Assembly: GCA_016795155.1 (NCBI GenBank)
Contig: JAEUIE010000002.1
Coordinates: forward strand, 62,001-126,000
Direction of reading: 5' to 3'
Length of the DNA stretch: 64,000 nt
From: Planctomycetia bacterium
Lineage (GTDB): Bacteria; Planctomycetota; Planctomycetia; Gemmatales; HRBIN36
Numbering within the stretch: the first letter of the stretch is position 1; each line of letters begins with the position of its first letter. The notes beneath the pieces were generated by a model. The model was not told where the DNA came from. It worked only from the letters and a program-made list of their open reading frames with translations, and did not search any database. Position numbers and translations under genes: made by a program. Shown here piece by piece: positions 1 through 64,000 of this stretch.

Positions 1-164
1 TGAATGGACTCACTCAGCCTGCAGCCACTGCCGGAATCTCCCGTGCCGAACAGATGCACATGGATATCGAGCTTGGGTTTGTCATCTTTTGCAAATGTAT
101 CAGTCTGCACGGTTGCGGTGCTTAAAGCCATCGCAAGCCATTCACGACGATTCATATATGTCAT
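1..164 (-). CDS. amidohydrolase-like protein, N-terminal fragment (cut by window edge)
   Basis: Only the first 54 residues are present; the gene continues beyond base 1. The ATG at 164-162 has a strong GGAGG Shine-Dalgarno about 8 bases upstream, and a second ATG three codons later is less well placed. After a short Arg-containing N-terminus, which could be the start of a twin-arginine or ordinary export signal, the sequence reads KLDIHVHLFGTG. The His-x-His pair at residues 35 and 37 matches the first metal-binding motif of the amidohydrolase TIM-barrel superfamily. That family hydrolyses C-N, C-O or P-O bonds using one or two metal ions. The substrate cannot be told from this fragment. Confidence 0.6.
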   Translation of the reverse strand, partial: MTYMNRREWLAMALSTATVQTDTFAKDDKPKLDIHVHLFGTGDSGSGCRLSESI

Positions 165-313
165 CTAAACCTCCTGCATGATCTGACCCTCAAGGTTAAT
201 GGTTTGTTGCAACCCTGAATATTAAAAAGTGTACTCTGTGAACGAAACAGTCATCAGGATGCCACTAATAAGGTGTGAGAGTAAGTATTTGGAAAATGAG
301 AATAGAGGTTGTC

Positions 314-2503
314 ATGCGACTGACTTTACGAGGATTACTGGCTTATCTGGATGACCGCCTGGCACATAGCACAGCTTCACAGATCAGCGAACATGTTCAG
401 GAAAACGACAAAGTACGCCAATTAACCGATCGCATCAAGCGGGTGGTTCGTCGTCGCAGGTTAAGTACGCCTGATGTTGCTGAGAGGCAGGATTTGCCAC
501 CACATCATCAGGATGACCCCAACGAAGTAGCAGCGTTCCTCGATGGACAAATGAGTCAGGAGCAGGAAGCAGATTTTGAACAGATTTGCATTGATACCGA
601 TGTCTATCTGGCGGAAGTGGCTGCCTGTCATCAGATCATGACCTTAGGGATGCAGGCAGTCAAAGTGCCTCCTTTGGCCCGACAGCGCATGTATGGATTA
701 GTGGAAGGCCCCGAAGCTCAGCCATTACGAATCGTGCCTCGGGAATCACGACCTTCCAAACCACCACTTTGGGAGGTTAAGGAGACATTGCCACCTCGTG
801 AAGACGAAGAGAACCAGGCCATCCTGGAACCCCTGTACCATGGTCTGGTAGATTCACGCTGGAAGCAGGGGCTTTTCGTAACAGGCGCACTAATGCTGAT
901 GCTGTTGTTCACTGTGGTTGTCTGGAGCATCCCCTGGAACCGCTTAACCCACGAAAATGCAATTGTGGTACGAGAACCAGAAAATCTGGAAATACCAGCT
1001 CCAGATGTTGAGAATAAGCCAGAAGTCATCAAAGAGAACAAACAGAATCTGCCTGCTGCAATGCCAGTCATCAAAAATGTAAACGTATGGCCTGTTCCAG
1101 TCATCAGCATTGAAGGGCAGCCGAACTGGCAAACCACCGTTGATACCTGGTCGCTTTTGGCAGGCATGGTGGCATCTCGTCCCGGTATCCCCATGAATTG
1201 GATGATGAGTCTTGGACAGGAAAGTCAACCCAACGAGCCAGTAGTTACACTTCCTGCAATAGCGAACGCTCAGCCGCGTATTGCTGTTCCTGAACGCACA
1301 GCACATATTCCACTTGGTGTCAATGGTGCAGAATCGCTAGGCATGTTTCTGCAACAACGATCGGACGGTGGATACAGTCTCGTCAAGCCGCAGGCATCTG
1401 TCATCTCTAATGAAATGCTGATTGCGTTGCCTGGCTACACTGCAAACATTGCGTTAAGTAACGGCTTGAAAATCATATTGATGGGGCAGTTTTCGACAAA
1501 CCTGGCAAGTCATCCGGTTGCTGAATCCAGGATTTTCCTGCACCCCACCATGGATGCAGTAGCAGATATCACACTGATCAGAGGCTGTGTGATTGTGCAA
1601 GGACGCAATCATGATCTGGGTAATTCATTGATCTATCTTCGGTATTCCGGCCTCACGTGGGAAATTACCATTCCATCAGGGGGGGAGCTGGGAATACAGG
1701 CTGGCGGACGAGTGATTGCTGGCGAAGGACCATGGAAGTTGGAGGACTTGCTCGATCTTACCGTAACGAAGGGGAACATTGTTGTTAAGCAAGACCAGCA
1801 GCAGTTTACGTTGAAGCCAAAGCAAAAGCTGCATTGGGATTCAAGAATGCAGGAAGGCAAAAGTGGAGCTGTCAGTGAGTTGGCTGAGTTGCCAGCCTGG
1901 CTGTCGAAATATCAAACCGCACCGCGTGAAGCGGTTGACAGCCTGGTTTCACTACGAAGCCGCGTTCATGCCAGGTTGCAGCAGGATGGCAATGATCACA
2001 AATGGTTTGCTCTGGCATGTGATGAAGCCATCGAAGAAGGTAAACTCATCGATCGGCAAGCTGGTTTGTTGGGTATGTCTGCTGTGAACCGAATTGCTCC
2101 ACTGGTTAAGCTTCAAAACGATCCGCTTGCCAACGGAAGACGCAAGTACAGTCATGACGTTGTTCAACTGTGGTTAAATCAAGACCCTGCACATGCAACT
2201 CAACTCAAGGAGATTCTGAAAGCACAAGGTTATCGTGATGAAGATGCCTTGTTACTCCTGGCACTTTACCGAGGAATCGAACAGGCAACACCAAAATCAA
2301 TACACACTGTTCTGGAAGCCATGGCACATCCTTCAGTAGCAATTCGCGAACAAGCTCATCGTGTGTTGTCGGTTTATGTACCTGAAAGGCCAAACATCTT
2401 CGATCCTGTTGGTCCCGAAGATCAGCGAAATAAAGCTATTCAGATCATCAGAAGCAGGTTGCCTGCACAACTAAAAGGTGGGAATGAAACACTTCCACCA
2501 TAA
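314..2503 (+). CDS. planctomycete-type anti-sigma-like membrane protein with FecR-like outer domain
   Basis: This is a protein of about 729 residues. I chose the ATG at 314 (MRLTLRGLLAYLDDRL) because it has AGAGG five bases upstream and because the 'LTLR.LLAYLDD.L' opening recurs in a Gemmataceae family I recognise; an upstream GTG at 275 adds 13 unconvincing residues. The cytoplasmic N-terminal part (about 1-180) has an Arg-rich stretch and a helical segment ending in EVAACHQIM, resembling anti-sigma or zf-HC2-like folds but without a convincing zinc site. One membrane segment lies at about 184-207. The outer part holds a beta-rich, FecR-like stretch around 420-510 and a helical C-terminus. 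It probably senses or holds something at the envelope; no specific function can be given. A terminator follows it. Confidence 0.7.
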   Translation: MRLTLRGLLAYLDDRLAHSTASQISEHVQENDKVRQLTDRIKRVVRRRRLSTPDVAERQDLPPHHQDDPNEVAAFLDGQMSQEQEADFEQICIDTDVYLAEVAACHQIMTLGMQAVKVPPLARQRMYGLVEGPEAQPLRIVPRESRPSKPPLWEVKETLPPREDEENQAILEPLYHGLVDSRWKQGLFVTGALMLMLLFTVVVWSIPWNRLTHENAIVVREPENLEIPAPDVENKPEVIKENKQNLPAAMPVIKNVNVWPVPVISIEGQPNWQTTVDTWSLLAGMVASRPGIPMNWMMSLGQESQPNEPVVTLPAIANAQPRIAVPERTAHIPLGVNGAESLGMFLQQRSDGGYSLVKPQASVISNEMLIALPGYTANIALSNGLKIILMGQFSTNLASHPVAESRIFLHPTMDAVADITLIRGCVIVQGRNHDLGNSLIYLRYSGLTWEITIPSGGELGIQAGGRVIAGEGPWKLEDLLDLTVTKGNIVVKQDQQQFTLKPKQKLHWDSRMQEGKSGAVSELAELPAWLSKYQTAPREAVDSLVSLRSRVHARLQQDGNDHKWFALACDEAIEEGKLIDRQAGLLGMSAVNRIAPLVKLQNDPLANGRRKYSHDVVQLWLNQDPAHATQLKEILKAQGYRDEDALLLLALYRGIEQATPKSIHTVLEAMAHPSVAIREQAHRVLSVYVPERPNIFDPVGPEDQRNKAIQIIRSRLPAQLKGGNETLPP

Positions 2504-2525
2504 CAGACAGTGGATTTATAACAAA

Positions 2526-2555
2526 TAAAGCGGAACTCTTTTGAGTTCCGCTTTA
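2526..2555. terminator. bidirectional terminator between convergent genes
   Basis: A perfect 13-base-pair stem (TAAAGCGGAACTC pairing with 2543-2555) closes a TTTT loop, with A/T-rich flanks on both sides. It lies 22 bases after the stop at 2503 and 20 bases beyond the plsX stop on the other strand, so it can serve both transcripts. Confidence 0.85.
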
Positions 2556-2574
2556 TCCATTCCTGATGGATTTA

Positions 2575-3609
2575 TTAATCATCTGATTCATTAGCAGCAG
2601 CAGCAGCAAGTGCCGGGTCAGCTTCCAATTCCTTAACGATGTGCTGATTCAGTCCAGCATCAATTTCCTTGGCTGCAAGTAATAATGCGTTCTTGATAGC
2701 TCTTTCCTTGCTCGAGCCGTGGCAGATAATGCAAATGCCGTCAATTCCTAACAGGGGAGCGCCGCCAACTGCTGCGTAGTCGTACTTTTCAGATAACTGC
2801 TTGAGTGCGCCTAGCCCTTTAAGCTTCTCGACATCTAGTGCAGAATTCAATGCTTGCCCCGTCATCGTTAGTACGAATTCAAAAAGTCCTTCGCATACTT
2901 TCAGAATGACGTTGCCAACGAAGCCATCGCAAACGACTACATCGGTGGCGCCGCGGTGAATGTCCCGGCCTTCGATGTTGCCAACAAAGCGGTCAGAAAG
3001 ATGGCTGGCTTTAAATAATTCGTAGGTTTCTTTGGCCAAGTCATGTCCCTTGGCAGATTCTGATCCTATGTTCATCAAACCGATCGTTGGGTGCTCTTTA
3101 TTGCAGATCTTTCGTGCGTAAATGGAGCCCATTACCCCATACTGAAAGAGATGCGTTGCTTTGGGGGCAGCATTGGCGCCCACATCAATCATGACGCAAG
3201 GGCCTTTCATGGTTGGCATGACGGTAGCGATGCCTGGTCGACGTACATATTTCAAAAACTTTTTCAAACGCAGGCCGGCAGCAACAACGGCGCCTGTATT
3301 ACCAGGCGAAACAATCGCTTCGACCTTGCGTTCCGCCATCAGTTGCCAGGTTCGGAGGATAGAGCAATCAGGTTTCTTGCGAAGCCCCAGTAATGGGTGA
3401 TCTTCCATGGTAAGCACCTGGCTTGCATGGTGAGTGCCTACACGTGAGCTGATTTCTTCAGGCAGGTTCTGGATCAAGGGCTCAATCTGACCACGATCAC
3501 CAACCAGTGTCAGGATGATATTGGGATTGGTTTGAACAGCTTCGAGAGCACCGGCCACAACTGGGGCTGGTCCGTGATCGCCTCCCATCACATCCAGGGC
3601 GATTCGCAT
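2575..3609 (-). CDS. plsX: phosphate acyltransferase PlsX
   Basis: This 344-residue protein starts MRIALDVMGGDHGP, the PlsX signature. PlsX converts acyl-ACP and phosphate to acyl-phosphate, the first committed donor for phosphatidic acid synthesis through PlsY, at the inner face of the membrane. Length and motifs fit the family (about 330-350 residues), including GNTGAVVAAG and DVGANAAPKATHLFQYG. The gene begins 3 bases after the rpmF stop, and its Shine-Dalgarno (GGAGAAG) lies inside the end of rpmF, so the two are very likely translationally coupled. The rpmF-plsX order is widespread in bacteria. The C-terminus ends in an acidic AAAAANESDD tail. Confidence 0.95.
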   Translation of the reverse strand: MRIALDVMGGDHGPAPVVAGALEAVQTNPNIILTLVGDRGQIEPLIQNLPEEISSRVGTHHASQVLTMEDHPLLGLRKKPDCSILRTWQLMAERKVEAIVSPGNTGAVVAAGLRLKKFLKYVRRPGIATVMPTMKGPCVMIDVGANAAPKATHLFQYGVMGSIYARKICNKEHPTIGLMNIGSESAKGHDLAKETYELFKASHLSDRFVGNIEGRDIHRGATDVVVCDGFVGNVILKVCEGLFEFVLTMTGQALNSALDVEKLKGLGALKQLSEKYDYAAVGGAPLLGIDGICIICHGSSKERAIKNALLLAAKEIDAGLNQHIVKELEADPALAAAAANESDD

Positions 3610-3612
3610 GGA

Positions 3613-3825
3613 TTACTTCTCCTCTTTCTCGTTTTCCTTTAACGGATGACGAGATTCTGCTTGCCCTTTCGAAGCATAGAAACCGCATTGGGAACAAACA
3701 CGGTGAGGAAGTACAGGTTCACCGCACTGCGAACAATACTGGTATCGCGGTGCTTTTGCGGTACTGATGTGGCTACGACGCTTACCCTTAGCTGCTTTAG
3801 AGGTGCGTCTTTTGGGTACTGCCAT
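3613..3825 (-). CDS. rpmF: 50S ribosomal protein L32
   Basis: The 70-residue product begins [19 protein letters not shown], the typical L32 opening, and has a Cys4 zinc knuckle (CSQCGEP and CSQCGFY around residues 33-50) expected of a zinc-binding L32. It is a small protein of the large ribosomal subunit near the peptidyl transferase exit region. It is transcribed with plsX directly downstream. The yceD/DUF177 gene that often precedes rpmF in other bacteria is absent here. The C-terminal tail ([18 protein letters not shown]) is a little longer than usual. Confidence 0.95.
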
Positions 3826-4131
3826 GGAACAATTATCCTTCTTTGTCAGTCATCAATAATCAGACAGATAACTGGCTTGGTTGTTAATTTCCTTAGGGAA
3901 AACAAGCGTTGGCCTGTCAATGTTAAGATGCCTGAAGTTGTACAGTTCAGGGCTGATTTTATATGGAAGCAAGGGTACTTGTCTAGCATGTCGACAGAAG
4001 GGAAATGTCAGATACGAGTCGGGTTTCAAAAAGCGTATAATTTTGGAATATTTGGTAAAACAATGTTGTACTTCGTGCGTATGTGATCTATAGTGGTTAC
4101 GTCGTTATACTTTGTTGTATTGAGGTGAAAC
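3826..4131. other. 306-base divergent intergenic region
   Basis: This AT-rich stretch lies between the rpmF start (leftward) and the DUF1559 gene (rightward). It holds the rightward promoter listed separately. I see no convincing gene; short open frames here have no ribosome binding site and atypical composition. Confidence 0.6.
4066..4094 (+). promoter_or_regulatory. candidate sigma70-type promoter for the DUF1559 gene
   Basis: TTGTAC (4066-4071) and TATAGT (4089-4094) are separated by 17 bases. Initiation near 4101 would give a leader of about 30 bases before the ATG at 4132, which is preceded by GAGGTG. Confidence 0.5.
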
Positions 4132-5265
4132 ATGAAGGTACATCGCTTATCCAAACGACATGGCTTTACTCTGATTGAATTGCTGGTGGTTATCGCCATT
4201 ATTGCCTTATTGATGGCGTTGTTGCTTCCTGCTATTCAGAAAGTCAGGGAAGCAGCAAACAAGATGCTCTGTGCCAGTAATTTAAGGCAAATCGGAATAG
4301 CTGCACACAATTATCATGGAGACTATCAGAAACTACCGCCAGGTTATTACGGTCCACTACTGAATAATGGAACCACCAATGTTTCGCCCGATGTCGCACC
4401 GGAGCGTGGCCCCTGGATTGGTTGCCTAGTTGTTCTGCTGCCTTACATGGAGCAGGATAATCTCTATAAGCAGTTGTGGGCCACACAACAGAATTTCCCG
4501 ATGGTTGGCCCAGTTCCATCCGGTCCACCCCTGCAACTCGGTTTACAGCAAGAGCATTTCGGATGGTGGACTGCACTGGGAAATATTCAGCCTGCAACGG
4601 GGCAAGTGAAATTGAAGATACTGAAATGTCCATCAGATACGGTCGACGAAGCAACTGTAGAAGGGGCTCTTCTGACAACTCATGTAGCAAATGGTTTTGT
4701 GATGGGATTACATCCTGAGGATGTAGGAAGCGAAGCATATGCAGATGCACTTGGACGAACCAGTTACACAGGAGTTGCAGGTGCAGCAGGAAATGGTGAA
4801 ATCAACAACTTCTATAGCCGGTGGGAAGGTATCATGTGCAATCGCTCGCAATTGACCCTTGGGCAACTCGCGGTACAGGATGGCACCAGCAATACGCTCA
4901 TGTTTGGTGAAGGCCTTGGTGGCAATGGAGTTGGCACTCGCATCCACGTATGGTCATGGATGGGAGTAGGCAGCATGTCAACGGGTTATGGCTTAGGCAA
5001 AGCCAATATCCCTTGCGATGATGATGATCCACCTGCACTCGGGGATACACCGCCAGCAGGACAGGACGGTGCGCATTGGTTCAGATTCAGCAGCCGTCAC
5101 GCTGCCGGTGTTCAATTCTGTTTTGGTGATGGTTCAGTCCGCCTGGTAAGGTATGGAAACACAACACAGCCATCGATATCTATTACCAGCGATTGGGCGC
5201 TTCTCCAACAACTGGCAGGCCGACGTGATGGGTACCAGAACGATACATCAGCCATCCTGGAGTGA
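4132..5265 (+). CDS. DUF1559 prepilin-like protein
   Basis: The 377-residue protein has a type IV prepilin-like N-terminus: a short basic leader, then [26 protein letters not shown] (residues 11-36). Cleavage is expected after the Gly of HGFTLIE, followed by the hydrophobic helix. '[25 protein letters not shown]' and the C-terminal '[15 protein letters not shown]' are hallmarks of the DUF1559 family, which is greatly expanded in planctomycetes, with tens of paralogues per genome. The family is thought to form or decorate pseudopilus-like or surface structures, but its role is unproven. A small lipoprotein gene follows 62 bases later, a common arrangement for these genes. Confidence 0.93.
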
Positions 5266-5327
5266 TTTGGCTGAGCTGAATTAAAGGAAGGAACAATTTC
5301 ACTTCCAAGCTGAATTAGGACGTAATT

Positions 5328-5489
5328 ATGTATCGTAATGTATTACTGCTGGTGTTCCTGGTTCTCGTGTTGTCGGGATGTAACCCAGGGGCACCAGTAA
5401 CAGAGGGAAAGATGTCGATTGCTTCCACCAAGGTATTCAGCAAAAATAAGGCTTCTAAATCACCAGCACCTGTTATTCCGAAAAATTAA
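5328..5489 (+). CDS. small lipoprotein (53 residues) following the DUF1559 gene
   Basis: The frame begins ATG at 5328, with AGGA about 8 bases upstream, and ends TAA at 5487-5489. It encodes a short basic start, a hydrophobic stretch LLLVFLVLVL and the lipobox LSGC with Cys at residue 18, followed by a Ser/Pro/Lys-rich mature peptide of about 35 residues ending PVIPKN. These are the elements of a type II signal peptide and lipid anchoring. Small lipoproteins of this kind often follow DUF1559 genes in planctomycetes, so a partnership with the upstream protein is plausible but inferred. No enzymatic domain is present. Confidence 0.75.
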   Translation: MYRNVLLLVFLVLVLSGCNPGAPVTEGKMSIASTKVFSKNKASKSPAPVIPKN

Positions 5490-5587
5490 ATTATTTCCTC
5501 ACATTTTCTTCATGCCCAATCAACTCCGGACCTTGTGTTTCGTGATATGATGCATATACGGTTAAAACTATCTAAACTTCGTAACAA

Positions 5588-6676
5588 ATGATGTCTTTGC
5601 AAGCGATTGCAGCTGGTGTCATGCCCGACCTGGCAGAATTCCTGAATGATCTTGAGCATACCCGGCTATTGTCAGCCGAGGAGATGAACCATTATCGAAA
5701 TACAACAAAGATAGACCCACCGGTTACACCGCAGGAGTTGGCACTGGAACTGGTCCGTCATGGCAAACTCAGCAAGTACCAGGCAGATACTCTTTTAAAA
5801 GGGCGATGCAAAGGCCTGGTCATGGGTAACATGGAATTGCTGGCACCTTTAGGGAAAGGTGGCATGGCTCATGTTTTTCTTGCTAACGACCGGCAAACGC
5901 AGGAATTGCTCGCAATAAAATTATTACCGCCAAACAAGGCTCAAAAGGCCCCACATCTGGTGGATCGATTTCATCGCGAAGCACTCATCGGCAAGCGCCT
6001 GAATCATCCGGGCATCACTAAAGTGCAGTTTCTGCGATATATCAGAGGAGTGCTATGTCTGGCACTCGAATATGTTCCTGGCATGGATATTTACCGTCAG
6101 GTCCAGCAGTTTGGCGTGATGCCGATCGGAACCGCGGTTAGATTGATTGCAGATTTGGCAGTTGCACTCAGTCATGCACATCGACAGGGAATTGTTCATG
6201 CCGATATTAAACCTGCAAATGTAATAATGTTGCCCCGTGAAGTAAGGCATCTGCATCAGGGAACAAGATGTAAGGTTCTGGATTTTGGATTAGCAATCGA
6301 CTTAGCGCGACCTCCTGAACGTGCCAGCCTCAGCGGAAAAGGTAACATCGCTGGAACTATTTCTTACATGGCGCCTGAGCAAACATATCCTGATAAATTG
6401 CCTCTTCCGGCCTCTGATCTTTATGCACTAGGGTGTACGTTGTTTTATACTCTCACAGGCAAGCCACCGTTTAACATTGACAGCAAAATGTCAGCCAGAG
6501 AAAAGATTGCTCATCAACGCCATTCTCCCCCACCTGAGATTTTGGACTTTGTTCCGACTGTGCCGATGGAACTCGCTCAACTTCTTAGTCAGTTGTTGGC
6601 AAAAGACCCAGCTCGTAGACCTTCATCTGCACAACTGGTTGCAGAGAAACTACGTGAAATTGGAAAAGGTCGATGA
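5588..6676 (+). CDS. Ser/Thr protein kinase with planctomycete-type N-terminal extension
   Basis: This 362-residue cytoplasmic kinase has an 80-residue N-terminal helical module (LELVRHGKLSKYQADTLLKG) seen on many planctomycete kinases, then the kinase fold. The glycine loop is GKGGMAHVF (89-97), the ATP-binding lysine is K111 in LAIKLL, and the catalytic loop is HADIKPAN with D206 and N211. The metal motif is DFG at 232-234 and the APE-like MAPEQ is near 261-265. The usual HRD arginine is alanine, so this is a non-RD kinase that may not need activation-loop phosphorylation. There is no membrane segment or sensor tail. It lies just upstream of a degenerate receiver gene, a murB-like gene and an ftsQ-like gene on the same strand. 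Confidence 0.9.
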   Translation: MMSLQAIAAGVMPDLAEFLNDLEHTRLLSAEEMNHYRNTTKIDPPVTPQELALELVRHGKLSKYQADTLLKGRCKGLVMGNMELLAPLGKGGMAHVFLANDRQTQELLAIKLLPPNKAQKAPHLVDRFHREALIGKRLNHPGITKVQFLRYIRGVLCLALEYVPGMDIYRQVQQFGVMPIGTAVRLIADLAVALSHAHRQGIVHADIKPANVIMLPREVRHLHQGTRCKVLDFGLAIDLARPPERASLSGKGNIAGTISYMAPEQTYPDKLPLPASDLYALGCTLFYTLTGKPPFNIDSKMSAREKIAHQRHSPPPEILDFVPTVPMELAQLLSQLLAKDPARRPSSAQLVAEKLREIGKGR

Positions 6677-6754
6677 ACACTAGATAACGCTGTGTTGATC
6701 AGATCGTAATATGTAATTAAATGAAACTGAGGCGAATCGAATTCGGGGATCATA

Positions 6755-7120
6755 ATGTCTCAACGTGTGCTGTCAGTGGGAAATTGTGCATATGATCAAA
6801 GCAACCTGCAACGTGTGTTGAAACAGCACTTTCGTGTTGAAATTGATTCGGCTGATGATGCGGTAAGTGCTAGAAAAATGATTAACGAAAATGATTATAA
6901 GATTGTGCTCATAAACAGGGTATTTGACTCCAATAATGAATCTGGTGTTGAGTTCATTAAGCAGTTGAAGAAAAATGAATCAAAAATCCCTGTTATGTTG
7001 GTTAGCAATTTTGATGAGTATCAGCAGCAAGCAATGGCTGCAGGAGCAGTGCAGGGGTTTGGTAAGTCAAGTATTGGTCAACCGGAGTTTGTTGAATTGA
7101 TGATGCAGTATCTGAACTGA
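6755..7120 (+). CDS. receiver-like (pseudo-receiver) protein lacking the phospho-acceptor
   Basis: The 121-residue protein has the alternating beta/alpha pattern and size of a stand-alone CheY-type receiver: RVLSVGN, KIVLINRVFD, IPVMLVSNFD, and AAGAVQGFGKSS with the conserved lysine K104. The phosphorylatable Asp at the end of strand 3 is replaced by Asn (N54), and the acidic pair after strand 1 is missing (VGNCAYD). It should therefore not be phosphorylated in the normal way. It could act as a constitutive or protein-binding switch. It lies 78 bases after the kinase and 64 bases before the murB-like gene; a Ser/Thr kinase substrate role is possible but speculative. Confidence 0.75.
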   Translation: MSQRVLSVGNCAYDQSNLQRVLKQHFRVEIDSADDAVSARKMINENDYKIVLINRVFDSNNESGVEFIKQLKKNESKIPVMLVSNFDEYQQQAMAAGAVQGFGKSSIGQPEFVELMMQYLN

Positions 7121-7184
7121 TTGAAGTATTGCCTCCAGTGTTCTTCGCAGTAGGCTGAAAGAGTAGTCACTGATAAGGATTTCT

Positions 7185-8072
7185 ATGTCCTCGCTGTCCT
7201 TTTTAGACAAATGGCCAGGAAGCGTGCAGAAGCAGGCTCCGCTTGCACCTTTAACTTCACTACGCATGGGTGGGCCAGCTTCAGCATTGGTCACTCCAGA
7301 CAGCATCGAAGTACTTTATGAGATGCTCACACAGGCAGCTAGGAATCAGGTGGGTGTCAGATTCCTGGGTAGTGGAACAAATATTCTCGTTCAGGATACA
7401 GGGTTTCAAGGCCTAGTCATTCAATTTACTGCTCCCTGCTTTCAGACAATTGAAGTCGAGGATAACAAAGTATCTGCCAAAACAGGCGTCACCCTTGGAC
7501 ACTTGCTTTCGACTGCTGCGAGGAGGCAACTCGGCGGTCTGGAAAGCCTGGTAGGTTTCCCTGGTACTGTCGGTGGGGCGCTCAAGAATGATCTGAAAGT
7601 GAAAACAGGCCCACTCAGTCAATATGTCAGTCGCGTTCAATTACTAGATTCGCATGGTAAAGTAGCCTGGCATGCCCGAGATGAAATTCCCATCGATCAG
7701 TTACTTTCTACTCCTGATGGCGCAATTATCCTAGGGGCGGAATTTACACTGCATCACGACCAGAAGGAATCCATCATTAAACGAATTCGCAAGCACTGGA
7801 TACATACCACAACGAATCAGCCCTTACGGCATGAAAGATTCGCCAGATTGTTTCGTGATCCACCTGGCGGAACAGCTAATCAGTTAATCGTCAAGGCAAG
7901 CGTTCAATTAAGCAAAGTTGGCAGTGCTTCACTTAGTGAACGTGATGCCAACTATGTTGTGGTGACAGGCGACGCCAAAGTAAACGATGTGCTTCAATTG
8001 ATGGAACTGGTTCAAACCCATGTTGAAGAAAGACTCGGCGAAACACTTCAACCAAGTCTGGTTATCTGGTAA
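7185..8072 (+). CDS. MurB homologue with catalytic residues replaced
   Basis: The 295-residue protein has the overall MurB layout (UDP-N-acetylenolpyruvoylglucosamine reductase, an FAD enzyme of peptidoglycan precursor synthesis). Visible are PLTSLRMGGPA, the FAD-binding GSGTNILVQDTGFQG and GFPGTVGGAL, then FRDPPG and SERDANYVV near the end. Key residues differ. After GGAL the usual M-N-A-G is absent (KNDLKVKTG). The Tyr-Arg pair before the mid strand is missing (IDQLLSTPDG). The catalytic Ser/Cys just before 'F-K-N-P' is Arg (ARLFRDP). The C-terminal Glu is Ser (LQPSLVIW). It may still bind FAD or UDP-sugar but is unlikely to be a normal reductase. A canonical murB may exist elsewhere. It is followed by an ftsQ-like gene, as in dcw clusters. 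Confidence 0.8.
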   Translation: MSSLSFLDKWPGSVQKQAPLAPLTSLRMGGPASALVTPDSIEVLYEMLTQAARNQVGVRFLGSGTNILVQDTGFQGLVIQFTAPCFQTIEVEDNKVSAKTGVTLGHLLSTAARRQLGGLESLVGFPGTVGGALKNDLKVKTGPLSQYVSRVQLLDSHGKVAWHARDEIPIDQLLSTPDGAIILGAEFTLHHDQKESIIKRIRKHWIHTTTNQPLRHERFARLFRDPPGGTANQLIVKASVQLSKVGSASLSERDANYVVVTGDAKVNDVLQLMELVQTHVEERLGETLQPSLVIW

Positions 8073-8124
8073 ACGTTAGGAAATAAACTGTAATTGAACT
8101 TATTCTGGTTAACGGGATTTCTGG

Positions 8125-8940
8125 ATGGCTCGTCTGGCAACTCCACCTCCTGATAGTTCACTAGAGGAATGGAGCAGACGCCTGGCGTGCCTGGTGTGTA
8201 TAGTGATTCCGATATTACTGCTTGGGTTGCTGTTACACCAAAAGCCTCTCGAATCCCAATTCCGATTGCGCTGGGACGATCTTAGGTTGTCAGCTGTTCC
8301 CCCGATGCCTGTAAAAGACTTCCTGAATGAGGTACGGGCCGCTGGTCAATTTCAGGAAGAACTGAACCTCCATGAAACTGAACTGCTTGAGCGTCTCCGG
8401 GAAACCATTCAACGACATGAATGGGTTGAATCAGTTCAAAGGGTAGCACTGGTATCACCAAGGCAATTGCAAGTTGATCTGACATTCAGAAAACCGGTGG
8501 CCAAGATTGAAAATGGATCACAAGTTCACTGGGTTGATCAACATGGAAAGTTGTTGTTGCCGGTTGCTCAAAAATGGAAATGGAATCTGATTTCAATTGT
8601 CGGATGGAACGATCGTCAGGAAGAATCAAGTCAATGGCTGGTGCAAGCGGCCAAAACAGCACAGCAGCTAGAAAATGATGTATCTCAGTGGAATCTTAGC
8701 AGTATTCAAATAGCGAATTATCCAGCTCTGGACGTTTCAGAACTTCGACTGAAGACTAAGGGTGGTACCAGTATCATTTGGCAAACGTTGAAAGGATCGA
8801 ATGTAGAAGAGCCAACTTTTGAGGAGAAGAAGAGTCGAATCAGGATTTATCTTGAACGGTATGGAACACTGGACGTTCCTGCAGGCTACGTGCTCGATGT
8901 GCGAGTGAAGGAAGGATTGCAGCGAAAGCCCGTGCAGTAA
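8125..8940 (+). CDS. FtsQ/DivIB-like division protein
   Basis: The 271-residue protein has a cytoplasmic N-terminus of about 20 residues and one membrane helix (LACLVCIVIPILLLGLLLH, about 20-38). A POTRA-like segment (ETELLERLRETIQRHEWVESVQRVALVSPRQLQVDLTFRKPVAKI, about 90-135) and a beta-rich C-terminal part follow, the FtsQ/DivIB domain order. FtsQ bridges divisome sub-complexes at the septum. Identity is low, so the call rests on topology, the POTRA-like motif and its place directly after a murB homologue (murB-ddl-ftsQ is a common dcw order). Planctomycetes lack FtsZ, so a role in conventional Z-ring division is doubtful. The gene ends 7 bases from the convergent next gene. Confidence 0.65.
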   Translation: MARLATPPPDSSLEEWSRRLACLVCIVIPILLLGLLLHQKPLESQFRLRWDDLRLSAVPPMPVKDFLNEVRAAGQFQEELNLHETELLERLRETIQRHEWVESVQRVALVSPRQLQVDLTFRKPVAKIENGSQVHWVDQHGKLLLPVAQKWKWNLISIVGWNDRQEESSQWLVQAAKTAQQLENDVSQWNLSSIQIANYPALDVSELRLKTKGGTSIIWQTLKGSNVEEPTFEEKKSRIRIYLERYGTLDVPAGYVLDVRVKEGLQRKPVQ

Positions 8941-8947
8941 TGAACTT

Positions 8948-10786
8948 CTATGGCTTATATCCTGTGTACACCATCTTTCCAAATTGCAGAGTTTCCCCAG
9001 GAACACTCAGCAGCAACGGAGATCGAAAACGAGCTTGCTGTTCCACGATCCAACTTGAGAGTTGATACTTCTGCCCAGGCCAGAACGGGCCTGCTCGGAA
9101 ACGACCTTGTGCATCGGTGGATTGTAACCAAAACCGAAGACCTCGGCTTGCATACGATTCAGGCACATCTCGCAACGGGACATCCAGTTCCAAGGACAAG
9201 CGGGGCAGCGGCTTGCCCAGTGTGTCTATCAGTTGTCCTTCGAGATAAACTGCCGCCTTCGGATCAACTTGCAGCACCACTTCAACGAGCGGCTTGTCGA
9301 GATTGACCTTTACCAGTTCCGGACTAACCCCCTGGTTGCTACGGACATAAATTTCCAACAATTCCGGCCGCAGGTTGTTGAGTTGAAACCGGCCATCATG
9401 ATCTGTCATCGGCGTGTTGGCCAGGCTGTGATAGTAGTTCTGTGTAGTATGAATCCACGCTCCCACTACGGGCTTGCCCTGCTTATCGAGAACCCGACCT
9501 CGCAACGTTGCCGAGGGAATCAACTCGATATCCGGCCACACTATTTCCCCCTGTGTAACTTCAACTGGCCGCTGACGGTCATTTCGTAAGAACTCGTTGC
9601 CTACTAACCATGTCTTTGGTGGGGCATAATACATTGTGCAATTGATCAATCCCGGACGAACATAGCGGGTAAACGTGCCATCAGCCTGCGTCACAGTTGG
9701 TAGTGGTATTACCGCAAGTGCTGAATAAAGTTGAGTAGAAGAAACCCCGACCGTAACTCCATTGATCCCTTGCTTTGTTTTCTGGTCAACAACTCTTCCT
9801 GTAACCTTGATCGCTCGCACCATCGGGATGTTCAATTTCGTCGTTTCGCCTGACTTAATGCTGAACTGAGGACTGTGAACCGATGAATAGACAAATGGCA
9901 CATTACTCTGGTAGTCTGCTTGAATCCAGCCGTGACCGGGATGTAATCCGTCAATCGAAAGTTCAACAGTGCCACGATTTTTTTCTCGACGATAGCAACT
10001 CAAACCGAACTCGCGAGCACTATCATCATTCGAACTCATGGCTCCCCACACACTGTCACGAAGCGCCGTGGGATCATCTACCCCAGTAAATTTGACATGT
10101 AACTTCCCAGGTTGAGCAATAACGATTTCCTTCTCGCGCTCAACATCAAAGCGTGTTCTCACTTCATACCCCGTTCGCAAATTGACTTTAAGATGCAGCA
10201 AACCGGGATGCGGAATACCTGGCAATACGAAGTTGCCATCGTCGCCAGTTGTGACCTGGAACTGCTGCTGTAGCGGAGGTGGTAGTTCGACATGCTGCTC
10301 GATCGAAGTGAAGACCGCTTGCCCCAGTTCGGTGCGCTTGCGTACACCGCCTAACACTCTTACCGGCTGAACGATAGCACCTGCCCACGGCTTGCCCGTT
10401 TGATCGACTAGTCTCCCACGATACTCCTTGCCTGCCGGCAACTCACAAGTCAGATGAAGTGGATCATCCACAACAGCAAACTTTTTGATTTCGCTCATCC
10501 GTCCGTCAACTGCCCGCACCAGAATACCTGCCAGGCTCTTGTCTTTGCAGTATGGCAATCGGAACTGGCCACGGTCATCTGTCTTCACCTGCGCCAAGAT
10601 GGCGTTACCAGTATCCATTCCAGGCCGTTCCGATGAGCCCTCAATCAACCACACCGTCGCTCCTGGAACGGGCTTCCCTTCTGCAATCACCACCCCGGCA
10701 AAGGCGATGATCTCCTCAGCATGCAGACTGACCGCAGGAAAGAATCCGATGATGATGAAAAGCTGAATGTGCCGGTAGCAAAGCAT
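8948..10786 (-). CDS. exported protein with carboxypeptidase-regulatory-like repeats
   Basis: The 612-residue protein starts with an export signal (HIQLFIIIGFFPAVSLHAEE; cleavage likely after HA near residue 23). It is then built of repeated Ig-like beta-sandwich units of the carboxypeptidase regulatory-like type. The recurring pattern is 'G.V.D..GKPV.GA.V', a strand, then 'TD..G.F.L', for example around residues 30-75, 105-200, 330-385 and 425-480. No peptidase active site is present. Such proteins are abundant in planctomycetes and are probably structural or carbohydrate-binding in the periplasm or on the surface. A short ribbon-helix-helix gene lies upstream on the same strand but with its own spacing, so a shared operon is uncertain. 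Confidence 0.8.
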   Translation of the reverse strand: MLCYRHIQLFIIIGFFPAVSLHAEEIIAFAGVVIAEGKPVPGATVWLIEGSSERPGMDTGNAILAQVKTDDRGQFRLPYCKDKSLAGILVRAVDGRMSEIKKFAVVDDPLHLTCELPAGKEYRGRLVDQTGKPWAGAIVQPVRVLGGVRKRTELGQAVFTSIEQHVELPPPLQQQFQVTTGDDGNFVLPGIPHPGLLHLKVNLRTGYEVRTRFDVEREKEIVIAQPGKLHVKFTGVDDPTALRDSVWGAMSSNDDSAREFGLSCYRREKNRGTVELSIDGLHPGHGWIQADYQSNVPFVYSSVHSPQFSIKSGETTKLNIPMVRAIKVTGRVVDQKTKQGINGVTVGVSSTQLYSALAVIPLPTVTQADGTFTRYVRPGLINCTMYYAPPKTWLVGNEFLRNDRQRPVEVTQGEIVWPDIELIPSATLRGRVLDKQGKPVVGAWIHTTQNYYHSLANTPMTDHDGRFQLNNLRPELLEIYVRSNQGVSPELVKVNLDKPLVEVVLQVDPKAAVYLEGQLIDTLGKPLPRLSLELDVPLRDVPESYASRGLRFWLQSTDAQGRFRAGPFWPGQKYQLSSWIVEQQARFRSPLLLSVPGETLQFGKMVYTGYKP

Positions 10787-10808
10787 GATAGTCTCCCGAT
10801 GTCGCCCA

Positions 10809-11021
10809 TTATCCTACCACATCCTCCTTAGGCTCCACACCCACATCTCCCTGACTCTGTGATTCAACCACTTCTTGAATCTTGATCCCCTGCTTCACCA
10901 CCGCCTGTCGCAGCAGATACTCAATCTGCCCGTTCAAGCTGCGGAGGTCCTGCTCTGCCCACCGCTGCAACGCCGCCAGCAATGCAGGATCCAACCGCAG
11001 TAAGAACGACTTTCGAGTCAT
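10809..11021 (-). CDS. small Arc-like ribbon-helix-helix protein
   Basis: The 70-residue product begins MTRKSFLLRLDPALLAALQRWAEQDLRSLNGQIEYLLRQAV, matching the Arc/CopG-type ribbon-helix-helix plan: one beta strand (SFLLRLD), helix, turn, and second helix with the 'S.NGQIE.LLR.AV' signature. An acidic, probably disordered tail follows. Such proteins bind DNA as dimers, or more loosely act as adaptors. It starts 43 bases after the SPFH gene and is probably co-transcribed with it. RHH partners of SPFH genes recur in several phyla, so a joint function is likely but unproven. Confidence 0.75.
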   Translation of the reverse strand: MTRKSFLLRLDPALLAALQRWAEQDLRSLNGQIEYLLRQAVVKQGIKIQEVVESQSQGDVGVEPKEDVVG

Positions 11022-11064
11022 CTCGTTTACTCCATGAACAAGCTTGCTGAGTAGTTCGCATCTT

Positions 11065-12000
11065 TTATGAGTAAAGAGTTCCAGTGTTCACAACGGGCTG
11101 TACGCTCTGGTGCCCACATAACACCACCAGAAGATTGCTGACCATGGAGGCACGCCGCTCAGGGTCAAGTTCGACAACTTTCCGTTGATTCAACTCATCC
11201 AGTGCATGTTCCACCATGCCAACTGCTGCATCAACGATCAGCTTCCTTGCAGCAATCGTGGCTGAAGCCTGCTGACGCTGAAGCATAGCTGCAGCAATCT
11301 CAGGTGCGTATGCAAGGTAACTGATTCGAGCTTCCTGAATGATGACACCTGCCTGCTGCATCCGTTCCTGCAGTTCGTGTTTCAGTTTTTCTGCAACATC
11401 CTCGATATGTCCGCGAAGGGATGATACATCATCTTCCGGTGCATCATAGCGATAATGACTCGCCAGGTTTCGGAGTGCTGCATCAGCCTGCGTATGTACA
11501 TACCCTTCGTAATCATCAACCTGGAAAACTGCCTGTGCTGCATCAATTACTTTCCAGACGACCACTGCAGCAATTTCAATGGGAGTGCCATCCTTGTCGT
11601 TCACTTTCAGGGGTCGACGTGATTGGGAAGCCTGTTTCACTACTTTGCCTGCTGCATCTTTCACTTCATCAGATTCAGTGACTCCCGTTTCAAAAGTTCT
11701 AATCCGCAAGCTGACTCTGGTTCGCCAGTAGAACGGATTGCCGTAGTAGAAGCCAACGTCCTTGATGGTGCCCAAGTACTCTCCAAAGAGTTGAACGACA
11801 CAGGCCTGATTCGGATTAACAACAACGAAACCAAATAAGCAGATGAACCAGAAGATGGATGGTATGACCACCAGCCAGGCCAGTTCAGGAATAGGTGTAA
11901 ATCCCAGAAGTACACCGATCAGAATAATTGCCAGTAATCCACCCAAGAGGGCGATCAATGCTGACCATCCGGAAGCTAATCTAAATGCTCGATCGTTCAT
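11065..12000 (-). CDS. SPFH/Band 7 membrane protein
   Basis: The 311-residue protein has two adjacent N-terminal membrane segments (about 12-34 and 40-60). A stomatin/prohibitin/flotillin domain (residues about 60-230: NPNQACVVQLFGEYLGTIKDVGFYYGNPF, later QARISYLAYAPEIAAAM-like) follows, then a helical C-terminus. SPFH proteins oligomerise into ring or cage assemblies on membranes and organise proteases or lipid microdomains. The ATG at 12000 has AAGGAG eight bases upstream, and a good promoter lies about 30 bases further out. The downstream RHH gene is the only evident operon partner. Confidence 0.9.
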   Translation of the reverse strand: MNDRAFRLASGWSALIALLGGLLAIILIGVLLGFTPIPELAWLVVIPSIFWFICLFGFVVVNPNQACVVQLFGEYLGTIKDVGFYYGNPFYWRTRVSLRIRTFETGVTESDEVKDAAGKVVKQASQSRRPLKVNDKDGTPIEIAAVVVWKVIDAAQAVFQVDDYEGYVHTQADAALRNLASHYRYDAPEDDVSSLRGHIEDVAEKLKHELQERMQQAGVIIQEARISYLAYAPEIAAAMLQRQQASATIAARKLIVDAAVGMVEHALDELNQRKVVELDPERRASMVSNLLVVLCGHQSVQPVVNTGTLYS

Positions 12001-12029
12001 GTTAAACTCCTTGATTTCAAAGTGATATC

Positions 12030-12058
12030 ATTTTACTATCAATATGATTTCAATTCAA
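12030..12058 (-). promoter_or_regulatory. sigma70-type promoter for the SPFH gene
   Basis: Read on the minus strand, TTGAAT (12058-12053) and TAAAAT (12035-12030) are separated by exactly 17 bases. The start codon at 12000 follows after a short leader that contains AAGGAG. Confidence 0.6.
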
Positions 12059-12280
12059 GGAGTGCTGGCCTTGTTTGCGGATTGTTTTTAGAATCAATGC
12101 TGTAAATACAAGTGATTAAAGGAGATGTGGCAACCAATTTCAAATGAACAATAATTGATCCTGTTGCAAATTGACCGGATCACATCACCATGATAACTTG
12201 TTTTGGAATCATTGCTGGCTAAGAAGAAGCATTAATCTCTGATCAATGAAGACCAGAATTACGAACGAAAAGGATTATCC

Positions 12281-14053
12281 ATGCGCGTATCACATCTGTT
12301 TGGCGAAACACTCCGTGAAGCACCAGCTGATGTGGATATCGTCAGTCATCAGTTGCTTTTACGTGCCGGTTACGTTCGGCAATTGGCTGCAGGAATTTTC
12401 TCCTATTTGCCTTTGGCTCATCGCAGTATGAGAAAAATTGAGCAGATACTTCGTGAAGAAATGAATGCCATCGGCGGTCAGGAGATGACCATGCCCGTGG
12501 TGCACCCTGCAGAGCCTTGGCAGCAGACAGGTCGTTGGCAGGTAATTGATGAGTCGTTGGCACGTTTCAAAGATCGCAAGGATCGCGATATGGTCCTCGG
12601 AATGACCCACGAAGAAATTGTGGGTGTGCTCTGTGCTAGTGAAGTCAAATCCTGGCGACAGCTTCCCATGCTCGTTTACCAGATTCAGACCAAGTTTCGT
12701 GATGAAGCACGTCCTCGTGGCGGGCTTATTCGTGTCCGCGAATTCACCATGAAGGATTCCTATTCAATCGATAAAGATGAAGCTGGACTGAAGAAACAGT
12801 ATGCGGAACACTACCATGCCTATTTCCGCATGTATGCAAGAGCAGGCTTACCTGTGATTGCTGTTGGATCAGACACGGGCATGATGGGTGGCAAAGTCGC
12901 TCATGAATTCATGTATGTCACCCCTATAGGCGAAGACACTTTAGTTATTGACGAAGCAGGTTATGCTGCCAATCAGGAAGTGGCACAATTCGTCAAGACA
13001 CCACATGATGGTGGTTCTCCAGCCAGTATGGAGAAGGTGCTTACCCCAAACTGCCCAACGATAGAAGATTTAGCCAAATTCCTGAAGGTTGATGCAAAAC
13101 AAACGATGAAGATGGTCTTTTTTGTTGGCACTTTCCAGGAGGGGGACCGAAAAGTTGAAAAGCTGGTAGCTGCTGCCGTCCGGGGTGATATGGAAGTCAA
13201 TCAGACGCAGGTGACTAATAAAGTCAAGGCACTTTCAACCCGTCCGGCACATCCAGAAGAAATACAGGCTGTTGGTATGGTTCCTGGATATGCTTCGCCG
13301 ATCGGGATTGCGAAAGGAAAAGCAGTAGTTGTTCTTGACGATCTTCTCGAAAAGAGCACGAATCTGGTCAGTGGCGCCAACGAAGCAGGGTTTCATTACA
13401 AAAATGTCAATGTAGGTAGAGACTTTACTCATGATGTTGTCGGTAACATTGCACTGGCTCAGGATGGGTTCCTAAGTGTTGAAAGTGGCAAGCCACTCAA
13501 ACTTGTGCGTGGGGTAGAAGTAGGTAATATCTTCCAACTGGGAGTGCGTTACAGCATTCCACTGAACTGCAATTTTTCCGATGAATCAGGCAAGCTGCAG
13601 CCCATCGTCATGGGCAGTTATGGCATTGGGGTAGGTCGTTTGCTGGCTTGCGTAGCAGAAGAACATCGTGATCAGTATGGCTTGGCGCTGCCCATCAGTG
13701 TAGCACCGTTTGAAGTGAATCTGGTACTGCTTGCCAAGAAGGAAGAGACCAGGAAGCAAGCTGAGCAACTCTATGCAGATCTGCAGGCAGCAGGTATCGA
13801 AGTGTTGTTTGATGATCGTGATGCTGCAGCAGGCGTGAAATTCACCGACGCTGATTTGCGAGGAATTCCCTTGCGTGTCACCATTTCAGACAAGTCGCTG
13901 GAAAAAGGCGGCGTGGAACTCAAGCATCGCAAGGCAGGAAAGGACTTTACGCTGGTGCCCTTGGCTGAGATCATTTCGGCATTGAAGGCGGAAATTTCCA
14001 AATTACATGCAGCATTGAAAGCAGAGGCGGATAAGTCGCCAAAGTGGAAGTAA
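12281..14053 (+). CDS. proS: prolyl-tRNA synthetase (bacterial type with insertion domain)
   Basis: The 590-residue enzyme charges tRNA-Pro with proline. It is a class II synthetase: motif 2 region TKFRDEARPRGGLIRVREF (about 134-152), motif 3 GSYGIGVGRL (about 446-455), and C-terminal anticodon-binding domain from about 480. Between motifs 2 and 3, residues about 220-400 form the YbaK-like editing insertion that removes alanine, which marks the bacterial ProS type. Start is ATG 12281 with AAGGAT upstream. The C-terminus carries an extra Lys/Ala-rich helix (ISALKAEISKLHAALKAEADK) that is not part of the core enzyme. A 280-base AT-rich stretch before the gene shows nothing beyond leader sequence. 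Confidence 0.95.
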   Translation: MRVSHLFGETLREAPADVDIVSHQLLLRAGYVRQLAAGIFSYLPLAHRSMRKIEQILREEMNAIGGQEMTMPVVHPAEPWQQTGRWQVIDESLARFKDRKDRDMVLGMTHEEIVGVLCASEVKSWRQLPMLVYQIQTKFRDEARPRGGLIRVREFTMKDSYSIDKDEAGLKKQYAEHYHAYFRMYARAGLPVIAVGSDTGMMGGKVAHEFMYVTPIGEDTLVIDEAGYAANQEVAQFVKTPHDGGSPASMEKVLTPNCPTIEDLAKFLKVDAKQTMKMVFFVGTFQEGDRKVEKLVAAAVRGDMEVNQTQVTNKVKALSTRPAHPEEIQAVGMVPGYASPIGIAKGKAVVVLDDLLEKSTNLVSGANEAGFHYKNVNVGRDFTHDVVGNIALAQDGFLSVESGKPLKLVRGVEVGNIFQLGVRYSIPLNCNFSDESGKLQPIVMGSYGIGVGRLLACVAEEHRDQYGLALPISVAPFEVNLVLLAKKEETRKQAEQLYADLQAAGIEVLFDDRDAAAGVKFTDADLRGIPLRVTISDKSLEKGGVELKHRKAGKDFTLVPLAEIISALKAEISKLHAALKAEADKSPKWK

Positions 14054-14146
14054 GATCACGCTCTTTGCCAAACTTCGTTGGGAGACACGCTGCATTTGAA
14101 GTTCTCTCCTTGTGCACCACCCATTGCATGGGTTACAATTGACCAG

Positions 14147-14812
14147 ATGTCAACGCTTTTTGCTGCCAGTTTTGATGATGCTGAAATTCGTATCCCTCGC
14201 GGGATCACGGACAACGCTTCATTCTTGCGCTGGGCCACTTCCAAGGATGCTCCCGAAAAGGGAAAGTATGCATATCTCGGCGATCATCTCTGGATAGATG
14301 CTTCCATGGAAACCTTGTTTCACAATACGATCAAGTCCGAAATAGCTTTCATCCTTGGCCCCTGGGTGAAACAAATGGGGTTGGGGGATTACTTCACCGA
14401 TGGCATGTTGATGAGTCGTCCCGATCTCGAATTCTCCAGTCAACCTGATGGCATCTTTGTTTCAAAACTTAATTGGAAGACAGGCCGGGTTAAGTTACAA
14501 CAGAACGACAACAGTCTGGTGCTTCTGGGTAGTCCTGATATGGTGCTGGAAGTAATCAGCAAATCCAGTACGCTGAAAGATCAGAAAATAAAAAAACATT
14601 TTTATCACTTGGCAGGTATCAAGGAATACTGGTTGGTCGATAGTCGATTGGCTTCGCCCACTCTGCTTATTTATCGTCATACCTTGAAGGGCTACGTGCA
14701 GGTTAAACCAGTAAAAGCTTGGGTAAAATCGGTAGTCTTCGGCACTTCTTTCCGACTTCTTATCGAACAGGAAACGAGAGACCGTCGAAGTGTTAAACTC
14801 CAGCATTCCTGA
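14147..14812 (+). CDS. Uma2 family (DUF820) PD-(D/E)XK nuclease-like protein
   Basis: From the ATG at 14147 the product is about 221 residues; an in-frame TTG at 14078 would add 23 residues without a good binding site. The core shows the Uma2 pattern: KYAYLGDHLWIDAS, then 'SQPDGIFVS' with the catalytic Asp, 'GSPDMVLEVISKSS' with the Glu-Val-x-Ser motif, and 'KEYWLVD'. Uma2 proteins have a restriction-endonuclease-like fold and are greatly expanded in cyanobacteria and planctomycetes. Their cellular role is unknown. Nothing in the neighbourhood suggests a restriction-modification partner. A second member is at 42735-43313. Confidence 0.85.
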   Translation: MSTLFAASFDDAEIRIPRGITDNASFLRWATSKDAPEKGKYAYLGDHLWIDASMETLFHNTIKSEIAFILGPWVKQMGLGDYFTDGMLMSRPDLEFSSQPDGIFVSKLNWKTGRVKLQQNDNSLVLLGSPDMVLEVISKSSTLKDQKIKKHFYHLAGIKEYWLVDSRLASPTLLIYRHTLKGYVQVKPVKAWVKSVVFGTSFRLLIEQETRDRRSVKLQHS

Positions 14813-14924
14813 AAATACTTAATTGGAAATTGAAATTACCTCAGTGTGGTGCGGCAACACAACACAATCTAGGCAAGCCAACGAAACCCCTATCGACTGG
14901 GTAATCCACGGGTTACAACTCGTG

Positions 14925-14952
14925 TTGACACAATCCGCAACATGGTTACAAT
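14925..14952 (+). promoter_or_regulatory. strong sigma70-type promoter upstream of the structured leader
   Basis: A perfect TTGACA (14925-14930) and TACAAT (14947-14952) are 16 bases apart. Transcription should begin near 14959, about 275 bases before the ATG of the HTH-receiver gene, giving a long leader. A small hairpin (CACGGG, 6-base loop, CTCGTG at 14907-14924) lies just before the -35 box. Confidence 0.7.
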
Positions 14953-14958
14953 CGCCGC

Positions 14959-15234
14959 CGGTGGTAAGGACGGTAAAGCCGACAGGATGAAGAATCCTGA
15001 GCTATGTTTCCTTACTGGGATCGACTTCACGCCACGACACCGACCTCTCGGGGTCACGACAGCCCGGCTGTCAACTGGCATCAAGGTAGATGCCGGTGCT
15101 TTAACTCTGGCACTTGCAGCACTGCAAGGGCCGTGTTCACGGACGAGGCTGGTGCACTTGCCGTAACAGGCAATGGCGCCAGGTGTTGAAGCGAGTCCTA
15201 CCAGACTCTTGCGTTTGGAAAAGGGTGGTGTGTT
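14959..15234 (+). ncRNA. candidate structured leader RNA (array of hairpins)
   Basis: No believable gene fills 14813-15234. Downstream of the promoter I can draw consecutive local stems: 14983-14999 (6 bp), 15042-15055 (4 bp, or the alternative 15040-15051), 15058-15072 (6 bp, GACAGC/GCTGTC), 15075-15096 (8 bp with two wobbles or edge pairs), 15113-15128 (7 bp, CTTGCAG/CTGCAAG), 15131-15142 (5 bp), 15158-15173 (5 bp) and 15193-15208 (5 bp, GAGTC/GACTC). I do not recognise it as RNase P RNA, tmRNA, SRP RNA, 6S RNA or any riboswitch known to me. It could be a cis-regulatory leader of the two-component genes or an independent small RNA; the structure is drawn by eye and not energy-tested. Confidence 0.45.
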
Positions 15235-15819
15235 ATGAAGACTGTGTTCACGACTGGCGAAGCTGCGAAAATCTGCAAGGTAAGCCAGCAGACTATCATT
15301 CGCTGCTTTGATAATGGCCAACTCAAGGGATTTCGCGTCCCAGGTTCCCGATTTCGCCGAATCCCCCGTGATGCCCTATATCGCTTCATGCGAGACAACG
15401 GCATTCCGACTGATGCCTTGGAATCAGGCAAGCGGAAAGTGCTTCTGGTCGATGATGATCCCGATTTGGTCGAGATGATTCAGAAAGTGCTCGAAGACGA
15501 TGGACGCTTCGAAGTTCGCACGGCCAACAATGGTTTTGATGCAGGCATGATGGTCAAGGAATACCGTCCAGATCTCATCATTCTGGATGTCATGCTGCCT
15601 GACATCAACGGTAAGGAAGTCTGTCAACGCGTTCGTTCCGATGAATCGCTGGATGATGTCCGCATCATCTGCATCAGCGGCATGATCGAAGAAGACAAGA
15701 TTACCGACCTGAAGGCCAGTGGCGCCAATGACTTCCTGCACAAGCCATTCGAAGTGGAAGAACTCATTGATCGCATGTGTGTGCAGCTCGAAATTGAAGC
15801 ACTGTCAGCATCGGCTTAA
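15235..15819 (+). CDS. HTH (MerR/excisionase-like) plus receiver response regulator
   Basis: The 194-residue protein has an unusual order: a DNA-binding winged-HTH of the excisionase/MerR-like kind first (FTTGEAAKICKVSQQTIIRCFDNGQLKGFRVPGSRFRRIPRDALYRFM, residues 5-52), then a full receiver domain (67-188). The receiver is intact: acidic triad D73-D75, phospho-acceptor D118 in LIILDVMLPD, and lysine K170 in FLHKPF. It should bind DNA under control of phosphorylation, probably by the histidine kinase encoded next. The leader is long and hairpin-rich. The Shine-Dalgarno is weak (GGGTGG), so translation may depend on leader structure. HTH-first response regulators of this kind occur in planctomycetes; their targets are unknown. 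Confidence 0.88.
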   Translation: MKTVFTTGEAAKICKVSQQTIIRCFDNGQLKGFRVPGSRFRRIPRDALYRFMRDNGIPTDALESGKRKVLLVDDDPDLVEMIQKVLEDDGRFEVRTANNGFDAGMMVKEYRPDLIILDVMLPDINGKEVCQRVRSDESLDDVRIICISGMIEEDKITDLKASGANDFLHKPFEVEELIDRMCVQLEIEALSASA

Positions 15820-15853
15820 TGCATGCTGAAATATGGTCTTCGGTTATCAACCA

Positions 15854-15882
15854 ATGGGTTAGCGCGTTGTGCGTTAACCCAT
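15854..15882 (+). terminator. 12-bp hairpin between response regulator and kinase genes
   Basis: ATGGGTTAGCGC (15854-15865) pairs with 15871-15882 around a 5-base loop, with one G-T wobble. No T-run follows, so it may lower read-through or stabilise the upstream mRNA rather than terminate fully. Confidence 0.5.
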
Positions 15883-15934
15883 CCCGTCTACTAGCTTCTG
15901 GCAACCAGCTACTTGATTCTCAAAAAAGGTCCGC

Positions 15935-17506
15935 ATGGATGCGACCACGCCACAGTGCTGGATTCCTCCGCTGGCGGAGACCGTAGTAGCCTTGGCGGAA
16001 GGTCAGGCCAGGGGAGATTCTCTGCCTTGGCCACAATTATTGCGCAGTGATCCATCTTTAGGTTGGTTTTTCTTTACTCATCATCATGATCTAAATATTG
16101 ATCGATCCCTGTTCCATTTAAAACAAGGCATCGATATTTCATTGTTTCTTGACACAGTTCTTGATCCAGCTCTCGCAGGCTTTGCTGACTGGTCTAAAAA
16201 CTCTGCTCAGAAAGCGTATCGCCAAAGCCAATATCTTGGCACATTATCAGAGCATATAGCTGAACAGTTGCGCATGGATGTGCAGATGGCACATTGTCTG
16301 GGACAACTGACACAGCTTGGGGCTTTAATTTACAGCCAGCAGGAAAAAAAGATTCATCATGAAGATGGTAATGTGTTGACCAGGAAACTGGTTCGTCGGG
16401 CTACCTGTCCGCACTGGCTTAGAGAACTGCTGTTAAGACTCGATTTACCAGTGGATGTAACCAAAGGTCATGAAACAGAACGCTGGGCGCTGTTGCTGCA
16501 AACTGCCATTGGGTTAGCCAGCAAAACTCCGCAACTGCAGAATCTTGGGAAGGCAGCTTGCCAGAAACTCACACTTTCCTGGGAATTGGAGCAGGAATTC
16601 GCCCTGCAGGCATTTCAGCATGCAACTCCCTCTAGTTCCACGATGTCATCCGATGCAGCCAAAATGCTCATTCGGACACTTCGGATGGTCAAGCACCAAC
16701 CTGCTGCCACTCTCTCGTTTACAGTGAAGCAATTGGAACTGGAAGTAGAAGACTTGCACAGCAGGTTAGCTCGTGTTCAACAACTGGATGGCGATAGGCT
16801 GCGTGAACAGAAACTGACCGCTGTTGCCGAACTGGCAGCCGGAGCAGGGCATGAAATTAATAATCCGCTGGCTGTGATCAGTGGGCAGGCGCAATACCTG
16901 CTCAAAGGCGAAGAAGATCTGAATCGTGCCAAGGCTCTGGAACGCATCATCGGACAGACTATGCGCATTCACACTTTGCTGCGGGACTTGATGTTATATG
17001 CTCGTCCGCCTGAACCGGTGTACAAGTCCATAGCCATCCATAAATGGATCAAGCCATTGATTCAAAGCATGCAGGAGCATGCTATCGGTAGAGGGGTTAA
17101 GCTGGAGTTGAAACCGATCCCTGCCAAAAACAGTATGGTATGTGATATTTCGCTGGCGAGCATGGCAGTAAAATGTCTGGTATACAATGCTATCGAAGCA
17201 GCACCTTCCGGTGGCTGGGTTCGTGTGACAACTCAGGTACAGCACGGCCGATGTCAGGTTCAGGTGGAAGACAACGGCCCTGGAGTGCCTGCACCGCTGC
17301 AGGATAATATCTTTGACCCCTTTTACTCTGGAAGAAATGCAGGAAGAGGAGTGGGGCTTGGATTATCCAAAGTCTGGCGTATTGCCCAACTGCATGGTGG
17401 TGAGATCAAATTAATAAATCATCCCGGGAAGCCGACCTGTTTTCTGTTCGAAATTCCCATGAAGCCGGTTCGTGGTATACACAAACAGCAAAAACGATCA
17501 GCATAA
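15935..17506 (+). CDS. sensor histidine kinase with HDOD-like N-terminal domain
   Basis: The 523-residue protein has no membrane segment. Residues about 1-230 are helical and resemble an HDOD domain (MAHCLGQLTQLGALIY). A coiled coil follows at about 262-295 (QLELEVEDLHSRLARVQQL). The dimerisation/phosphotransfer H-box is VAELAAGAGHEINNPLAVISG (His near 306). The ATPase domain has the N-box NAIEAAPSGG, G1 VEDNGPGVP, F-box FDPFYSG and G2 GRGVGLGLSK. It is a soluble kinase able to autophosphorylate and is the obvious partner of the HTH-receiver protein encoded 115 bases upstream. The HDOD-like part suggests an intracellular signal, perhaps nucleotide or protein binding; the signal is unknown. 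Confidence 0.9.
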   Translation: MDATTPQCWIPPLAETVVALAEGQARGDSLPWPQLLRSDPSLGWFFFTHHHDLNIDRSLFHLKQGIDISLFLDTVLDPALAGFADWSKNSAQKAYRQSQYLGTLSEHIAEQLRMDVQMAHCLGQLTQLGALIYSQQEKKIHHEDGNVLTRKLVRRATCPHWLRELLLRLDLPVDVTKGHETERWALLLQTAIGLASKTPQLQNLGKAACQKLTLSWELEQEFALQAFQHATPSSSTMSSDAAKMLIRTLRMVKHQPAATLSFTVKQLELEVEDLHSRLARVQQLDGDRLREQKLTAVAELAAGAGHEINNPLAVISGQAQYLLKGEEDLNRAKALERIIGQTMRIHTLLRDLMLYARPPEPVYKSIAIHKWIKPLIQSMQEHAIGRGVKLELKPIPAKNSMVCDISLASMAVKCLVYNAIEAAPSGGWVRVTTQVQHGRCQVQVEDNGPGVPAPLQDNIFDPFYSGRNAGRGVGLGLSKVWRIAQLHGGEIKLINHPGKPTCFLFEIPMKPVRGIHKQQKRSA

Positions 17507-17591
17507 TTATTGATTCCAGAAAAATGAGAATTATTTGCTTGATAAAGGAAGTAATTTGTAGCCTAGTGAATATGAGGCAGATTATTCCGTG

Positions 17592-17924
17592 ATGGATCGC
17601 ATACTCTCTTCTCACGGTGATGCTATGAAGATAGAAAAGCCTACCAAGCGAATGACATTGCGGGAACACCTGACGCATGTCGAGAAATGTGCCCGCGATC
17701 TGGCGGAGCATTTCAAAGAGAATCTGCTGCCCACTACAGGTGAATTTCGTGATCTCAGCAGGCCTGTCCGCAAACGCAGTGCGTTTCCCACCAGGTTGGC
17801 ACTACAGAATATGCTGGCCAAGCTGGAACAATCGGGTACTGAAGCGATGATGCTCTGCGGCTATGTACTGGAAGAATTGAAGACGATTGCGGAAACGACG
17901 AAGCGGGAAGTGCAGAGCCGATAA
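17592..17924 (+). CDS. small helical protein, function unknown
   Basis: The product is about 110 residues and almost entirely helical, with a basic N-terminal part (MKIEKPTKRMTLREHLTHVEKCARDLAEHFKEN) and a hydrophobic C-terminal helix (GTEAMMLCGYVLEELKTIAETTKREVQSR). No cysteine motif, signal peptide or known domain is visible. The start is uncertain: GTG 17589, ATG 17592 or ATG 17625 are all possible and none has a strong Shine-Dalgarno. It lies after the histidine kinase on the same strand with its own 85-base gap. Codon use is like the neighbours, which supports a real gene. Confidence 0.55.
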   Translation: MDRILSSHGDAMKIEKPTKRMTLREHLTHVEKCARDLAEHFKENLLPTTGEFRDLSRPVRKRSAFPTRLALQNMLAKLEQSGTEAMMLCGYVLEELKTIAETTKREVQSR

Positions 17925-18029
17925 CGTCGAAGTAGCAGATTGATCTTTCCCAAATTGGCATGACATGCTATTTCCTAGGCTGTTTGCAGTGGGATATTCT
18001 CACGCATCAGGCTCGCATGGAGGCGTGTC

Positions 18030-19679
18030 ATGTCACGCGATATGCAGATAGGGATGTTGCTGGCAGTAGGCTTTCTAGCCCTGGTGGGTGGTGTACTCTA
18101 TTATCGGATCGAACATCCCGATGAATTAGAGCAATATCTGAACGGCGAGCAACAGGCACAATCGACGTCGCCTGCTGGAGATTCCAAAACACAGGCAGAT
18201 GTATCGACTGCCAACTCGGGCAATAAACCATTACCCCCAGCACCATCAACTGCCAGCACTGCACCAAGCTTAAGCATGGATGCTGGATCGACCACTGCAA
18301 CCAATGTGCCTGGAGCCAATTCCTCGCCCAACCTGATGCTGACAGGCGCCAATGGAACGCCACCAGCCGGAGTTTCACCACCGCCGGTGAATACTGCACC
18401 GGCAATGCCTACACTCGATTTTACAGCACTCGATAAGAAGCCGACTGACAACAAGCCGCCGACTCCACCAGTTGACAACAAGCCGCTGGAAACTGCAGGT
18501 GCAACAGCATCGAGATCCTCACTTCCAGTTGATACTCCGGGTAGCAAGTTGCCTGCTGCTGCAGCACTGGCGGCAGCGCCTGTCATTGCACTCGATCTGG
18601 CTAACAAGAATGATAAACCACCAGCACCAGCAGCAGGCAAGCCGCCGGAAGTGAAAGTGGACGAGAAAAAACCTGTCGATCTCACCGTAAAATCGGATGT
18701 TTCTGCTCCAGCTGCATCATCAGCGCCTGATTTGAAGTTGCCGCCAGCACCGACCGGCGCACCTTCTCTTGCTATGTCGGATGCTGCAAAGCCGAAGGAA
18801 TCAGAATTAAGCAAGAGCCAGGAACTGCCCAAGCCACCTGAAGTGCCTGCAGTAGGAGCATCGACCGCAGCTAATGCACCTGATGCAAAGTCAAATCCAG
18901 CACCATCTCTATCGCTGAATGTACCATCGCCTGCGGCGACTTCTGCTCCTGCAATGCCTCTGACCAACAAAGATATTCCTGAAACTGTCATCAAGCCTGC
19001 TGCAACACCCGAAAATGATGCATTGCGAGGACAGGCTCCACGAGCAACGCTGGGTAAGCCCATGACGGAAAGCGAAGCATCTCTCAAAGAAAAGCGATGG
19101 GCGGATAGTGCTGGAGCCCCGGCACCCATCATTCCGCTTTCTGCTGATGGACGTGGCAGCACTGTCACTGCTCCAGCTAACACACTGGGTGAACGACGAG
19201 TCGTGCGGGATACTTATATCCCTACCGAACGGGCACTGAAAGGTGAAACCTTCTCTTCGCTGAGTCAGCGATTGTATGGCGATACTAATTATGCTGTTGC
19301 CTTGGCTGCTTACAACAAGGAAGAAGGCTTCGTCAAAATGGATCAGCCTGAGCCAAACGAATGGGTGGCAAAACCCAATCGCGAAATCCTTGATCAAAGA
19401 TATCCTCAGCTGATCCGACGACTGACGCCAAGTACATTCAACCAGCGAAATGCTGCTACGATGGCTCAAGCACAACCAGCGGAAAAAACAGCCAAGGACG
19501 CTAATTTGCCTACTTACCGCGTAGGCAAAGGTGAGCAACTGTTTGAGGTAGCCAAGAAAACGCTGGGAGATGGCTACCGCTGGTCGGAAATCTATTCGCT
19601 GAATAAAGATCAGTTTCGGGAAAGTACGGAATTGCGTCCTGATATGATTCTGAAATTGCCAGCAGATGCGAAAAAGTAA
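18030..19679 (+). CDS. membrane-anchored Pro/Ala-rich protein with LysM-type C-terminus
   Basis: The 549-residue protein begins with a single membrane helix (IGMLLAVGFLALVGGVLYY, about 7-26). A very long low-complexity Pro/Ala/Ser/Lys linker follows (about 40-390). The C-terminus has two LysM-like units: 'YIPTERALKGETFSSLSQRLYGDTNYAVALAAYNK' (about 395-430) and 'YRVGKGEQLFEVAKKTLGDGYRWSEIYSLNKD' (about 493-525). LysM modules bind N-acetylglucosamine polymers such as peptidoglycan, so the protein probably spans the periplasm and touches the wall. FimV/YgaU-like proteins have similar plans. The linker's biased codons create long false open frames on the opposite strand. Confidence 0.85.
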   Translation: MSRDMQIGMLLAVGFLALVGGVLYYRIEHPDELEQYLNGEQQAQSTSPAGDSKTQADVSTANSGNKPLPPAPSTASTAPSLSMDAGSTTATNVPGANSSPNLMLTGANGTPPAGVSPPPVNTAPAMPTLDFTALDKKPTDNKPPTPPVDNKPLETAGATASRSSLPVDTPGSKLPAAAALAAAPVIALDLANKNDKPPAPAAGKPPEVKVDEKKPVDLTVKSDVSAPAASSAPDLKLPPAPTGAPSLAMSDAAKPKESELSKSQELPKPPEVPAVGASTAANAPDAKSNPAPSLSLNVPSPAATSAPAMPLTNKDIPETVIKPAATPENDALRGQAPRATLGKPMTESEASLKEKRWADSAGAPAPIIPLSADGRGSTVTAPANTLGERRVVRDTYIPTERALKGETFSSLSQRLYGDTNYAVALAAYNKEEGFVKMDQPEPNEWVAKPNREILDQRYPQLIRRLTPSTFNQRNAATMAQAQPAEKTAKDANLPTYRVGKGEQLFEVAKKTLGDGYRWSEIYSLNKDQFRESTELRPDMILKLPADAKK

Positions 19680-19682
19680 GAG

Positions 19683-19758
19683 TGTGGAACGGGATTCCAA
19701 TCCTGTTCGCATCATCAACACGTTGTTCTCCGCAGTCAAGATTGGAATCTTAACCCAC
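19683..19758 (-). repeat. twin-palindrome intergenic repeat, copy 1 (reverse orientation)
   Basis: Read on the minus strand this 76-base element starts GTGGG and ends CCACA and carries two near-perfect inverted repeats. The first has arms AAGATT/AATCTT (with TTAAG against CTTGA at the outer edge); the second has arms GAACAGGATT and AATCCCGTTC. The ends and both palindromes match copies at 25499-25580 and 32664-32745, while the middle varies. It lies four bases after the LysM gene stop, between convergent genes. Confidence 0.8.
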
Positions 19759-19843
19759 GGTCAGAATCGGCCACCTGCAGCACCTCGTGCGCGCGCCTGT
19801 TTTCATGGGGTTTCTGAGTACCACGCCCCGTTCTTTCTTAAGG

Positions 19844-19890
19844 GCAGTCAAGATTGGAATCTTGCCCATGGCCAGAATATGAACAGGATT
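19844..19890 (-). repeat. partial copy of the twin-palindrome repeat
   Basis: Bases 19844-19878 repeat about 35 bases of the neighbouring element at 19734-19768 (GCAGTCAAGATTGGAATCTT, then a diverged CCCA-GG-CAGAAT tail). A separate GAACAGGATT arm is at 19881-19890. It looks like a local duplication or a decayed second element in the same 270-base convergent gap (19680-19949), which otherwise holds nothing I recognise. Confidence 0.6.
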
Positions 19891-19949
19891 TCATTAAATA
19901 GTGAAAATCTGTATATTTATACTGTGGGCCGAATTATTGTGTCACCATT

Positions 19950-21263
19950 CTATTTCAACTCAGATGCATTCTTAATCACCGCATCGACAATAGTTTCACC
20001 AAGCGTTTCGCCGTAGAAACTGATGGTGGCTTCGTAGCCGCCTTTGTTGTACTCTGCGCTGGTAAGGATGTAGCTGATCCATTCATCAGCCAGGCCGCCG
20101 ATGACAACATACTTGGCTCCGGTAGCCTGTTGCACCTCTTTCTTCACCTGCATGCCGAGTTGTGCAATCATTTCGCCGGGCACACCGACGATCTGCAGGT
20201 CGCCCAGCCTGACGGAAAGCGTTTGTGATTCCGTGGGGTAAAGCGACATCAGGATGGGGTCGAGTGCTTTATCGACAAAGCCATACTCCAGTCCGCCTGA
20301 TTTGAGAAAATCCTTGTGCACGCTGCGCTTAGGCAATGCAAAAACTTGCCGCTTCCAGGCAAGAGGTGAATTCTCCGTCGGAGTGATCTTCTGCCAGAGG
20401 TTGTAGCCTTGGATGGCGATATCCCGACCATAATCTTCCGCTTTCTCCCAGTTGGATTCACCAGAGTAGTATCGTGGGGTAGGGGATTGGTCGCCCTGGG
20501 CGCCGTTGACAAACATAACCGTTGCACCGGGGCCGATCAGGCTTTCGAGAGTGCGTTGCAGTTGGCCAGGCCAGTCGCCGGAGAACTGCATTTCCCTTGC
20601 AGAGAGAAACGTGGGATGTGCTGACCAGAAGACCAGGGCAGCAATCGGTTTGCCTTCCTGATTATCAATACGGGTGATGGTGAAATCAGGATCGGAGATA
20701 TTGGCCTTGCGACGGTTGCGGTTCCAGCCTGTCAAATCGATGCGGCCTGTGCCCGTCTTAACGGGTTGAAATTTGTTGTTAGCCTGCACTACTACATCAA
20801 CCAGCCTGGCAACCACATGGTCAAACGCAGCCTGCTGAAAGATGCCAATCTGCGGAATGCGGAAAATGTTCTTGGGATGCAGTGCAAATAGATCGAAGCT
20901 GTTGTGCGTGTGGCTGGGCAGGATCATGACCTCATCTACATTGACCTGCTTTTCTTTCAGTTTAGCCATCACCGCCTGTCGAACCGGTGGGGGGAAGCAA
21001 AGCGAATCAGCAGTAACCAGCGCCAGTCGTTTTCCATCCTGCTGCAGGACAATGCACTTGAGCCACACACGGTCGTGGATGCCTTCCGCTGGTTTGCTCA
21101 TGCGGGCCCCGTAGCCCCCGAGCGATGCTTTCATGGAAAGGGGTGGCGTCAGATCAACACGGGCGATTCCAGCTTCCAGAGTTTTTGATTGTGCATGGAG
21201 TGAAACAGGGATGACGAAAGACATGGCTAAAATTGCAACAGCGCCAGCAAATCGAAAGAACAT
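19950..21263 (-). CDS. neutral/alkaline ceramidase-like exported protein (N-terminal domain only)
   Basis: The 437-residue protein has a signal peptide (AVAILAMSFVIPVSLHAQS, cleavage near residue 25) and then the neutral ceramidase N-terminal fold: 'AGIARVDLTPP', 'HDRVWLKCIVL', the zinc-ligand motif 'LPSHTHNS' (about 115-121) and 'FWSAHPTFL'. 'NGAQGDQSPTPRY' (about 256-268) corresponds to the Gly-Asp-x-Ser-Pro nucleophile region. Full ceramidases have an extra C-terminal immunoglobulin-like domain that is missing here, as in most planctomycete homologues. The likely reaction is hydrolysis of an amide, possibly in a lipid; the true substrate is unknown. Confidence 0.85.
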   Translation of the reverse strand: MFFRFAGAVAILAMSFVIPVSLHAQSKTLEAGIARVDLTPPLSMKASLGGYGARMSKPAEGIHDRVWLKCIVLQQDGKRLALVTADSLCFPPPVRQAVMAKLKEKQVNVDEVMILPSHTHNSFDLFALHPKNIFRIPQIGIFQQAAFDHVVARLVDVVVQANNKFQPVKTGTGRIDLTGWNRNRRKANISDPDFTITRIDNQEGKPIAALVFWSAHPTFLSAREMQFSGDWPGQLQRTLESLIGPGATVMFVNGAQGDQSPTPRYYSGESNWEKAEDYGRDIAIQGYNLWQKITPTENSPLAWKRQVFALPKRSVHKDFLKSGGLEYGFVDKALDPILMSLYPTESQTLSVRLGDLQIVGVPGEMIAQLGMQVKKEVQQATGAKYVVIGGLADEWISYILTSAEYNKGGYEATISFYGETLGETIVDAVIKNASELK

Positions 21264-21297
21264 GACTGCATTTCCAATCGGGGAGACGTGGAAACAA

Positions 21298-21332
21298 GAA
21301 CAGAGTCTCCAGAAGGCCTGGCGACTCTGTTC
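21298..21332. repeat. hairpin repeat GAACAGAGTC, copy 1
   Basis: A perfect 10-bp stem (GAACAGAGTC 21298-21307, GACTCTGTTC 21323-21332) is followed by CATCTTAT-GGAAGTCTT. The same hairpin and tail recur at 22824-22858 and just after. Here it sits in the divergent 293-base gap 21264-21556, upstream of both genes, an odd place for a terminator. The rest of that gap is AT-rich and shows no gene. Confidence 0.7.
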
Positions 21333-21556
21333 ATCTTATGGGAAGTCTTGCTGCGTCTAACAAAAAGTACCCCCTCGCCCTCCAGGGTAGAAAACGAAGA
21401 TCACTTAGCTAAATGCTCTAAAGTAAATCTCCGAGAAGGGTATTCCAACATTACCTGATGAAATCTCTATTCACGGGTAACGAATCATAGTGTGAACGTT
21501 TCAATATCAACGTAAAATAAATCCTACGTTAAAAACCTTGCAATATTGAGATCATC

Positions 21557-22807
21557 ATGCAACTAAAAGTTCTCCCTGCTTGTACGGCGCTTGTAATAAC
21601 CGTCTTTACAGCGTTTCCATCTGCTGCTGATGATCCTTACATCATCAGTTACCCCGACTTTATCAAGAAGAATAATCTGGTGAATGACTTTTCTGCTGAC
21701 CATACCCGTATTCCCTGGTCTAAGATTGATTATCCTTCTGTAGTCCAATGGCTGAAAGTCAACAAGTCACCTATAGGGATAATTGAGGAAGCATCGAAGA
21801 GACAACACTATTACCGTCCCTATGTTGCAGACCCTGAGATGGCAAAATTTAATCTGCCTCCCAGCCTGATGACAGCGGGGTTCCCCAGTCTCGCCCAGAA
21901 TCGAGCTATCTGTGATCTGTTACTTACCAGGGCGATGTTGAACACGGGAGAGAACAATACCGCAGCAGCGTGGGCAGACATACTTACAGTGATGCGATTG
22001 TGCCGGTTATTTGCCCAGGCGCCAACAACTATCGATTTTCTTGCCGTGATCGCTGTGAATAATCTTGCTGGTGAAGCTGCCATCACGTTTGTTCAGTTAG
22101 CGAAACTCTCCAAAGAGCAACTGAAGAAGTGTCTCGATGATCTTGAGAAATTGCCGCCGCTTCCATCATTATCTTCAAAGTATGATCTCGGTGAAAGATG
22201 CTATCTGTTGGATACGTTTCTCCTGGCGCGACGACAACCCGCTGAATCCCCCGAGGCATCCAAAGCGCTGAGTAAGATTAACTGGGATTTGCCTCTTAAA
22301 AAGATCAATGCCAACTGGGATCGACTGGTTGCTGCATTGAGTGAACCTGATAGACAAAAACGACTTCAATTGCTGATGGAAATTGAAGCGAAAAACGGTG
22401 TAATAAAGCGAGCAAGCGGCCAACCACTGGATGCAAAAGTAATCGATCAACAATCGCTCGACAATCAGGCTGACACTCTTTTCGCATTCTTGCTACCCGC
22501 AGTGCTCAAGGTGAACAACGCTGTTGAGATACAGCAACAACGTCAACGAAATGTGTTTGTTGCTCTTGCCCTGGAACTCTACCGTGCCGATCACGGAAGC
22601 TACCCCGATTCGTTGGCGAAGTTGTCTCCGACCTATCTAAAAGCCGCCCCCGCCGATCTCTTCAGCCGCCAGCTTCTCCTTTACAGCAAAAGTGACATGG
22701 GATATCGCTTCTACAGCGTTGGGCCAAATGGAAAAGATGACGGAGGTCGAACGACAACGGATGATCCAGCAGGTGATGACCTTGTGGTCAAGTTGTACTG
22801 GGAATGA
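21557..22807 (+). CDS. exported protein with C-terminal pseudopilin-like module, function unknown
   Basis: The 416-residue protein has a signal peptide (LPACTALVITVFTAFPSAADD, cleavage near residue 24). The middle part is helical and Leu-rich (AAWADILTVMRLCRLF). The last 75 residues read ALELYRADHGSYPDSLAKLSPTYL..APADLFS..LLYSK..GYRFYSVGPNGKDDGG. This resembles the C-terminal module of type II secretion pseudopilins and is common at the end of planctomycete proteins. No catalytic motif is seen. A hairpin repeat and a convergent gene follow, so it is probably monocistronic. The start ATG 21557 is preceded by GAGATCATC, a weak binding site. Confidence 0.7.
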   Translation: MQLKVLPACTALVITVFTAFPSAADDPYIISYPDFIKKNNLVNDFSADHTRIPWSKIDYPSVVQWLKVNKSPIGIIEEASKRQHYYRPYVADPEMAKFNLPPSLMTAGFPSLAQNRAICDLLLTRAMLNTGENNTAAAWADILTVMRLCRLFAQAPTTIDFLAVIAVNNLAGEAAITFVQLAKLSKEQLKKCLDDLEKLPPLPSLSSKYDLGERCYLLDTFLLARRQPAESPEASKALSKINWDLPLKKINANWDRLVAALSEPDRQKRLQLLMEIEAKNGVIKRASGQPLDAKVIDQQSLDNQADTLFAFLLPAVLKVNNAVEIQQQRQRNVFVALALELYRADHGSYPDSLAKLSPTYLKAAPADLFSRQLLLYSKSDMGYRFYSVGPNGKDDGGRTTTDDPAGDDLVVKLYWE

Positions 22808-22823
22808 GAGCGCCAAGCAAAAA

Positions 22824-22858
22824 GAACAGAGTCGCCTGGGGGCCTGGCGACTCTGTTC
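22824..22858 (-). terminator. hairpin repeat GAACAGAGTCGCC, copy 2; terminator for the minus-strand gene
   Basis: A perfect 13-bp stem (22824-22836 with 22846-22858) closes a 9-base loop. On the minus strand the stem is followed by TTTTTGC, giving a rho-independent terminator for the gene ending at 22874. It also lies just past the plus-strand stop at 22807. The sequence is a near copy of 21298-21332, including the CATCTTAT-GGAAGTCTT flank. Confidence 0.75.
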
Positions 22859-22873
22859 ATCTTATAGGAAGTC

Positions 22874-23455
22874 TTATTCTTTGCTGCTGGTGCTCTTGTT
22901 CCATTCGGTGGAATCCCAGAGCTGTCGGGTTCGGCTGGCATCCTTGAGCATCCAGTTGATATTGTGCTTCAGGCTTTTGGCGTCGAGCGAAGCGGTAGCC
23001 AGAGGCATCTTCAACATGATCATGCGGTTGGTGGGGTAGTAGACAAAGAAGCCGGTGCCCATGCGGGTGTTTTCGACGAGTAGCTTTTCCATCACTTCGC
23101 CAGGGATACCTGATTCAGGTGCTTTCGTGCAGGGCAGAACAACCCAGGTGTAGTTTTTGCTTTTACTTTCTTCAATTTCAAAGAAGTAATTATCCTGGCC
23201 ATATTCCTTGATGAGGAAATAGGTAGCTCCGGTTTTGGTATCTTTCTTCTTTTCATAAGTCACACCCATTTCCTTAACCATTTTTTCCAGTTTTGGTGAT
23301 TCGTCTTCAGCCGCTACCGGTTTAGATGCCGCATCTTTCAATGCAGGCTTGGTCACGACTGGCTTGTTGCTGGCCTTGCCCTCGTCAGCAACACTGTTGC
23401 CTGCGAGCATGCCAGTAGAGAGAACACACAGAGACAGTAATCGAAGCATGAACAT
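22874..23455 (-). CDS. small exported protein, YbjN/chaperone-like fold suspected
   Basis: The true start is the ATG at 23455, with AAGGAG 9 bases upstream; the open frame extends further but without signal or binding site. The product is 193 residues: signal peptide MFMLRLLSLCVLSTGMLAGNSVADE, a Lys/Pro/Ala-rich linker to about 55, then a single alpha/beta domain (LEKMVKEMGVTYEKKKDTKTGATYFLIKEYGQDNYFFEIEESKSKNYTWVVLPC and on). The pattern is similar to YbjN or type III secretion chaperone-like folds, but this is only a visual impression. Function is unknown. A strong terminator follows. Confidence 0.7.
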   Translation of the reverse strand: MFMLRLLSLCVLSTGMLAGNSVADEGKASNKPVVTKPALKDAASKPVAAEDESPKLEKMVKEMGVTYEKKKDTKTGATYFLIKEYGQDNYFFEIEESKSKNYTWVVLPCTKAPESGIPGEVMEKLLVENTRMGTGFFVYYPTNRMIMLKMPLATASLDAKSLKHNINWMLKDASRTRQLWDSTEWNKSTSSKE

Positions 23456-23650
23456 GTTAAACTCCTTGGTTTGTGGGGTGATTGGCTTCGTCTGCATCCT
23501 GTACCGCTGACTGCTATTGTTGTGACAGATGTAAAAAGAATTTTTCCAGAATCCTGTTTCGAGGACGTTTGGTGTACAAAATCTTCTGTTCACTTGATGC
23601 TGACGGGGTGTTTTTCCATGTTGATAACTACCAAGGAGAAATGAACAGAA

Positions 23651-24733
23651 ATGTCGCCCCTGGAAGACTTGCAGAAACAATGTGGAGCACGCTGGGAGCA
23701 CCTGTTCAACTCCATACAGGAATCCCACCAGAAGTTGCAGAAGTTTCGTGAACTGGTGCATTCCGAGAATACGGAATCACGGGATATCAGTGTGGTGATC
23801 TTCGGATCGCTGGCCCGGCGGGAGTGGACCAGCCAAAGCGACCTCGACTGGACTCTGCTGATTGATGGGCCGGTGGATACGAAGCATGCTGCAGAGGCGA
23901 ATCGGCTGGCGCGTAAGGTGGCAGAGCATGGCTTCAAGCAGCCTGGGCCTACAGCGCTTTTTGGCAAGCTCGCCATCAGCCATAACCTGGTGCATGAGAT
24001 TGGCGGACAGGAGGATTCGAATCGCAATCTGACCCAGCGTCTGCTGTTGCTGCTCGAATCGCGTGCGGTAGATCGCGATGATACGCATCGCAGAGTGGTG
24101 GATGGCGTGTTGCAGCGTTACTTGACAAACGATCCGCGGATGACGACTACCCGCAATGTGCCTTTGCGTGTACCCCGGTTTCTCTGTAATGATGTGGTGC
24201 GGTACTGGCGAACCATGTGTGTTGATTATGCCAACAAATATCGTGATCGGACTGGTGAAGGCTGGGCACTCCGACATCTGAAACTGCGTTTTTCCCGCAA
24301 GCTGATCTTTACGGCCGGACTATTGCTCTGTTTCAGTTGCGATGTTCAGCTTCACCCTGAACTGCGTTTACGTTTCCGTGATCTGTTTTCAACGGAAGAA
24401 ACTGAGCAGGCGCCGGTCAAGGAACTGGTGGAGTATCTGCGATTGCGTAGTACTCAGGGGCCACTTGATACCCTGGCAGAAGCATGTCGGCAGTTTGGCA
24501 GGCCAGCGACCAACCGCATGCTCTTTGATGCCTACAACGAGTTTCTCGGCATCCTGCGTGATCCCGATCAGCGAACCAAACTCAGTCAGTTGGATCCTGA
24601 GAAGGCGGAAACTGATGCGGGTTTTCAAAAAGCACGGGCATTGGGAAAACAGTTCCACCAGGGGCTGGTCAACCTGTTCTTTCATGACCATGTACGGCTG
24701 GGCGATTTGTCCATGCATTATGGATTGTTTTAG
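23651..24733 (+). CDS. nucleotidyltransferase-domain protein
   Basis: The 360-residue protein has a helical N-terminus, then the polymerase-beta-type nucleotidyltransferase motif VVIFGSLARREWTSQSDLDWTLLID (about 49-73): Gly-Ser, then Asp-x-Asp for metal binding. The rest (about 150-360) is helical, with VPRFLCNDVVRYWRTMCVDYANK and several Arg-rich helices. This arrangement is shared with GlnD/DUF294-like and other protein or nucleotide nucleotidyltransferases. The substrate is unknown, and no antitoxin-like partner is adjacent. The start ATG 23651 lies 13 bases after AAGGAG, a long spacing. Confidence 0.8.
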   Translation: MSPLEDLQKQCGARWEHLFNSIQESHQKLQKFRELVHSENTESRDISVVIFGSLARREWTSQSDLDWTLLIDGPVDTKHAAEANRLARKVAEHGFKQPGPTALFGKLAISHNLVHEIGGQEDSNRNLTQRLLLLLESRAVDRDDTHRRVVDGVLQRYLTNDPRMTTTRNVPLRVPRFLCNDVVRYWRTMCVDYANKYRDRTGEGWALRHLKLRFSRKLIFTAGLLLCFSCDVQLHPELRLRFRDLFSTEETEQAPVKELVEYLRLRSTQGPLDTLAEACRQFGRPATNRMLFDAYNEFLGILRDPDQRTKLSQLDPEKAETDAGFQKARALGKQFHQGLVNLFFHDHVRLGDLSMHYGLF

Positions 24734-24750
24734 AGAGTCTAACCCCCTTC

Positions 24751-24791
24751 CCCCCAACCCTTCTCTCTCTAAAGGAGAGGGGAGAATAGGG
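24751..24791. repeat. pyrimidine/purine hairpin element before a TTG start
   Basis: A C-rich run leads into TTCTCTCTCT, AAAG and GGAGAGGGGAG, able to fold as a stem of about 10 bp with wobbles (24758-24767 with 24775-24784). Its right arm and the following AGGGAG supply the purine-rich ribosome binding region of the next gene. Confidence 0.45.
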
Positions 24792-24798
24792 AGCAGTT

Positions 24799-25482
24799 TT
24801 GAATCGAGCCGTCGGGTTTTCCACTGGTTCCCTGGCACCTGGGCATTGCGGGCAGGCGCTGGAGATACTGCGCACTGTGAATGTGCAGGCGGTAGAGATT
24901 TCCGCGCTGCGTGTGTCAGAATTGCGTGAAGCGTTGCAGGCATTGGATGAAATAGATCTGACTCGATTCCAGTATGTTTCCTTTCATGCTCCGAGCAAGT
25001 TTCATGGACTGCATGAGAAGGAAATCAGAGAGGCTCTTAGCCTGGTGGTGGAGAAACAATTCCCGATCATTCTGCATCCCGATGCGATCAGCGATTGGGG
25101 CATCTGGCGAGAGCTTGGTCCACTTGCAGTGATTGAAAACATGGATGGCAGAAAGCCTGACGGAAGGACAGTGGAAGAGTTGTTGCCGGTGTTTGAAAGA
25201 CTGCCCGAGGCACGGTTCTGTTTTGACACAGGCCACGCCTGGCAGATCGATCCGACGATGACATTGACTCAGGAACTGCTGCTGGCGTTTGCGGACAGGC
25301 TTTGCGAGTTTCATGTCAGTACGGTCAATGATCAGTTCAGCCATGAACCTTTGCAGGTCGCCAGCATCAAAGTGTTTGCCCCGTGGCTCAAGAGGTTTCC
25401 TGATGTGCCCATCATTCTGGAAACGCCCGTGGGTAATGCAGAGATGATTGGTCAGTTGCAGTTGGTTCGAGAGTGGTGCTGA
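24799..25482 (+). CDS. sugar phosphate isomerase/epimerase-like TIM-barrel protein
   Basis: The 227-residue protein begins at a TTG (24799) with GGGAG upstream, and no better ATG exists near the N-terminus. The fold pattern is xylose isomerase-like/AP endonuclease 2: 'VSFHAPSKFHG', 'PIILHPDAISDW', 'AVIENMDGRKPDGRTVEEL', 'CFDTGHAWQID', 'CEFHVSTVND' and 'PIILETPV'. The His, Glu, Asp and His ligands for a divalent metal are all present. At 227 residues it is shorter than typical members (about 270). Its substrate is unknown. It overlaps no neighbour and ends at a repeat between convergent genes. Confidence 0.8.
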   Translation: MNRAVGFSTGSLAPGHCGQALEILRTVNVQAVEISALRVSELREALQALDEIDLTRFQYVSFHAPSKFHGLHEKEIREALSLVVEKQFPIILHPDAISDWGIWRELGPLAVIENMDGRKPDGRTVEELLPVFERLPEARFCFDTGHAWQIDPTMTLTQELLLAFADRLCEFHVSTVNDQFSHEPLQVASIKVFAPWLKRFPDVPIILETPVGNAEMIGQLQLVREWC

Positions 25483-25498
25483 TACTGATTGGATTTAT

Positions 25499-25580
25499 GT
25501 GGGTCAGGATTCCAGTTCTGACAACGTCGAGCGGAAGCACCGTGTTATCTCTGCGAACAGTATTGGAATCATGTTCCACA
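25499..25580 (+). repeat. twin-palindrome intergenic repeat, copy 2
   Basis: This 82-base element runs GTGGGTC to TTCCACA. By hand count it matches the copy at 32664-32745 at about 62 of 82 positions without gaps; differences concentrate in the middle. It carries the CGTCGAGCG-AAGC block and the two palindromes, here slightly degraded. It lies between the convergent isomerase-like gene and fusA. Confidence 0.8.
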
Positions 25581-25588
25581 AATAAAAT

Positions 25589-25610
25589 GCCCTCAGATTT
25601 CACTGAGGGC
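25589..25610 (-). terminator. rho-independent terminator of fusA
   Basis: On the minus strand GCCCTCAG, a 6-base loop and CTGAGGGC are followed by ATTTTATTTG. It lies 27 bases past the fusA stop. Confidence 0.8.
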
Positions 25611-25636
25611 CTGGTGTGGTTTTTCCGTAAAGAAGC

Positions 25637-27772
25637 TTATCCGGCTTTCTTCATGTCGGGGCGGATGTCTGCCAGTTCTTCCTTCACCGGAGCATAATGG
25701 CTAGGCTCCATGCTGAAGCTGGCGGTTCCGGAAGTGAAGTTTCGCAGATCGGAACTGTAACCGAACAGCGAAGCCAGTGGGATATAGGCATGCAGTTGAG
25801 CACGACCTTTTTCGAGACCAGAGTTGAGGATTTCGCCTCGTCGCCGGCTGGTATCGCCAGTGAGGTCACCGATGTACTGGCCGGGTGACTGCACGTTGAC
25901 TTCCATGATCGGTTCGAGCAGCACAATACCGGCATTCCGTGCAGCTTCCTGCAGGCACTGTTCCGCAGCTACCTGGAAGGCGATTTGCGATGAATCGACA
26001 TCGTGGTGCTTGCCATCGAATAGCGTGCACTTCACATTCACCACCTGGAACTTGTACTTGGTGCCCTTGCGACATGCTTCGCGGAAGCCTTTTTCCACAG
26101 AAGGGATGTACTGGCCGGGGACGACGCCACCGACGATTTCATCGACAAAATAGAGACCATTGGGATCGGGCTTTTCGCCGTTCTCAATCAGTTCAGCTTC
26201 AATGGCTTCGCGTTCTTCCTTGCTCAGTGGTTCAAACCGGCACACGATGCGGGCAAACTGACCACGACCACCTGTCTGCTTGACGTGCTTGTATTCCTGC
26301 TCAATAGCCTTGGCCAGGGTCTGCCGATAACTCACCATAGGTTTGCCGATATTGACATCGACCTTGAAATCGCGTTTGAGTTTGTGAACAGCGATTTCGA
26401 GGTGGAGTTCACCCATGCCGGAGATGATGATCTGATTGGTTTCATGATCTGTCACGCAGCGGAGCGTAGGATCATCACGCACCATCTTGGCGATGGCTTC
26501 AGAGAGCTTGCCTTCATCAGTGTTCTTGCCGGGTTCCAGAGCCTGGCTGATCACCGGTTCAGGGAAGCGGATTTCTTCAAGGATGACCGGGTTCTTTTCA
26601 TCTGCCAGGGTGTTTCCAGTCTGGGTTTCCTTGAGCCCGACCAGTCCGACGATTTCCCCGGGGCCGGCATATTCAAGTCGTTCGCGTTCCTTGCCGAACA
26701 TGCGGTATACGTGGCTGATGCGTTCCGTACGGTTCTTGGTGGTATTCATGTAGGTGGTGCCGGGAATGAGCTTGCCACTGTACACGCGGGTATAAACCAC
26801 ATCGCCTGTCGGTTCAGCAACCGTTTTGAAGGCGAGTGCAGAAAGGGGTTCGGTTTCCAGAGGCTTGCGTTCCACCTGCTCCTTTTTGCCGGGAACCTGA
26901 GCCATGACCGAGCCACGTTCTGCGGGGCTGGGCATGAAGTCGATGACACAATCGAGCAGGTTCTGCACACCTTGATATTTGAACGAGGAACCGCAAATAA
27001 CCGGGTTCAGCTTCATATCAAGCGTGGCTTTGCGAATGGCTTTGCGCAGATCAGCTTCTGGAATGGGTTTGCCTTCGAGCAGCATTTCCGCGATGTGATC
27101 ATCATGCAGCGAGACTGCATTGAGAAGTTTTTCGCGAGCATCATGAGCTTCCTGCTGATATTGTTCGGGAATGTCGCGAAGTTCCAGCTTCCAGTGCTTG
27201 GGATCAGCCGGATCTTTCCAGATCATCTTCATGCGAATGACATCGATAACGCCTTCAAAATTGGCAGGCCCCTGGCCGGCAGGAATGGTGCAGAGAGCCA
27301 CATTGGCCTGCAGCTTTTCCTCCATTTCCTTGACAGCGTTGTAGAAGTCGGCACCGATGCGATCGAGTTTGTTGACGTAGGCAATGCGGGGAACGTTGTA
27401 TTTGTTGGCCTGGAACCAGACGGTTTCGGACTGTACTTCAACGCCACCCACTGCGCAGAAGACAACCACGCCGCCATCGAGTACGCGGAGGGAGCGTTCG
27501 ACTTCTGCAGTGAAATCGACGTGGCCTGGAGTATCGATGATGTTGATCTGATGATCTCGCCAGGAGACGGTCACTGCAGCGGAGTAAATGGTAATGCCAC
27601 GAGCTGCTTCTTCAGGGTCGAAATCAGTGGTGGTATCTCCTGAATCCACATCACCCATTTTGTGTTTGGCGCCAGCATAATAAAGAATGCGTTCTGAAGT
27701 GGTGGTTTTACCAGCATCCACGTGAGCGATGATTCCAATGTTACGTAACTGATTAATCGACATGTGCTTCAT
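25637..27772 (-). CDS. fusA: elongation factor G (first paralogue, spdEFG1/mitochondrial EFG1-like)
   Basis: The 711-residue GTPase drives translocation. It has all expected motifs: P-loop AHVDAGKTTTSE (about 16-27), switch I RGITIYSAAV, DTPGHVDF (about 84-91) and NKLDRIGA, then domains II-V. Its N-terminus (RNIGIIAHVDAGKTTTSERILYYAGAKHKMGDVDSGDTTTD) resembles the EF-G group shared by planctomycetes, spirochaetes and mitochondria, called spdEFG1 in published phylogenies. It lies apart from the str genes, while a second EF-G is at 56851-58947. This one is more likely the translocase. A hairpin lies in the 5' leader region. Confidence 0.93.
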   Translation of the reverse strand: MKHMSINQLRNIGIIAHVDAGKTTTSERILYYAGAKHKMGDVDSGDTTTDFDPEEAARGITIYSAAVTVSWRDHQINIIDTPGHVDFTAEVERSLRVLDGGVVVFCAVGGVEVQSETVWFQANKYNVPRIAYVNKLDRIGADFYNAVKEMEEKLQANVALCTIPAGQGPANFEGVIDVIRMKMIWKDPADPKHWKLELRDIPEQYQQEAHDAREKLLNAVSLHDDHIAEMLLEGKPIPEADLRKAIRKATLDMKLNPVICGSSFKYQGVQNLLDCVIDFMPSPAERGSVMAQVPGKKEQVERKPLETEPLSALAFKTVAEPTGDVVYTRVYSGKLIPGTTYMNTTKNRTERISHVYRMFGKERERLEYAGPGEIVGLVGLKETQTGNTLADEKNPVILEEIRFPEPVISQALEPGKNTDEGKLSEAIAKMVRDDPTLRCVTDHETNQIIISGMGELHLEIAVHKLKRDFKVDVNIGKPMVSYRQTLAKAIEQEYKHVKQTGGRGQFARIVCRFEPLSKEEREAIEAELIENGEKPDPNGLYFVDEIVGGVVPGQYIPSVEKGFREACRKGTKYKFQVVNVKCTLFDGKHHDVDSSQIAFQVAAEQCLQEAARNAGIVLLEPIMEVNVQSPGQYIGDLTGDTSRRRGEILNSGLEKGRAQLHAYIPLASLFGYSSDLRNFTSGTASFSMEPSHYAPVKEELADIRPDMKKAG

Positions 27773-27896
27773 CTTCCTTGTCCGCTCTCACGGGCTGACA
27801 TCACCCGATGAAATACGGACCGAGCCAAATAATAAACTCCCGCCTGGCTGTCGTTCCCCGCAGCCATCGTGAAGTCAGGTTAGTCATTGTGCGGCC

Positions 27897-27949
27897 TGCA
27901 CATCATCTGAAATAGACGAAGCAGACTGCTTCTGGTGACTTGATGTGCA
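27897..27949. other. two-level hairpin in the fusA leader region
   Basis: The outer arms TGCACATCA (27897-27905) and TGATGTGCA (27941-27949) pair perfectly. Inside, GAAGCAG (27918-27924) and CTGCTTC (27926-27932) form a second perfect palindrome. It is 125 bases upstream of the fusA start and could be an RNA control element or a protein binding site. Confidence 0.5.
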
Positions 27950-28087
27950 ACATGGGTGAGAATACTAACGCTCGCCAATGCAAGTGGGGCCGACGGTTCA
28001 CCAGATGAAATAAGTATAAGAGCGAGACCTGAAAAGTGAAGTGGAGGAGGTTCAGTAGTTTACATGAAGAGTGCATGAAGCAATGGG

Positions 28088-28116
28088 TACAACTCGTCGG
28101 AAAAACAGGTTATAAT
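28088..28116 (+). promoter_or_regulatory. candidate promoter for the FmdB-type gene
   Basis: A perfect -10 box TATAAT is at 28111-28116. The matching -35 (TACAAC, 28088-28093, 17-base spacer) is weak. Confidence 0.45.
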
Positions 28117-28174
28117 GAATCCTATTCTGCCATTTTCGTGGTACAGCTATAAACTTTCAAAAGGAGACAAGATC

Positions 28175-28381
28175 ATGCCACTGTATGAATACACTTGCCG
28201 ATCCTGTGAAAGCGACTTTGAGATGTTGGTTTCCTCGCTGGAGGAAAAGGTCAACTGCCCACAGTGTGATGGGGAAGAAGTGAACCGGCATATCAGCCTT
28301 CCTGCAGCTCCACAGGTGAAAACGGCAACAGGGTGTTCCACTGAAGGTCCACCCTGTTCGCCGAGATGTTGCAGGCTATAG
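28175..28381 (+). CDS. FmdB-family zinc ribbon protein
   Basis: The ATG at 28175 has AAGGAGAC just upstream; the longer frame from 28115 is leader. The 68-residue product begins MPLYEYTCRSCESDFEMLVS, then NCPQCDGEEVNRHIS. These are the two Cys-x2-Cys pairs of the FmdB/CxxC_CxxC_SSSS regulatory-protein family. Such proteins bind one zinc ion; their role is poorly known (the name comes from formamidase regulation). The C-terminus has three extra cysteines (CSTEGPPCSPRCC), which is common in the family. It is probably monocistronic and convergent with the next gene. Confidence 0.85.
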   Translation: MPLYEYTCRSCESDFEMLVSSLEEKVNCPQCDGEEVNRHISLPAAPQVKTATGCSTEGPPCSPRCCRL

Positions 28382-28392
28382 AGCCAAAGTAT

Positions 28393-29280
28393 TTAACTTC
28401 GGCTGCGTACCACGCGACGTTTCTGTTTTGATCGCCAACGGCGATAACCAAATCCGGCGGCAAAAATTCCTGCACCAAAACTTGCCAGCATTGCAGGCTC
28501 TGGTACAGCTACGGAAATGGCCCAGGTTGATTGTACATCAACCGTAGCGCCGGGCTGAATTGTCAGGTTCCACTGGTAGGCGCCGGTGAAGTCGCCGGGG
28601 CCGAAAGGCAAACCAGAGTTATTGAGATTATCTGCATTGGCATTGAGCAGAAGATCACGGATGGCGGCAAAGGCAGCTACCTGAAACGCACTGGCATTGG
28701 CTGCACTGAAAACGATGGAAGTTGATCCTTCCGTAATGGTCATGCTGTTGATGTTTCCTGTCGCCGAATCTCCGCCTGACGAAGCATTGACATCAAAGTC
28801 TGCATAGTTGAACAAAGAGATGACCAGAGGAACGCTGCCTGGATTGGTGATGGAAAATGTATTGGCGAGCGTTGCAGAGCCTGGTGTGGGGCCATCAGTC
28901 AGTACCGAAGTGTAAACGGCATTGAAACGGACTACTGCTGCAGAGTCAGTTTCCGACCAGTTGTAAGTAGCGGTGTTGCCAGTGTAGGTGCTGGAGCCGG
29001 CTAATGCGCCGCCTGCACTGTTGGTGTAGATGCCGAATGGCCGTTCGCGTGTATCGCCGCTGACGCGGTAGTACCACCACCCGCCGAACATATGATCGGT
29101 AGTTGCCCCTCCCTCAGGTCGAAAATCGACAGTGGGGCCTGTTGCAGTTTCAAACGATGGGGCATTGCCACGGAAAAAGTTGGCATTGCCATCTGTCTGA
29201 GAGCCACCTGTTTGAGCAAATGAGATAACCGGGCATAGAAGCAAACTGAATAACGTTGCTCGAACCATCATGTATTTCAT
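28393..29280 (-). CDS. PEP-CTERM sorted exported protein
   Basis: The 295-residue protein has an N-terminal signal peptide (MMVRATLFSLLLCPVISFAQT, cleavage near 23) and a C-terminal sorting signal: VPEPAMLASFGAGIFAAGFGYRRWRSKQKRR, i.e. the PEP motif, hydrophobic segment and basic tail. In between is a Ser/Thr/Asn/Gly-rich beta protein without cysteine motifs. PEP-CTERM proteins are cut and retained or exported by an exosortase in organisms with exopolysaccharide or complex envelopes. No exosortase is in this window. The mature function is unknown. Confidence 0.88.
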   Translation of the reverse strand: MKYMMVRATLFSLLLCPVISFAQTGGSQTDGNANFFRGNAPSFETATGPTVDFRPEGGATTDHMFGGWWYYRVSGDTRERPFGIYTNSAGGALAGSSTYTGNTATYNWSETDSAAVVRFNAVYTSVLTDGPTPGSATLANTFSITNPGSVPLVISLFNYADFDVNASSGGDSATGNINSMTITEGSTSIVFSAANASAFQVAAFAAIRDLLLNANADNLNNSGLPFGPGDFTGAYQWNLTIQPGATVDVQSTWAISVAVPEPAMLASFGAGIFAAGFGYRRWRSKQKRRVVRSRS

Positions 29281-29555
29281 AGCTTCTGACTTCCCTGTAG
29301 AAGTGTGTAAGACCAGACGACGAACATAGCACTGATCAGGTTAATGGATAGGAACAGCAGTGCAAGCAATTTCTGGAAAAAAGGTTAAAAAGTTGCGGGC
29401 TGATTTTTCAGCTTCCCGCTCCTTTCAAGAAGGCTGATATCAACATGAACTCTTTATTCAACCATTGCAAAATCGTCAGTCGAATGTAACAATGAGGGCG
29501 ACTGAAGAAATCAACTGTGCGGGATGATTTCCCGCCTTGTTCAGGAGACAGCGTC
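29281..29555. other. 275-base divergent intergenic region
   Basis: AT-rich, with no gene or clear hairpin. It should hold promoters for the PEP-CTERM and ACT-domain genes, but I could not assign boxes with confidence. Confidence 0.4.
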
Positions 29556-29984
29556 ATGGACTTTCAGTTGGATCGCGTACAGGTCTGGTCTTGTGAAATA
29601 CCTGATCAGCCGGGTGGAGCAGCAGGCATTCTGGAACCCCTTTCTCAGGCTGGTGCACACCTGGAATTTATCCTTTCGCGACGACTGTCTAACAAAATTG
29701 GCAAGGGTGAACTGTTCGTAGCGCCCATCACTGGCCCGGCTCAGACCAAAGCTGCTCAAGCAGTTCAGTTGCACAAAGCCAATGACATGATTCTGCTCAA
29801 AATTTACGGCTCAGACAAACCAGGTCTGGCACATAGCCTTGCATCCTGTCTGGCGAACGCCGGCATTAATCTGAGAAGTCTGACAATGACCGCATTTGGG
29901 GGCAAATTTGTTGCCTATGTGGCCTGCGATTCTCCTGATGATACTGCCAAGGCTGTCAATGCCCTGGCGGCACTGAAGCTCTAA
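29556..29984 (+). CDS. ACT-domain protein (two ACT modules)
   Basis: I placed the start at ATG 29556 (AGGAG nine bases upstream); an upstream GTG at 29517 adds an unlikely leader. The product is 142 residues with two beta-alpha-beta ACT-like halves: 'VWSCEIPDQPGGAAGILEPLSQAGAHLEFILSRRL' and 'ILLKIYGSDKPGLAHSLASCLANAGINLRSLTMTAFGGKFVAYVACDS'. The second half is the clearer match. ACT domains bind amino acids and regulate enzymes; stand-alone double-ACT proteins are regulatory or of unknown role. It is followed by a 12-bp hairpin. Confidence 0.85.
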   Translation: MDFQLDRVQVWSCEIPDQPGGAAGILEPLSQAGAHLEFILSRRLSNKIGKGELFVAPITGPAQTKAAQAVQLHKANDMILLKIYGSDKPGLAHSLASCLANAGINLRSLTMTAFGGKFVAYVACDSPDDTAKAVNALAALKL

Positions 29985-29998
29985 AAGTGTTCATGATA

Positions 29999-30032
29999 AG
30001 TGATCCTGCGGAATGATAGACGCAGGATCACT
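29999..30032 (+). terminator. 12-bp intergenic hairpin
   Basis: AGTGATCCTGCG (29999-30010) pairs perfectly with 30021-30032 around a 10-base loop. No T-run follows, so it is a weak terminator or an mRNA 3' stabiliser after the ACT gene. Confidence 0.6.
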
Positions 30033-30051
30033 CTCATTCCTGGTATAAACA

Positions 30052-30603
30052 ATGCAATCCAAAGCTAGTTCAGTGAAGGAATATCTGGCCTCTCTGCCTG
30101 AAGATCGTCGAGAGGCGCTGGAGACTTTGCGAAAAGTCATCCTGGCGAATCTCGACAACGAGTTCGAGGAGGGAATGCAGTACGGAATGATTGGCTACTA
30201 TGTGCCACATCGTATATTCCCCGATGGCTATCACTGCGATCCGAAACAGCCATTGCCTTTTGCAGGATTGGCTTCGCAGAAGAATTACATTTCACTTTAC
30301 ATGATGTGCTGCTATGAAAATGGTCCGGAAGAAAAGTGGCTGAAGCAAGCGTGGACCAAAGCCGGCAAGAAACTCAACATGGGGAAATGCTGTATCAGGT
30401 TTGCCAAGGTGGAAGATGTGCCACTGGAAGTGGTAGGTGAAGCCTTCAGGCGAGTGACAGCATCGAAATACATTGAGTATTACGAATCAGCGATTAAAAC
30501 AAAAAACAAGAAAGCTACCTCCGGAAAAACGGTAAAACCACGGTCAACTTTGAAGACAAAAACTAAAGTAAAAGCGGTGAAGAAAAGGGTAGCGAAATCA
30601 TAG
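30052..30603 (+). CDS. DUF1801 (YdhG-like) domain protein with Lys-rich tail
   Basis: The 183-residue protein has the DUF1801 fold signature: 'VKEYLASLPEDRREALETLRKVI', 'FEEGMQYGMIGYYVP', 'PFAGLASQKNYISLYMMC' and 'LNMGKCCIRFAKVEDVPLEVVGEAFRRV'. The family is small, cytosolic and structurally related to iron-chaperone-like/YdhG proteins, but its function is uncertain. The last 40 residues (KTKNKKATSGKTVKPRSTLKTKTKVKAVKKRVAKS) form a histone-H1-like basic tail that could bind nucleic acid. Basic tails of this kind are frequent add-ons in planctomycete proteins. Confidence 0.85.
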   Translation: MQSKASSVKEYLASLPEDRREALETLRKVILANLDNEFEEGMQYGMIGYYVPHRIFPDGYHCDPKQPLPFAGLASQKNYISLYMMCCYENGPEEKWLKQAWTKAGKKLNMGKCCIRFAKVEDVPLEVVGEAFRRVTASKYIEYYESAIKTKNKKATSGKTVKPRSTLKTKTKVKAVKKRVAKS

Positions 30604-30795
30604 ACATGACGTCGTTAAATGACGTAATCGTAAGTATTTACGGCAATTTTGTTGAACTGGAAAAGCACGTCGGTGTAGTTTTTCTCAAATGAAATCAGAA
30701 ATCTTGTACTGGATGACTGTCAAAAAACGTGATTTATACTATGATGCACTGTTCCTGAGAGGTCAGGTGGACTTGGTATTTGTACCGGAGTGTAT

Positions 30796-30996
30796 ATGCC
30801 TTTGCGGATGCGAGTGAATGACAAGGAGCCAATCGGGCTTGCCTTGCGTCGATTCAAAAAGCTGTTGGAACGTAGTGGTATCTTCAAAGAACTGCGTAAG
30901 CGCAAACATTACGAAAAGCCTTGCGAACTTCGTCGCCGTGCTCAACTCCGCAAGCGTTCCGCGATTCGTAAAGCACGTCAACTGGCAGGCAACTAG
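30796..30996 (+). CDS. rpsU: 30S ribosomal protein S21
   Basis: The 66-residue, very basic product begins MPLRMRVNDKEPIGLALRRFKKLLERSG, the S21 signature, and ends in a helix rich in Arg and Lys. S21 helps the small subunit start translation near the anti-Shine-Dalgarno region. The ATG at 30796 has CGGAG with a 5-base spacer; the GTG two codons upstream is less likely. A terminator follows directly, so it is a single-gene unit. In many bacteria rpsU is next to dnaG-rpoD, which is not the case here. Confidence 0.95.
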   Translation: MPLRMRVNDKEPIGLALRRFKKLLERSGIFKELRKRKHYEKPCELRRRAQLRKRSAIRKARQLAGN

Positions 30997-31007
30997 ATAG
31001 AGCTGAA

Positions 31008-31033
31008 GCCCTTGTGCATTTCATCACAGGGGC
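31008..31033 (+). terminator. terminator of rpsU
   Basis: GCCCTTGTG (31008-31016) pairs with CACAGGGGC (31025-31033), 9 bp with one wobble, around an 8-base loop; ATTTTATAAT follows soon after. Confidence 0.7.
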
Positions 31034-31168
31034 ATGTGATTTTATAATTGAAAAATTGCTGCAGTAAAAGTATGATTTGCCAGAGCCATTTCCCGAAGTT
31101 GGAATTGGTTTATGGTATGATGTGTTATCCCGCCTTTTTTCTGCATTGAATCGCCAGGTATCTGCCAT

Positions 31169-32575
31169 ATGAGTTCAGCGACAAGTGATACGTCACACAC
31201 AGCCATCTTTGGTTGGCCCACGTGGCTCAAGAACATCCCGTTCATTCTGATGCACCTGGCATGTCTTCTGGTATTTCTGCCTGATGTGCATGCTACGCCG
31301 ACAGCCATCGGCCTGTGTATCGGCTTCTATGTGCTCCGCATGTTTGGCATTACTGCAGGTTACCATCGATACTTTTCGCACCGTGCTTACAAGACCAGCC
31401 GCTGGTTCCAGTTTGTGATGGCCTGGCTGGGCTGTTCCGCCATGCAGAAGGGGCCTCTGTGGTGGGCCAGTCATCATCGGCATCATCACCTGCATTCAGA
31501 TCATGAAGAAGATGTACATTCGCCACATGTGGATACACTCTGGTGGTCACACATCGGCTGGGTGCTTTCTGATGATTACGTTCACACCGACTGGAATGCG
31601 ATTCGTGACTTTTCCAAGTATCCTGAACTGCAATGGCTTGACCGCAACCACTGGGTACCTGGTTTAACATTGGCTATCATCAGCTACCTGGTTGGCGGCT
31701 TGAGTGGCCTGGTCTGGGGATTCTTTGTCAGCACGGTGATCACCTACCATGCAACGTTCTGCATCAACTCGTTCTGCCACATCATCGGCAACGTTCGATA
31801 CAAGACTACCGACAAGAGCAAAAACAGCGCGTTGATGGCCCTCATTACCCTGGGTGAAGGCTGGCATAACAATCATCACTACTACCAGAGCTCAGCCAAT
31901 CAGGGATTCTTCTGGTGGGAGTTTGATATCAGCTATTACCTGCTGAAAACGCTGTCGTGGTGTGGGCTGGTGTGGGATCTTCGTGGCGTGCCAGAAACCA
32001 AGAAGAACCCCAAGCCGGAAGCATTGGTTGAGCCTGTCAAGCCACCACCAGTTATTGAAGCAGCACCAGTGCCTGTACCGGCAATGGTTTCTCTGCAGAC
32101 CGCAGCACATTCGGTGCTTTCTTCGCTGAACCATGCAGCGGAAGTTGCATCGCAGGCGGCAACATCAGCTCGACAGTTGGCTGCTGGTGCAGGAACCTCG
32201 CTTTCGCATATGGCTGAATCGGCCGCAGCCCAGGCGAAACAGGCACATCAGGCATTAATCCATGCAGCGGAAATCGCATCACAGTCGTCTGCGTCACTGA
32301 AAGATTCTGCCAGCCAGGTTGCACATACTGCAGCGGAAACCCTGTTTCACGCATTGGAAAGTGCTGCATCACTGGCCAGACAGGCTTCTCATTCAGCAGC
32401 AGTTGCCATTCAGGCCAGTGGGGAATTTGCATCATACGCCGCAGATTCGGCACAGCAGAGAATCCACCAGGCGGCATTGGCTGCATCCGAAGCATGGACC
32501 CAGGCTGTCGAGAAACTTTCGCAGGCAGTTCAATCGCTGAAGTCGAAGGCAATAGCAGTGGAAGTGGTGAGTTAA
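31169..32575 (+). CDS. acyl-CoA/acyl-lipid desaturase with Ala-rich helical tail
   Basis: The 468-residue protein has an N-terminal membrane desaturase (residues 1-265) with the three histidine boxes that hold the di-iron centre: HRYFSH (about 66-71), HHRHHH (about 102-107) and GWHNNHH (about 231-237). Four or so membrane helices surround them. It should introduce a delta-9 type double bond into saturated fatty chains. After a Pro-rich linker (about 273-300), residues about 300-460 form a long Ala/Ser/Gln-rich amphipathic helical tail with repeats like HAAE.ASQ. The tail resembles phasins, apolipoproteins or LEA proteins and is not part of usual desaturases. It may wrap lipid or act as an oligomerisation stalk. 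Confidence 0.92.
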   Translation: MSSATSDTSHTAIFGWPTWLKNIPFILMHLACLLVFLPDVHATPTAIGLCIGFYVLRMFGITAGYHRYFSHRAYKTSRWFQFVMAWLGCSAMQKGPLWWASHHRHHHLHSDHEEDVHSPHVDTLWWSHIGWVLSDDYVHTDWNAIRDFSKYPELQWLDRNHWVPGLTLAIISYLVGGLSGLVWGFFVSTVITYHATFCINSFCHIIGNVRYKTTDKSKNSALMALITLGEGWHNNHHYYQSSANQGFFWWEFDISYYLLKTLSWCGLVWDLRGVPETKKNPKPEALVEPVKPPPVIEAAPVPVPAMVSLQTAAHSVLSSLNHAAEVASQAATSARQLAAGAGTSLSHMAESAAAQAKQAHQALIHAAEIASQSSASLKDSASQVAHTAAETLFHALESAASLARQASHSAAVAIQASGEFASYAADSAQQRIHQAALAASEAWTQAVEKLSQAVQSLKSKAIAVEVVS

Positions 32576-32663
32576 GCGTGGGTCACGATTGTATCGTGAC
32601 AGCGCCGAGCGATGTGTTGGCGTATTATTGCCGATTACACGTTAAAACGTATCTCACATTTTT

Positions 32664-32745
32664 GTGGGTCAAGATTCCAATCTTGACTTCGTCGAGCGAA
32701 AGCTGTGCATTGTAACCGCGAACAGGATTAGAATCCTATTCCACA
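32664..32745 (+). repeat. twin-palindrome intergenic repeat, copy 3 (best preserved)
   Basis: This 82-base element has palindrome 1 GTCAAGATTCCAATCTTGAC (32668-32687, perfect 9-bp arms), the CGTCGAGCG block, and palindrome 2 at 32720-32741 (arms GAACAGGATT and AATCCTATTC). The ends TTGTGG (32662-32667) and CCACAA (32741-32746) are inverted repeats of each other. It lies between the convergent desaturase and CoA-transferase genes. The remaining bases 32576-32661 show nothing recognisable. Confidence 0.85.
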
Positions 32746-32746
32746 A

Positions 32747-34030
32747 TTAAAAATGCCTAATGGCTTTCAAGGTATTCCTTAACTCACTACGAAAATCAGG
32801 TTCAGCAATCGAAATCAGTGCTTCGCCTCGCTGTCGCAACGTCAAGCCGTGCAGATTGACTGCGCCATGTTCGGTAACAATCCAGTGAACGTGACCTCGT
32901 GAGGTAACAACTCCTGCACCCGGTTTTAATTCTGGAACAATGCGGGAAATGGCACCTTTTTTCGCGGTTGAGGGCAGTGCGATGATGGGTTTGCCTCCCT
33001 TGCTGAAGGCTGCACCGCGAATGAAATCAACCTGTCCGCCAATGCCTGAATAAATGCGATGGCCAATCGAATCAGAGCAGACCTGGCCTGTGAGATCGAT
33101 TTCCAGAGCTGAATTGATAGCCACCAGTCGGTCAATTTTCCGAATCAGCGATGTGTCGTTGGTATGATCGCAGGGATGAAATTCGATCATGGCATTGTCG
33201 TGAACGAAGTCGAACAATCTGCGGGTGCCGATGACAAAACTGGTGATAATGCGGTGTGGGTAAACGGCTTTGTAGCGGTTGGTGATGCATCCCGCGTTGA
33301 ACAGGTCAAGCAGCATATCGGAAAACATTTCGGTATGAATGCCCAGGTCCTGTTTGTTTTTCAGCCGGGTCAGTACGGCGTTGGGAATGCCGCCGATCCC
33401 CATCTGCAGGCAACTGCGATCTTCCACCAGTTCAGCAATGTGTTCGCCAATGCGGGCCTCAACGCTGGATTCCGGTTCACCATGTGTTTCATGCATCGGT
33501 CGATTGGTGTGTGTGAACCGTGTAAGTCGACTCAGTGGCAGAACCGTGTTGCCATGCGTGCGAGGCATCTGATCGTTGATTTCAGCGATGAGGATGGGAG
33601 CGACATCAGCAGCGGCACGGGCCACTTCTACCGCAGTTCCCAGCGTGCAGTGGCCATGCTGGTCGGGTGGAGAAAGTTGCAACAGCATGGCATCGATACG
33701 GATTTTTCCGGAGCGGACCAGATGAGGAATGTCCGAAAGAAAAATAGGGATGTAGTCGGCGCGTCCTTCTTCGACAGCCTGTCGCAGCCCCGGACCGGTG
33801 AAAAGAGAAACCGATCGCATGCGATTCTGCATTTCTGGATCAGCAAAAGGTACCGGGCCACAAAGATGCAGATGGTAAATAGTGATGTCATGCAGATCGG
33901 TTCGCTGGCACAATACTTCAAGTAGCGGAGTGGGCGTGGCGGAAGTGCCGTGAATGAAGAGATTCATGCCGCTTCGCAAGACTTCTATTGCTTCGGCAGG
34001 TGTGACAGCATCGGTCAGTGTTGATGCCAT
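32747..34030 (-). CDS. acetyl-CoA hydrolase/4-hydroxybutyrate CoA-transferase family protein
   Basis: From ATG 34030 (AGGA with a 7-base spacer) the product is 427 residues; ATG 34060 would add 10. The enzyme family moves CoA between acetyl-CoA and a carboxylic acid. Visible motifs are 'GMNLFIHGTSATPTPLLEVL', 'LQLSPPDQHGHCTLG', 'LQMGIGGIPNAVL', and 'LGIHTEMFSDMLLDL', which carries the glutamate that forms the CoA-thioester intermediate. Further on is 'YSGIGGQVDFIRGA' with the oxyanion-type glycine motif. The preferred acceptor (acetate, butyrate, succinate or hydroxybutyrate) cannot be read. It is divergent from the SDR gene, with about 60 bases between. Confidence 0.9.
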   Translation of the reverse strand: MASTLTDAVTPAEAIEVLRSGMNLFIHGTSATPTPLLEVLCQRTDLHDITIYHLHLCGPVPFADPEMQNRMRSVSLFTGPGLRQAVEEGRADYIPIFLSDIPHLVRSGKIRIDAMLLQLSPPDQHGHCTLGTAVEVARAAADVAPILIAEINDQMPRTHGNTVLPLSRLTRFTHTNRPMHETHGEPESSVEARIGEHIAELVEDRSCLQMGIGGIPNAVLTRLKNKQDLGIHTEMFSDMLLDLFNAGCITNRYKAVYPHRIITSFVIGTRRLFDFVHDNAMIEFHPCDHTNDTSLIRKIDRLVAINSALEIDLTGQVCSDSIGHRIYSGIGGQVDFIRGAAFSKGGKPIIALPSTAKKGAISRIVPELKPGAGVVTSRGHVHWIVTEHGAVNLHGLTLRQRGEALISIAEPDFRSELRNTLKAIRHF

Positions 34031-34091
34031 AGTTTTGTCCTGAAGGAATGCGCTCGACATGATACATTAAATGGAAATACTGGAGAGAACC

Positions 34092-34925
34092 ATGTCAGTT
34101 CGTGATCAGGTGGCGATAGTAACCGGGGCAAGTCGGGGCATTGGTCGTGCTGTGGCATTGAAGTTGGCCCGCGAAGGGGTGCATGTGGTGCTGGCCGCCA
34201 AAACGGTAACACCCGATCCCAAGTTGCCGGGGACATTGCAGGAAGTGGCAGCAGAGATTGAAAAGCTGGGCAGAAAGGCTTTACCGGTGCGAACCAACGT
34301 GCGAGATACTGCAGACCTGGAAAGCCTGGCAAAACAGACAATGGATACCTTTGGAAGGATCGATATTCTGGTGAATAATGCCGGGGCGTTGTGGTGGTAT
34401 CCGGTCGAGAAAACACCGTCGAAAAAATTCGATCTGGTCATGGAAGTGAACGTGCGGGCATCATTCGTGCTCTCACAACTGGTCTTGCCAGCGATGATGC
34501 AGCAGAAATCGGGGCACATCATCAATATGTCACCACCGATTGATTACAGCGTGCTGGCGAACCGGGTGGCGTACATGATTTCCAAGTTTGGCATGACCAT
34601 GCTGTCGAAAGGGCTGGCAGAGGAGGTAAAACCATACGGGATATCAGTTAATTCGCTCTGGCCTAAGACGATCATCGAAAGCCAGGCGAGCATCAATTTC
34701 GGACTGGGCGATCCAAGCCTGTGGCGGAAGGCAGATATCATGGCTGATGCAGTGTATGAGATTGTGAAGGAACAACCTTCGCGTTATCAGGGCGAGGCAT
34801 TGATTGATGAAACGGTGCTACGTCATGCAGGAGTGACGGACTTTTCCGGATATGCCTGTGTGCCTGGTTCAGAACCGATGGAACTGACTTGGAATATGGA
34901 AGCGGGCAGGTCGCCAGGAAAGTGA
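34092..34925 (+). CDS. short-chain dehydrogenase/reductase (HSDL2-like)
   Basis: The start at ATG 34092 has GGAGA seven bases upstream; the longer frame from 34071 overlaps that site. The 277-residue enzyme is a classical SDR: the NAD(P)-binding TGASRGIG (11-18), NNAG (about 99-102), the catalytic Tyr-x3-Lys in YMISK, and the Ser in INMSPP. 'ALWWYPVEKTPSKKFDLVMEVNVRASF' is typical of the hydroxysteroid dehydrogenase-like 2 subgroup, which in eukaryotes is linked to lipid metabolism. The C-terminal substrate part ends in a short planctomycete-specific tail. Its partner may be the divergent CoA-transferase, but this is only proximity. Confidence 0.9.
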   Translation: MSVRDQVAIVTGASRGIGRAVALKLAREGVHVVLAAKTVTPDPKLPGTLQEVAAEIEKLGRKALPVRTNVRDTADLESLAKQTMDTFGRIDILVNNAGALWWYPVEKTPSKKFDLVMEVNVRASFVLSQLVLPAMMQQKSGHIINMSPPIDYSVLANRVAYMISKFGMTMLSKGLAEEVKPYGISVNSLWPKTIIESQASINFGLGDPSLWRKADIMADAVYEIVKEQPSRYQGEALIDETVLRHAGVTDFSGYACVPGSEPMELTWNMEAGRSPGK

Positions 34926-34986
34926 TTTCGGTGGATGCAAAGGTACCCTGTGCGAATGGGGTTTTGCTGCTAAACTATGATGACTT

Positions 34987-35058
34987 GCTAGTGTAGCTCA
35001 ACGGTAGAGCAACGGTTTTGTAAACCGTAGGTTGTGGGTTCAAATCCCTCCACTAGCT
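34987..35058 (+). tRNA. tRNA-Thr (anticodon TGT)
   Basis: The acceptor stem GCTAGTG pairs with CACTAGC (35051-35057) with discriminator T. The D-arm is TAGCTCAACGGTAGAGC, and the anticodon stem holds loop TTTGTAA (anticodon TGT). The T-arm contains GGTTCAAATCC. CCA is not encoded. In E. coli this Thr tRNA heads a Thr-Tyr-Gly-Thr-tuf cluster; here a sigma factor and kinase cassette separates it from the rest. Confidence 0.95.
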
Positions 35059-35082
35059 TTCGAAGGTCTGTTATGGAAGCGT

Positions 35083-35625
35083 ATGAACTCCCCAGAGCCG
35101 TCTTCCCCATCCCCCACTGATCATCATCAGATAAAACGATGGGTTCTGGAACATTACGACCAGTTACATGAAGCAGCAGCCCGGCAGATTTCTCATGAAA
35201 ATCCAGGACAGAGTCTGGATGTTTCAGGTTTGATCAATGAAGCAGTATGCCGATTACTGCAACCGGAGAAGCCTCAGCCTTTCAAAGATGCAGAGCATTT
35301 TCTAAGAACTGCTGTTAATATCATGCAGCATGTCCTGATAGATCGAGCTAGACATAAGTCAACCATCAAGGCTGGAGGGCAATTCAACAAGATTCCTCTG
35401 GTGGATAACTATGCACGTCAGGAACAATTCTTTCTGGAAGTACTTATTGTCCGAGAAGAACTCGAGAGATTAGCAGCCGTTGACAATCAAGCAGCGCTGG
35501 TAGTAGAGAAGCGTTGTCAGGGATACAGCATTGACGAGATAGCAGATTTGATGCAACTGACTCGTTCTTTCACAAAGGATCTCTGGAATTTCGGACGAGC
35601 CTGGCTTTTAAAATCTTTAGATTAA
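35083..35625 (+). CDS. ECF-like RNA polymerase sigma factor (planctomycete type)
   Basis: The start is ATG 35083 (GGAAG upstream); the open frame extends back into the tRNA, which cannot be coding. The 180-residue protein has sigma region 2 (DVSGLINEAVCRLLQ and AEHFLRTAVNIMQHVLIDRARHKST, about 45-102) and region 4 with a helix-turn-helix (ALVVEKRCQGYSIDEIADLMQLTRSFTKDLWNFGRAWLLKSL, about 137-178). This is the ECF-like group (HTH, TIGR02999-type) that in planctomycetes is encoded next to Ser/Thr kinases with sensory C-termini. The kinase gene follows 97 bases later, and the pair is probably a signal-response unit in which the kinase acts on the sigma factor. Confidence 0.9.
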   Translation: MNSPEPSSPSPTDHHQIKRWVLEHYDQLHEAAARQISHENPGQSLDVSGLINEAVCRLLQPEKPQPFKDAEHFLRTAVNIMQHVLIDRARHKSTIKAGGQFNKIPLVDNYARQEQFFLEVLIVREELERLAAVDNQAALVVEKRCQGYSIDEIADLMQLTRSFTKDLWNFGRAWLLKSLD

Positions 35626-35722
35626 GCTGCAAATACAATAATTTGGTATTTTTCTGGATTTCTTTTGACATCTCAGTCAGAAATTACGCTTATGTAAGTA
35701 GCAGGCTTGAAGAGGTCATGCT

Positions 35723-38215
35723 ATGGCTTTGGATGTCATCAAAATCAAAGATATCTTTCTGGAAGCATTGGCAAAGCCCACAGCTCAGGAACGGTATCAA
35801 TTCGTTGAGCAGGCATGTGAAAACGATAAGGAATCATTGGATTACATTAAGGGCATGCTTGATGCTCATGAACGATATGCCACTCCGGTGCCAGATGGCA
35901 CCACAAAATTTGAACCAGTAACTCATAGCCAACAGACCGCATACCCAGCGGGCACCATTATAGATCAGAAGTACAAAATTATTGAACTGATCGCAGAAGG
36001 TGGCATGGGCAGCGTGTATCGTGCCAACCGAATTACCGAACTTCGGATGGAAGTAGCACTCAAGATTATTAAGCCTGGTATGGATTCCCGGCAGATACTC
36101 AGCCGTTTCAACCTGGAACGACAGGCTCTGGCACTGATGGCTCACGAAAACATTGCCAAGGTTTATGACGCAGGCACGACGGTTACAGGCTTGCCTTACT
36201 TTGTGATGGAACTGGTCAAGGGATCATCTCTCACAAAATTCTGCGACGACCACAAGCTCTCAGTGCAGGAACGGCTGTCATTATTTGAAAAAATCTGTTC
36301 GGGTGTGCAGCATGCTCATCAGAAGGGTATCGTGCATCGTGATTTGAAGCCGAACAACATACTCGTCGGGATGTATGATGATAAGCCGATCCCGAAGATC
36401 ATTGATTTCGGACTGGCGAAGGCGTTGCATCAGCCGTTGCTGGATGAATCGTTTCATACCCGACTCGGTACGATCGTTGGTACCTGGCAGTACACAGCCC
36501 CCGAGCAGGCCCAGGTCAACAACCTGGATGTGGATACGCGTGCCGACATCTATTCTCTGGGTGTGATACTGTATGAACTGTTGACCGGGCAAACACCCAT
36601 TGAGCGCGCCAAGTTAAAGCATGCAGCGTACAACGAAGTGATGCGCATCATCCGGGAAGAAGAACCGCCCAAGCCCAGCACCAAAATTCATTCGAGTGAT
36701 CAGTTGCCCAGTATTGCTGCCCTGCGGCGCGTGGAGCCATTGAAGCTGGAACGTATGGTGCGCGGTGAACTCGACTGGATCGTAATGAAGGCGCTGGAGA
36801 AGGATCGTAATCGCCGATATGGAACGGCAAATGAACTGGGCAAAGATGTTGTTTGCTTTTTGAAAGATGAGCCGATTTCAGCTGGCCCGCCTTCCATGAG
36901 TTATCGGGTCTACAAGCTGCTCCACAAGCATCGCGGCAAGGTACTTATTGCCTCTCTGTTCCTTGCAACCGTGCTGATCGGATCGATCGTTTCCAGCGTC
37001 GGCTGGTATCGGGCTTACCGGGAAAAGCAGCGTGCTGACCTGGCAGTGGACAGGAAGCAGGCCGTGAATCACTTCTTCCTGAAAGAAGTGCTGAGTGAGG
37101 CGGATCCGCATATTCAGATCAAGCCGGAACAGAATTTCGTCAGCAACATTACCGTGTTGCAGGCACTGGATAATGCAGCAGTAAAAGTCAGCAAGCAGTT
37201 TGCAAACAACCCGGAACTTCAAGCGGAAATACATTTAACCATCGGCAAGACGTACCAGGGGCTTGGTGAATTCAAGAAAGCACGTCTGCATTTTGAGAGA
37301 GCTGAAAAGCTGTTTCTCCAGTTAAATGGCACGCAGGATGAACAGAGGCTGACCGCACTTTTTGAACTGGGGCATGTGGCCATTCTGTTGAGTGAATTTA
37401 CCCAGGGCGAAAGAATACTAACCGATGTTCTGACGTTGTGTTCAGCAACCAGAAGTAAATATGATCCGCTGTCGTTACAGACTAAGACTTTATTGGCAAA
37501 TACCTATGCCTATACGAACAGATATCTGCAGGCTGAACAATTATTGAAGGAAGTTTTCGCGTTACAGAAGGAGAAGCTCAGCCTGAACCATGTGGATACG
37601 CTTTATACTCAGCGTGAACTGGCCAGCCTGATGGTGGATGTCGGTCAGAATGAAACTGCTTTGAACATGTTAAAGGAAGTGCTTGATTATCTTCCCGGTT
37701 TAATTGGCAAGGAAAATCCTCAGGTACTGACAACACAGAATAATTATGCGTATGCCCTTCAATCCATGAAGAGACTGGATGAAGCTGCCAGCATCATGAA
37801 GGATGTGGTAGCCATTTCCAACAAAACTCAGGGAGCAGAAAACCCCAATACTCTGAAGTTCAAGACACAATTGGCGAGTGTGTACTTCAATCTGAAGCAA
37901 TACGACGAAGCAATTCAGATTTTCGTTCAGATCATTCCGATCATGAAGAGAATCAATGGCCCCGTGTCGTATGAAACACTGGCCGCCATTCAGGGTTACG
38001 GTGCATGTCTGACAACACAAGGAAAATTTGAAGAAGCAGAGAAACTCCTGATGGATGCTTATGCAGGCTGCAAAGGAACCCTCGGTGATAACAATGACAA
38101 AACCATTCTGATTCTCGAAAATCTGGTCACTCTTTTTGAGAGTTCCGGTAATCAGGAAAAACTGAAAGAATATCGAGATCAATTAACTGTTCTTCGAAAA
38201 TCAGCAACCCGCTGA
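35723..38215 (+). CDS. membrane Ser/Thr protein kinase with TPR sensor domain
   Basis: The 830-residue protein has a short N-terminal helical part typical of sigma-linked kinases, then a full kinase domain (about 84-380). Key residues are the glycine loop AEGGMGSVY (91-99), K114 in VALKII, HRDLKPNN (205-212), DFG (228-230) and APE (259-261). One membrane helix follows at about 405-428 (GKVLIASLFLATVLIGSIVSSVGWY), then about 400 residues of tetratricopeptide repeats outside the membrane. TPRs probably bind a protein partner and set kinase activity. The gene follows its ECF sigma gene, an arrangement frequent in planctomycetes. It is an RD kinase, unlike the one at 5588-6676. Confidence 0.95.
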   Translation: MALDVIKIKDIFLEALAKPTAQERYQFVEQACENDKESLDYIKGMLDAHERYATPVPDGTTKFEPVTHSQQTAYPAGTIIDQKYKIIELIAEGGMGSVYRANRITELRMEVALKIIKPGMDSRQILSRFNLERQALALMAHENIAKVYDAGTTVTGLPYFVMELVKGSSLTKFCDDHKLSVQERLSLFEKICSGVQHAHQKGIVHRDLKPNNILVGMYDDKPIPKIIDFGLAKALHQPLLDESFHTRLGTIVGTWQYTAPEQAQVNNLDVDTRADIYSLGVILYELLTGQTPIERAKLKHAAYNEVMRIIREEEPPKPSTKIHSSDQLPSIAALRRVEPLKLERMVRGELDWIVMKALEKDRNRRYGTANELGKDVVCFLKDEPISAGPPSMSYRVYKLLHKHRGKVLIASLFLATVLIGSIVSSVGWYRAYREKQRADLAVDRKQAVNHFFLKEVLSEADPHIQIKPEQNFVSNITVLQALDNAAVKVSKQFANNPELQAEIHLTIGKTYQGLGEFKKARLHFERAEKLFLQLNGTQDEQRLTALFELGHVAILLSEFTQGERILTDVLTLCSATRSKYDPLSLQTKTLLANTYAYTNRYLQAEQLLKEVFALQKEKLSLNHVDTLYTQRELASLMVDVGQNETALNMLKEVLDYLPGLIGKENPQVLTTQNNYAYALQSMKRLDEAASIMKDVVAISNKTQGAENPNTLKFKTQLASVYFNLKQYDEAIQIFVQIIPIMKRINGPVSYETLAAIQGYGACLTTQGKFEEAEKLLMDAYAGCKGTLGDNNDKTILILENLVTLFESSGNQEKLKEYRDQLTVLRKSATR

Positions 38216-38270
38216 TTGTCGGCAGTGAAGAATCTTGTGAACGCCTGTTCATGCAGTAAAGGAGCTAGCC

Positions 38271-38660
38271 GTGGCTGAAAAAAACAAGCCCTCACCGAGC
38301 GCTGAAATGGAAGTGAAATCTTCGACCAGCAGCGGGACATCGATCAAAATCCGTTGGATCAGAATTGTCAAGGATGGAAGCGCGAACAGGTTGTTATTCG
38401 CAGGCACTCCGTCAGGTTCCAGTTCCCTGACAGGAGGTTATTTTGATACAGACCATGCCAGCTTTAATACATGGTTCAATTTACTGCTTGGCAGCTTCAA
38501 TAGTACTGATGCTTCACCAGTTTACGTGACCTATACTTCGAATCTCAGTTACCGAAGAAACTATACTTATTACGAGCAGATATCCTGGCCTGCATATACT
38601 CCGCCTGAATTCCCGGCCTTTACGTCCCTCAATCTTCCAGTGACTGATTCACTCACCTAA
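38271..38660 (+). CDS. small protein of unknown function after the kinase
   Basis: The GTG start at 38271 has a strong AAAGGAG six bases upstream. The 129-residue product has a polar, Ser-rich N-terminus, one aromatic-rich beta domain (TSIKIRWIRIVKDGSANRLLFAGTP and on) and many Tyr residues near the end (YVTYTSNLSYRRNYTYYEQISWPAY). It has no signal peptide, membrane segment or known motif. It closes the sigma-kinase cassette and is followed by a strong terminator. It could be the output or regulator of the cassette, but nothing shows this. Confidence 0.65.
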   Translation: MAEKNKPSPSAEMEVKSSTSSGTSIKIRWIRIVKDGSANRLLFAGTPSGSSSLTGGYFDTDHASFNTWFNLLLGSFNSTDASPVYVTYTSNLSYRRNYTYYEQISWPAYTPPEFPAFTSLNLPVTDSLT

Positions 38661-38678
38661 TTCAGAGCGTGCAGCTGC

Positions 38679-38707
38679 GCAGGCCGACAACTGCTATGTC
38701 GGCCTGC
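38679..38707 (+). terminator. terminator of the sigma-kinase cassette
   Basis: An 11-bp perfect stem (GCAGGCCGACA with TGTCGGCCTGC) closes a 7-base loop; CTGGTTTTGCC follows. Confidence 0.75.
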
Positions 38708-38829
38708 CTGGTTTTGCCTGGAAGGCCGGTATCCACTCCAACCATGAGAATCGATTCAGCAGGCATCCATCAGTGCAGGCGGGTGAACAAGTAGCCGGTT
38801 CCAGGAGTCCTTACTTTAAGCACTAAGTA

Positions 38830-38857
38830 AAACGATGTTGCCAGCGTAACATCGTTT
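38830..38857. other. 10-bp hairpin upstream of tRNA-Tyr
   Basis: AAACGATGTT (38830-38839) pairs perfectly with AACATCGTTT (38848-38857) around an 8-base loop. TAATAC at 38863-38868 just after it could be the -10 box of the tRNA transcript, with TTGCCA at 38838-38843 as a poor -35 (19-base spacer). Confidence 0.5.
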
Positions 38858-38878
38858 CCTCATAATACAAAATCTCAG

Positions 38879-38961
38879 GGGTAGTTGCCCGAGTGGCTAA
38901 AGGGGACAGACTGTAAATCTGTTGGTTAACGCCTACGGGGGTTCGAATCCCTCACTACCCA
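38879..38961 (+). tRNA. tRNA-Tyr (anticodon GTA)
   Basis: The acceptor GGGTAGT pairs with ACTACCC (38954-38960), discriminator A. The anticodon loop CTGTAAA is flanked by CAGA/TCTG. It has a long variable arm as expected for tRNA-Tyr and a T-arm with GGTTCGAATCC. Confidence 0.95.
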
Positions 38962-38977
38962 CTTTATTCAAGTGCTG

Positions 38978-39018
38978 AGTCCTGAGTTCAGAGCTTTCAT
39001 TTCTGATTACTGAGGACT
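38978..39018. repeat. heptamer-type inverted repeat between tRNA-Tyr and tRNA-Gly
   Basis: AGTCCTGAGT (38978-38987) and ACTGAGGACT (39009-39018) pair with one mismatch around a 21-base loop. The units belong to the CTGAGTG/GCTGATA repeat family seen at several translation-gene junctions in this window. Confidence 0.55.
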
Positions 39019-39032
39019 AAGCATGTTGGTCT

Positions 39033-39103
39033 GCGGGTGTAGTTAAATGGTATAACTCCAGCCTTCCAAGCTGGTCTTGTGGGTTCGATTCCCATCGCCC
39101 GCT
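39033..39103 (+). tRNA. tRNA-Gly (anticodon TCC)
   Basis: The acceptor GCGGGTG pairs with CGCCCGC (39096-39102, one T-G wobble), discriminator T. The anticodon stem CCAGC/GCTGG holds loop CTTCCAA (anticodon TCC). The T-arm contains GGTTCGATTCC. Confidence 0.95.
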
Positions 39104-39112
39104 CTTAAGGTC

Positions 39113-39267
39113 GTCAGCTATCAGCTTGCAGCCGTCAGCAAGAAACTAAGAAAATGCGGCTGTTTCCAAGAGTAGTTTGCTTGCTGATGCACGATCACTC
39201 AGTACGCTGATAACTGAAGGCAGTGAGCCGTCAGATGTTGGCTGATAGCTGGCAGCTGATAGCTGAC
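39113..39267. repeat. inverted heptamer-repeat arms between tRNA-Gly and tRNA-Thr
   Basis: The left arm 39113-39139 and right arm 39241-39267 are inverted copies over 27 bases with 4 mismatches; the inner AGCTGATAGCTGAC block is perfect. They bracket a spacer of about 100 bases without a gene. The units are variants of GCTGATA/GCTGACA. Confidence 0.7.
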
Positions 39268-39274
39268 AGCTTTT

Positions 39275-39346
<72 letters not shown>

Positions 39347-39482
39347 TTGTTTCGATATGAACATGGGCATAAAACCCGCTCATGCACGCCATTTCCAGGA
39401 AGCCTGCCGAGAGACTAGGCTAAACCGGTTATTGGTCATAGAACAAGGGTTTACAGTTTGTAACATTTTTCGGCGCCGTTTC

Positions 39483-39503
39483 ATCATGCTCGTCTGGCAT
39501 GAT
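39483..39503 (+). promoter_or_regulatory. hairpin in the tuf leader
   Basis: ATCATGC (39483-39489) pairs perfectly with GCATGAT (39497-39503) around a 7-base loop, 26 bases before the tuf ATG. It may protect the mRNA or separate tRNA and tuf transcripts; no function is shown. Confidence 0.4.
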
Positions 39504-39529
39504 CTGGAAACACCCGCAGAGGAGCAGCA

Positions 39530-40753
<1,224 letters not shown>

Positions 40754-40810
40754 ACAGGTGCAACTTGCACGCTGGCGCGACTTCCATGCGACAATAAGAA
40801 CCATGCAAAA

Positions 40811-40859
40811 AATGAAAAACAATGTGAGGCACGCTCAGCGTGCCCTACAATGAAAAACA
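40811..40859. repeat. hairpin flanked by 11-base direct repeats, after tuf
   Basis: AATGAAAAACA occurs at 40811-40821 and 40849-40859. Between them GGCACGC (40828-40834) and GCGTGCC (40838-40844) form a perfect hairpin with loop TCA. The layout resembles a tiny inserted element with a target-site duplication. Confidence 0.55.
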
Positions 40860-40862
40860 GCC

Positions 40863-40896
40863 AATTAGCGGCACTCTATGCAGGGTGTCGCTAATT
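40863..40896 (+). terminator. 12-bp hairpin between tuf and tRNA-Trp
   Basis: AATTAGCGGCAC (40863-40874) pairs with 40885-40896 (one G-T wobble) around a 10-base loop; no T-run follows. A further short palindrome (GAGCTG-A-CAGCTC) is near 40925-40937, part of the heptamer repeat family. Confidence 0.5.
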
Positions 40897-40939
40897 GCTA
40901 CTTAAAGCTGACGGCTCTTGCTGTGAGCTGACAGCTCGA

Positions 40940-41012
<73 letters not shown>

Positions 41013-41054
41013 CTGAATAGACAGATTTTCCTCTTTTGGATGTAAGGAAACATT

Positions 41055-42011
41055 ATGGCCCTGGCCGTTCAAGACGCGCCCTCGGCAAGCAGTTCTCCGC
41101 GAAAAGCGGATCCGGCCAGCTTAAGCTGGAACGGCATCGTGGGGACCCTGTATGTCGTGCTGGCATACCTCGCCATCACGCATCTGGTTCCCTGGGGCTA
41201 CTCACAGGTTGTGACCTCGACAGGTCTGGCTGCGGGTGCCGGGTTGCTGGCTGCTATCTGCCTTGCTGTTGCGCTTGCCATTTTTCTCTGGCTTAAACTG
41301 TTCCCGGCTCAATATGGACTGCGCGCTGCTGTTGCAGTAGGGGTGGGAAATATCATCCTGGGCTTCATAGTAATCTTCCTGCTGGGATACATTGTTGATG
41401 GTATCTTTGGCACCTGGCTAGAAAACCTGGGTATTCGTTTCTGGCTAGGAATGGCATTCATGGGTGCACTCGCTGCGTGGTGGATCAATCGATTCATTAT
41501 CAAAAGCTTCAACGCTCCCAACTTCCCCAAGCGGATGCAGAAGTTGGAAGATGGTGGCTGGTTCACCGCAGAACCTTATAAGAAGGTTCAAGGTATGAAA
41601 ATCCGGCGCATCACCATGCTGGTGATCATCGCGACGGTTGGTCTTGGTGTGTATGCCTACATCTGGTCACGCAATACTCTCAGCGTAACGGGTTCTCCCT
41701 ACGTCTGGGATATTCCCTTCGTCAGCGATGCTTCACTGATCCTGTTCCGTGCTGCCGGTTTGATGATCCCGTTCATCCTGCTGGCAGGTGCCATCTGGTT
41801 TGCCTACCGCCTGGTGAATCATCCGCCGATGGCTGAGTTCCTGATCAATACCGAAGCGGAACTGGCTAAAGTAACGTGGACCAGCCGCAAGCGATTGATT
41901 CGCGATACCGGCGTGGTTCTTCTAACCGTATTGTTCTTTGCTGTCTTTCTCTATTTGCTTGATATTATCTGGGTGCTGGTGCTCACCGCATTAGGGGTGT
42001 TGCAGCGTTAA
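41055..42011 (+). CDS. secE: preprotein translocase subunit SecE with large N-terminal membrane extension
   Basis: Classical SecE is the last ~65 residues: MAEFLINTEAELAKVTWTSRKRLIRDTGVVLLTVLFFAVFLYLLDIIWVLVLTALG, with the amphipathic helix and final membrane helix that clamp SecY. Before it lie about 250 residues with roughly six further hydrophobic segments, so the protein is 318 residues instead of about 60-125. The genomic place (tRNA-Trp-secE-nusG) supports the call. A long SecE seems usual in the Gemmata line, but its added domain has no known role. rpmG (L33), often found here, is missing. The start ATG 41055 has AAGGAA upstream. Confidence 0.92.
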   Translation: MALAVQDAPSASSSPRKADPASLSWNGIVGTLYVVLAYLAITHLVPWGYSQVVTSTGLAAGAGLLAAICLAVALAIFLWLKLFPAQYGLRAAVAVGVGNIILGFIVIFLLGYIVDGIFGTWLENLGIRFWLGMAFMGALAAWWINRFIIKSFNAPNFPKRMQKLEDGGWFTAEPYKKVQGMKIRRITMLVIIATVGLGVYAYIWSRNTLSVTGSPYVWDIPFVSDASLILFRAAGLMIPFILLAGAIWFAYRLVNHPPMAEFLINTEAELAKVTWTSRKRLIRDTGVVLLTVLFFAVFLYLLDIIWVLVLTALGVLQR

Positions 42012-42051
42012 AGACGTTTGCCTCTACTGGCAACGATAAGGAAAACTGTCC

Positions 42052-42645
42052 ATGTCGGAAGCAATGTCCATTCAGGAAGCGCCTCTGCCTGAACCCACTG
42101 GCAACAAGCGGTGGTACGTCATCAAGGTACAGTCAGGCCGTGAAGACACGATCAAGGATGCTATCGAACGCAAGATCAAAATTGAACCAGGCATGGAGCA
42201 ATTCTTCGGCCAGATTATTGTTCCCGTGGAACGTACGGTTGAACTGGTCAAGGGGAAGAAAGTAACTCGCACCAAGAAACTCTACCCCGGCTACATCATG
42301 GCTGAGGTCGAGTTCAATGATCGGGTGTTGTATCTCTTCCGCGAAACTTCGGGTGTAGGTGATTTCGTTGGCGGTGGTGGCATCAAGATTCCACTGCCCA
42401 TGCCGCAATCTGAAGTAGACAAGATTCTGAACCAGAAGAAGGAAGTAGTTGCAGAAACGCCCGTCGCTCCCAAGATTGACTTCCACAAGGGCGAGCACAT
42501 CAAGGTCAAGGATGGAATGTTTGCTGGTATGGAAGGGGAAGTCAGCGAAATTCTGGAAGCCAAGGGGCTGGTACGCGTCATGCTCAAGATTTTCGGCCGC
42601 GACGTGCCGGTGGAACTGGAATACTGGCAGATTGAGCATGCATAA
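42052..42645 (+). CDS. nusG: transcription termination/antitermination factor NusG
   Basis: The 197-residue protein has the NGN domain (KRWYVIKVQSGREDTIKDAIERKI, then YPGYIMAEVEFND) and the C-terminal KOW domain (FHKGEHIKVKDGMFAGMEGEVSEIL). NusG binds RNA polymerase and couples it to ribosomes or Rho. In E. coli the next genes are rplK-rplA; here they are 1.4 kb further on, because two opposite-strand genes intervene. A terminator-type hairpin follows the stop. Confidence 0.96.
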   Translation: MSEAMSIQEAPLPEPTGNKRWYVIKVQSGREDTIKDAIERKIKIEPGMEQFFGQIIVPVERTVELVKGKKVTRTKKLYPGYIMAEVEFNDRVLYLFRETSGVGDFVGGGGIKIPLPMPQSEVDKILNQKKEVVAETPVAPKIDFHKGEHIKVKDGMFAGMEGEVSEILEAKGLVRVMLKIFGRDVPVELEYWQIEHA

Positions 42646-42696
42646 TTGGTAAGTAGCAAGCAGTCCTTGCAGTAACAGCATCACAATTGGCTACAC

Positions 42697-42728
42697 CGAC
42701 ATTGATCAAGATTACCTGGTCAATGTCG
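42697..42728. terminator. terminator hairpin between nusG and the antisense Uma2 gene
   Basis: CGACATTGATCA (42697-42708) pairs with TGGTCAATGTCG (42717-42728), 12 bp with one wobble, around an 8-base loop. It lies between convergent genes and can serve both. Confidence 0.65.
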
Positions 42729-42734
42729 TGCCGT

Positions 42735-43313
42735 TTAGTCAGCATTTTCCCATTTAATTGATTCGTAAATCACAGAGAGTGGAATCGAGATGGGAAGGGC
42801 GGAGAGTTTAACTTCGTCGCTGAGTGATTTGTATTCCGTCATGAGCCAGCGGTTGTCGGCTTGTCTGGCGTGATGTTCTACCAATACCCCAAACTGGTTG
42901 ACGAGCACGTAATCTTTCAAGCTGCTGGCTTTGCGATAGTCGGTAAATTTGCCGCCGCGATCATAATCTTCTGTCGATTTTGAAAGCACTTCGAAAATGA
43001 TGACAGGAATCAGAATAGTATCCTGCATGCTGTCGAGGTACTGGATTTTCTCGCAAGCTACAAAGACGTCAGGATAATAGTAATTATCGTTGGTGGGGCT
43101 GACTCGCATGTCATGAATAAAAACTTCGCAAGGCGTGTTCTTCAGAACGCTCGAAAGGTAGTTGAAAATATTGCCAGCAATCCGATGATGATTGCGATTT
43201 GAGCCGGCCATGGCAAAGGTTTCGCCGCGCACGTATTCACTTCGGAACGCTGCTCCTCGTTCCATGTGCAGGTAGCCTTCGGGCGTCAGTTCTAATGTTG
43301 TGCCACTTGACAT
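42735..43313 (-). CDS. Uma2 family (DUF820) nuclease-like protein
   Basis: The 192-residue protein shows the Uma2 core: 'TPEGYLHMERGAAFRSEYVRGETFAMAGSNRNHHRIAGNIF' (start of the fold), 'NDNYYYPDVFVAC' (catalytic Asp), 'PVIIFEVLSKSTEDYDRGGKFTDYR' (Glu-Val-x-Ser and Lys/Arg) and 'DYVLVNQ'. The PD-(D/E)XK residues appear intact. The cellular role of the family is unknown. Its position is notable: on the opposite strand between nusG and rplK, which are neighbours in most bacteria. Confidence 0.88.
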   Translation of the reverse strand: MSSGTTLELTPEGYLHMERGAAFRSEYVRGETFAMAGSNRNHHRIAGNIFNYLSSVLKNTPCEVFIHDMRVSPTNDNYYYPDVFVACEKIQYLDSMQDTILIPVIIFEVLSKSTEDYDRGGKFTDYRKASSLKDYVLVNQFGVLVEHHARQADNRWLMTEYKSLSDEVKLSALPISIPLSVIYESIKWENAD

Positions 43314-43379
43314 GACATCAGCTTACCATGACTAATTTGTAATTACGAGGATGATTGAGGGTGCGAGGTCGAATTGGTG

Positions 43380-43880
43380 CTACTTGTTTCTGCTGTCATT
43401 CACAGCTTGTTCTTGTGGGGAAATGCCCTGGTATTGATTGCTGGCGATCTTGAAGCGGCGGGCCAGGTTGGAAGGTAAAAAGGGGGCATAATAGTCTTTA
43501 TCATTTTCCAGGATGCGTTCGACTTTTCCGTCGCTTGAGTAAACGAACCTGATTCTGCTGCCGAGGATGATGTTCTGGCTGGCCTTCATCACTTCCCACG
43601 GAAACATGAACAACTCACAGGTTCCAAATGTAATGGCTATCGCCATGCTATACATACCATATTCGCCATGAGCTATTTTCTGCTGAATGATGTAGTCGTC
43701 GAATGCTTTCGTTTTGCCATCTTCATCAGTCAAAGTGCCGCTTTGGACCGGGTTTCCGAAACAGATGCGGACATCTTCACGGGCAGGAATCGATGCGAGG
43801 TCGAAGCCTGTCTCGTTAATTAGCATCGAACAGCCAGGCTGAAGTGAGGCCAGAACCACTATCAGTAATCTAATTTTCAT
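43380..43880 (-). CDS. lipoprotein of unknown function
   Basis: The 166-residue product has a lipoprotein signal (MKIRLLIVVLASLQPGCSML; the lipid-bearing Cys is residue 17). The mature part has no known motif. It contains 'REDVRICFGNPVQSG', a hydrophobic stretch 'AIAITFGTCELFMFPWEVMKAS' and 'RIRFVYSSDGKVERIL'. Such Gly/Phe-rich small lipoproteins are widely scattered in planctomycetes. With the Uma2 gene it forms the opposite-strand pair splitting nusG from rplK. A minus-strand terminator lies just upstream, shielding it from antisense transcription out of the rplK side. Confidence 0.75.
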   Translation of the reverse strand: MKIRLLIVVLASLQPGCSMLINETGFDLASIPAREDVRICFGNPVQSGTLTDEDGKTKAFDDYIIQQKIAHGEYGMYSMAIAITFGTCELFMFPWEVMKASQNIILGSRIRFVYSSDGKVERILENDKDYYAPFLPSNLARRFKIASNQYQGISPQEQAVNDSRNK

Positions 43881-44003
43881 GAAAAATGAGAGATAACGGG
43901 TGGCGGGAAGCAGTCAAGCCGAAAAACAGGCTGTTTTGTGGCATAGTTAGCTTATTTCACACCATTTTTACGTTTTTCCCTAGCCACTGCCGAGCCTGTT
44001 CCT

Positions 44004-44044
44004 AAAAAAACTTGCCCACCAACGAAGGTTCGTTGGCGGGCAGG
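44004..44044 (-). terminator. minus-strand terminator in the rplK leader
   Basis: Bases 44011-44026 and 44029-44044 form a 15-pair stem with one A-C mismatch. On the minus strand it is followed by TTTTTTT (44010-44004), a classic rho-independent terminator pointing away from rplK. On the plus strand the same hairpin sits 19 bases before the rplK ATG and could also act in leader control. Confidence 0.75.
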
Positions 44045-44062
44045 TATTGGCGGACAGGAATC

Positions 44063-44518
44063 ATGGCAAAGGTTGTTACCGGTCAAATTAAACTGCAATG
44101 CCCAGGTGGCGCTGCTACACCAGCACCACCCGTTGGTCCGGCTCTCGGTCAGCATGGCGTGAACATTGGTATGTTCGTCAAGCAGTTCAATGATGCTACC
44201 AAAGATCTCAAGGGAATGACAGTTCCCATTGTCATTACCGTTTATAACGATCGCAGTTTCGACTTTGTTGTGAAGAGCCCACCCGCTGCGATCCTGCTGA
44301 AGGTGGCTGCCGGCATTCCGCACGAGAAGAAAAAGGGAGCAGAACTGATCCCTGCTGCTGAGAAGAAGGGTGGCAAGTACAAAGCCTCGCAGGTCACCAA
44401 GGCCCAGGTGCGTGAAATTGCCACCAAGAAACTGGCTGATCTGAATGCACGCGATGTCGATCATGCCTGCCGCATTATTGAAGGCACCGCCCGGAGTATG
44501 GGCCTGAAAGTTGTCTAA
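44063..44518 (+). CDS. rplK: 50S ribosomal protein L11
   Basis: The start is ATG 44063 (AGGA upstream); the open frame runs back into the leader hairpin. The 151-residue product reads [44 protein letters not shown], the L11 signature, and ends in the rRNA-binding domain ([35 protein letters not shown]). It forms the GTPase-associated centre with 23S rRNA and L10. It is the first gene of the rplK-rplA-rplJ-rplL-rpoB-rpoC run, here with its own leader because nusG is not adjacent. The length is 10 residues more than E. coli. Confidence 0.95.
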
Positions 44519-44562
44519 CCGAACCAGCAACAGAGCAAAGCTAGAACAAGAAGAAATAAGCC

Positions 44563-45519
44563 ATGGCGAAGAAGAAAACCGATACAGAAGCACCAGCAAC
44601 GGAAGCTGCTGCAGCGCCTGCTGCTGAAGAAGCCAAAGCCGAAAAGGGCAAAGCGCCTAAAGCTGAGAAGCCTGCCAAGGCTCCCAAGGCCAAAGCAGCC
44701 AAGTCTGATGAAGTCCCTGCTGATAAAGCTGCTGCGCCAGCAGCAGAATCACCAGCAACTGCTGCTGCAGAAGGAGTTTCTGCGGAACCCACCAAAAAGC
44801 GCGGTCGTCCTGGCGTGCCTCCTCGCCGAGGCAAAAAGCTGCGTGCGAAGATGGGCACGATTGCCAATGAAGCATCGAAGCTCGGACTGGTAGATTTCAA
44901 GAAAGCTGTCAGCTTTTTGAAGACTCACAAACGCGTGAAGTTTGATGAAACTGTTGAAGTGCACATGGCACTCGGTATTGATCCCAAGCAAAGTGATCAA
45001 ATGGTCCGCGGCGCTGTACCACTGCCTCATGGTCTGGGTCGCAGCAAGAAGGTGCTGGTTTTCACCCAGGGTGAGAACGCAACCAAAGCCAAGGCAGCCG
45101 GTGCTGACTTTGTTGGTGCGGATGACTTGGCCAAGAAAATTACCTCAGAAGGTTTCACTGATTTCGATGTTGCCCTGGCTACTCCCGACATGATGGGTGT
45201 GGTTGGTCGCCTTGGTAAGGTGCTTGGGCCACGTGGCCTGATGCCTTCACCCAAGGCTGGTACCGTGGTGACTGGCGATATTGCTGCTGCCGTGAAGGAA
45301 TTCAAGGCAGGCAAGGTTGAATTTCGGGCCGATGCAGGTGGCAATGTTCATGCTGCTGTCGGCAAGCTGAGCTTCGATGAAACCAAGCTCGTGGAGAATA
45401 TTACCGCTTTTGTGGAGAGTGTGAAGGCAGCCAAGCCTGCATCCTCCAAGGGGCATTTCATCAAATCGCTGACGTTGTCCGCTACCATGAGTCCTGGTAT
45501 CGGCATCGCAGTTGTTTAA
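44563..45519 (+). CDS. rplA: 50S ribosomal protein L1 with Ala/Lys-rich N-terminal extension
   Basis: The 318-residue protein is longer than usual (about 230). Residues 1-82 are a disordered Ala/Lys/Pro/Glu stretch ending in [15 protein letters not shown] (77-91), which contains an AT-hook-like GRP core. From about residue 92 the canonical L1 begins: '[44 protein letters not shown]', '[14 protein letters not shown]'. L1 forms the mobile stalk at the E site and represses its own operon by binding mRNA. The added tail could bind nucleic acid, but this is inferred. Confidence 0.95.
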
Positions 45520-45533
45520 TACATGAGCTGTAA

Positions 45534-45554
45534 GCGATCAGGGTTCCTGATCGC
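45534..45554 (+). promoter_or_regulatory. perfect hairpin between rplA and rplJ
   Basis: GCGATCAGG (45534-45542) pairs perfectly with CCTGATCGC (45546-45554) with a 3-base loop, 22 bases before the rplJ ATG. It could be part of an L10(L12) autoregulatory site or a processing site. Confidence 0.5.
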
Positions 45555-45575
45555 CTTGCTGTGAAGGCGAAGGAT

Positions 45576-46100
45576 ATGAGTAAGCTTATCAAGCAGATGC
45601 AGATGGATGCGTTGAGCCAGTCGATTGGGGAAACCCGCGATATGGTTCTGCTCAACATGAGTGGCGTCCCTGCCAAAGACGAAAATGCCATGCGACTGGC
45701 GCTTCGCAAGAAGAATGTCCGTTTGCAACTGGTAAAGAATGCCCTGGCACGACGCGTGCTCAAGGACAAGGGCTTCAGTGGCCTGGATAACTACCTCAAT
45801 GGCCCCACGGTAATTGCACATCCCATCCAGCAAACGGGTGGCGGGGTTTCTGAAGTAGCCAAGGAACTGGAAGCCTTCATCAAGAAATTCAGCAAGCAGA
45901 TCTCAGCCAAGATTGCTGTTGCCGAAGGTTCGCTGGTTGATTTTGCCACTGCCCGAAGCATGCCAACCCGTGCGGAGGCATTGTCTACGGTGGCATCGGC
46001 CATCCTCGGACCAGGAAAGCAACTGGCTGCTGCGATGGTAGGCCCCGGCCGCAAGCTTGGTGGTGCTATCAAGAGCCTGGAAGAAAAAGGCAAAGCATAA
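45576..46100 (+). CDS. rplJ: 50S ribosomal protein L10
   Basis: I prefer ATG 45576 (GAAGG nine bases upstream); GTG 45561 is an alternative adding five residues. The product of about 174 residues shows the L10 pattern: 'SQSIGETRDMVLLNMSGVPAKDENAMRLALRKKNVRLQLVKNALARRVL', then 'GPTVIAHP'. The C-terminal helix that holds L7/L12 dimers is at the end (EALSTVASAILGPGKQLAAAMVGPGRKLGGAIKSLEEK). It is separated from rplL by 214 bases that contain a long perfect inverted repeat. Confidence 0.95.
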   Translation: MSKLIKQMQMDALSQSIGETRDMVLLNMSGVPAKDENAMRLALRKKNVRLQLVKNALARRVLKDKGFSGLDNYLNGPTVIAHPIQQTGGGVSEVAKELEAFIKKFSKQISAKIAVAEGSLVDFATARSMPTRAEALSTVASAILGPGKQLAAAMVGPGRKLGGAIKSLEEKGKA

Positions 46101-46115
46101 GACAAAAAGTCCTGA

Positions 46116-46280
46116 GTGCTGAGTGCTGAGTCCTGAGTAATTCGATTCAGCGTTTGGCAGGCAGGCAAGTGATGTTGGGTGAAGGCTTCTATTCACGTGA
46201 CATTGCTTGGTAAGTAACCCGACAGGCAGAGGTGATATTCTGATCGTGTTCTCAGCACTCAGGACTCAGCACTCAGCACT
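46116..46280 (+). repeat. 24-base perfect inverted repeat in the rplJ-rplL gap
   Basis: Bases 46116-46139 (units of AGTGCTG and AGTCCTG in tandem) and 46257-46280 are perfect reverse complements, separated by 117 bases. The left arm starts 16 bases after the rplJ stop, and the right arm ends 34 bases before the rplL ATG. In mRNA the arms would form a 24-bp duplex enclosing the spacer. Confidence 0.8.
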
Positions 46281-46314
46281 TTAAGACAAAACCGAGCGCG
46301 AAAGGAAAAGAACT

Positions 46315-46704
46315 ATGTCCGTAGATTTAGCCGCAATGGCAAAACAGATTGCCGACCTGACACTGGCCCAGGCTGTAGAATTGACCAAGATTCTGAAGGA
46401 ATCCCATGGCATTGAACCAGCTGCTGGTGGTGCTGTCATGGTAGCTGGCGCTGGCGCAGCTGCTGGTGGTGGAGAAGCCAAGGCCGCCGAAAAGACTGAA
46501 TTCACTGTCAGTCTGGATGACGCCGGTGCTCAGAAGATTCAGGTCATCAAGGTGATTCGCGAAATCACGGGCCTGGGTCTGAAGGAAGCCAAAGATCTGG
46601 TTGACGGCGCTCCCAAGCCCGTCAAAGAGAACATTGCCAAGGATCAGGCAGAAGATTACAAAAAGAAACTCGAAGCTGCTGGCGCCAAGGTTTCGCTGAA
46701 ATAG
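46315..46704 (+). CDS. rplL: 50S ribosomal protein L7/L12
   Basis: The 129-residue protein has the N-terminal dimerisation helix ([32 protein letters not shown]), an Ala/Gly-rich hinge (about 38-58) and the C-terminal domain [43 protein letters not shown], which recruits translation GTPases. L12 is the only multi-copy ribosomal protein (four to six or more per L10), so its yield must exceed that of L10. A strong terminator-type hairpin follows. Confidence 0.96.
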
Positions 46705-46739
46705 GCTGGAATCTGGTAAGCAGATGGGAAATCAAGAAA

Positions 46740-46775
46740 CGGCCTGGAATTCCCTTCATGGGGGTGTCCAGGCCG
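46740..46775 (+). terminator. terminator or attenuator between rplL and rpoB
   Basis: CGGCCTGGA (46740-46748) pairs with TCCAGGCCG (46767-46775); ACTTTTCTGTTT follows. In E. coli a partial terminator sits in the same place and lets about a fifth of transcripts continue into rpoB; a similar role is likely here. Confidence 0.75.
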
Positions 46776-47184
46776 ACTTTTCTGTTTATAATTGAATTAT
46801 GGCCTTGACAATCCGTGTGAATGTGATGCGCAACATTCATCAAAACGGGTGTCGTTTTCTTGCAGGATGTTCCAACCTTGAAGCATATCATGCTCAGCGT
46901 GCAGGTCGCCTTCGTCCCGCGCCCACTATCGGTACGCGCGATTTTACCGCGTACTTTACCGGCGCAACATTCTCGACGGGAGAGAGTCACCTCTCCCAGA
47001 ACATCTTGATACTCCGGCTGTAATATTCACTTGGATTATTTGCTCCTGAGCAAGCACCTCTTATTACCAGATGTTGCAGCAACAGGAAAGAGCAATCAGG
47101 CAGGCAGCCTGGTTGTTTTGATGGATTGATGGTCTCGGCCTATTTGGCCTCGACTCCCTGCCTCCCAAATCAGGAGCCGAACAG
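46776..47184 (+). other. 409-base rpoB leader region
   Basis: No gene is supported. Two local hairpins stand out: GTACGCG/CGCGTAC at 46932-46954 and GGGAGAG/CTCTCCC at 46978-46997. A small open frame at 46799-47023 has no binding site and no typical composition. The region probably carries rpoB expression control (attenuator read-through, processing or an internal promoter), but I could not pick promoter boxes with confidence. Confidence 0.45.
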
Positions 47185-50100
47185 ATGCCTGTTACTTCAC
47201 AACGCTATTTCATCCCAACCTCGGTTCGCAACTTTGGTCGACGTGGCGATGCCATTGATGTACCCCCGTTGAGCGATGTTCAGTTAAAGTCGTATGATCG
47301 TTTTCTTCAGGTGGATAAGTCTCCTGAAAAACGCGAAAGCATCGGACTGGAGGGAGTGCTCCAGGAAATCTTTCCCATCGAAAGTTACGACAAGTCCATT
47401 CGGCTGGAATTCCTCCGCTATGAACTGGGCAAGCCACGCTATGATCCGGACGAATGTCGCAAGCTACGCCTGACCTATGGTCGGCCATTCCGAGTCTGGC
47501 TGCGTCTGGTGAAGGAGCAGCCTGTTGAAGAAGAAGTCTATCTGGGCGATATGCCCATCATGATTGGTGGTGGCGAATTCATCATCAATGGGGCCGAGCG
47601 TGTGGTAGTTAGCCAGTTGCATCGCAGCCCCGGCGTCGATTTCACCATTGACGAAGACACTGGTGATCGGCGCATGCATGCCTGCCGCATTATCCCTGAG
47701 CGAGGCAGTTGGATTGAGATCAATGTGACCAAGAAGGAAGCATTCCACGTTCGCATCGATCAGTCGGGCAAGTTCCCTGCAACCACGCTGCTGCGAGCAA
47801 TGGACCCAGCCTATGGTTCTGAAGCCGATATCATCAAGGCATTCTACCCAGTAGAAAAAGTCAAAGTGAATGCAGACTCGGCCAAAGCTCTGGTGGGCAA
47901 AACCGTAGTAGGCGACGTAGTTGACAACCAGACAGGCGAAATTCTGGTAGACAGCCGCAGTGAACTGACAGAACGACAGGTGGATATTCTGCTGGCGTCC
48001 AAGATTCATCACATTGAAGTGCTGGGCGCTGTCAAGGATAACGTCATCCTGCGAACGCTGCATGAAGATCCTACCAGTTCCCACGAAGAAGCTTTGTTGA
48101 AAATCTATCAACGACTTCGTCCGGGTAACCCTCCACAACTGGAGAAGGCCAAGGAACTTTTCAAGGAAAAGTTTCTTGACCCCAGCCGTTATCGACTCGG
48201 GCGAGTTGGTCGTTTCCGCATCAATCGCAAGTTCGAACAGAATGTGCCTGAATCGGAAATGTGCCTGCGACCGATTGATCTGTTGAATTCGATTCGCTAT
48301 CTGCTCAAGCTGCGAAACAAAGAAGGCATCATTGACGATATCGATCATCTCGGCAATCGCCGGTTGCGAACGATTGACGAACTGGCAGCTGATGAACTCC
48401 GCAAGGGTTTCTTGAAACTGCGACGCACGGTGCAGGAACGCATGTCGATCAAGGATCAGCAGGACATGACTCCTCGCTCCCTGATCAATCCCAAGAGCGT
48501 TTCCGCTGCGATTGAATACTTCTTTGGTCGTGGTGAACTGAGCCAGGTGGTGGATCAGACCAATCCGCTGTCGCAGTTGACCCACGAACGCCGGTTGTCA
48601 GCTCTGGGACCAGGCGGCTTAAATCGCAAGCGTGCCGGGTTCGAAGTGCGCGACGTGCATATTTCGCACTATGGCCGCATCTGCCCGATTGAAACGCCTG
48701 AAGGCACCAATATCGGTTTGATCTCCAGCTTGAGCATCTATTCCAAGGTGGATGACTATGGCTTCCTGATCACGCCGTACCGCAAGGTGAAGAAGACCAA
48801 GATCACCGAAGATGTCCTCTGGCTGCGTGCTGATGAGGAATCGAAGGCGATTCTCGCACCGGCTGATGCACCTTCCGAAGGGGATAAGCTGGTGGAGAAA
48901 GTCACTGCTCGACAGGGGGGTGAGTTCCGCGTCATGAACTCGGAAGAAGTGGAATACGTCGATGTTTCGCCTCGCCAGATGGTGGGCGTATCGGCCGGGC
49001 TTATCCCGTTCCTCGAGCATGATGATGCGAATCGTGCCCTGATGGGTTCGAACATGCAGAGGCAGGCTGTGCCGTTGCTGGTGACGGAAGCACCAATTGT
49101 AGCAACGGGTATGGAAACCGAAGTGCCTCGCTATTCAGGCATGGTGCTTCGTGCGGAAAAGAGCGGTCATGTCACCTACGTGGATGCTGAGAACATCCGC
49201 ATTGATGACAAAGACTATCCGCTGCGGAAGTTTTATGGCCTGAACGAACGAACCTGCCTCAATCAGCGTCCAATCGTGAAGATTGGGCAAAAAGTCAAAA
49301 AAGGTCAGATTATTGCTGACTCAGCAGCTACCCGCAACGGTGAACTTGCGCTGGGTCGCAATGTGCTGGCTGCGTTTGTTTCCTGGGACGGGTACAACTT
49401 TGAAGATGCGATCATCATCAGCGAAAAACTGGTGAAGGAAGACACATTCACCTCGATTCATATCGAGGAATTCGAAATTGAAATCCGCGAGACCAAGCTC
49501 GGCAAGGAAGAGTTCACTCGAGATATTCCCAATGTATCTCCCAAGATGCTGGGCAATCTCGATGACAATGGCATCGTGCAACTCGGGACTTTTGTCAAGC
49601 CAGGCGACATCCTCGTTGGCAAGGTTTCGCCCAAGAGCAAAAGTGAACTGACTCCCGAAGAGAAACTGCTTCATGCCATCTTCGGTCGTGCCGGTGAAGA
49701 TGTCAAAAACGATTCGCTGGAAGTGCCTTCCGGTATTGAAGGCATTGTCATCTACACCGAACGCTTCAGCCGCCGTTCATCCATGACGGATGAAGAGCGC
49801 AAGGCAGTGGACAAGCAGGAAAAGGAAATCCACAAGAAATACGATGCCCTGATTGCCAACCAGTTCCGTACTTTCGTCAGCGAAGTGCTGGAAATCCTCG
49901 ACAAGAAGGAACTGAAAGATCCTGTTCATCACAAGCCATTCGGCGTTGATAAGGATGACAAGGTGGTAGTGGAGCAGGCCATCAATTCGATATTCCGCAA
50001 GCCGGAAGGTCTGAAGTTTGATGACCTCGATATCCGCAGCGCAGAGAAAAAGAGTGCGGTGGAAGACAAGTTCGACCATCACCTGGAACGCCTGGTGTCT

Positions 50101-50901
50101 CTGAACGATGAAAAGGAGCGCAAGCTCAACAGCCTCAAGCGAGGCGATGAACTGCCTTCCGGCGTACAGCAGATGGTGAAGGTGTACGTTGCCACCAAGC
50201 GAGTCATCTCGGTGGGTGATAAGATGGCCGGTCGCCATGGCAACAAGGGTGTGATTTCCAAGATTCTGCCCGAAGAAGATATGCCATTCCTGGCGGATGG
50301 AACCCCGGTGGACATCCTTCTCAATCCACTGGGCGTGCCAAGCCGTATGAACGTAGGCCAGATTCTGGAGACACACCTCGGGCTGGCAGCACACAAGCTC
50401 GGCTTTAAGGCAGTGACGCCAGTTTTTGATGGCGCCACCGAAGAGGAAATCAAGGAATGCCTCAAGGAAGCTGGCCTGTCAGTAACGGGCAAGTCCAAGC
50501 TCTATGATGGCCGAACTGGCGAAGCTTTCGAGCAGGCATCCACGGTTGGTTACATCTACATGATGAAACTTCATCACCTCGTTGATGACAAGGTACACGC
50601 ACGAGCCACTGGGCCTTACTCACTGATCACGCAACAGCCTCTGGGCGGTAAAGCCCGATTCGGCGGACAGCGTTTCGGTGAAATGGAAGTGTGGGCGCTG
50701 GAAGCTTACGGCGCTGCCTACATCCTGCAGGAACTGCTCACTGTAAAATCTGACGATGTTGAAGGGCGCACCAAGATTTACGAATCGATGGTCAAGGGAG
50801 AAAACACCCTGGAAGCAGGCACCCCTGCCAGCTTCGACGTGTTGACCAACGAAATTCGTGGCCTTGGTCTGAACATGCAACTGATCAAGAAGAGATTGTA
50901 A
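47185..50901 (+). CDS. rpoB: RNA polymerase subunit beta
   Basis: The 1238-residue catalytic subunit has all landmark regions: '[16 protein letters not shown]', the rifampicin pocket ([28 protein letters not shown], about 451-478), '[19 protein letters not shown]', '[24 protein letters not shown]' and the C-terminal '[24 protein letters not shown]'. In the rifampicin pocket the residue equivalent to E. coli F514 is Val (V455); the positions matching D516, H526 and S531 are unchanged. It is followed by rpoC after 96 bases and shares its transcript. Confidence 0.97.
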
Positions 50902-50997
50902 TAGCGATGACGCTGCCCTGCCTGGATCATCAGGCAGGAAAGATTAACCGGAACGACAAGACAACTTTTACCTTCCGACCCTGGGGGAGGACAGCAC

Positions 50998-53900
50998 ATG
51001 ACAGCAGCCCTGACGCCACCGCCGGCGCCTGTTTCAGCAGATACCAGCTATGATCGCATTAATGACTATTCCGCAGTCAAGATCACGCTTGCCAGCCCCG
51101 CTGATATTCGCAGCTGGTCCTTTGGCGAAGTGAAGAAGCCTGAGACCATCAACTATCGAACCTACCGCCCTGAGAAGGATGGCTTGTTCTGCGAACGCAT
51201 CTTCGGCCCTGAAAAGGACTGGGAATGTACCTGCGGCAAATATCGCGGTATGAAATACAAGGGCATGATCTGCGACCGTTGCGGCGTGAAGGTGACTCAT
51301 AGCCGGGTACGCCGCAAGCGCATGGGGCATATTGAACTGGCCAGCCCGGTGGTTCACATCTGGTTCTTCAAGTCGATGCCAAGCCGCCTGGGCAATCTGC
51401 TCGACATGAAAACGGTGAATCTCGAGAAGATCATCTATTACCAGGAATACGTCGTTGTCGATTCCGGTGGCACGCCACTCAAGGAAAAGACACTGTTGAC
51501 CGAGGAAGAATACCGCAAGGCCCGTGAGCAGTACGGCGGAACATTTGACGCAGAGATGGGCGCAGAGGCCGTCAAACGGCTGCTCGAACGCCTGGATCTT
51601 GTAACTCTCTCGAGCCATCTTCGTGAAGAGATGCTCAAGGATGGCAACAAGGGCAGTAAGCAGAAGCAGAAGGATTTGACCAAACGACTGAAAGTGGTTG
51701 AATCACTGCGCGACAGCGAGAACAAATCGGAATGGATGGTGCTGGAATGCATTCCGGTCATTCCGCCAGATCTGCGTCCGCTAGTGCTGCTCGATTCAGG
51801 CAACTTTGCCACGAGCGATCTGAATGATCTCTATCGCCGCATCATCAATCGAAACAACCGATTGAAAAAGCTGGTTGATCTGAACGCGCCGGAAGTGATC
51901 ATCCGCAATGAAAAGCGCATGCTGCAGCAATCGGTCGATGCATTGTTTGATAATGGCCGCTGCAAGCGACCAGTGCTCGGCTCCTCCAATCGCCCGCTGA
52001 AGTCCCTGACCGATATGATCAAGGGCAAGCAGGGTCGCTTCCGCGAGAATCTGCTGGGCAAACGCGTTGATTACTCGGCACGATCAGTTATTGTGGTTGG
52101 TCCGGAACTCAAGCTGCACCAGTGCGGTTTGCCGAAGAAAATTGCATTGGAACTGTATCAGCCTTTCATCATCCGCAGGCTGAAGGAACTGGGTTATGCG
52201 GATACGATCAAGTCAGCCAAGCGCATGCTGGAACGCAAGGCAGATGAAGTTTGGGATATTCTGGAAGAGGTGATCAAAAATCACCCGGTTCTCCTGAACC
52301 GTGCGCCTACGCTGCACCGTATGGGTATCCAGGCGTTTGAACCGACGCTGATTGAAGGTAATGCAATCCGTATTCACCCGCTGGTCTGCAAAGGATTCAA
52401 CGCCGATTTCGATGGCGACCAGATGGCGGTTCACCTGCCACTATCGATCGAAGCCCAGGTCGAAGCCCATGTGCTGATGATGGCAACGAACAACATCTTC
52501 AGCCCGGCCAATGGTCAGCCGATTATTTCACCTTCGCAGGATATCGTCATGGGTTGCTACTTCATGACAGCAGCCCGTGAAGGGGAACTGGGGCAGGGCA
52601 AGGTGTTCAGTAGTCCCGGTGAAGTCAGTCTTGCTTATGCACAACATAAAGTGGGGCTGCATGCGAAGATCAGTGTGCGTCTGCCCATCGAAAAGAAGGT
52701 TCTGACCGATGTGAACGGCAAGCTGGAACTGGCAACTCGTTCCCACAGCGGCCTGGTGCAGACTACGGTAGGTCGAGTGTTGTTTAACGATATTCTCAAT
52801 CCGCACATGGCCTTTTATGATCTTGCATTGTCAAGCAAGGCATTAGCCCGCATTATTGCTGACTGCTATCAGTTGATGGGGCGTCGTGAAACCATTGATC
52901 TGCTCGATCGCATGAAGGAGACCGGCTTCCGCGAATCTACGGTTTCCGGTCTCTCGTTCGCCACCGATGATCTGCGTACTCCCGATAACAAGGAAAACCT
53001 GATCAGGAATGCGGAAAAGGAAGTGGAGAAGATCAATAAAAGTTACCAGCGCGGGTTGCTCACTGAGGTTGAGCGTTACAACAAGATCATCGAACAGTGG
53101 ACTCGCGTGCGCGAAGAACTGACCCAGCAGATGATGAAGGAACTGAAGGATGACCATCGAGGCGGTCAGCAGTACCTGAATCCAATCTATCTGATGGCTC
53201 ACTCGGGTGCTCGAGGTGGTGTGGAGCAGATCAGGCAGTTGGCTGGTATGCGTGGCCTGATGGCCAAGCCCTCCGGTGAAATTCTTGAAACTCCGATCAA
53301 GGCCAATTTCCGCGAAGGTCTCTCAGTACTCGAGTATTTCAGTTCGACCCACGGTGCCCGTAAGGGGTTGGCTGATACGGCCCTCAAGACTGCTGACTCG
53401 GGATACCTGACCCGTAAGCTTTGTGATGTCGCTCAGAATGTCGTTATCACCACCCATGATTGCGGAACCACACAGGGCATTACCAAGGGTGTGAGCTACA
53501 AGGGCGAGGAAGTGGAGCGTGCGCTGAGTGAAATCATTCGCGGACGCATCTGCCGCCACGACATTCGCGATCCGGTGAGCGATGTCGTTCTCGTTCACGA
53601 GAATGAAATGATCACGACAGACAAGGCCCGCAAGATTGAATCGCTGGGTATCGACAAGATTCAGGTTCGCAGCCCGATGACCTGTCAGACATCGCTGGGT
53701 ATTTGCCGACTTTGTTACGGCATGGACTTGGCCACTGGTGCTCTTGTCGAAGAGGGCATGGCTGTCGGCGTCATCTCCGCACAGTCGATTGGTGAACCGG
53801 GCACGCAGCTTACCATGCGTACTTTCCACATCGGTGGTGTGGCGATCACGAAAGATCTGGGCGAATCGCAGCATAAGTGCAAGAAGAGCGGTACACTCAA

Positions 53901-55329
53901 GTTCTCACGCATCAACGCAGTCACTAATGATCAAGGCATTTCGATTGCCCTGGCGCGTAATGGTGAAATTGCGATCATTGATGCCAAGGGCCGTGAAGTC
54001 GAGAAGTTCCCGGTGCCTAACGGTGCGGAACTGCGAGTCAAGGATGGTGAAACGGTCAATGCCGGAACCATTCTCTGCAAGTGGGATCCACACGTGACAC
54101 CCATTCTCTCAGAAAAGGGTGGTAAGATACGCTACGAGGATATCAAGATCGGCGATACCGCACGCGAAGAAACCGATGCAGGTGGTTCTCGCCGTCTGAT
54201 CATCATGGAACACAAGGGTGATCTGCATCCCAGTATTGTGGTCGAAGACAACCAGGGTGCAATCCTCGACGTTTACTTCCTGCCTGAAAAGGCTCACGTG
54301 GAAGTGACCAATGGTCAGCAGATTTCTGCAGCCACGGTGCTGGCCAAGACCCCGCGAGAAGGTGGTGGAACGCAGGATATCACCGGTGGTCTGCCTCGAG
54401 TAACTGAACTGTTTGAAGCCCGCCGTCCGAAGGACCCTGCGATTATCGCAGAAGTCTCTGGCAAGGTGGAGATTGCGGTCGAGCGGACCCGTGGCAAGCG
54501 AAAAGTGCTGGTTACCCCCATGGATGAAAAGGGTAAACCTATTGGCGACCCGGTGGAACACCTGGTGCCTCAGGGCAAGCCGATGCGTGTGCATGGTGGC
54601 GACTTCGTTCGTGAAGGTGAGCCGCTTTGCGATGGTCCGCTGGTGCCACACGATATTCTGCGTGTCAGTGGGACCGAAGCTCTGCAGAATTATCTGCTCC
54701 GGGAAATCCAGAGCGTGTATCGCAGTCAGCGCGTGGAAATCGATGACAAGCACATCGAAATTACGCTGGCCCAGATGCTTCGCAAGGTGAAGGTGGAATC
54801 GGTAGGTGATACTCGTCTGCTGCCAGGCGCTGTCATCGACAAGTTCATCTTCCGTGAAGTGAACGAACGCCTCAAGAAGTGTGTGAAGGTGAAGAATCCT
54901 GGCGATTCCAACTTCAAGGAAAATGAAGTGGTGGATAAGGATACCTTCCAGCAGGAAAAGGCACGTGTGGAAGAAGAGGGTGGAAAAGTACCTACATCCA
55001 CCACACCATTGCCTGCATCCAGTTCCACTCAATTGCTGGGCATTACTAAGGCTGCAGTGCAGTCGGAGAGTTTTATCTCGGCAGCCAGCTTCCAGGAAAC
55101 CACGAAGGTTCTGACTGAAGCTGCTCTGGCTGGCAAGCAGGATCGACTGGTGGGGTTGAAGGAGAACGTGATTCTCGGCCACCTGATTCCTGCAGGCACT
55201 GGATTCAAGGTTCATCAGGAAGCTGAAGTGAAAGTGAATCCAGCGCTGGGAATTTCGCAGGCCAGCTTTGCACCACCGCCCAAGGTGCGACCTGTGCAGA
55301 CCACCGAACCGGTGGCTGCCGTGGAATAA
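50998..55329 (+). CDS. rpoC: RNA polymerase subunit beta'
   Basis: The 1443-residue subunit carries the N-terminal zinc site (C77, C79, C92, C95), the active-site motif NADFDGDQM with D470, D472 and D474 holding the catalytic Mg ion, and the bridge and trigger elements. The second zinc site is CRLCYG with upstream Cys residues ([14 protein letters not shown]). The C-terminal part ends in Ala/Pro-rich sequence beyond the last conserved helix (about 1370-1443), longer than in E. coli. The start ATG 50998 has GGGGGAGG upstream. A 10-bp hairpin after the stop may mark the end of the main rplK-rpoC transcript. Confidence 0.97.
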
Positions 55330-55340
55330 ACATCACAATA

Positions 55341-55370
55341 GGGGAAACACCATTTCGGTTGTGTTTCCCC
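55341..55370 (+). terminator. 10-bp hairpin after rpoC
   Basis: GGGGAAACAC (55341-55350) pairs perfectly with GTGTTTCCCC (55361-55370) around a 10-base loop, 11 bases after the rpoC stop. No T-run follows. Confidence 0.6.
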
Positions 55371-55452
55371 CAGTTGCTCAAGTGAGAGAACAACCTCATT
55401 CATGAAATGCTAGAGCAAAAATAACTTTTGCCTGATACTTCATGAAACTTAC

Positions 55453-55480
55453 TTGACGCAGCACAGATACTCGCTAACAT
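55453..55480 (+). promoter_or_regulatory. candidate promoter for rpsL
   Basis: TTGACG (55453-55458) and TAACAT (55475-55480) are 16 bases apart, giving a leader of about 35 bases before the rpsL ATG at 55521. Confidence 0.5.
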
Positions 55481-55520
55481 CCCATTCTGTCCTTAGAAAA
55501 CATGAAGCGATAAAAACAGC

Positions 55521-55895
55521 ATGCCGACGATTAATCAACTCATCAAGAAGCCACGCAGTGTGCAACGGAGCAAACCGAAGCACCCAGCGATGCAGGGCAA
55601 TCCCGCCAAACGCGGTGTGTGCCTGCAAGTCAAAACGATGACCCCGAAGAAGCCGAACTCCGCTCTCCGCAAGGTGGCACGTGTTCGCCTTTCCAATGGC
55701 ATCGAAGTTACGGCCTACATTCCTGGTGAAGGCCACAACCTGCAGGAGCACTCGATAGTCCTCGTCCGAGGCGGTCGAGTGCGTGATCTGCCGGGTGTGC
55801 GTTATCACATTGTCCGAGGAGTCCTGGATACCCAGGGCGTCGCGGACCGGAAACAGGCCCGGTCCAAGTATGGGGCCAAGAAGGCCAAGAAGTAA
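55521..55895 (+). CDS. rpsL: 30S ribosomal protein S12
   Basis: The 124-residue decoding-centre protein has the canonical start [10 protein letters not shown] and the '[17 protein letters not shown]' loop with K43. The second streptomycin-site loop reads [13 protein letters not shown], with Arg at residue 88 where most bacteria have Lys. In E. coli and mycobacteria the same Lys-to-Arg change gives streptomycin resistance, so natural resistance is predicted. The gene follows rpoC after a hairpin and its own likely promoter and starts the str-type group. Confidence 0.97.
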
Positions 55896-55947
55896 CGCCC
55901 TCCTGACATCGGTTTGGATTTCCTATTAGTCGCCAGGGCAGCTTATC

Positions 55948-56193
55948 ATGCGCGAGTGCATCGTTGAACTCTGCTTTGCATGTTCGGAATGTAATGAAGC
56001 CACCGGCGCTACAGTCCACTGTAGCGGCAAGGGGATGAAGGATTGGCCTCGCAGCCATGCTGCAGCCCATATCCGCTGTCCACATTGCGGTACGGCTAAT
56101 AAGATAGTATTCTGCATCGGATCCGGGCAAGTGGCCGATGTCAGTCCCGTTGAGGACTTTGTACCACGAGCCACCGTACCTTCTCGCAATTAA
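55948..56193 (+). CDS. small zinc-ribbon-like protein between rpsL and rpsG
   Basis: The 81-residue product contains two Cys pairs, CFACSEC (residues 9-15) and CPHC (about 44-47), spaced like a zinc ribbon, plus CSGKG and a C-terminal acidic stretch. It starts at ATG 55948 with a modest binding site (AGGGCAG) and ends 14 bases before rpsG, so it is very probably co-transcribed with the S12 and S7 genes. I do not recognise the family. A role in translation or as a zinc-responsive ribosome factor is possible from context only. Confidence 0.7.
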   Translation: MRECIVELCFACSECNEATGATVHCSGKGMKDWPRSHAAAHIRCPHCGTANKIVFCIGSGQVADVSPVEDFVPRATVPSRN

Positions 56194-56207
56194 ACTCGAA
56201 CGGAACC

Positions 56208-56684
56208 ATGGCCTCCAAGAAACGTACCGCCGGCCACGCTATGCTGGCCCCTGATCCCATCTATGATTCGCTTCTTGTCACCAAATTCATCAACTGTCTG
56301 ATGTGGCAGGGGAAAAAGTCCATCGCGCAGAAAATGTTCTACGACGCCATGGATCAGATCAAGAAACGCGCTGGCGACGGCAAGGAATTTGAAATCTTTG
56401 AAGTTGCCGTCGAAAACGTGAAGCCGACGCTTGAAGTTCGCTCCAAGCGAGTCGGCGGCGCCAATTACCAGGTGCCCATGCCCGTGAAGCGCGAACGTCA
56501 GCAGAGTCTGGCAATCCGCTGGCTGATTGCTGCCTCTCGCGGCAAGAAGGGCAAGCCTATGTATCAGAAACTCGCTGACGAATTCATGGCCGCTTATCGC
56601 CGTGAAGGCGAAGCCATGGCCAAACGCGAAACCACCATCAAGATGGCCGAAGCCAATAAGGCATTCAGCCACTTTGCGTGGTAA
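56208..56684 (+). CDS. rpsG: 30S ribosomal protein S7
   Basis: The 158-residue protein binds the 3' major domain of 16S rRNA and starts assembly of the head. It has 'YDSLLVTKFINCLMWQGKKSIAQKMFYDAMDQI', 'VENVKPTLEVRSKRVGGANYQVPMPVKRERQQSLAIRWLI' and 'ANKAFSHFAW', all S7 signatures. It is followed by a strong terminator and a heptamer-type inverted repeat before the second EF-G gene, so it probably ends the rpsL transcript. Confidence 0.96.
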   Translation: MASKKRTAGHAMLAPDPIYDSLLVTKFINCLMWQGKKSIAQKMFYDAMDQIKKRAGDGKEFEIFEVAVENVKPTLEVRSKRVGGANYQVPMPVKRERQQSLAIRWLIAASRGKKGKPMYQKLADEFMAAYRREGEAMAKRETTIKMAEANKAFSHFAW

Positions 56685-56688
56685 GCGA

Positions 56689-56835
56689 TCAGCGGTCAAA
56701 AATTATGATGATGACAGCCCACAAGTCTCTTACTTGTGGGCTTTTGCTTTCACATTAAGAGCAGTTTTCTAAGATAATGATTCGCACATTTTTGAAATTA
56801 TTGCTAACAGCATTGTGCTGATAGCTGACCGCTGA
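56689..56835 (+). repeat. inverted heptamer-family arms in the rpsG-fusA2 gap
   Basis: TCAGCGGTCA (56689-56698) and TGACCGCTGA (56826-56835) are perfect inverted copies 127 bases apart. The right arm lies within a run of GCTGATA/GCTGACC-type units (56815-56847) that ends just before the EF-G start. The terminator lies inside the loop. Confidence 0.65.
56716..56742 (+). terminator. rho-independent terminator after rpsG
   Basis: AGCCCACAAGT (56716-56726) pairs perfectly with ACTTGTGGGCT (56732-56742) around a 5-base loop, followed by TTTGCTTT. It separates rpsG from the downstream EF-G gene. Confidence 0.88.
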
Positions 56836-56850
56836 AAGCTGATAGCTCCT

Positions 56851-58947
56851 ATGAAACCTGATCTGACGAAATTCCGAAACCTTGGCATCATCGCCCATAT
56901 TGATGCTGGCAAGACGACGACCACCGAGCACCTGCTCTATTACAGTGGGGCGATTCATCGGCTGGGTGGCGTCGATGAAGGTACGACCACGACCGATTGG
57001 CTTGAAGAAGAACGAGAACGTGGCATCACCATTCAAAGTGCCTGTGTGCCTCTCACCTGGGCCGGGCATACCATCAACCTGATTGATACGCCGGGGCATG
57101 TGGATTTTACAGCCGAAGTGGAACGTTCGCTGCGGGTATTGGACGGCGCTGTCCTGGTAATTGATGCTCAAAAGGGTGTCGAAGCACAATCTGAAACCGT
57201 CTGGCGGCAGGCTGATCGCTACAACGTGCCACGCATGATTTTTGTCAACAAGATGGATGTCGTCGGCGCTGATTTTGATGCTGCGGTGAACCAGGTGAAG
57301 GAACGATTGCACTGCAGGCCAATACCCATCACCTGGCCTGTGGGGCAGGGGTCGATCAAGGATAGTCCCAATCCCTTTAAAGCTGTGATCGATTTGCTCA
57401 CGATGGAATATTGCGAGTTTCTTCCCAGTACGGCAGGTCGGCCTGATGGCAAGACGGTCAAACGCAGTCCCATACCAGATGAACTGAAGGCAGATGCCCA
57501 TGCGGCACGTGAGAGGCTCTTTGATGTTCTTACCGAAAAAGACGAAAAGGATCTCATCACCAGCAAGATTCTGGAAGGTCAGCAGCCTGACTTGAACGAT
57601 ATCATCACTCTGATCAAGCAGCGTACGCTGGCTGGAGATATTCAACCCACGCTGTGCGGTTCAGGCCGTGAGCATATCGGCATTCAGATTTTGCTTGATG
57701 CGGTGATACGTTACCTGCCCAATCCGCTGGAAAAACCACCTATCACCGGTTTTAATCCGAAGAAAAAAGTAGAAGAGAAACGCAAGACCAGTTTCGATGA
57801 ACCCTTTGCTGCTCTTGTCTTTAAAATTCAAGCTGATGCACATGGCGAACTCTATTATCTCCGCATCTATTCCGGCCAGGCGAAGTCGAATAGCCGCATG
57901 CTCAACCCCGGGCGAGATGCCAAGGAGTTCATGACCAAACTCTATCACGTGAAAGCTGATCCGGGAGACAAGATCGAAACGCTGGAGATGGCGTTTGCTG
58001 GCGACATCATCGCCGTCACCGGACCGAAGGAATCAATCACGGGTGATACGCTGTGTGATCCGAACCATCCCATTCTCCTGGAACGGATTAAGTTTGCCGA
58101 AACCGTGGTCAGCATGTCCATCGAGCCAGAGAGTTCCGCGGACAAAGCCAAGCTGGAGCAGACGCTGGCTCTGCTGGCGAAGGAAGACCCGACTTTCCGC
58201 TGGGGGTTGGATACGGAAACCGGGCAGACGCTCATCAGCGGCATGGGCGTGTTGCATCTGGAAGTGAAGTGCAATAGGTTGCGTAACGACTTCCGATTGA
58301 AGCTACGGGTAGGCAAGCCTCGTGTCAGTTACCGTGAAACCCTGAAACAGCCTCGCCGCATCTGGGGTGAACTGATTCGCACGACAGGCACGCCGATTTT
58401 TGCACGGGTGGAACTGGAAGTCAAACCCATCGACAGTGGCTACCGCTTTAATAACAAACTGCCTGCCGATAAGTTGCCGCCGTTGTTCGTTGCTGCAGTG
58501 GAGCAGGGGATCAAGGATGCGCTTACCTCTGGCGAAGTCGGCTATCCAGTCATCAACGTGGAAGTGAATCTGCTGGATGCCGAGATGAAAGAAGTGGAAT
58601 CGACCGATGTGGCATTCCAGGGTGCGGCCAGCCATGCTGTCAACCAGGCCGTACGGGATAATTCCATTCTGTTGGAACCTGTGATGAAGCTGGAAGTAAC
58701 GGTACCCGATACTTATCTGGGGCCGGTGCAGACCGATTTGAATGTGCGACGGGCATTGATTACGGATACGACGTTCAAGGGTAATATGGTAACGGTCACC
58801 GCCCAGGTGTCGTTAGCGAAGGTGTTTGATTATTGTGATGCGGTTCGGAGTGTCTCGCAGGGTCGTGCCAACTACAGTCTGGAACCTTCAGGGTTCCAGG
58901 AAGCGCCGCTGGAGGTGAGGCGGAAACTGCTGGGATTGGATGAATAG
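56851..58947 (+). CDS. elongation factor G (second paralogue, spdEFG2/mitochondrial EFG2-like)
   Basis: The 698-residue GTPase has P-loop AHIDAGKTTTTEHL, switch I ERGITIQSACV, DTPGHVDF, NKMDVVGA and all later EF-G domains. Features such as 'RNLGIIAHIDAGKTTTTEHLLYYSGAIHRLGGVDEGTTTTDW' and 'EERERGITIQSA' are closer to mitochondrial EFG2/spdEFG2 forms. In published work that branch is specialised in ribosome recycling together with RRF. It sits at the usual fusA place in the str operon, although the probable translocase is encoded at 25637. A terminator separates it from rpsG, so it may have its own promoter in the 56743-56850 gap. Confidence 0.92.
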   Translation: MKPDLTKFRNLGIIAHIDAGKTTTTEHLLYYSGAIHRLGGVDEGTTTTDWLEEERERGITIQSACVPLTWAGHTINLIDTPGHVDFTAEVERSLRVLDGAVLVIDAQKGVEAQSETVWRQADRYNVPRMIFVNKMDVVGADFDAAVNQVKERLHCRPIPITWPVGQGSIKDSPNPFKAVIDLLTMEYCEFLPSTAGRPDGKTVKRSPIPDELKADAHAARERLFDVLTEKDEKDLITSKILEGQQPDLNDIITLIKQRTLAGDIQPTLCGSGREHIGIQILLDAVIRYLPNPLEKPPITGFNPKKKVEEKRKTSFDEPFAALVFKIQADAHGELYYLRIYSGQAKSNSRMLNPGRDAKEFMTKLYHVKADPGDKIETLEMAFAGDIIAVTGPKESITGDTLCDPNHPILLERIKFAETVVSMSIEPESSADKAKLEQTLALLAKEDPTFRWGLDTETGQTLISGMGVLHLEVKCNRLRNDFRLKLRVGKPRVSYRETLKQPRRIWGELIRTTGTPIFARVELEVKPIDSGYRFNNKLPADKLPPLFVAAVEQGIKDALTSGEVGYPVINVEVNLLDAEMKEVESTDVAFQGAASHAVNQAVRDNSILLEPVMKLEVTVPDTYLGPVQTDLNVRRALITDTTFKGNMVTVTAQVSLAKVFDYCDAVRSVSQGRANYSLEPSGFQEAPLEVRRKLLGLDE

Positions 58948-58977
58948 TGTTGTTGTCATCCCGCTCGATCGTGATGA

Positions 58978-59700
58978 CTACAAACCTGAAAGATAGCTGC
59001 TTAATTCTTCACCAGCCGCCACATCAACCGGCGCCTCGCCTCGTTTGAAGACCCTGGCCGGGGTGCCAATCAGCTTCACATGTCTACCGTCGCAATCGAG
59101 GATGCCGCCTTCCCAGAGGCCGATGACTGGGGTGGCATTTTCTTCGTGAAACTCACGTAAGCGATCATCGCGGGTTTCGCCGAAGTGAGCGTGATAGTTG
59201 CCTGCCGTATCCTGATAGCTCATGGCACCTTGCACATAATGCGGATTCACCTGGAAAGGCACTAACCCTAATGCCTGCAATGTGGGTGGTTCCACAATAG
59301 GCATATCGTTGGTCGTTTTGATGCTGGGGCAGGCGATGTTACAACCGGCGCTCACTCCCAAGTATGGTAAACCGCCTTTGACCTTGGTGCGAATGACATC
59401 GATCAGTTGCAGGTCATAAAGCGTTTTAAGCAGTCGGAAAGTGTTGCCTCCGCCGACGAAAATGCCCTCTGCGTTCCAGACAGCTTTGACCGGATCGGGC
59501 TGCAGGTGCAGAGGCTGAATCTCATAGCCTGCGTCGAGTCCTCGTTGTAACAGCGTTTGCACGTACTGATCATGGTCTTTGAGGGCATAGGGTACAAAGA
59601 GCAGCTTGCGAATTGTTCCGAAATGAGATTTCATGGTTTGCGAGAGAAGAGCAATACGCTCTGGAGTCCGAAAGCCCCCGCTGCCAAGGAGTACGCGCAT
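58978..59700 (-). CDS. pepE: peptidase E-like (S51) alpha-aspartyl dipeptidase
   Basis: I chose ATG 59700 (AGGA with a 6-base spacer): MRVLLGSGGFRTPERIALL. The longer open frame upstream has no signal. The 240-residue enzyme fits family S51: the nucleophile Ser is in GVSAGCNIACP (about 125), the His is in VNPHYVQGA, and 'EGIFVGGGNTFRLLKTL' holds the oxyanion glycines. PepE cleaves dipeptides with N-terminal aspartate. Family length is about 230, so the protein is complete. It converges with the EF-G gene. Confidence 0.88.
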   Translation of the reverse strand: MRVLLGSGGFRTPERIALLSQTMKSHFGTIRKLLFVPYALKDHDQYVQTLLQRGLDAGYEIQPLHLQPDPVKAVWNAEGIFVGGGNTFRLLKTLYDLQLIDVIRTKVKGGLPYLGVSAGCNIACPSIKTTNDMPIVEPPTLQALGLVPFQVNPHYVQGAMSYQDTAGNYHAHFGETRDDRLREFHEENATPVIGLWEGGILDCDGRHVKLIGTPARVFKRGEAPVDVAAGEELSSYLSGL

Positions 59701-60053
59701 GGATGTTCCTGCCAGATGGAGAGTATCAGCTTGCCATAGAGCGACCGATGGTGCAATGGTTTTGGTGGCTATTTTCTGGGAGCACTGGGATAACTGAGTG
59801 CAAAACAACAGGTCATGCAGGTGAAAAATTATTCATTCTTCAACTTCTTACCAGATGTTGCAAGGTTCTTGTTGCAATTGAAACGACAAGAAAATAGGCT
59901 GTTAAGGACTGACGTTACTGACAGTTTTACCGCCAACGCTCAGGAAAACTGACACTGACAGTCTGGATGCGCCGAATAATAGTGCAGGATAGCACAGCCA
60001 GCCTTTCTGTATGGTAGGCTTATGCAGACCAATCTGCTGGGAGAAACGACCCT
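59701..60053. other. 353-base divergent intergenic region
   Basis: No gene is supported. ACTGACAGT occurs twice (59917-59925 and 59954-59962), and CAGTTTT/AAAACTG at 59922-59951 can form a 7-bp stem. This could be an operator or part of the promoter of the protease gene that starts at 60054. A short open frame at 59613-59897 overlaps the pepE start on the other strand and looks accidental. Confidence 0.5.
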
Positions 60054-62252
60054 ATGACCAATCGTTTTGTACCTCAATCCAATTACCAACGCATCATGTT
60101 ATTATCGTTGTTCTGCCTGGGTTTGATCACCTGCACCACCGCTGGCACACCAGGTAATGAAGCACGGGAAAACAATCCCAAGATTGAGTCTATTCGCAAT
60201 CTGGAACAGAAAACCATCTCATTGGCCCCCCCCCTGGTTCAGGCTACCGTCGGCCTGAGCATCGTTCGGGGCATGGGGGCTGGCAGTGGTGTCATTGTCA
60301 GCGAAGATGGCTTGATTCTAACGGCAGGTCACGTCGTACCCGCTCCAGGCGAAGAAATGATTGTTCATTTTAGTGATGGCAAGCGCGTTCGCGCCAAGGC
60401 CCTGGGGGCAGATAAGCAGGTTGATGCAGGCCTGGCACAGATTACCGAAAAGGGCAAGTACCCATTCGTGAAGATGGGGAAATCAGCCAACCTGAAAAAA
60501 GGCGACTGGGTGATGGCTATTGGCAACCCCGGTGGTTATCGACCTGATCGCAAGCCGCCGATTCGATTAGGCCGGATTTTGAGCCTGCCTCACCGCGATG
60601 CCGGGGCTTTGTGGATTCGGACCGATGCCACGGTAGCCCCCGGCGATTCGGGTGGCCCGCTGTTCAATATGGATGGCGAAGTGATTGGCATTCACAGTAA
60701 CATCAGCCCTGATACCACTGAAAACCGTCATGTAGCTGTGGACGACTTCACCAAGCGCTGGGATGCGATGATGGCCAGTAAGGTTTCCGGTCGCATGTTC
60801 AGCAATGGTGCGGGCAGCAGATCGCAACTGGGCATCAAGCCTGAAGATAAGGATGGCAAGGTGCGCATTGCCGAAGTTTCGAAGAACAGCGGGGCAGCCA
60901 AGGCAGGTCTTCAGGTTGGCGATATCATTGTTAACATTGATGGTAATGACATCAATAAGGCAGATGATGTTTACAATCGACTCCGTCGTAAACGATCCGG
61001 CAATGAAGTACGGTTGCTGGTCCTGCGAGATGGAGAAGAGAAGGAAATCACTGCCAAGATGCAGGAAGGCCCACGTACATTCGAGAACCCCTCGGAAGAA
61101 CTGGAAGCATTCCTGAAAAAGCATGGCTACCAGAGGCCTGACGGAGTTTGGGAGTACGAAAAAACTCCGGAAACGGAAGAGGAATACAATGCCATTATGG
61201 CCAAGGCAGTAGAACGCCGCAGGAAAGCGTTTCAAAGTGGTGGCGAGTTGCAATTGGATAAGGAGGATGCCAAGAACTCTCCCAAGCTGGTAGAAGCACT
61301 TTCTTCGATCACCAAGCCTATCACCAAGAGCCTGGTGAATATTTACAACGGAGTGGATGGAGCCTTTGAAGACAAGCCGAGTATTCTGGGTACTATCATC
61401 AGTAAGGATGGTTACATTCTTACCAAGGCCAGCGAATTGAAGAAAGAATACTACTGCACCATCAATGGCAAGGAATATGATGCCAAGCTGGTGGGCAAGA
61501 GTGACGAATACGATCTGGCGTTGCTGAAGATTGATGCGAAGGATCTGGTACCCATAACCTGGGCATCACAGTCCGATCCTACTCCTGGCGCCCTTCTCAT
61601 CAGCCCGACGCTGGATACGAAGGCTGAAAAGCAGGTAGCTCTGAGTATCGTCAGCAATACGACCCGCGAAATTGGCAGCAGCATTCCAGCTAATCGAGCT
61701 GTTCTGGGAGTAACGTTTGACAATATATCCGAACAGCCACAACTGAGTTCAATCACCAAGAATGGTCCGGCCGATAAAGCTGGCATCAAGTTAGGCGACG
61801 TGATTGTTTCAGTGAACGGCAAGGAAGTTAACAGCCGTGAAAAAGTGCAACAGATGCTGAGTAAGATGAATCCAGGCGACAAAGTAACTCTGGAAATCAA
61901 ACGCAAGAATCCTAAGGAGGAGAAAGAAGAGACGCTGAAAATCGAGGTCAAGCTCGGTTCACGCAGTGAAATCTTTGCTAACCAGGCTCTAGGACGTGGT
62001 AGCGATTTCCAGACCGCCCTGTTTGAGCGTGCTGCCGGCGTGAGCAAGCGTAAGGATGATTTCCCGGAAGCTTTGACTCACGATGCAGCGCTTCGTTCAC
62101 AGCAGATGGGTGGCCCGCTGTTGAACCTGGCAGGGCAGGCTATAGGCCTCAATATCGCCCGGTTCGATCGCACCTGTTCCTATGCAATAACCTACAAGAC
62201 CCTTCAGCCTCTTATTGAAAAGTTGAAGGAGGGGGACAAGAAGAAAGACTGA
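60054..62252 (+). CDS. HtrA-like serine protease with second, degenerate protease domain and nested PDZ
   Basis: The 732-residue exported protein has a signal peptide (about 1-30). The first trypsin-type domain is active: H93 in LTAGHVV, D124 in VDAGLAQ and S199 in GDSGGPL. A first PDZ follows (about 260-345). A second protease-like domain begins near 415: the His position is Ser (LTKASEL, about 456-462), an Asp in YDLALLKID is kept, and the Ser position is Met (QMGGPLLN, about 684-691). A second PDZ (about 560-640) lies inside this domain, between its early strands and the GGPLLN strand. The first half is probably a periplasmic protease, the second a pseudo-enzyme for binding or control. Confidence 0.9.
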   Translation: MTNRFVPQSNYQRIMLLSLFCLGLITCTTAGTPGNEARENNPKIESIRNLEQKTISLAPPLVQATVGLSIVRGMGAGSGVIVSEDGLILTAGHVVPAPGEEMIVHFSDGKRVRAKALGADKQVDAGLAQITEKGKYPFVKMGKSANLKKGDWVMAIGNPGGYRPDRKPPIRLGRILSLPHRDAGALWIRTDATVAPGDSGGPLFNMDGEVIGIHSNISPDTTENRHVAVDDFTKRWDAMMASKVSGRMFSNGAGSRSQLGIKPEDKDGKVRIAEVSKNSGAAKAGLQVGDIIVNIDGNDINKADDVYNRLRRKRSGNEVRLLVLRDGEEKEITAKMQEGPRTFENPSEELEAFLKKHGYQRPDGVWEYEKTPETEEEYNAIMAKAVERRRKAFQSGGELQLDKEDAKNSPKLVEALSSITKPITKSLVNIYNGVDGAFEDKPSILGTIISKDGYILTKASELKKEYYCTINGKEYDAKLVGKSDEYDLALLKIDAKDLVPITWASQSDPTPGALLISPTLDTKAEKQVALSIVSNTTREIGSSIPANRAVLGVTFDNISEQPQLSSITKNGPADKAGIKLGDVIVSVNGKEVNSREKVQQMLSKMNPGDKVTLEIKRKNPKEEKEETLKIEVKLGSRSEIFANQALGRGSDFQTALFERAAGVSKRKDDFPEALTHDAALRSQQMGGPLLNLAGQAIGLNIARFDRTCSYAITYKTLQPLIEKLKEGDKKKD

Positions 62253-62290
62253 GAAACAACTGATGAACTGAAGCAACAGGCTGGCATGGG

Positions 62291-62770
62291 CTAGCCTGTT
62301 TTGCTTTGAGATAAATTTATCAACGATTCTCCTGTGAGCCGATAGACGGTCCATTCATCATTCGGCCGGGCACCCAGTGATTCGTAGAATCCGATGGCGG
62401 GTTTATTCCAGTCGAGGACGGCCCATTCGAGTCGGCCACAGCCACGCTCCATTGCGAGTTTGGCGAGTGTTGCCAGCAACTCTTTGCCATGCCCCTGGCC
62501 CCGGCATTCAGGTTTCACGAACAGATCTTCCAGATAGATGCCGGGCTGGCCCAGAAATGTGGAGAAGTTATGGAAGAAGAGTGCAAACCCGACTCCGACG
62601 CCATCCTGTTCAGCGATGATCACTTCTGCATACGGTCGTGGGCCGAAGAGATGCTCGTTCAGTTTTGCTTCTGAGAAGACGACATCCTGGCTGAGTTTTT
62701 CGTATTCAGCCAGGTCGCGAATAAGTTGAGCGATGAGGGGTAAATCGTCGGGGGTGGCTTGTCGGATCAT
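62291..62770 (-). CDS. GNAT family N-acetyltransferase (SSAT-like)
   Basis: From ATG 62770 (GAGAAAG upstream) the product is 159 residues, the usual length of spermidine/spermine-type acetyltransferases. It has 'MIRQATPDDLPLIAQLIRDLAEYEKL', the acetyl-CoA motif 'YLEDLFVKPECRGQGHGKELLATLAKLA' (about 84-110) and 'RLEWAVLDWNKPAIGFYESLGA'. A diamine or amino-acid-like substrate is likely but cannot be fixed. It lies 11 bases after the MFS gene stop on the same strand, so the two are probably co-transcribed. Confidence 0.88.
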   Translation of the reverse strand: MIRQATPDDLPLIAQLIRDLAEYEKLSQDVVFSEAKLNEHLFGPRPYAEVIIAEQDGVGVGFALFFHNFSTFLGQPGIYLEDLFVKPECRGQGHGKELLATLAKLAMERGCGRLEWAVLDWNKPAIGFYESLGARPNDEWTVYRLTGESLINLSQSKTG

Positions 62771-62781
62771 GGCTTTCTCGT

Positions 62782-64000
62782 TTATTTCGTCGTAATTCTT
62801 GTTGGTGCAAGTTCGGTATCTTTCTGCAGGTATCTGACTCCCATCCACCAGAGTAATCCACTGACGACGATGAGGCCTGAGATGATGAGGAATGCGTTCT
62901 TCAGGCTACCAGTGGTTTCTGCAAGGAAGCCGATGATGGAAGGGGAGATTACATCGCCGAAAGTGTGGATGACCAGAATGCAGATGGCCACCGCCATCTG
63001 TCGCATGGAGGGATGTACCACATTGGCAAGGATGGTATTGGTAGGCCCGGTGTTGAGAAACAAACAACAGATGGCCAGGAAGATGGCGTACCAGGCATAC
63101 TGTAAGGGCAGGTAGAGAACAGCCAGGAAAAAGAGGAAGCCCAGGAACATACCGACGGCAGAGACCAGGAAATAGGCGCCGCTGTACTTCTTCTGCAAGC
63201 GATCAGCCAGCCAGGCACCGAACATCGTGGACAGCAACCCAGAAAGTATAATCACGATCCCCATCTTTTGATTGATGGGAGCCAGCGCCTTTTCTTTCTG
63301 TGCATCATCCTGAAGGTTGATGCCGGCAACAGCTCCTTCGTCTACTTCGCGTCCGAGCATGTAATCGGGCATCCAGTTGATGATTCCACCCATGACGAAG
63401 GTCATGGCAGTCATGCCGAGTACGCAGTAGACAAACGAGCGGGTTTGCAGGATGAGCTTGTAATCAGCCCAGGTGGGTGGGAGTGGCTTTTCAACGACTC
63501 CTCCATCCACTTCTCCCCGTTTGGGTTCACGCATGAACAGGCAGAGAAGCGCCAGCACCAGACCGGGCCACAACATGAAATGGAAGGCATTCCGCCAGCC
63601 CCAGTGTTCGAGAATATAACCAGCCACCAGGAAGCTGAGGGCAGAGCCAACGGGAATGGCGATGTAGAAAATCGCAATGACTTTGCCTCGAAGCCGCAGT
63701 GGAAACATGTCAGCCAGGATGGCCGGTGCCGCCGGACCATAGGCTGCCTCACCAACCCCGACCAGGCAGCGAAAGAACAGCATGGACCAGAAACCTGTTG
63801 CGTACCCACTGGCCCATGTGGCAACACTCCACAGTAGGATGCCCAATACGATGATTCGCCAGCGAGAATAGCGATCACTCAGCCAGCCAAAGAGCGGAGC
63901 GAACAGCATGTAGGTGACCATGAACACGCCGAACAGTATCCCCAGTTTCGTCTTGGGAAAGTCTTCATGGGCTAACAGTTCTGTCTGAACTACAGGCCCG
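62782..64000 (-). CDS. MFS transporter, N-terminus cut by window edge
   Basis: The frame is open to the right edge, so residues of the first membrane helix are missing. The visible part (about 405 residues) shows ten or more membrane helices and the MFS motif A between helices 2 and 3 (GWLSDRYSRWR). It also has 'FFRCLVGVGEAAYGPAAPAILADMFP' and a second MFS half. It resembles Spinster-like or organic-anion MFS carriers of the planctomycete/verrucomicrobial type. A long loop in the middle (DYMLGREVDEGAVAGINLQDDAQKEKALAPINQ) is unusual. The substrate is unknown. A GNAT gene follows it. Confidence 0.88.
   Translation of the reverse strand, partial: GPVVQTELLAHEDFPKTKLGILFGVFMVTYMLFAPLFGWLSDRYSRWRIIVLGILLWSVATWASGYATGFWSMLFFRCLVGVGEAAYGPAAPAILADMFPLRLRGKVIAIFYIAIPVGSALSFLVAGYILEHWGWRNAFHFMLWPGLVLALLCLFMREPKRGEVDGGVVEKPLPPTWADYKLILQTRSFVYCVLGMTAMTFVMGGIINWMPDYMLGREVDEGAVAGINLQDDAQKEKALAPINQKMGIVIILSGLLSTMFGAWLADRLQKKYSGAYFLVSAVGMFLGFLFFLAVLYLPLQYAWYAIFLAICCLFLNTGPTNTILANVVHPSMRQMAVAICILVIHTFGDVISPSIIGFLAETTGSLKNAFLIISGLIVVSGLLWWMGVRYLQKDTELAPTRITTK

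Follow-up and report, generated by a model that had tools for sequence, protein, structure and literature searches.

The gene murB is very conserved in the Planctomycetia even though it is non-essential and most mur genes have been lost (PMC10632474). Planctopirus limnophila can dispense with murB, and deletion of ftsQ there produces no growth or shape phenotype (PMC10632474). The presence of peptidoglycan in Gemmata is itself disputed (PMC4432640 versus PMC8567305): MurNAc has been reported in Gemmata obscuriglobus (Jeske et al. 2015, PMC4432640), whereas most peptidoglycan genes were not identifiable in Tuwongella (PMC8567305). Our literature search found no report of a MurB pseudoenzyme or of the loss of catalytic residues from a planctomycete MurB. 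The closest described systems are the type II MurBs (S. aureus 1HSK, L. monocytogenes 3TX1, and LucY 4PYT), FtsQ/DivIB, the dcw segment murC-murB-ddl-ftsQ, and the Ser229Ala mutant of E. coli MurB (1UXY).

Against this background, we analyzed four genes in a 64,000-nucleotide stretch of DNA from a Gemmatales bacterium (contig JAEUIE010000002.1), hereafter the window. All four open reading frames are present as an earlier note on this DNA had described them, on the same strand and separated by short gaps of 78 bp between the kinase and receiver genes, 64 bp between the receiver gene and murB, and 52 bp between murB and ftsQ (Table 1). Scanning positions 5300 to 9100 for promoters and terminators gave counts not above those in shuffled sequence.

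Table 1. Genes of the locus and diagnostic residues of the MurB-like protein, in window coordinates.
Feature	Position	Strand	Details
Ser/Thr kinase	5588-6676	+	362 aa; ORF call
Degenerate receiver	6755-7120	+	121 aa; ORF call
MurB-like pseudoenzyme (putative)	7185-8072	+	295 aa; FAD-binding domain and MurB C-terminal domain
Retained FAD motif GxGxN, G62-x-G64-x-N66	7368..7382	+	G/G/N in ~95% or more of R/K-type dead homologues
Gln172-Leu173 replacing Tyr158-Arg159 (E. coli numbering)	7698..7703	+	alignment
Arg221 replacing proton donor Ser229/Cys	7845..7847	+	alignment; Arg in 43/50 distinct Gemmatales MurBs
Ser291 replacing catalytic Glu325	8055..8057	+	alignment; Glu kept in 38/50 Gemmatales MurBs
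FtsQ-like protein	8125-8940	+	271 aa; ORF call

The MurB-like protein matches Pfam PF01565 (6.8e-15) and PF02873 (1.2e-14), in both cases exceeding the gathering score, as well as the NCBIfam models PRK13905 (1.8e-59) and TIGR00179 (9e-32), whose equivalog cut-offs it misses (201 bits versus 259 and 110.5 versus 144.5, respectively). Its AlphaFold2 model has a pLDDT of 90.5, and the top Foldseek matches of that model are the type II MurBs 4pyt, 3tx1, and 1hsk (TM 0.85-0.88), with E. coli MurB 1UXY, the Ser229Ala mutant, also among the matches. When the catalytic positions are read by alignment to E. coli MurB, all three are replaced, as the earlier note had claimed; Arg159, which is Leu in the window, is the position that contacts substrate and flavin. 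The register of this alignment is anchored by the flanking F-x-D-P motif (FKNP) and by PDB alignments, which exclude a shift that would restore the catalytic residues. Judged by these residues, the window's MurB-like protein is catalytically dead.

The loss of the active site is order-wide in the Gemmatales rather than local. The Ser/Cys is missing from all 50 distinct Gemmatales MurBs of the locus type (43 Arg, 3 Lys, 3 Pro, and 1 Gln); examples come from Zavarzinella formosa, Gemmata sp. IIL30, and Limnoglobus roseus. Most of them retain the Glu. In a tree of 165 planctomycete MurBs, the proton donor has been lost in several lineages; parsimony counts at least 11 changes in catalytic loss, and supported branches force at least five. 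The window copy is the most eroded, fast-evolving and on a long branch.

A single mur gene is nearly always kept, murB being present in 386 of 398 genomes of the class, and together with the MurNAc reported in G. obscuriglobus this would suit a MurB that still works with altered catalytic residues, making Gemmatales peptidoglycan by a divergent route. We regard such a route as highly improbable, because the proton donor, the Tyr-Arg pair, and, in the window, also the Glu are all lost, and because most peptidoglycan genes were not identifiable in Tuwongella, as noted above, and the other pathway genes searched for were not found in the genome of the window. There, the MurB-like protein carries the only MurB_C domain and is thus the sole MurB; we found no second canonical murB, a weak second match being to the FAD domain only, inside a 965-aa frame. 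The single Mur_ligase_M match is FolC (382 bits, cut-off 163) and the sole MurA-like match is AroA (412 bits, cut-off 287), so that both were rejected as Mur ligase and MurA, and neither a SEDS protein nor a PBP transpeptidase was detectable. This search covered MurA, the Mur ligases (MurC-F), SEDS, and PBP transpeptidases. MurBs fetched from four surveyed genomes that have MurA, SEDS, and PBPs retain the Ser/Cys, Arg, and Glu. Three genomes carry, as well as the dead MurB, a second, catalytically intact one beside a MurA, a separation that also speaks against a working enzyme at the dead locus.

Relatives of the window copy are under purifying selection. Across 22 close pairs of dead MurBs, dN/dS ranges from 0.013 to 0.25 with a median of about 0.06, much like intact pairs; these values come from relatives, the window copy having no close relative from which to derive its own. 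Conservation of the FAD segments is nearly the same in dead MurBs (0.60-0.62 and 0.79-0.82) as in intact ones (0.63 and 0.83, respectively), that of the catalytic loop falls from 0.82 in intact MurBs to 0.51-0.67 in dead ones, and the helix KRMRKAWI is more conserved in dead MurBs than in active ones. Slow decay, in which murB is a functionless leftover awaiting deletion, could draw on the fast evolution of the window copy, on the absence of both murB and ftsQ from nine Gemmatales genomes, and on the dispensability of these genes in P. limnophila. It is nevertheless very unlikely in view of the full-length frames found throughout the order, the low dN/dS in relatives, an FAD site conserved as in active MurBs, and the still better conserved helix. 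The argument in the earlier note that open frames speak against simple decay is thus borne out.

Retention of the FAD motifs would also be expected of a neofunctionalized oxidoreductase that still uses FAD and NADPH. Its pocket would have been rebuilt for the binding or reduction of a different nucleotide-sugar or anionic substrate, with the Ser replaced by Arg, Tyr-Arg by Glu-His or Asp-His, and the Glu retained. Within the R/K group these features are themselves conserved: of its 59 MurBs, 48 keep Glu325, 30 have His at position 159, and 35 have an acidic residue at position 158. However, both the Glu and the His are gone from the window copy, no biosynthetic neighbor is conserved, and the Ser position is occupied in other lineages by M, L, Y, Q, P, I, A, W, or V, a spread of residues too wide for one new chemistry to account for the class. 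On balance, we consider a rebuilt enzyme unlikely.

The fourth gene had been described as FtsQ-like, and the structural evidence agrees. The protein crosses the membrane once, with a helix at residues 11-37, and has a short cytoplasmic tail as well as POTRA and beta domains; its AlphaFold2 model is confident (pLDDT 91.9). All nine PDB matches of this model at E<1e-3 in Foldseek are FtsQ, including 8hhf, 5z2w, 6h9o, 2vh2, and 2vh1 (E 8e-8 to 1.5e-6). The window's protein has no Pfam or NCBIfam match of its own; among 42 homologues, the FtsQ profile PRK05529 matches five (best 6.5e-7).

An FtsQ-like gene directly follows murB in 85 of 99 dead-MurB loci; at the other 14 we detected none beside it. 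FtsQ is absent from 9/9 Gemmatales without MurB and present in 12/12 with it; the two genes are linked, so a single deletion, or a gap in the assembly, can account for this co-loss. In one family (f5, genome G104), the dead MurB and FtsQ are both retained at separate loci. Intact relatives carry murC directly upstream of murB, and in some of them a Ddl-like gene separates murB from ftsQ. The largest cluster upstream of murB is MurC, mostly at intact loci, and no conserved gene lies upstream of the dead murB in Gemmatales. By gene order, what is conserved is the pair murB-ftsQ, left over from an ancestral murC-murB-(ddl)-ftsQ, which upholds the reading of this adjacency as a dcw remnant.

The two upstream genes also match their initial descriptions. 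The kinase is Hanks-type (Pfam Pkinase, 7.7e-43), with the VAIK-type Lys and DFG present and a non-RD catalytic loop, HADIKPAN. The receiver (Pfam Response_reg, 1.3e-9) has Asn in place of the phospho-Asp (VLINR), as do 20/20 aligned family members, and is missing the beta-1 acidic pair (SVGNC). The short same-strand gaps in the window had suggested a signalling-plus-wall module in which the kinase and dead receiver regulate MurB and FtsQ. Among the 106 loci with enough upstream sequence, however, the degenerate receiver lies upstream of murB in one, the window itself, and a kinase in seven, at varying distance and orientation, making the four-gene order unique to this genome. Receiver-family matches occur in 42 of 102 Gemmatales genomes; in two sister genomes the receiver and murB are on different contigs, and none of 19 relative loci that were read has a kinase beside the receiver. 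Because the receiver is linked to murB only here and is not accompanied by a kinase in those relative loci, the two genes are unrelated local neighbors outside the conserved unit. The four-gene module as a conserved unit is largely refuted, and we give joint regulation of this kind almost no credence.

That murB has been kept under strong selection beside ftsQ despite its catalytic loss indicates that MurB probably acquired a second function or had one from the start. We favor, with a probability of roughly 0.6, a reading in which MurB is a pseudoenzyme that binds FAD and has been kept together with FtsQ for a function unconnected with peptidoglycan. Under this proposal, the host bacteria would have lost the peptidoglycan pathway, and MurB would no longer be a UDP-MurNAc dehydrogenase, its proton donor and the Tyr-Arg pair that anchors the substrate being gone, as is the Glu in the window copy. 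The protein would keep its fold and FAD motif, presumably with FAD bound, and may work with the FtsQ-like membrane protein, perhaps as a physical partner, with the pair serving envelope growth or the budding-division apparatus. It is plausible that the pair serves as a regulator or scaffold. Weighing against the favored reading are the dispensability of murB and ftsQ in P. limnophila (PMC10632474), the linkage that could by itself explain their co-loss, the 14 of 99 dead loci in which an adjacent FtsQ was not detected, and the erosion of the window copy. The FtsQ cytoplasmic tail is also short here, so an extensive interface between MurB and FtsQ is not evident. A possible but doubtful further step is that, before peptidoglycan was lost, MurB already had an ancient noncatalytic function in which it partnered or regulated FtsQ in an FAD-dependent manner; after independent losses of the wall pathway the catalytic residues would have drifted while this function preserved murB-ftsQ, and it may exist in walled bacteria too.

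A retained pseudoenzyme offers an explanation for the puzzling conservation of murB (PMC10632474), and a murB annotation in this class is no evidence of peptidoglycan. This bears on the Gemmata dispute and makes the claim testable. Parallel loss of the active site with the fold maintained constitutes a natural experiment that points to a noncatalytic role for MurB, possibly one tied to FtsQ.

Compared with known systems, the MurB-like protein shares with the type II MurBs the whole fold, the architecture without the Tyr190 loop, and the FAD motifs GxGxN and GTVGG, and differs from them in having Arg for Ser/Cys, Gln-Leu for Tyr-Arg, and Ser for Glu and in the missing surrounding pathway. The window's FtsQ-like protein has the single membrane helix and POTRA and beta domains of FtsQ/DivIB, but its sequence falls under the family thresholds, its host order lacks SEDS and PBP, and the C-terminal beta domain is missing from many of the copies in Gemmatales. 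The murB-ftsQ order is that of the dcw segment, from which murC and ddl are gone at the window locus. As in E. coli MurB Ser229Ala, the proton donor is lost and the fold preserved; in contrast to that laboratory mutant, the loss in the Gemmatales arose in nature, extends throughout the order, and comes with further losses.

The four open reading frames described in the earlier note are present at the positions it gave, and the product of the third is a MurB by profile score, yet it falls under the curated MurB cut-offs. Its model (pLDDT 90.5) matches type II MurB structures with TM scores of 0.85-0.88, and its FAD motifs, G62-x-G64-x-N66 and GFPGTVGG, are complete. In an alignment with E. coli MurB as anchor, Q172-L173, R221 and S291 stand at Tyr158-Arg159, Ser229 and Glu325, and R221 shares a column with the catalytic Ser in pairwise alignments to solved MurBs, bearing out the proposal that the three catalytic positions are replaced. 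Because the MurB proton donor is Ser in type IIa and Cys in type IIb enzymes (PMC3689657), a Cys at this position also counts as canonical, unlike an Arg. Judged from its sequence, the window protein has residues that would make the known MurB chemistry impossible. The last residue is a near-invariant Trp (W295 in the window) in nearly all planctomycete MurBs of the window type, intact and dead (with and without the catalytic residues). The FtsQ-like protein found no match in family profile searches, and FtsQ structures were the only ones that its model (pLDDT 91.9) matched at E<1e-3. The kinase is Hanks-type, with HRD replaced by HADIKPAN, and the receiver carries Asn at its phospho-site.

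Features of the window and of stretches read from surveyed genomes
Feature	Source	Positions	Strand
Prepilin-type protein	window	4132-5265	
Kinase	window	5588-6676	+
Receiver	window	6755-7120	+
MurB-like protein	window	7185-8072	+
FtsQ-like protein	window	8125-8940	+
Intact second MurB beside MurA	G039, contig C14 (L286)	6567-8807	
Intact second MurB beside MurA	G375, contig C259 (L138)		
Grouped murF, ddl, murC, murD, murE, murA and intact murB	G104:C1:6280500-6300000 (L285)	1571-18427	

The prepilin-type protein, noted for a 16-residue N-terminal sequence, probably belongs to a family of such proteins that is very large in planctomycetes.

The window genome (completeness 97%) holds this single MurB and no second, canonical copy. 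Its lone Mur-ligase-like protein proved to be FolC and its lone MurA-like protein AroA, and neither SEDS proteins nor PBP transpeptidases were found in it; the same searches were positive in 10 of 14 control genomes and in five planctomycetes from two other families. At 97% completeness one missing gene could be chance, and chance absence of four classes of wall gene is very unlikely.

MurB_C matches occur in 93 of 102 Gemmatales genomes, nearly always as one copy, and in 386 of 398 genomes class-wide. Of the distinct Gemmatales MurBs of the window type that were read, all 50 lack the Ser/Cys, with R in 43, K in 3, P in 3 and Q in 1; Arg159 is kept in 7 and Glu325 in 38. Among 165 distinct sequences class-wide, counting the E. 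coli reference, the donor is Cys in 59 and Ser in 5, the rest having R, K, Y, M, Q, P, I, L, W, A or V. MurA, SEDS and PBPs were found in five surveyed genomes (G103, G106, G116, G151, G154), with the five Mur ligases each in four of them (the ligase search left out G116), and the MurBs read from their families are intact. Families f3, f11, f12 and f16, where the pathway is absent, keep the Cys and have lost Glu or Arg. An exception to this pairing of intact MurB with the pathway is G244 (L107), whose MurB is intact (Cys, Tyr-Arg, Glu) despite no MurA, SEDS or PBPs being found, possibly through recent pathway loss. Parsimony gives 11 changes for catalytic loss, 5 forced by supported branches, on a single-protein tree built by a quick method without the catalytic columns and with several long branches, the window's included.

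The argument that a retained frame speaks against simple decay is upheld by these relatives. Among 22 close dead-MurB pairs, dN/dS is 0.013-0.25 (median ~0.06), much as in intact pairs; the pairs are of relatives, the window species having no close relative and its MurB the longest end branch among dead MurBs. The FAD segments show about the same degree of conservation in dead and intact MurBs, which the catalytic loop does not, and the helix KRMRKAWI is more conserved in dead ones. Fold, FAD motif and gene are all kept. The main rival suggestion is that the dead MurB is a new oxidoreductase, in keeping with an Arg plus Glu-His pattern conserved in core Gemmataceae MurBs, a pattern that the window MurB itself lacks.

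Gene order supports only half of the proposed kinase-receiver-murB-ftsQ module. A kinase lies upstream of murB in 7 of 106 loci and a receiver in the window only; the receiver family, matched in 42 of 102 Gemmatales genomes, has no murB linkage elsewhere. FtsQ, the steady neighbour of dead murB, follows it directly in 73 of 99 loci and in a further 12 with an over-extended ORF start. The four genes are therefore refuted as a conserved unit, and murB-ftsQ stands as a two-gene unit. Intact loci have murC immediately upstream of murB and, in several, a Ddl-like protein (recognised from sequence) between murB and ftsQ; the family f15 locus, with MurC upstream of a MurB bearing Met at the Ser position, is an intermediate. 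The receiver family (window; L243-L262) is marked by an LVNR motif and a VLSVGQC start, with Asn always replacing the phospho-Asp (20 of 20 aligned copies), and is an old group of pseudo-receivers. Many Gemmatales FtsQs (L192, L195, L182, L193, L199 and others) are shortened to ~130-220 aa, keeping the membrane helix and POTRA and losing the C-terminal beta domain.

FtsQ is absent from nine Gemmatales without MurB and present in twelve with it; since the genes adjoin, a single deletion or gap accounts for this co-loss. More telling is G104 (family f5), in which dead MurB and FtsQ are both retained although their genes lie apart. G104, G039 and G375 carry an additional intact MurB adjoining MurA, so the dead MurB is kept even alongside a working copy; murB1 and murB2 are likewise listed for the Kolteria novifilia genome (PMC12288469). 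In G039 and G375, where SEDS and PBPs were not found, the intact MurB looks acquired. The G104 mur group lies with genes for an exporter of the NHLP bacteriocin type and the accompanying HlyD protein; neither a SEDS protein nor a PBP transpeptidase was found in G104, which apparently has a complete UDP-MurNAc-pentapeptide pathway and lacks a wall polymerase, perhaps serving an exported product.

We infer that the window MurB is an FAD-binding pseudoenzyme, which would act in budding or in the growth of the envelope, together with FtsQ. We found no published mention of the loss of MurB catalytic residues, in literature lacking most subscription papers. Most peptidoglycan genes were not identifiable in Tuwongella (Seeger et al. 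2021, PMC8567305), and peptidoglycan sugars are reported from Gemmata obscuriglobus (Jeske et al. 2015, PMC4432640). In P. limnophila murB is not essential and ftsQ deletion gave no phenotype, and murB is very conserved in Planctomycetia (Rivas-Marin et al. 2023, PMC10632474).
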